From Candidatus Nanopelagicales bacterium (GTDB taxonomy: Bacteria > Actinomycetota > Actinomycetes > S36-B12), in contig JAURQC010000031.1 in the NCBI GenBank assembly GCA_030836325.1, positions 1-17,745 of the forward strand: a DNA stretch of 17,745 nucleotides. Reading direction: 5' to 3'. The notes below the pieces were generated by a model. It saw only the letters and a list, made by a program, of their open reading frames with translations. It had not been told where the DNA came from and ran no database searches. Below, piece by piece: positions 1 to 17,745 of the stretch. Position numbers and translations under genes: made by a program. Each line of letters opens with the position of its first letter. The stretch's first letter is position 1.

Positions 1-369
1 CGGGTTCCGGTGGCGCAGTTACTTCTCGATCAGGCGGTGGTGTCGGGAATCGGCAACGTCTATCGAGCCGAGTTCTGTTTCATCCTCGGGCTCGACCCGT
101 TCACGCCGGCGAACGAGGTCTCGACCGACACCGTCGGTGACATCTGGCGTCTGGCGATCGATCAGATGAAAGTCGGGGAGCGGATCGGCCGGATCGTCAC
201 GGTGGAGCCGGCGAAAGCAGGCGTAGAGCGACACCGTGACGTGCCGGCGAGGGAACGGCTCTACGTCTACAAGCGCGATGGTTATCGATGCCGTCGGTGC
301 CGATCGACGATTCGGGTCGGGGAACTCGCGGGTCGGAAGGTGTGGTGGTGTTCGACGTGTCAGCGTTGA
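1..369 (+). CDS. Fpg/Nei-family DNA glycosylase, C-terminal part
   Basis: The frame is open from base 1, so the N-terminal catalytic half lies outside the window. What remains is the helix-two-turn-helix DNA-binding region (QAVVSGIGNVYRAE, with the Gly-Ile-Gly-Asn-Val-Tyr-Arg signature). It is followed by a C-terminal zinc finger of the form Cys-X2-Cys ... Cys-X2-Cys, ending WWCSTCQR. Proteins of this family excise oxidised bases and cut the abasic site in base-excision repair. The finger spacing and the trailing Cys-Gln-Arg fit Nei/endonuclease VIII-like actinobacterial proteins at least as well as MutM, but the deciding N-terminus is missing. This is ordinary host-chromosome content left of the island. 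Confidence 0.9.
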   Translation, partial: RVPVAQLLLDQAVVSGIGNVYRAEFCFILGLDPFTPANEVSTDTVGDIWRLAIDQMKVGERIGRIVTVEPAKAGVERHRDVPARERLYVYKRDGYRCRRCRSTIRVGELAGRKVWWCSTCQR

Positions 370-373
370 GCAC

Positions 374-739
374 TTAGAGGGGTCGCGCGAAACTTAGGTC
401 GTGGCCGCTTGGATCGGTGATGGCGAACATCCGCTCTCCCCAGTCGGCATCGCGGGGTGGGTGACGCGGGCTCAGTCCAGCAGCGACTGCTCGCGCGTGT
501 AAGGCGTCGACATCGTCGACGTGGAAGATGACCCGCCCCCACGGCCCTGGAGTGCCGGTGAGCGTCAGGTTCACGTGGCAGACGCCGGCGCTCATCGTGG
601 TGAACGACGCTCCGTGTCCGCCGAAGGAGACCTCGAAGCCGATGGCCTCGTAGAAGTTGATCGAGGTCGACATGTCGACCGTGGCGAGGGTGACGGCGTC
701 GATGCGCATCGGCGGGGGAGTGCGACGCCGGTCAGACAT
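374..739 (-). CDS. VOC (glyoxalase/bleomycin-resistance) family protein
   Basis: This is a 121-residue protein with the single-domain vicinal-oxygen-chelate fold pattern: a start like AVTLATVDMSTSINFYEAIGF, a central GRVIFHVDDVDALHARAVAAG helix, and an end like FAITDPSGHDLSFARP. Such proteins are metal-dependent isomerases, dioxygenases or antibiotic-binding proteins; the substrate cannot be read from sequence. The start ATG at 739 overlaps the stop of the upstream membrane-protein gene by 8 bases, which suggests translational coupling. A second in-frame ATG at residue 11 is an alternative start. The gene converges on the glycosylase gene with only 4 bases between the stops. Confidence 0.85.
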   Translation of the reverse strand: MSDRRRTPPPMRIDAVTLATVDMSTSINFYEAIGFEVSFGGHGASFTTMSAGVCHVNLTLTGTPGPWGRVIFHVDDVDALHARAVAAGLSPRHPPRDADWGERMFAITDPSGHDLSFARPL

Positions 740-1001
740 CGATCACCCCGGGAGGACCAGCCTCTCCGCGGGCAGCGTCGCGACGCCGTCGCGCTCGACG
801 ACCGAGTAGGCGCAGGATCACGTTGAGTCCGACGACCGCGACGACGGCCTGCACCCACCAGGGTGAGGTGCCCGGGAAAACGGCATCGAGGACGAGACCG
901 ACCACCCAGACGAATCCGAACAGCGTGAGCAATGGGATGAGCGCTACGAGGCAACCCGCTGACGCGCATCCGCGGTTGACCATCACGACGGGAGCCTGCA
1001 C
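732..1001 (-). CDS. Small two-helix membrane protein
   Basis: This is an 89-residue protein with two hydrophobic stretches, about residues 15-40 (CLVALIPLLTLFGFVWVVGL) and 48-66 (WWVQAVVAVVGLNVILRLL). An Arg-rich cytoplasmic-type segment (GRRARRRRDAARG) and a short tail follow. I recognise no family and assign no function. The start is uncertain: GTG at 1001 gives the longest protein, and ATG at 983 (MVNRGC) is an alternative. It lies upstream of, and overlaps by 8 bases, the VOC gene, so the two are probably co-transcribed. It is host chromosome outside the island. Confidence 0.6.
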   Translation of the reverse strand: MQAPVVMVNRGCASAGCLVALIPLLTLFGFVWVVGLVLDAVFPGTSPWWVQAVVAVVGLNVILRLLGRRARRRRDAARGEAGPPGVIDV

Positions 1002-1061
1002 ACCTCCACCCTAGGGTCGCGTTCCGGTGCTCACGGGCGCGCCGGTAGCCTGCCGTCTCCC

Positions 1062-1135
1062 GGGCGCATAGCTCAGTTGGCTAGAGCGCTTCCCTTACAA
1101 GGAAGATGTCGGGGGTTCGAGTCCCTCTGCGCCCA
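1062..1135 (+). tRNA. tRNA-Val (anticodon UAC)
   Basis: A complete cloverleaf can be folded. The acceptor stem is GGGCGCA paired with TGCGCCC (1128-1134), with discriminator A1135 and no encoded CCA. The anticodon stem CTTCC/GGAAG encloses loop CTTACAA, so the anticodon is TAC at 1096-1098, which reads valine GTA/GTG codons. The T-arm GGGGGTTCGAGTCCC is intact. Its 3' 50 bases are duplicated at 16793-16842, which makes this gene the integration target of the island; the gene stays functional because the insertion restored its 3' end. Confidence 0.96.
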
Positions 1136-1137
1136 CT
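1086..1137. repeat. Left attachment-site repeat (tRNA 3' end)
   Basis: These 52 bases are identical to 16793-16844. Ten further bases (1075-1084) also match 16782-16791, with a single mismatch at 1085 (A here, C at 16792). The repeat covers the anticodon arm, T-arm, acceptor 3' strand and two bases beyond the discriminator. This is the usual crossover zone for tyrosine integrases that target tRNA genes. Confidence 0.93.
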
Positions 1138-1168
1138 GTTTGAGACGAGTTTCGTCTGTTGCGTGAAC

Positions 1169-1195
1169 GGTTTCCGTTGTGTTGCAACGGAAACC
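1169..1195. repeat. Inverted repeat just inside the left island end
   Basis: GGTTTCCGTTG (1169-1179) and its exact complement (1185-1195) form an 11-bp perfect stem with a 5-base loop. A smaller 6-bp stem AGACGA/TCGTCT lies at 1143-1157, directly after the tRNA. Neither is followed by a T-run, so they are not clear terminators. Possible roles are stabilising the tRNA transcript end or binding island recombination proteins; both are guesses. Confidence 0.5.
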
Positions 1196-1233
1196 TGCTT
1201 GTTCTGGTTGCTCGTTTGCTATGTCGTTGTCAA

Positions 1234-1332
1234 CCACGGCGACCTCACCCCAACCGAGTTCGCCCTACAGTGGACCACGACCCACCAACCCCAAGCCGCA
1301 TAGCGACTGGACCACTCATGGGGTCCCCCTCA
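1234..1332 (+). mobile_element. IS3-family 3'-end remnant (left)
   Basis: These bases are identical to 8786-8884, the last bases of the IS3-type element inside the island, including the end of the transposase orfB (HGDLTPTEFALQWTTTHQPQAA, stop) and the right terminal repeat ending CCTCA. The 5' portion of the element is missing. Perfect identity with the internal copy implies a recent event. The rest of the 389-base stretch between the tRNA and the peptidase gene holds no convincing gene. An open frame ending at 1433 (tail SEDIRLEDIFSQTS) could be the stump of a gene cut by the IS, but this is weak. Confidence 0.92.
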
Positions 1333-1526
1333 CATCCCCCGAGCCGTGGTACGAAGGTGACCTCGTCGATGCCAGCCCTGTGATGCCAAGCGAAGACATC
1401 CGCCTCGAAGACATCTTCTCCCAGACCTCGTGAACGTCGTTGTGAAGTGCCAAGCCGCCCCAGCAGCCGACTTAGAGAGTTGTTGATGGTCGTTTTGCAC
1501 GCAACGTCCCAAATCGAAGTAGCACG

Positions 1527-2861
1527 ATGAACGCCGAGGCCGAACTCACCCAGGTGCTCGTCCAGAACGCCTGCGTTAACGACGGCTCAAACAACCCTGG
1601 CGAAGAGCGCAACGTCGACGAGTTACTCGCTGTTCTCGAGCCGTCAGCATCAGACATCGAAATAGTTGACTCAGCACCAGGGCGCCGATCAATGGTCGCC
1701 AAATGGCCAGGTTTCGACCCCGCCGCTCCGGCGCTGATGCTTCTCTGTCACACCGATGTCGTCCCGGCCGAGCCAGCCCGCTGGGACCGGGATCCTTTCG
1801 GAGCAGAGATACATGACGGGTTCATCTGGGGCCGAGGAACGATGGACATGCTCGGACATGTCGCAACCATGACGTTGGCCTTTCGAGATCTTGTTGCCAG
1901 CGGGCGGCGTCTCCCTGGCGATGTCATTCTTGCCGCCGTTGCCGATGAAGAGGCGCTTGGCGGCATGGGAATGGGTCACCTCGTCCAAAAGCATGGCGAT
2001 CTTGTCAACGCCGACTGGGTTCTTACCGAATCGGGCGGAGTCAGATCAGGGCCTGCAGAAAGTCCACAGTTGGGTGTACTCATCGCAGAAAAAGGCACGT
2101 GGCGTGTCGCTCTTAACATCTCCGGGGAGCCTGGCCACAGTTCCCTCCCGTACGGAGTCGAGACTGTTCTCTCGATCGCTGCTGAGATCGTTCAACGTCT
2201 CAGCCAAGACAGCGGGCTCATTCACATCAGCGACGAGTGGCGCGAAGTGGTACGGCACGGCTGGAATCCACAGGCAGCCGAGGTAATTACCGACCCGGCT
2301 CGCGTTGATGCGGTCATAGCTCGCATGCCGCGCTCGGTCGCTCGGGCCGTACATGCGCTCACTCGAATGACCATTGTCCCCACTCGCGTGGTCACAGATG
2401 GATCCTGGAACTCCATGAGCGCACAGGCCACGGTGGAGTTGGATGTCCGGACAGTGTCCGGGCAAGGGTGGGACGACATTGTCGAACACATCAGCTTCGT
2501 TCTTGGCGATGACTTATTTCAGCGGGTCGATATCGAACTCATCCGCTACGCGAATGCCACGCGCTCACCTATCGACACCCAATTGTGGGGGCTGCTGCAG
2601 GAGTGCACCCGCCAGATTGTTCCTGACGCTTCTCTAGTGCCAACGTTCGCCTCAGGATGTACCGACGCGAGGTTCATGCGTGAACGAGGAGCTACTGCCT
2701 ACGGGTTTGGGCTCTACAGCACACAGCTAAACGCCCAAGAAGTCCCGATGATGCTGCATGGTGACAACGAACGCGTCGACTTGGAAAGCCTTTCGCTCAT
2801 GCGGAGGCTGTGGTCAGAGGTTTTCGATGGGCTGGCACACCGCCCACCTCACTCCAGGTAG
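1527..2861 (+). CDS. M20-family metallopeptidase/amidohydrolase
   Basis: This is a 444-residue protein matching the M20/M25/M40 family, which hydrolyses peptide or amide bonds with two zinc ions. Visible metal ligands and motifs are LCHTDVVP (His75), WGRGTMDMLGH (Asp107), AVADEEALGG (Glu141 proposed general base and Glu142 ligand), a third-ligand region VLTESGG, and a late LHGDNE (His411). The central dimerisation domain fits the family length. The usual DMKG is DMLG here. There is no signal peptide, so it should be cytoplasmic. Its 3' end overlaps the convergent sulfotransferase gene by 13 bp. It could trim the RiPP, degrade leader fragments or confer immunity; none is shown by sequence. The Shine-Dalgarno sequence before ATG 1527 is weak. 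Confidence 0.9.
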   Translation: MNAEAELTQVLVQNACVNDGSNNPGEERNVDELLAVLEPSASDIEIVDSAPGRRSMVAKWPGFDPAAPALMLLCHTDVVPAEPARWDRDPFGAEIHDGFIWGRGTMDMLGHVATMTLAFRDLVASGRRLPGDVILAAVADEEALGGMGMGHLVQKHGDLVNADWVLTESGGVRSGPAESPQLGVLIAEKGTWRVALNISGEPGHSSLPYGVETVLSIAAEIVQRLSQDSGLIHISDEWREVVRHGWNPQAAEVITDPARVDAVIARMPRSVARAVHALTRMTIVPTRVVTDGSWNSMSAQATVELDVRTVSGQGWDDIVEHISFVLGDDLFQRVDIELIRYANATRSPIDTQLWGLLQECTRQIVPDASLVPTFASGCTDARFMRERGATAYGFGLYSTQLNAQEVPMMLHGDNERVDLESLSLMRRLWSEVFDGLAHRPPHSR

Positions 2862-3715
2862 CCGAAGCGGCGCATCATTTCGGCGTGCTCAACCTCGATC
2901 CTGTCGATGAGTTCACGCTCAAGTTCAGAAGCCCAAGCAGCGACTTCGCCTCGCCGAAAAAACACGCGGTCAGGTGCGGCTGCTTCTACGAAGCCGTGAA
3001 CGATTTCAGCGACCGCAAGTCGCTCAAAAGAACAGGCTTCAACTGCTGCACTCACTGCCGTTTCGTCAGCCGCAACTCCTAGCCAACGGGCTAGGCCAGT
3101 CACCGTGGTAATCGGATCTGCAGCCAGGTCCTCGTACCGGAGTACAAGCGTTGGAAGGTCGTCTTGCTCAGTCCAGGACTGCACATGGGACGACCAATTG
3201 CCAGGATGAAAGCGATGGTCGTCATCAAGCCGAACCGGAACATCAACCCCCCCGGTCGCCATGATGTCCACTGCGTCCTGGGGGCTGTGACCGATGTGAT
3301 GCGCCCAGCTCACAGCTACCGCTCTAGGGTCACGAATGATGTAGATGGCCTTCGCATCGGGCGGTTGCCAGTTCACCGGATACCCGTCAGCGACTGGAAG
3401 CCAAGCCGCGTGAGTTTTTCGCAGAACACCTTGATCGGCCTCTGCGCGGTCAGCCAGGGCCCAACCGAGACGCTGGAAGCCGTGGGCCGCCACATCATCA
3501 ATATCCGACACCGACAAACCCAGGCCTCGCATCAGATCATCACTTGCGTGGCCTTCCGACCCAAGCCGATTGATATCGGGTGGATGCCCGGTGCGAAGCG
3601 CCTGGGCCAGACTACGAACCCAAGTGTTCCCAGACTTCGGATACGACGCACACCAAACAGTCCGGCTACGAGGCGTCGCCCCATCCCCTTGCTCATCGTG
3701 CGTTGACTTCATCAC
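2849..3715 (-). CDS. PAPS-dependent sulfotransferase
   Basis: This 288-residue cytosolic-type sulfotransferase should transfer sulfate from PAPS to a hydroxyl or amine. The 5'-phosphosulfate-binding loop is SYPKSGNTW (residues 24-32). The probable catalytic His is in LRKTHAAW (His102). The 3'-phosphate-binding region is YIIRDPRAVAVSWAHH (125-140), followed by LRYEDL and the late FFRRGEVAAW motif, so all key elements are present. The start GTG at 3715 overlaps the stop of the kinase-like gene as GTGA; an ATG directly follows in frame. It is the last gene of the leftward arm. By context it probably modifies the RiPP, whose core offers five Thr and one Ser and no Tyr; a small-molecule substrate cannot be excluded. 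Confidence 0.9.
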   Translation of the reverse strand: MMKSTHDEQGDGATPRSRTVWCASYPKSGNTWVRSLAQALRTGHPPDINRLGSEGHASDDLMRGLGLSVSDIDDVAAHGFQRLGWALADRAEADQGVLRKTHAAWLPVADGYPVNWQPPDAKAIYIIRDPRAVAVSWAHHIGHSPQDAVDIMATGGVDVPVRLDDDHRFHPGNWSSHVQSWTEQDDLPTLVLRYEDLAADPITTVTGLARWLGVAADETAVSAAVEACSFERLAVAEIVHGFVEAAAPDRVFFRRGEVAAWASELERELIDRIEVEHAEMMRRFGYLE

Positions 3716-4521
3716 ATCAGCTCCGAGAAAGCGGTCTCGATCATGCCTGCAAGTACCGGTGGTGAGCTCCGCCGCACTACGGCTTCGTCACTGCTAATCG
3801 GTCGAAGCACTCGAACCCCCGGCACAGCGGGAACACACGCTGGCGGCTGGTCTGAACCATTTACAAGAGGGGGAACGGGGCTCGTAGCTAAGCGCTCGGC
3901 GAGAAGGTCAACACCCTCAGACCCCTGAATGACTGCCTCACGCAAAGCCAGTCTCCGCGACAAGACCACAACGCCACCAAGGCGACCCGTTCGGGTGGGC
4001 GAGCACTGGATCTCGACGCGGTCCCGGCCGGAGATAGCTGCGCTCAGCCGGCTGCTCTCCACCCCAAGAGCAACTGATCGGTCAACAGTGACCACGTCAC
4101 CAAAACGGACAGGGACGCCATCGTCACCCCACCCAACGACGCCATCTGAAGTAAGGGCCCATCCTCGCTTCATCATTGCTAAGGCGAGAACGGAGCATCC
4201 GGTTCGGGGTGCACCCGTCAAGATGACCGTACGTCCGCCTCGCTCAACGCAGGACCCGTTCATTGCCGTGAGTCCGTTCGCTCGAAGCCACTGGCCTGTA
4301 GCCCACGTTCCCAGTTGGCCAAGGACCTGGTCGCGGCTCTTCTGGTCTGGGCCGGACACGATGACAGCCTCGGCAGAGACCTCCGTTGAGCCGAGTTCAG
4401 GAAGGTCAAGTTTGACTGATCGAGACAGCCGGCGAAAACCAGGCATCGGACCGCGCACTGGGGCTGACCCGTCGCGAAACTCGACAGGCAGAACGATTGA
4501 CGAAGTGGGATCAGCGACCAC
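3712..4521 (-). CDS. HPr-kinase-like protein with degenerate Walker A
   Basis: This 269-residue protein resembles HprK-type kinases found in RiPP clusters. The segment LTGAPRTGCSVLALAMMKRG (residues 101-120) aligns with the HprK P-loop followed by the 'RG-x-x-L' strand, and WALTSDGVVGW takes the place of the acidic DD motif. The Walker A lysine is replaced by Cys109 (codon TGC), and the first Asp of the DD pair is Ser. HprK-like enzymes in lasso-peptide clusters phosphorylate Ser in the peptide; this one may be inactive, use a different nucleotide mode or only bind peptide. Start GTG 4521 overlaps the TfuA gene by 11 bp. The remainder (about 1-95 and 135-269) matches nothing I recognise. Family assignment is moderate. 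Confidence 0.65.
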   Translation of the reverse strand: MVADPTSSIVLPVEFRDGSAPVRGPMPGFRRLSRSVKLDLPELGSTEVSAEAVIVSGPDQKSRDQVLGQLGTWATGQWLRANGLTAMNGSCVERGGRTVILTGAPRTGCSVLALAMMKRGWALTSDGVVGWGDDGVPVRFGDVVTVDRSVALGVESSRLSAAISGRDRVEIQCSPTRTGRLGGVVVLSRRLALREAVIQGSEGVDLLAERLATSPVPPLVNGSDQPPACVPAVPGVRVLRPISSDEAVVRRSSPPVLAGMIETAFSELM

Positions 4522-5938
4522 GAGACATCAGCGGTTCGCCGTCGTCAAAGAACCGAACCCCTTCGCCTACATCAGGTAGCAGACCTGTTCCGAACAACGC
4601 CTGGAACGCTCTCACCGAAGTCTGGATCGTGGCGACCAACTCAGCGACGGATCCGAGCTCGTTTCGTTCGACGTATTCGATGAAGTCTTCAGGGATTTCC
4701 CAATCTGATAGCGACACATGAGTGGCGATCGCCTGCTGTGGGGTGATTTCACCCTCCACGACGACAGAACTCGCAAGCGATTCCTGAAGCGCGGCAGCAT
4801 GCTTGACCTCGTCGTACCGACCAGACCGTCGAAGTTCGTCGAGAAACAACCTCGTGATTACCCCGTGTTGGGTTTGACCGAGGTGACTGTATTCAATGCG
4901 CCTCACTAGCGCTTCGCGAACAATCATCTCGCGCAGATGATTGGCGTCAAGATCAAGTTCTTGTGCTCGTATGTTCAGTTCATCATCTGTGACTTCTAGG
5001 CGTTCGCAAAGAGCTGCGCGGGCGGCCTCCAATTCGGACTCTGTTGGAGCCCCTCCGAACCAGTGACCCATCCATGCAAGCGCGTTCCGTTGTCGGGCGA
5101 CGCTCATCACTTCTTCGTAATCAGCTTCGTTGATCGCTGCGTAACGGCGAATCCGATCGAAGGTGACCGGTAGCCCGTCGCTGGATTCCACAATCACATC
5201 CCGAGACAAAACCGCTTGGAACACCCCCGACATGACAGTGCCAGGTCGACGCTCAGCGGGCGGGGCATCGGCGGGAAGGTTGCGCATTTTTTTGAGCAGC
5301 GCAATTGCGTCACGTCGTTTCGGGTCGAGCTCTTGGGCACGCGTCTTAAAGAATTCGCGCAAAAATCCAACCTCTTGAGCGCCGACACCTAGCTCGACAG
5401 CATCAACAAGTGAGTCGGCCAGCCTCCGCTCTGGGAACCACCGTTGCTCCTGTCGGCGGATCAGTTCGTTGGACAGGTCGTTTCCGATGAGACCCTCAGC
5501 CGCAGCTGCGGTGAGCACAGCTCGGATCGTCACCATCGCATCTGAAAGCGGACGGAATCCTGAAGATTCATCGGAGTGAGTAAGAGCTACGTCAGCATCG
5601 TTCTCCAATTTTCCACTCGCGAAGCCCTCGAAAATCTCGCCAACCCCCAGCATTCCGTACGGGGCACACTCTGCGGCCCGCAGCGCTCCCATGCTGCTCG
5701 AACCGAGGACCCATGCCCCGCCGTCCATGGCGTAGAGCAGCTCCTTGTGGAACACGGACATGTTCTGCAAGAACGTCCCGTCGACCAGGCCGATGGCGTG
5801 CGGGCGATACCTGCGCGTTGCGCCAAGCACATCACCCATTGCCGCCGGAGGAAGAAAGATTGCTTCTGGCAACAGGGCAACGGCTTCTTCGCGCGACAAC
5901 GACGGGCCGAGGAAGACCACTTGCGCCCGGTCGTTCAC
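4511..5938 (-). CDS. TfuA-domain protein with long C-terminal extension
   Basis: The 475-residue protein begins with a TfuA core (about residues 5-215). It shows VFLGPSLS, PHAIGLVDGTF, GSSSMGALRAAECAPYGMLG and a later acidic DADVALTH, the family hallmarks. TfuA proteins partner YcaO enzymes; in thioamide-forming systems TfuA is thought to deliver sulfur. The C-terminal 260 residues are charged and helical-looking and I cannot assign them. I chose GTG 5938 because it overlaps the YcaO stop as GTGA and has GGAGA just upstream; a TTG at 5968 would lengthen it by 10 residues. Its immediate coupling with YcaO supports a joint function on the precursor peptide. Confidence 0.88.
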   Translation of the reverse strand: MNDRAQVVFLGPSLSREEAVALLPEAIFLPPAAMGDVLGATRRYRPHAIGLVDGTFLQNMSVFHKELLYAMDGGAWVLGSSSMGALRAAECAPYGMLGVGEIFEGFASGKLENDADVALTHSDESSGFRPLSDAMVTIRAVLTAAAAEGLIGNDLSNELIRRQEQRWFPERRLADSLVDAVELGVGAQEVGFLREFFKTRAQELDPKRRDAIALLKKMRNLPADAPPAERRPGTVMSGVFQAVLSRDVIVESSDGLPVTFDRIRRYAAINEADYEEVMSVARQRNALAWMGHWFGGAPTESELEAARAALCERLEVTDDELNIRAQELDLDANHLREMIVREALVRRIEYSHLGQTQHGVITRLFLDELRRSGRYDEVKHAAALQESLASSVVVEGEITPQQAIATHVSLSDWEIPEDFIEYVERNELGSVAELVATIQTSVRAFQALFGTGLLPDVGEGVRFFDDGEPLMSRGR

Positions 5939-7158
5939 GCCGTCTCCAACCGATAGTCGTCGACCCAAGCCTGACCCCGTTCACCCACCGCCGCGTACGA
6001 AAACATGTACCCCTCGAGGCCCGGAACGATCACTCGGACAACCTGCACAGGGTCATCGGGAGATGTGTGCCGGATCACCAAGATCTGAGAAAAGCCAGCC
6101 GAGCGAAGCATCGTGGCAGCTCGCTCAAGGTCGCCTTCGACGCTTCCGGTGCCGAGGTTGACATCGTTGTCGAAGACTCCCTCAACGGACGTCGGTGTGC
6201 TTACCGTCGACGACGTTGCCGCTGCTCGCTGACTCTCGAACATGTCATCACGCGCCCCAGACACGATGAGGCAACGCCCCTGCGCTGCTTCAGTGACCGC
6301 TCGCACCAACGCAGCGGATGCGGATAACGACGCGCCTGCTCCTTTGAACGATCCAGTTCGACCGCCGGGAACGTCATGTAGATAGGCGACCACAATCGGA
6401 ATACCGATTTCGGTTGTGGCATCCACAACTTCAAGTCGCAACCCGGCTGCCTCGATGCGATCAGCAACCGAGGGCTCAACAGCTCGGAGACGCGCCATGC
6501 CGTCAAGATGCGGGCGATCACCCACATAAGTGGTCAGTGTCATCCCGTCTCGCTCAACGACCTCCATAAGACCACTCAAAATGGCCTCCAGGACGTGTGC
6601 CCCGCTTGCCAAACCGTTCGAACCAGTGATGAAGGGCCGGTATGACCCGTCACCAATCAGCGACACTGCGACAAGGCCATCAGGAACCCAGACCTCAGTC
6701 CCGGCGATGATGTCCCAGGAAGGCGTCCATCGGATCGGCACATCAGGCGTCCACAGCGACCCCTTCGCCTGCGGGCACAAAGATCCGTCCACAGTGACGA
6801 CGCCACGCCGGCGGAGTTCATTCTGACTAGCGAGGACTGAGGCGATTTCCAAGTGTTCCCAAACCGCCTGTTCGCAGCACTCCATGACCGCGCTCACCCA
6901 ACTGGCGTCCGGACTAACCCCTTTGCCGCTGCCGCTCGCAAGGGTTCGTCCCTGCGGCTTAATCGCCATGTGGACCGGAAGCCCAATGCGGTCAAAGCCC
7001 GTCAGGTGGGCGACTCGCGTAATCCCGTATGCGCCGAGATGTTGAGACAGCTCCCCCCGCAGATCGGAGGCTTCTCTCGAACGGAGACCCGAAGAGGTCA
7101 CCAAGGTTCGTAGAGGCTGCTCGTTGACAGCCAGCAGATGATCAAGATTCAACGTCAT
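5935..7158 (-). CDS. YcaO-domain ATP-dependent peptide-modifying enzyme
   Basis: This 407-residue protein has the YcaO ATP-binding signatures: SGSGKGVSPDASWVSAVMECCEQ (SGKG at 77-80, Glu93, Glu96), TGSNGLASGAHVLEAILSG (Asn181) and LMEVVERDG (Glu199, Glu202), then ALVRAVTEAAQGR (Arg286, Glu290, Gln293). YcaO enzymes activate backbone amides with ATP to form azolines, amidines or, with TfuA, thioamides. The C-terminus lacks the PxPxP tail of classical azoline cyclodehydratases, and no E1-like or ocin-ThiF partner is present in the window. It therefore fits the TfuA-partnered type. Start ATG 7158 is preceded by AAGAAAGAG. It lies 129 bases downstream of the precursor peptide in the same direction, separated by a hairpin-plus-T-run. 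Confidence 0.95.
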   Translation of the reverse strand: MTLNLDHLLAVNEQPLRTLVTSSGLRSREASDLRGELSQHLGAYGITRVAHLTGFDRIGLPVHMAIKPQGRTLASGSGKGVSPDASWVSAVMECCEQAVWEHLEIASVLASQNELRRRGVVTVDGSLCPQAKGSLWTPDVPIRWTPSWDIIAGTEVWVPDGLVAVSLIGDGSYRPFITGSNGLASGAHVLEAILSGLMEVVERDGMTLTTYVGDRPHLDGMARLRAVEPSVADRIEAAGLRLEVVDATTEIGIPIVVAYLHDVPGGRTGSFKGAGASLSASAALVRAVTEAAQGRCLIVSGARDDMFESQRAAATSSTVSTPTSVEGVFDNDVNLGTGSVEGDLERAATMLRSAGFSQILVIRHTSPDDPVQVVRVIVPGLEGYMFSYAAVGERGQAWVDDYRLETA

Positions 7159-7260
7159 GGAGACTCTTTCTTAGACAGAGTCACCTCTGCAAATCCACGT
7201 CGGGTCAGCAGGCTCGTAAGCCGGCGTCACCATGGAGTTGGTTCGTTTTGGCTGCTCGTC

Positions 7261-7285
7261 AAAAACAGCCGACGCAGCTACGGCT
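7261..7285 (-). terminator. Candidate attenuator between precursor and YcaO
   Basis: On the minus strand, 2 bases after the precursor stop, AGCCG (7285-7281) can pair with CGGCT (7271-7267). The stem is followed by G and five Ts (7265-7261), as in an intrinsic terminator. The stem is only 5 bp, so it would be leaky. A downstream CAGCC (around 7250-7254) can instead pair with GGCTG, giving a competing fold. A partial terminator here would make much more precursor message than enzyme message, a common need in RiPP operons. Confidence 0.45.
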
Positions 7286-7287
7286 AA

Positions 7288-7542
7288 TCAGGCTGCAACA
7301 GCTGCTGCGGCTGCGGGGACCGCGGCCGGCACTGCCGAAGTCGCAGCAGTCGTGGTCGTGCCAGCACCGCTAACGCCTTCAAGGTTTGAGGTGTGGGCGT
7401 TCACATCGGCGTGCGACGGCACGTCAACTCCGTGGTCACGCAGCACGGCAGCGCGCTCTTCGGCGCTCCCAGCTTCGGTCACCTTCGCGTGGAGATCAGG
7501 GTTGTCGTTAATGGCTTTTGCGGCGGCTACGTATGAATTCAT
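7288..7542 (-). CDS. RiPP precursor peptide, Nif11/NHLP-like leader
   Basis: The product is 84 residues. Residues 1-60 resemble Nif11/NHLP leaders: amphipathic VAAAKAINDNPDLHAKV, then SAEERAAVLRDHGVDVP, ending NLEGVSGA, a double-glycine-type site (Gly59-Ala60) suited to a C39 peptidase. The core, residues 61-84, starts GTTTTAATSAVP and ends AAVPAAAAAVAA; it contains only Gly, Thr, Ala, Ser, Val and Pro, with no Cys. ATG 7542 has a GTGAG Shine-Dalgarno and a strong promoter (7575-7603). It heads the leftward operon ahead of YcaO and TfuA, and the oppositely oriented export genes include a C39 transporter. The leader assignment is by motif only. The product is unlike any core I recall, though the Ala-rich tail faintly recalls thioviridamide-type cores. 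Confidence 0.85.
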   Translation of the reverse strand: MNSYVAAAKAINDNPDLHAKVTEAGSAEERAAVLRDHGVDVPSHADVNAHTSNLEGVSGAGTTTTAATSAVPAAVPAAAAAVAA

Positions 7543-7574
7543 GGCGTCTCACTTTCATGACGTTTGGGATGCCG

Positions 7575-7603
7575 ATACTAAAACGCATTGCCGGCGTCGT
7601 CAA
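7575..7603 (-). promoter_or_regulatory. Sigma-70-like promoter of the precursor operon
   Basis: On the minus strand, TTGACG (7603-7598) and TAGTAT (7580-7575) are separated by exactly 17 bases, a near-consensus match. The predicted start point near 7568 leaves a leader of about 26 bases with the Shine-Dalgarno sequence before ATG 7542. The promoter lies 22 bases from the IS boundary, so the insertion left it intact. Confidence 0.7.
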
Positions 7604-7705
7604 GGAAATCTCTCCAAAGATCAGGTGAGGTGAGCCCTCCGTGGTGGTCCAGTCGTTCTGCGTCTCTTGATGCCCGGTTTCCGGGCAGGAAGAATCAGCA
7701 ACGGC

Positions 7706-7993
7706 ATGACTTCGAACAAGCGACGGCGGCACACGCGATATCAGATCATCCGCAAGCTCGCCTAGGGCAACAAGCTCCTCGCGTCGGGCCGAGAGCTCGA
7801 CGAGGTGTGCCGACATCTCGAGATCGCCGAGTCGACGTGGAACCGGTGGCTGGCCCAGTACGGCGGCATGAAAGCCTCCGACGCGAAACGGCTCAAGGAG
7901 CTCGAGGGCGAGAACGCCCGACTGAAGCGTCTGCTGGCTGACGCCGAGTTGGACAAGGACATGCTGCGGGAGATCGCGTCGGGAAACTTCTGA
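7706..7993 (+). pseudogene. IS3 transposase OrfA, amber-interrupted
   Basis: The conceptual product has an N-terminal helix-turn-helix region and the segment WNRWLAQYGGMKASDAKRL, then a leucine-zipper-like stretch (KELEGENARLKRLLADAE), typical of IS407-group OrfA, which binds the IS ends. Codon 20 is TAG (7763-7765), inside RRRHTRYQIIRKLA-stop-GNKLLASG, where relatives have a sense codon such as Glu or Gln. A GTG at 7805 could restart translation, but would lose the first part of the DNA-binding domain. The frame ends at TGA 7991-7993, where a programmed -1 frameshift to OrfB is normal in this family. Confidence 0.85.
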
Positions 7994-8855
7994 CCCCGAA
8001 CCGCAAGCGCAGTGCCGTCGCAGTGCCGTCAAGGTGCTGCGCGACCGGTTCGGGGTCTCGGAACGACGAGCCTGCACCGTGGTCGGCATTCACCGCTCCA
8101 CGCAGCGACTGACGCCGCCGCCGGTCACCGCCGAGGAAGCCGAGCTGCGCGCCTGGCTGCGCAAGTTCTCCATCGACCGGCCCCGGTGGGGATGGCGACG
8201 CGCCGCGAAGATGGCCCGCAAAGCCGGTTGGAAGGTCAACAACAAGCGCATCCGCCGGCTGTGGCGCGACGAAGGGCTGCGTGTGCCTCAGCGGCGCCGC
8301 AAGAAGCGCCTCACCGGCATTGGCGTCCAGGTCGGCGCGATGTCACCGATCCGACCGAACGTGATCTGGGCGATGGACTTCCAGTTCGACACCACCGCCG
8401 ACGGCCGCACCCTGAAGATGTTCAACATGATCGACGAGTTCACCCGCGAGTGCTTCACGATCGAGATCGATCGCTCCATCGATGCCGACGCCGTCGTTGC
8501 GGTCTTGGACCGCCTCGCCATGCAACGCGGTGCGCCGGTCTACGTGCGCTTCGACAATGGTCCCGAGTTCGTCGCGCACGCCGTCAACGACTGGTGCCGC
8601 TTCAACGGCACCGGGGCGATGTTCATCGACCCCGGCTCGCCATGGCAGAACGCCTGGATCGAGACCTTCAACGGACGACTCCGCGACGAGCTGCTCAACT
8701 CGTGGCGCTTCGACAGCCTCCTCGAAGCCCGCGTGATCATCGAGGACTGGCGGCTCGACTACAACGCCAACCGACCCCACTCCGCCCACGGCGACCTCAC
8801 CCCAACCGAGTTCGCCCTACAGTGGACCACGACCCACCAACCCCAAGCCGCATAG
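7990..8855 (+). pseudogene. IS3 transposase OrfB (DDE domain), frame-broken
   Basis: The product is an IS3 integrase-type transposase catalysing strand transfer of the element. Catalytic residues are visible: Asp in WAMDFQFD, Asp in VRFDNGPEF and Glu in SPWQNAWIETFNGRLRDELL; the usual C-terminal HGDLTPTEFA follows. The long frame is open from 8034 to 8855. The normal upstream start of OrfB (LTPNRKRSAV, frame beginning 7990) is in another frame, because of an 11-bp tandem duplication at 8009-8030. Removing one unit joins RKRSAV to KVLRDRFGVS in frame. OrfAB fusion is therefore not expected, and the element is probably immobile unless helped in trans. Confidence 0.85.
8009..8030 (+). repeat. 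11-bp tandem duplication inside orfB
   Basis: GCAGTGCCGTC occurs twice without a spacer (8009-8019 and 8020-8030). Eleven bases is not a multiple of three, so the extra copy shifts the OrfB frame. Collapsing it to one unit restores a continuous family-like protein, which shows it is a secondary mutation rather than part of the normal frameshift site. Confidence 0.9.
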
Positions 8856-8905
8856 CGACTGGACCACTCATGGGGTCCCCCTCACAGGCACAGGTGCGGC
8901 TTCAG

Positions 8906-8921
8906 AGATCGTTTTCGATCT
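8906..8921. promoter_or_regulatory. Palindrome beside the oxygenase-operon promoter
   Basis: AGATCG (8906-8911) and CGATCT (8916-8921) form a perfect 6-bp inverted repeat around TTTT, touching the -35 element of the candidate promoter. It could be an operator or just a hairpin. It lies outside the IS and therefore belongs to the original divergent control region. Confidence 0.35.
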
Positions 8922-8949
8922 TGACCGGCAGCACCGATCTGAGTACGGT
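8921..8949 (+). promoter_or_regulatory. Sigma-70-like promoter of the export/oxygenase operon
   Basis: TTGACC (8921-8926) and TACGGT (8944-8949) are spaced by 17 bases. The -35 is good and the -10 fits the loose actinobacterial TAnnnT pattern. It is 36 bases beyond the IS right end, so the rightward operon kept its own promoter. The predicted start near 8956 lies just ahead of a Shine-Dalgarno (AAAGGA) and the short frame at 8974. Confidence 0.5.
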
Positions 8950-8973
8950 TCGCCAGTCAAAGGAACGAAAGAC

Positions 8974-9036
8974 ATGCGCAACGGGTTTCGTAAAAGAGCA
9001 AGAATGCGCCGTTCAAAGATTCTTCGGCCGACCTGA
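8974..9036 (+). CDS. Possible 20-residue basic leader peptide
   Basis: A 20-codon frame encodes MRNGFRKRARMRRSKILRPT, about half Arg or Lys. It has AAAGGA 9 bases before its ATG and sits directly behind the candidate promoter, 18 bases before the oxygenase gene. It could be a regulatory leader peptide, a small functional peptide or chance. No leader-type or NHLP features are seen, so it is unlikely to be a second RiPP precursor. Confidence 0.3.
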   Translation: MRNGFRKRARMRRSKILRPT

Positions 9037-9054
9037 TTTTGGCGTCTTGAGCTT

Positions 9055-9588
9055 ATGAAACATCCCACCGGCCTCGAGGTTCACGACAACGTGTTCGCTG
9101 GCGCAGACGCCGTCATCGATGCAATCCGGGATCACCCTGAGTGGCGACGCTCGCCTGTAGGAACCTCTCCTACAGAGAGTGATATTCGTACCAGCGAGTC
9201 ACTGTTCCTTCCCTTCATCTCGTACTCGCACCCGGAGTCAATTCACCAGTTCGCGAAGTCCGTTGCAAACTTGCTGACCGACTATGCGCAACGGTATGCA
9301 GTTCAAGTCAGAAACTTTGAGCCGATTTCGTTTAACCGGTATTCACCTGGCCAGGATTTCAGAGCGCATACGGATTATTTCGAAGGGTCAAACCGAGTGA
9401 TCTCGGCGATCGCGTACCTCAACACGATCAATGACGGCGGAATGACAAACTTCATCTACCACGGCAAAGAAGTTGACGCAGTTGCTGGCCGGGTCGCTGT
9501 CTTCCCGTCGAACTACCTGTTTGCGCACGCTGCACTTCCACCAACCACCGATACGAAGTACTCGGCTGCGTTCTGGGTCCGCGGATGA
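9055..9588 (+). CDS. 2OG-Fe(II) oxygenase, prolyl-4-hydroxylase-like
   Basis: The 177-residue single-domain protein shows the iron triad of the 2-oxoglutarate/Fe(II) oxygenases: His105 and Asp107 in FRAHTDYF and His158 in LFAHAALP, with Lys168 (TKYSAAFW) positioned to bind 2-oxoglutarate. The context FNRYSPGQDF..H.D, IAYLNTINDGG and VAVFPSN is that of the prolyl-4-hydroxylase-like branch. It probably hydroxylates a side chain; the precursor core has two Pro and several Val and Ala, so the RiPP is the natural substrate candidate. It is the first large gene of the rightward operon, 40 bases ahead of the HlyD-like gene. The Shine-Dalgarno sequence is poor. Confidence 0.88.
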   Translation: MKHPTGLEVHDNVFAGADAVIDAIRDHPEWRRSPVGTSPTESDIRTSESLFLPFISYSHPESIHQFAKSVANLLTDYAQRYAVQVRNFEPISFNRYSPGQDFRAHTDYFEGSNRVISAIAYLNTINDGGMTNFIYHGKEVDAVAGRVAVFPSNYLFAHAALPPTTDTKYSAAFWVRG

Positions 9589-9628
9589 GACCAAACTGGA
9601 AACCACACCAAGTCGAAGGAGCGTCAAC

Positions 9629-10441
9629 GTGACACTGGAACCAGGACAGCAGCGACCCCAACCCTCGAAGCCGGCCGGTCAAAGCGGGCCCGAGAGTCTC
9701 GACGAAATCCTCAGCACCACAAAGCCACGCGGATGGATAGCACTTGCCGCAGTGCTGATCGCCGTTGTTTTGGTTGGAGTCTGGTCAGTCATCGCAACCC
9801 TCCCGCAGCAGCTCACGGTTAACGCAGCAGTCTCAGTGACCAATTTCAGGACTTCAATAGTTGCCCCCGAGGCAGGGACCATTTCGGTGCAAGCCAATGT
9901 GGGAGACACAGTCAAGAAGGGCGACAAAATTGCGCTCATCACCACTTACGCAGACGCCAAAACAATCTCAGTAGCTGCCCCGTCAAGTGGATTAGTTGAC
10001 AGCATCTTGGTGAACCAGGGCCAAGGAGTCGAACCGGGAACTCAAATCGGATCAGTGCTTGACGCCGAAGGGCGCGCTTCCGAAATACGGTTCGTTACGT
10101 TCCTTCCTGCAAACGAAGCGATCCTCTTCGACGTCGGGGACGAGGTCGATGTGATCGTCACCAATGTCGAAACGTCGAAACGGGCAGCGGTGAAAGCCCG
10201 GGTCGTGCTGGTCGGTGCCAGCCCAGCTGACCTTGAAGTTGCAACTGTCACGACTGGGAGTCCATCTTTCGCACGCGAACTCAGCGACCGAGGAGGGGGC
10301 GTCGTCTACGAGGTCCGAATGTCGGTCCAGGGGGGGGCAAAGACCGTCAAAGCCTCCGAGATTCTTCCTGGCGAGATCGTTGAAGTCGTCAACACCTACG
10401 ACGAACCCCATCCGATCGATCTGCTCTTCGGCGGGCGGTGA
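9629..10441 (+). CDS. HlyD-like secretion adaptor (NHLM system)
   Basis: This is a 270-residue membrane-fusion-type protein. A short cytoplasmic N-terminus is followed by one membrane helix (about 35-58, GWIALAAVLIAVVLVGVWSV). A lipoyl/barrel domain (IVAPEAGTISVQANVGDTVKKGDKIALI) and a C-terminal beta-rich part follow. It should link the ABC exporter to the cell envelope. I chose GTG 9629 because AAGGAG lies 7 bases upstream; the open frame itself extends further 5' but overlaps the oxygenase gene. Its stop overlaps the next gene's GTG as GTGA. The length and gene order (adaptor, peptidase-transporter, second transporter) match NHLM bacteriocin export sets. Confidence 0.9.
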   Translation: MTLEPGQQRPQPSKPAGQSGPESLDEILSTTKPRGWIALAAVLIAVVLVGVWSVIATLPQQLTVNAAVSVTNFRTSIVAPEAGTISVQANVGDTVKKGDKIALITTYADAKTISVAAPSSGLVDSILVNQGQGVEPGTQIGSVLDAEGRASEIRFVTFLPANEAILFDVGDEVDVIVTNVETSKRAAVKARVVLVGASPADLEVATVTTGSPSFARELSDRGGGVVYEVRMSVQGGAKTVKASEILPGEIVEVVNTYDEPHPIDLLFGGR

Positions 10442-12669
10442 CAGATCCGATGAACACAGCTCCCGAGCAAAGTCGCAGCTCACCGCAGATCTCAACGTCG
10501 CACCGCGTCAAGGTTCCCTCAATGCTGCAACAGGCAGCGGTCGAGTGCGGCGCCGCAAGCCTTGGCATGATCCTGGCCCACCTCGGACGTTGGGAGACCC
10601 TCGATCACCTCCGCACAGCGTGCGGTGTCTCGCGGGATGGGTCCACTGCGATCAACATCGTCCAGGCTGCTGAGTCGTACGGGCTCGAGGGTGAAGGCCA
10701 CCGAGGCGAAGTAGCGGACCTGGCCGGTCTGACGATGCCAGCAATTATCTGGTGGAGGCGTTGCCACTTCATGGTGTTAGAAGGTGCCACGAAAGGCACT
10801 TTCTACGTCAACGACCCTGCCCGCGGCGGCTATGCGTTGTCGACCGAGGACTTCGCCGAGGGCTACTCCGGGGCCGCGATCACCTTTACTCAGTCGTCTA
10901 AATTCACACCGGCTGGACACAAGTACCGCACTTCTTCCGCTCTCTGGAGCCGACTGAAGCACTCGCGCGCAGGCGTCAACTTCATGATTCTTGCCGGGGT
11001 GCTCGCAATGCTGCTCGGCCTTGTCACTGCCCCACTGAGCCAAATCTTCATCAATGACGTTCTTTCATTGGAACGCAACGACATCATTCCGGGCCTTGTG
11101 ACGGTCCTGATCATAGTTGGCCTCTTCCGTTCAGGGCTCACATTGCTCGAGTACGGCGTCATCGCAAGGCTCCAGATGAAAGTGACGGTTGTTGGGTCAT
11201 CTGACTTCCTTACCAGGCTGATTCGTTTGCCTCTGATGTTTTACCTTGAGCGGTCGGCAGGTGACCTCTCCCAGCGGGTCGGGTACAACGGCCAAGTAGC
11301 GCAGTTGCTGGGCAACCAGATGGCGAGCGCAGGAATCGCCGTCCTTGCGGCACTCGGCTACGCGTTGCTGCTCCTGTACTACAACGTGACGATCGGGCTT
11401 GTCGTGCTCGCGTTGTCTCTGATCAATGTCATCGTGCTGAAACTCGTGATGGCGAAGCGAACCATGGCCCAGAGTCGGCTGATTCGTAAACAGAACCAAC
11501 TCCGAGGGACGACCACGAGTTCCATCCAGGGCATCGAGACCATCAAGTCGACCGGGATGGAAGACGACGTATTTACGACACTCGCTGGTCAGCAAAGCGA
11601 CTACATCTCCACCCAGGCGACTCTGGCACCGACCACCGCTTTGCTGAGCGCTACGCCCGTACTTCTCTTCGCGTTGACAAGCGCTTCAATTCTGGTCCTT
11701 GGCGGATACTTCACGATCACCGGTTCGTTCACCGTTGGTGGTCTTCTTGCAATGCAGGTGCTCTCGGCAAATCTTAACTCGCCTGTCCAGACCTTGATGA
11801 GTACCGGTAGTCAACTCCAAGTGATCACTTCCAGTCTTCAAGCCCTCGACGACGTCACAGCCAACGAGCCGGACATCCGCTTCGCGCGACCGTCAATCAC
11901 AGCGCCCTCCGATATTCCAGATCTCGCAGGGCGAGTCACCTTTGACAATGTCACTTTCGGGTATAGCCGTCTTGCAGAACCTCTCATCGAGAACTTCGAA
12001 CTCGATATCAAACCCGGGTGTCGGGTTGCTCTAGTCGGGGGATCAGGCTCTGGGAAAACCACGATCGCCAACCTTGCCGCTGGCCTTTTCACGCCATGGA
12101 GCGGCCAGGTTCTTCACGACGGCAAACCGCTATCGGAGTATCCAAGCGGTGTCATTGAGAATCACCTGACCAAAGTCGATCAATCCATCGTGCTCTTCGA
12201 AGGAACGGTTCGCGACAACGTCACACTTTGGAACCCAATGATTCCTGACAACGAGGTGCAACTCGCTCTCGCAGACGCGCAAATACTCAAGGATGTGCTC
12301 GCCCGAGAGGGTGGCCTCGACGCTGTAGTCGAAGAGAACGGAAGGAATTTCAGCGGAGGCCAATGCCAACGGTTGGAAATTGCGCGAGCCCTTGCGACCA
12401 CACCACAGGTGATCGTCCTCGACGAAGCAACTAGCGCACTTGACGACATCACAGAGCAGCTTGTTGACCAAGCTCTGCGACGGAGGGGACTCACCTGCCT
12501 CATCGTCGCTCATCGCTTGTCGACGATTCGTGATGCCGATGAGATCATCGTCCTTGGGCGAGGCGGCGTCGTTCTTGAAAGAGGCAGTCACAACCAACTG
12601 ATGAGCAGCGGCGGCCACTATGCGCGAATGGTTAGCGACGCCGGAGAGGGCGGAAGCGTTGGCTCCTGA
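10438..12669 (+). CDS. C39-peptidase ABC transporter (leader-cleaving exporter)
   Basis: The 743-residue protein combines three modules. The N-terminal C39 peptidase has Cys37 in QQAAVECGAASLGM, His110 in RCHFMVLEG and Asp126 in VNDPARGG. Residues about 175-460 form a six-helix membrane domain. The ATPase has Walker A GGSGSGKTT (about 534-542), signature FSGGQCQRLEIARAL, Walker B VIVLDEATSALD and the H-loop IVAHRLS. Such exporters cut after a double-glycine-type site and pump out the core. The precursor here offers Gly-Ala at 59-60. GTG 10438 overlaps the adaptor stop as GTGA; ATG 10450 is an alternative start. All catalytic residues look intact. Confidence 0.96.
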   Translation: MTDPMNTAPEQSRSSPQISTSHRVKVPSMLQQAAVECGAASLGMILAHLGRWETLDHLRTACGVSRDGSTAINIVQAAESYGLEGEGHRGEVADLAGLTMPAIIWWRRCHFMVLEGATKGTFYVNDPARGGYALSTEDFAEGYSGAAITFTQSSKFTPAGHKYRTSSALWSRLKHSRAGVNFMILAGVLAMLLGLVTAPLSQIFINDVLSLERNDIIPGLVTVLIIVGLFRSGLTLLEYGVIARLQMKVTVVGSSDFLTRLIRLPLMFYLERSAGDLSQRVGYNGQVAQLLGNQMASAGIAVLAALGYALLLLYYNVTIGLVVLALSLINVIVLKLVMAKRTMAQSRLIRKQNQLRGTTTSSIQGIETIKSTGMEDDVFTTLAGQQSDYISTQATLAPTTALLSATPVLLFALTSASILVLGGYFTITGSFTVGGLLAMQVLSANLNSPVQTLMSTGSQLQVITSSLQALDDVTANEPDIRFARPSITAPSDIPDLAGRVTFDNVTFGYSRLAEPLIENFELDIKPGCRVALVGGSGSGKTTIANLAAGLFTPWSGQVLHDGKPLSEYPSGVIENHLTKVDQSIVLFEGTVRDNVTLWNPMIPDNEVQLALADAQILKDVLAREGGLDAVVEENGRNFSGGQCQRLEIARALATTPQVIVLDEATSALDDITEQLVDQALRRRGLTCLIVAHRLSTIRDADEIIVLGRGGVVLERGSHNQLMSSGGHYARMVSDAGEGGSVGS

Positions 12670-15202
12670 ACTACCACGAGAAGTAGAGCTCCATCCCGGA
12701 GATGCGCCGATCGGCGTGCGCACCGGCACTGCGGACGTATTCGCAGTTCGGTCAGATGGTTTGCGCCAACCACTCGCAACTCTCGGTGAAGCGCGCTGCG
12801 CCTTTCCTGCCAGTGATACGCCTCTGTTGGTCGTCGCCCGGCTGAACTCTTCACTGGAGACAGTCGAGCTCTCTGACGAAGCCGACCGAGCTGCTGTGCT
12901 TGCCGGCTTCGTCGCAGCCCTGCTGCCAATCGCTCCCGAAGTCGAGGGAGCCGACCTTGAGGCATTTCCATCTCAACTCGAGCAAGCGGTTCGTCGCCTA
13001 CAGGACAATGAACGGGCACACCGACAACAGTCCATTCAGGCTGCATTGACCCGTTCTGAGGACCAACTCACTGCAGTCACGGCTCGAATCACCTTTTCGG
13101 CATCCACACTTACCGATCCCCACATGGCACTCGGGCTTCCGCCTTTGATCGAAGTCCTTCACCACATCGGTGACGCCGACGGCTTTCAAGTAACGCCGCC
13201 GACAAGCAGCGAGTTGCGGTCCTCCGACGACCCGTTGCGGTTGACTGCCCATAAGTCTGGTGTCCGGTACAGGAAGGTGACCCTCAGCAAAGGCTGGCAG
13301 CGCGTGGCGTCACAGAACCTTCTCGGCGGGATCGTGGAAGACGGAAAACCGACACCTGTGGCGCTTCTCAAACATGGCCGCCGGTACCTCATGCAGCGAC
13401 CCGGGGACATCCGGCCAACACCGATCAGCGACGCAAACCTCGCAGCCATTGCGCCGGTGGCATACGAGTTCTATGCGCCACTGCCGGCTGACCGTCCGAT
13501 CACCATCGGTGACGTCCTGCGACGGGGGATGCACAACAGTCGCAGGAACTGGCTCCTAGCGGCAACGATGGGACTGGCCGTAGCGGTCCTCGGGTTGATT
13601 ACCCCACTGCTCACAAACGCAACCGTTGGGTCAGTCATACCTCAAGGTCGCGAGTCGATACTCGTGCAAGTTGGCATCGCCCTCCTGATCGCAGCAGGCA
13701 CCTCGTTCGTGTTCACTCTCGTGCAGAGCTACGCAATCGCCGCTCTGTCCCAGAGCGCAACGCGAAATATGCAGTCGGCGATGTGGGATCGGCTCCTAGC
13801 GCTACCTGCATCATTCTTCCGAAACTTCAGCAGCGGCGATCTCACAGTCCGAGTTTTAGCCGTCGACTCCCTGCAAAGCCTCGTCAGCGTGCAAGTGGTT
13901 TCGTCAGCTCTTGCCGCTGTTTTCGGACTCGTCAATCTCGTTCTGATGTTCAAGTACTCGCCGGCACTCGGTGTTGTAGCAAGCATCTTCTTGTTGCTCA
14001 CGGTCATTGTGCTCCTCCTCGGCATCCGGTACGTGGCCCGCTTCAGCACACAGTCACTCACTGCGACGAGAGAAGCCAACGGATTCCTCGTGCAGTTACT
14101 GCGAGGCGTCATGAAAGTCCGCCTCGCCGGCGCCGAAGGACGAATGGAAGCTGAGTACCTGGAGCTAACCCGTCGTCAGGCCGACGCTTCTTCGAACCAG
14201 ACCTTGGTCATCGGACGAATCACTTCCTGGTTCATCTTCGCCACCGCCGCAGCGCCTGCTCTTTTCTACACAGTGATCGCTATCGACTGGACGACCGACG
14301 GGGCCAGTCTCTCCACCGGCGAGTTCCTCGCCTTTTCAAGCGCATACGGCGCCGCCTTCGCAGCAATTTCCGGGCTGTCGAACCTCGTGTCACCGATCGC
14401 CAACGCCGGGCCGACACTCCAACTTTTGCGTCCCATCATGGACGAACTTCCCGAGAGTGCCGGAAGGGCACAAGACCCGGGCATGTTGAGCGGTGCGATT
14501 GAGCTGTCGAACATTGAGTTCAGATACACCACAGACGGGCCATTGATCCTGCGTGGCCTATCTCTCAGCGTCGCTCCCGGCGAGATGGTGGCGCTCGTTG
14601 GCCCCTCCGGTGCCGGGAAATCGACAATCACCCGGCTGCTCCTGGGTTTCGATACCCCGGAGCAAGGCACGGTGAGCTACGACGGGCGAGATCTACGAGA
14701 TCTAGATCCAACATTAGTTCGAAGCCAAATGGGAGTCGTAGTGCAGGAGGGCTCTATCACGCGCGGCAGCATCATGCGCAACATCCTCGGATCCACAGTC
14801 GGCGATGAACAAGCCGCTTGGCAGGCCGCCAACGCAGCTGCACTGGCAGATGACATCGCAGCGATGCCCATGAAGATGCAGACCATCGTTGATCCGGCGA
14901 ACGTCTCGGGTGGACAGGCCCAACGAATTCTGCTGGCCCGGGCGCTCGTGAGATCTCCGCGGATCTTGCTGCTCGACGAGGCAACAAGTGCTCTGGACAA
15001 CGCAGCCCAGGCTCAAATTACCCAGGCGATGGACAACCTGGCTGCAACACGAATTGTGATCGCCCACCGGCTTTCAACAATCCGAGCTGCCGACCGAATC
15101 GTTGTCATCAATGCGGGCACTGCCGTCGAAACCGGCACCTACGATGAGCTCATCGAAAGAGGCGGCATTTTCGCCGATCTGGTCAAGCGCCAAGTTGCCT
15201 GA
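12620..15202 (+). CDS. NHLM-type ABC transporter ATP-binding/permease protein
   Basis: This 860-residue protein has a long N-terminal cytoplasmic region (about 1-310) without the Cys-His-Asp of a C39 peptidase. A membrane domain (about 315-600) and an ATPase with GPSGAGKST, VSGGQAQRILLARAL, RILLLDEATSALD and IVIAHRLST follow. It matches the second, peptidase-less transporter that accompanies the C39 transporter in NHLM systems, and the two probably form a heterodimer. The frame overlaps the previous gene by 50 bases from ATG 12620. A TTG at 12659, preceded by GAGAGG, would reduce the overlap to 11 bases and is a realistic alternative start. It ends the rightward operon; I see no clear terminator after it. 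Confidence 0.93.
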   Translation: MREWLATPERAEALAPELPREVELHPGDAPIGVRTGTADVFAVRSDGLRQPLATLGEARCAFPASDTPLLVVARLNSSLETVELSDEADRAAVLAGFVAALLPIAPEVEGADLEAFPSQLEQAVRRLQDNERAHRQQSIQAALTRSEDQLTAVTARITFSASTLTDPHMALGLPPLIEVLHHIGDADGFQVTPPTSSELRSSDDPLRLTAHKSGVRYRKVTLSKGWQRVASQNLLGGIVEDGKPTPVALLKHGRRYLMQRPGDIRPTPISDANLAAIAPVAYEFYAPLPADRPITIGDVLRRGMHNSRRNWLLAATMGLAVAVLGLITPLLTNATVGSVIPQGRESILVQVGIALLIAAGTSFVFTLVQSYAIAALSQSATRNMQSAMWDRLLALPASFFRNFSSGDLTVRVLAVDSLQSLVSVQVVSSALAAVFGLVNLVLMFKYSPALGVVASIFLLLTVIVLLLGIRYVARFSTQSLTATREANGFLVQLLRGVMKVRLAGAEGRMEAEYLELTRRQADASSNQTLVIGRITSWFIFATAAAPALFYTVIAIDWTTDGASLSTGEFLAFSSAYGAAFAAISGLSNLVSPIANAGPTLQLLRPIMDELPESAGRAQDPGMLSGAIELSNIEFRYTTDGPLILRGLSLSVAPGEMVALVGPSGAGKSTITRLLLGFDTPEQGTVSYDGRDLRDLDPTLVRSQMGVVVQEGSITRGSIMRNILGSTVGDEQAAWQAANAAALADDIAAMPMKMQTIVDPANVSGGQAQRILLARALVRSPRILLLDEATSALDNAAQAQITQAMDNLAATRIVIAHRLSTIRAADRIVVINAGTAVETGTYDELIERGGIFADLVKRQVA

Positions 15203-15323
15203 TCTCTCACCTTGGTAGATCGTCGACCACGTCTCCGGGTGCAACATTCACTCCGCTCGTGGGTTTACGCGGCACAACTTCGCAACGTCAGACACTGCCA
15301 GCAACGTGACCGACCGGACAATG

Positions 15324-15451
15324 AGCTACGCCGCCGAACGATCCCACACCGCTCACGGCGACCCCACGCCAACCGAGTTCCATCTAGCATGGTCCAAGAC
15401 CCACCAACCACAAGCTGCATAGCGACTGGACCACCAAACGGGACCCTCTCA
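15324..15451 (+). mobile_element. Diverged IS3-family 3'-end remnant (right)
   Basis: A frame in this segment reads ERSHTAHGDPTPTEF then HLAWSKTHQPQAA-stop, clearly related to the OrfB end of the internal IS (SAHGDLTPTEFALQW, HQPQAA). The terminal repeat follows with CGACTGGACCACC and an end CTCTCA. It is diverged from the internal copy, unlike the left remnant, so it is from an older or different element. It accounts for most of the 290-base stretch between the transporter and the small membrane protein; the rest of that stretch holds nothing I can identify. Confidence 0.85.
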
Positions 15452-15492
15452 GGGCCCCCGTTCTGTCGTCCGATGACTGCTACGGCCGCTCT

Positions 15493-15806
15493 ATGAAATC
15501 GGCCACAATCCTCCGAGTTGCAACTCTGCTCGCAGCGGCAGCGAGCCTTGCCATGAGCGTTTGGCTGTACTTTCAAAATGATGCGTCAATTGACGACCGC
15601 TTGAATGGAATTTTCGTAGGTGCCTGGGTGCCATCGATTCTCGCATTGGGCAACTTCCTGATTACTTCTGACTCGGATCGCAAGGATGAGACGGGTCTCA
15701 GGGAGCCCTCTTCGGATTCGGAGCAGTCATATTTTTCGTGGTTTTCACAGGCGCATTAGCGTTCGGATTGCAACGAATCAAGGAAATAGTAGAGCGCGAT
15801 TCCTGA
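15493..15806 (+). pseudogene. Small membrane protein, frameshifted
   Basis: From ATG 15493 the frame encodes two hydrophobic stretches (ATLLAAAASLAMSVWLYF and GIFVGAWVPSILALGNFLI), then becomes unlike a membrane protein and stops at 15759. In the +2 frame the sequence continues as GALFGFGAVIFFVVFTGALA then FGLQRIKEIVERDS, ending at TGA 15804-15806: a third membrane helix with a charged tail. The total of 314 bases is not a multiple of three, so a frameshift near 15690-15700 is the simplest reading. A true short form ending at 15759 remains possible. Function is unknown. It lies inside the island next to the integrase, facing it. Confidence 0.6.
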
Positions 15807-15923
15807 CAAGATCATTCGCAACAATGGATCATTGACGCACACGACTGTGATCGGTGGATCAGACACGATTCCCAGTCCTCTGATGCCAGTGCTGTTCGTA
15901 AACTCTCCAATCGCGAGTTCTGC

Positions 15924-16658
15924 TCACATCGCAGACGTATATCTGGCAACCATCGCACCAGAAGACCAACCAGCAGCCGTCTGAACAGACACCTGGCTGA
16001 TTCCGCGTTTCAACGCGTGAACAGCCCAACCCCTACGCCACGCATGAGGAGACGGCGCATGCAACCGTTTCATTAACCGTTGAATGGCGTTCGACGACAT
16101 CCCCACCAAACACCCATCTGCCTGTGCTGGATGGCGTCGGATCAGACGACAGGCCTGATCCGACAACGGAGCCAAACGAGGCTTACCTGTCTTCGAAGTC
16201 CTGACAACAACGAACCTGTCAGACAGATTCACATCATCTCTAGAAAGCCGCGCAATCTCAGAAACCCTTAGCCCTGTGCTCCACAACAGTTCGACCACCA
16301 GAGCGTCTCTGACTCGCGTTCAGCGGCCTCTCACGGCCTTGTAGACGTCCTCTGTGACGGTTGGTTGTGAGGTTGGTCTCGTTGATGGCAACGGCACACG
16401 AGACCACCACACCCAACGAGGACCATCGTTCTCGATAGCCCATTTTCCGAACGCTCGGACTGCACGTGCTCTGGCACGTGCAGTCTCGCGAGATATCGAT
16501 TCAGACAGCCACAGTTTCACGGTCGCAAGATCGATGTCATCACCGTGAGCGGTCCGCAACTGGCAGAGGTATCGACGGTATCTGATCACTGTGGTTGGAG
16601 CGTGTCCTGTGAGTTGCCAGTCGGCAACGAACTCGTCCAAATAGTCGTCGAGTTCCAT
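15924..16658 (-). pseudogene. int: Tyrosine recombinase (island integrase), TGA-interrupted
   Basis: This is a site-specific recombinase of about 243 residues plus one internal stop. The N-terminal SAM-like DNA-binding domain (YLDEFVADWQLTGHAPTTV, then RYRRYL) is followed by a catalytic domain with Arg in STGLRVSEIA, Lys in RTSKTGKPR, His-X-X-Arg in SPHAWRR, Trp in AGWSSG and Tyr in VARYTSAM. The full catalytic set is present. TGA at 16322-16320 interrupts the same frame between VYKAVRGR and TRVRDALVVELL, so one base change separates it from an intact gene. I chose ATG 16658 because GGGAGT lies 4 bases upstream; TTG 16682 is less likely. It lies 135 bases from the right att repeat and is the probable integrase of the island. 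Confidence 0.9.
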
Positions 16659-16728
16659 TGTTACTCCCTTGTTGGGGAGCAACCAGAGAAGCGGTCAACA
16701 CGAGGCTTGTGGACGCTCGGTTCTGCTC

Positions 16729-16753
16729 CCGACACCGCTGAAAGCGTTGTCGG
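16729..16753. repeat. Inverted repeat between integrase and right att site
   Basis: CCGACACCGCT (16729-16739) pairs with AGCGTTGTCGG (16743-16753) at 10 of 11 positions around a GAA loop. A second weaker stem (GGTTT...AAACC) lies at about 16759-16776. Their place between integrase start and att core suits recombinase or excisionase arm sites or integrase control, but no function is shown. Confidence 0.45.
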
Positions 16754-16792
16754 AAGCGGGTTTGCGTCAGTAAACCTGCCTAGTTGGCTAGC

Positions 16793-16844
16793 GCGCTTCC
16801 CTTACAAGGAAGATGTCGGGGGTTCGAGTCCCTCTGCGCCCACT
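16793..16844. repeat. Right attachment-site repeat (tRNA 3' end copy)
   Basis: These bases are identical to 1086-1137. The upstream half of the tRNA is absent: bases before 16782 do not match the D-arm or acceptor 5' strand, so this is not a tRNA gene but the displaced 3' end of the original one. Host sequence resumes after 16844. Confidence 0.93.
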
Positions 16845-16944
16845 CACAGTGTCGGGGCGAGCCATCGCAAGGAATTCGCAACCCTGCTGTGATGACCTCC
16901 CGGCGGACCATCATCGATGTCGGTCGTCTGGGAGGGTTGCAAGC

Positions 16945-17745
16945 GTGTTTGACATTAACTCGATCGTTCGTGGCAGAGCAGCGCGTCGTGCCCTCGCGCT
17001 CCTCATCGTGGGAATGCTGGGAGTCTCCTGCTCGAGCGCGTCGATCTCCGATGAAACGGATTCCGCAACTGATTCACGTGCTGATGAGGCCCGAGAGACC
17101 GACAGCGGCGAGCCGTCATCGCCGGAGAATCCAGTTGATGACGCCGACCCGGCGGAACAGGACCCGTCTGGAGACGGCGACATCGATGGCGAGGCGAGTG
17201 GTGAAGGGCAGAACTCGGATAGTGGGTTCTCGTTGGACGGTGAGCCGATCGTTGTCGTCTCGGACAACGTCGACTGCGTCATCAGCCCGCGGGTGATCGT
17301 CGAACCTGCGAACCCCCCATCCATCGCCGACGTGCAGCGGGGAATCGGCGTGAATGTACCCAAGTCCGACCCGGAGCACTGCTACCTCTTCTCAGCCGAG
17401 ATACCCGATGACTTCCGCCGGTATCACGCTGATGTACACCAGAAACTCATCGACTACGTGGGCGGATACGACCGGTATGTCCACATCACCTACGAGGTCG
17501 AGGGGGACAACACCGAGGCCCTCGAGATCCTGGATCAGTTCGGCTACTTCTACGACAACAACGGTCAGCCGGTTGAGCCCTCGATCGATGTCGTCTACGA
17601 CCGCCGAAGCTGTCTCAGTGGTTTCGGTCGGGACGGGGAATGGGATGGGTACAACGACTTCTCGTTCTGTAATCAGCCGAATCCACTTACGGACCCGATG
17701 TGGGAGTGGGACGTCGAGAACTTCGGACCTGAGGTGTTCATGTAC
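16945..17745 (+). CDS. Probable secreted or lipoprotein, C-terminus beyond window
   Basis: The frame is open from GTG 16945 to the window end (267 codons). GGGAGGG lies 8 bases before the start. An Arg-rich N-terminus and hydrophobic stretch (ALALLIVGMLGVSCSS) lead to Cys29; the lipobox-like GVSC is slightly non-standard at -3. Residues about 30-95 are an acidic, Ser/Asp/Glu/Gly-rich linker. A folded domain with several Cys and many aromatic residues follows (VDCVISPRVIVEP, HCYLFSAEIPDDFRRYHADV). I recognise no family. It belongs to the host chromosome right of the island and resembles an extracellular anchored protein. Confidence 0.8.
   Translation, partial: MFDINSIVRGRAARRALALLIVGMLGVSCSSASISDETDSATDSRADEARETDSGEPSSPENPVDDADPAEQDPSGDGDIDGEASGEGQNSDSGFSLDGEPIVVVSDNVDCVISPRVIVEPANPPSIADVQRGIGVNVPKSDPEHCYLFSAEIPDDFRRYHADVHQKLIDYVGGYDRYVHITYEVEGDNTEALEILDQFGYFYDNNGQPVEPSIDVVYDRRSCLSGFGRDGEWDGYNDFSFCNQPNPLTDPMWEWDVENFGPEVFMY

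What the first reader, a model, noticed from the sequence alone, without database searches (positions are those of the whole stretch)
7288..7542. Precursor with Cys-free Thr/Ala/Val/Pro core behind a Nif11-like leader
The 84-residue gene heads an operon with YcaO-TfuA and sits opposite a C39 exporter. Its core (residues 61-84 after Gly-Ala) is GTTTTAATSAVP plus AAVPAAAAAVAA: four consecutive Thr, one Ser, two Pro and a poly-Ala end, and no Cys, His or aromatic residue. Known NHLP-linked YcaO products usually carry Cys or Ser/Thr for azoles, so this core suggests a different final structure.
Basis: partly seen in the sequence, partly recalled or inferred. Interest (0 to 1): 0.9.

Follow-up and report, generated by a model that had tools for sequence, protein, structure and literature searches.

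The report
Alanine-tailed thioamide peptide precursor, aquatic Actinobacteria
The short gene is a real precursor for a chemically modified, exported peptide, one of a large family in little-studied aquatic bacteria that share the front part and an alanine-rich end but differ in the middle; the neighbouring enzymes suggest a sulfur-containing (thioamide) product, which has not been demonstrated.

Summary
Confirmed: 7288-7542 (-) encodes an 84-aa RiPP precursor. It starts an operon with YcaO, TfuA, an HprK-like protein and a sulfotransferase, divergent from a 2OG oxygenase and an NHLM-type HlyD/C39-ABC/ABC exporter. The gene order recurs in related actinobacterial MAGs. Of 85 genomes of one family, 9 hold the precursor; the same 9 hold the >=45%-identical YcaO, with a precursor directly upstream in 9 of 9. 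Against relative L001, synonymous sites are near saturation while amino acids are held, in the core too. The leader is a divergent Nif11 type: this sequence is under both curated cut-offs, but 75 of 80 family members match TIGR03798 at E<=0.05. A profile search gave 137 proteins, itself included (120 listed); 119 fit a G[GA] cleavage pattern, with 109 distinct cores, 102 without Cys. Anatomy: conserved leader, hypervariable middle, Ala-rich tail. Lack of Cys is no argument against YcaO action, since YcaO-TfuA makes backbone thioamides. Best reading: leader-guided thioamidation, probably with hydroxylation and sulfation, then C39 cleavage after Gly-Ala and export. Nif11 plus TfuA is published for cyanobacteria and proteobacteria; the actinobacterial family, tail, enzyme set and off-cluster precursors look new.

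The parts
7288..7542 (-). Precursor peptide: residues 1-60 Nif11-like leader ending V-S-G-A, residues 61-76 variable core (GTTTTAATSAVPAAVP), residues 77-84 Ala-rich tail
5935..7158 (-). YcaO (407 aa); best NCBIfam match is the McrA-glycine thioamidation YcaO model (157 bits; cut-off 365)
4511..5968 (-). TfuA (485 aa): residues 16-232 match M. acetivorans TfuA 6xp8; no match found for about 250 C-terminal residues
3712..4521 (-). HprK-like protein (269 aa), P-loop without Lys (GAPRTGCS); likely non-catalytic partner of the sulfotransferase
2849..3715 (-). Sulfotransferase (288 aa), loop SYPKSGNTW present (its role in PAPS binding is recalled)
1527..2861 (+). M20 peptidase, convergent at the end of the operon; among 85 genomes full-length close relatives only in 6 with this cluster
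9055..9588 (+). 2OG-Fe(II) oxygenase; its matches among solved structures are prolyl 4-hydroxylases and one uncharacterised protein
9593..10441 (+). HlyD-type membrane fusion protein of the NHLM kind (start codon uncertain)
10438..12669 (+). C39 peptidase/ABC exporter (NHLM ABC1 model 815.7 bits, cut-off 853.3)
12620..15202 (+). Second ABC exporter subunit (NHLM ABC2 model 691.7 bits, cut-off 709.4)
7621..8886 (+). IS3-type insertion element (ORFs 7805-7993 and 8034-8855; family recalled from the translation) between precursor and oxygenase; not part of the system; ends approximate

Best explanation
The gene encodes the precursor of an exported, thioamidated RiPP. Residues 1-60 are a Nif11-type leader that recruits YcaO-TfuA. 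YcaO activates backbone amides of the core with ATP and TfuA supplies sulfide, giving one or more thioamides; the Ala/Val tail shared by most of the family is the most likely site, the Thr-Thr segment the alternative. The prolyl-4-hydroxylase-like enzyme probably hydroxylates the core (Pro72/Pro76 first choice). The sulfotransferase, helped by the P-loop-deficient HprK-like protein, probably sulfates a Thr, Ser or new hydroxyl. The C39 domain of the NHLM-type exporter cuts after Gly59-Ala60 and the HlyD/ABC/ABC complex exports residues 61-84. The M20 peptidase may trim or inactivate the product. Shown: gene content, conservation, cleavage motif, selection on the core. Inferred: every chemical step, its site and order, and bioactivity (unknown; antibacterial or signalling).
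For: Conserved gene order in L001-L003, G067, G005 and G045. Precursor and >=45%-identical YcaO in exactly the same 9 of 85 genomes, and 0 precursors in the 20 genomes with only more distant YcaO. TfuA in 10 of 85, 8 of them shared. Both halves of the precursor under protein-level constraint. G[GA] pattern in 119 of 120 listed proteins; mean column entropy 1.26 (leader), 2.77 (core), 1.37 bits (tail) in 80 rows. YcaO scores higher with the McrA-thioamidation model (157 bits) than with SagD (114); TfuA matches 6xp8, E 2.3e-28. No E1-like or dehydrogenase TOMM partner among the 10 window proteins scanned. Full-length M20 >=47% in 6 of 85 genomes, all with the cluster; next full-length match 31%. 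Full-length sulfotransferase >=44% in 5 of 85, all with the cluster. HprK-like ORF directly upstream of the sulfotransferase in 13 of 14 other loci, 10 of them beside a different YcaO; in the one such cluster read, which is cyanobactin-like, the sulfotransferase is fused to PqqD.
Against: No product is known. The thioamide is inferred from families only: the YcaO and TfuA thioamidation equivalog models score under their cut-offs. The oxygenase was not found in 2 of 7 close clusters (G002, G003), whose cores do contain Pro; HprK-like and sulfotransferase are absent from the G045 cluster; M20 and sulfotransferase close relatives are absent from 3 and 4 of the 9 precursor-bearing genomes. So these tailorings are not obligatory. 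Of 10 genomes with TfuA, G058 and G080 gave no precursor hit. The genomes are related, so co-occurrence counts are not independent. Part of the tail's conservation could come from the profile search itself; 17 of 119 cores have no AAA. In this window the IS element may have displaced the promoter.
Confidence: 0.72

Rival explanations
1. The YcaO makes azolines/methyloxazolines at Thr/Ser of the core rather than thioamides, a TOMM-like product without Cys.
For: Thr, Ser and Cys together are 35% of the first eight core residues in 119 cores, nearly all of it Thr and Ser; YcaO also matches SagD at 114 bits, under the cut-off 219.
Against: Adjacent TfuA, a sulfide-delivery protein; no E1-like/ocin-ThiF partner and no dehydrogenase among the 10 proteins scanned; the thioamidation YcaO model scores best.
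Confidence: 0.12
2. The YcaO-TfuA pair acts elsewhere (a ribosomal or metabolic protein) and the Ala-rich peptide is exported unmodified, as a class II bacteriocin-like peptide.
For: Off-cluster precursors exist (L025, L026), and a YcaO is reported to thioamidate a ribosomal protein (PMC13063428, start of abstract in the listing only).
Against: A precursor sits directly upstream of this YcaO in 9 of 9 genomes and both are missing together from the other 76 of 85.
Confidence: 0.1
3. Thioamides are in the Thr-rich N-terminal half; the Ala tail is a follower (a recognition or export helix) and is trimmed, perhaps by the M20 enzyme. (This overlaps the best explanation, differing in the site.)
For: The tail is conserved while the middle varies, as expected of a recognition element; close M20 relatives occur only with the cluster; Asn thioamidation is known in the std pathway (PMC13174530, passages).
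Against: A characterised thioamitide carries thioamides on Val, Met and Ala (PMC13185837, passages); more distant members keep only a short AAA or GAA end.
Confidence: 0.3

Closest known systems
TfuA-related clusters with Nif11-like precursors (Malit et al. 2021, PMC8120280; passages and sections 11 and 12 read)
   Same: Nif11-like leader with GG-type cleavage motif beside YcaO-TfuA, transporters in one named case
   Different: Reported there in Desulforegula, Anabaena, Rhizobium, Simkania, Ruegeria; here Actinobacteria, with an Ala-rich tail and HprK-like, sulfotransferase, P4H-like and M20 genes
Nif11-derived peptides / prochlorosins (Haft et al. 2010, PMC2887384, passages; PMC10783134, listing only)
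   Same: Conserved leader, GG-type site, hypervariable cores, paralogues, some away from the enzyme genes, NHLM-type exporter
   Different: YcaO-TfuA instead of LanM or a cyclodehydratase; cores Cys-poor and Ala-rich; [quoted passage not shown]
Thioamitides (thioviridamide-like; PMC8153245, PMC13185837, PMC6511847, passages)
   Same: YcaO-TfuA; small aliphatic core with Ala residues
   Different: No core Cys for AviMeCys, no HopA1/phosphotransferase or Cys decarboxylase among the 10 proteins scanned, different leader and exporter
Mycobacterial YcaO-TfuA network 1 (PMC6511847, passages)
   Same: YcaO-TfuA with a sulfotransferase, Actinobacteria
   Different: Also a type III PKS; precursor not compared here
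Lasso peptide HPr-kinase homologues (paeninodin type; PMC8498205, passages)
   Same: HprK-family protein in a RiPP cluster; a sulfotransferase gene also seen in some lasso clusters
   Different: Here the P-loop Lys is missing in 8 of 8 sequences; no lasso machinery among the 10 window proteins scanned

Membership tests
Nif11-like leader RiPP precursors (TIGR03798 / PF07862) | This sequence reaches the curated profile cut-off | tested here: not met
   18.1 bits against 23.8 (Pfam) and 19.6 against 32.3 (NCBIfam)
Nif11-like leader RiPP precursors (TIGR03798 / PF07862) | Family members along the leader match the profile | tested here: met
   16 of 23 and 67 of 80 match PF07862, 75 of 80 match TIGR03798, all at E<=0.05, a lax limit; best 2e-6 and 2.3e-7; precomputed PF07862 labels on, for example, P0004 and P0011. 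So: Nif11-like, a divergent branch, not filed as a member by the curated cut-off
Nif11-like leader RiPP precursors (TIGR03798 / PF07862) | Double-glycine-type motif ending the conserved part, variable core after it | tested here: met
   119 of 120 listed proteins fit my pattern (66 GA, 53 GG); the one left, P0089, has M-A-G-G there; entropy 1.26 then 2.77 bits
NHLM-type export system | HlyD, C39-ABC and second ABC subunit of TIGR03794/03796/03797 | tested here: inconclusive
   All three are the best NCBIfam match but under cut-off: 71.7/156.2, 815.7/853.3, 691.7/709.4 bits
YcaO-TfuA thioamidated RiPPs | Adjacent YcaO and TfuA with a linked precursor | tested here: met
YcaO-TfuA thioamidated RiPPs | Thioamide in the product | not testable with these tools
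   needs expression and high-resolution MS
Thioamitides | Core Cys for AviMeCys and the dehydration/decarboxylation genes | tested here: not met
   no Cys in the core; no such genes among the 10 window proteins scanned
TOMM (azole) peptides | E1-like/ocin-ThiF partner and dehydrogenase | tested here: not met
   none among the 10 window proteins scanned
Lasso-type HprK peptide kinases | P-loop with Lys | tested here: not met
   Lys absent in 8 of 8

The most novel reading that the evidence does not exclude
A prochlorosin-like combinatorial thioamide system: one YcaO-TfuA pair and exporter act on several leader-sharing precursors, some encoded far away among housekeeping genes, to give a library of Ala-tailed thioamidated peptides; and a P-loop-dead HprK-like protein with a sulfotransferase forms a portable peptide-sulfation module, used both here and in an unrelated cyanobactin-like YcaO system, so that the product is a sulfated thioamide peptide.
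Probability: 0.3. Interest if true: 0.75.

Novelty: new variant of a known kind. Interest (0 to 1): 0.55.

Why it matters
It extends Nif11-leader, YcaO-TfuA chemistry to uncultured aquatic Actinobacteria with a family of 137 proteins found here, and gives a natural alignment (109 distinct cores, one leader type, a shared tail) for asking what YcaO-TfuA needs in its substrate. The repeated pairing of a P-loop-deficient HprK-like protein with a sulfotransferase makes RiPP sulfation directly testable.

Tried and rejected
Chance ORF: rejected by homologues and by the synonymous/non-synonymous contrast. Antisense gene on the + strand (7232-7633): rejected, the frame open in the window has two stops in L001. 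M20 as a mere genomic neighbour: made less likely because full-length >=47% matches occur only in 6 cluster-bearing genomes of 85, although shorter stretches of 40-48% over roughly 100 residues occur elsewhere. HprK-like as an active peptide kinase: disfavoured by the missing P-loop Lys. Oxygenase tied to the Pro motif: not established; G002 and G003 have core Pro without the oxygenase, and n is small.

Led nowhere: the HprK-like model is poor (mean pLDDT 50); its PDB hits are weak (best E 4e-3) though the first 24 are all HprK/P. The TfuA model (pLDDT 58.5) had one significant PDB match, 6xp8, for the N-terminal part. TfuA catalytic residues could not be checked because the primary paper is not held. 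Literature: in the listings, and in the passages opened (also PMC11613949 and PMC9426513), I saw no description of this actinobacterial family; that covers only open-licence PMC papers and those terms, and not supplements. PMC9426513 reports Nif11-like leaders, YcaO and TfuA-like enzymes in sponge symbiont clusters without the details needed here. Weak hits G146 and G147 were not followed. G092 has a precursor-like ORF and exporter but no YcaO match on its 9-kb contig. G058 and G080 have TfuA and YcaO-like genes but no precursor hit; I searched the two fetched TfuA contigs (3.4 and 7.9 kb) again without a hit.

Full report
OBSERVATION. The ORF at 7288-7542 (-) has 84 codons with an ATG start. 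It is followed on the same strand by YcaO (7158-5935), TfuA (5968-4511), an HprK-like protein (4521-3712) and a sulfotransferase (3715-2849), these four with overlapping ends. On the other strand lie a 2OG-Fe(II) oxygenase, HlyD, a C39-ABC exporter and a second ABC subunit. An M20 peptidase (1527-2861 +) converges on the operon's end.

IS IT REAL. phmmer gave 23 proteins, the window's own among them (alignment); a profile of 37 sequences gave 137, of which 120 were listed, again with the window's own. Between the window and L001, synonymous sites differ at 0.81 (leader) and 0.86 (core), non-synonymous sites at 0.21 and 0.21. So the low-complexity core is held as protein, not as a by-product of base composition. 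This is one pair of sequences.

LEADER. Alone, the sequence is below the curated cut-offs for PF07862 and TIGR03798. Of 80 diverse family members 67 match PF07862 and 75 match TIGR03798 at E<=0.05; of the first 23, 16 match PF07862. I call it a divergent Nif11-like leader. 119 of 120 listed proteins fit my motif pattern, a hydrophobic or Asp/Thr residue, a small or polar residue, then G-[GA] (66 GA, 53 GG); the one that does not, P0089, has M-A-G-G at that place.

CORE AND TAIL. The 119 cores include 109 distinct ones; 102 lack Cys, 102 contain AAA, 94 have Thr within the first four residues. In the 80-row alignment, mean column entropy is 1.26 bits over residues 1-60, 2.77 over 61-76 and 1.37 over 77-84: conserved leader, hypervariable middle, Ala-rich tail. 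Ala is 15% of the first eight core residues and 68% of the last eight. The profile included the tail, so some of its conservation may be selection by the search; the 60-residue leader should carry most of the score, and 17 of 119 cores have no AAA. Distant members have short cores ending in TACAAA or TACGAA (L030-L032).

GENE ORDER. L001 has every gene of the window's cluster and no IS match there. In L002 and L003 the oxygenase was not found and there are two tandem precursors each (in L003 identical in all 276 bases compared). G067 and G005 have the set on two contigs each, with exporter genes running into contig ends; in G005 the oxygenase match is in two pieces. G045 lacks HprK-like and sulfotransferase together. 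In the more distant L030 only precursor, YcaO, TfuA, HlyD and the two ABC genes were found.

ASSOCIATION. Of 85 genomes of the family of G001, 9 have the precursor; the same 9, and no others, have YcaO at >=45% identity. In 9 of 9 a precursor is directly upstream of YcaO. Of the 20 genomes with only more distant YcaO none has it. If genomes were independent the chance would be 2.4e-12; they are related, so this is only a guide. TfuA was found in 10 of 85, 8 of them precursor-bearing; in the ninth precursor genome (G049) the contig ends within YcaO. In 394 genomes drawn from the class, 7 had a hit (at most 13 candidates per genome were scored in the rows shown), two of them weak and not followed. 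Of 99 relatives of G003, 9 had a hit: beyond those above, G116 has a precursor facing a TfuA-YcaO pair on the other strand (3' ends together), and G092 a precursor-like ORF and exporter without a YcaO match on the contig.

OFF-CLUSTER PRECURSORS. G067 carries two more precursor ORFs on contigs without a YcaO match, and its only YcaO match is at the cluster: one among genes resembling gltX, leuCD, gpsA and ddl (L025, whole contig), one with a GTG start near genes resembling an MFS transporter, holB/dnaX, tmk and topA (L026, first 14,000 of 18,474 bases) (gene names are my reading of the translations). Binning error in the MAG cannot be excluded. This resembles the trans-acting arrangement of prochlorosins (recalled).

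ENZYMES. YcaO scores best with the McrA-glycine thioamidation model (157 bits, cut-off 365) and less with SagD (114), and matches MJ1094 (6pe3) and other YcaO structures. TfuA residues 16-232 match 6xp8 (E 2.3e-28). Published work: TfuA hydrolyses ThiS thiocarboxylate to deliver sulfide to YcaO, and a thioamitide carries one thio-Val, one thio-Met and two thio-Ala (PMC13185837, passages); deletion of either gene abolishes the products of the thiostreptamide S4 cluster (PMC8153245, passages); the std pair thioamidates Asn (PMC13174530, passages). Hence thioamidation of this core needs no Cys. The 2OG enzyme's matches among solved structures are prolyl 4-hydroxylases and one uncharacterised protein (E about 2e-6 to 4e-6). 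The sulfotransferase has SYPKSGNTW, or in two sequences SFPKSGNTW, in 6 of 6.

HPRK-LIKE AND SULFOTRANSFERASE. The HprK-like protein has no Lys in its P-loop in 8 of 8 sequences. Of 21 genomes with a sulfotransferase match, 5 are the cluster's own, 2 are short weak matches and 14 are 32-39% identical; 11 of these 14 sit close to another YcaO. In 13 of the 14 loci an HprK-like ORF lies directly upstream; the fourteenth is cut by the contig end. For the ten YcaO-linked ones the single matches are weak (E 4.4e-4 to 0.11 in my ORF set; Pfam and NCBIfam gave no family for the two that I scanned) and rest on being the best match at the same place each time. None of the 12 whose letters I printed has a P-loop Lys. 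In L096-L098 the sulfotransferase is fused to a second HprK-like domain that does have GKS. The L083 cluster is cyanobactin-like (PatG-type S8 peptidase, ThcOx oxidase, fused YcaO) and its sulfotransferase ends in a PqqD domain over Pfam's cut-off, which implies a peptide substrate. I infer that the HprK-like protein is a partner of the sulfotransferase; this is not shown.

MECHANISM. Leader binding, thioamidation, then probably hydroxylation and sulfation, C39 cleavage at Ala60/Gly61 and export. Only the gene content, conservation, motif and selection are shown. Site of the thioamide: tail (my first choice) or Thr segment. Activity unknown.

COMPARISON. Nif11-like precursors in TfuA clusters were reported by Malit et al. 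(PMC8120280, sections 11 and 12) for cyanobacterial, proteobacterial and some other genera; the kind is thus known. The taxon, tail, tailoring set and off-cluster precursors were not in what I read. Supplementary figures were not read, so an actinobacterial example there cannot be excluded. The hosts of L001 and L003 are labelled uncultured Actinomycetales and Candidatus Nanopelagicales; the window's own host is not told. 'Aquatic' rests on those names and is inference.

CHECK.

Noticed in passing
window about 7621-8886 (IS3-type), copies of its end at 1234-1334 (100% over 101 bp) and 15326-15451 (80%): An IS3-type element sits in the divergent promoter region about 78 bp upstream of the precursor, and fragments of its end flank the cluster on both sides, suggesting mobility or past rearrangement; expression of the precursor may be affected.
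   Followed up: partly
L083, L084, L087-L095 (unnamed relatives): Eleven relatives have a different YcaO near a sulfotransferase; in ten an HprK-like ORF without P-loop Lys precedes the sulfotransferase (the eleventh is cut by the contig end). In L083, the one read in full, the cluster is cyanobactin-like and the sulfotransferase is fused to PqqD.
   Followed up: partly
L096, L097, L098: Sulfotransferases fused to an HprK-like domain with an intact GKS P-loop, preceded by a separate HprK-like ORF (without P-loop Lys in the two I printed, L096 and L098), in genomes where no YcaO match lay on that contig.
   Followed up: partly
window about 4514-5263 (-), TfuA residues about 235-485: A 250-residue C-terminal extension of TfuA, conserved in relatives, without a significant PDB match by sequence or (low-confidence) fold; could be a leader-recognition or partner domain.
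   Followed up: partly
L025:5580-5825, L026:439-687: Precursor ORFs among housekeeping genes, away from any YcaO match.
   Followed up: yes
window 15924-16298 (-) and 16320-16682 (-): Two neighbouring ORFs resembling pieces of a tyrosine recombinase/integrase downstream of the exporter (my reading of the translations).
   Followed up: no
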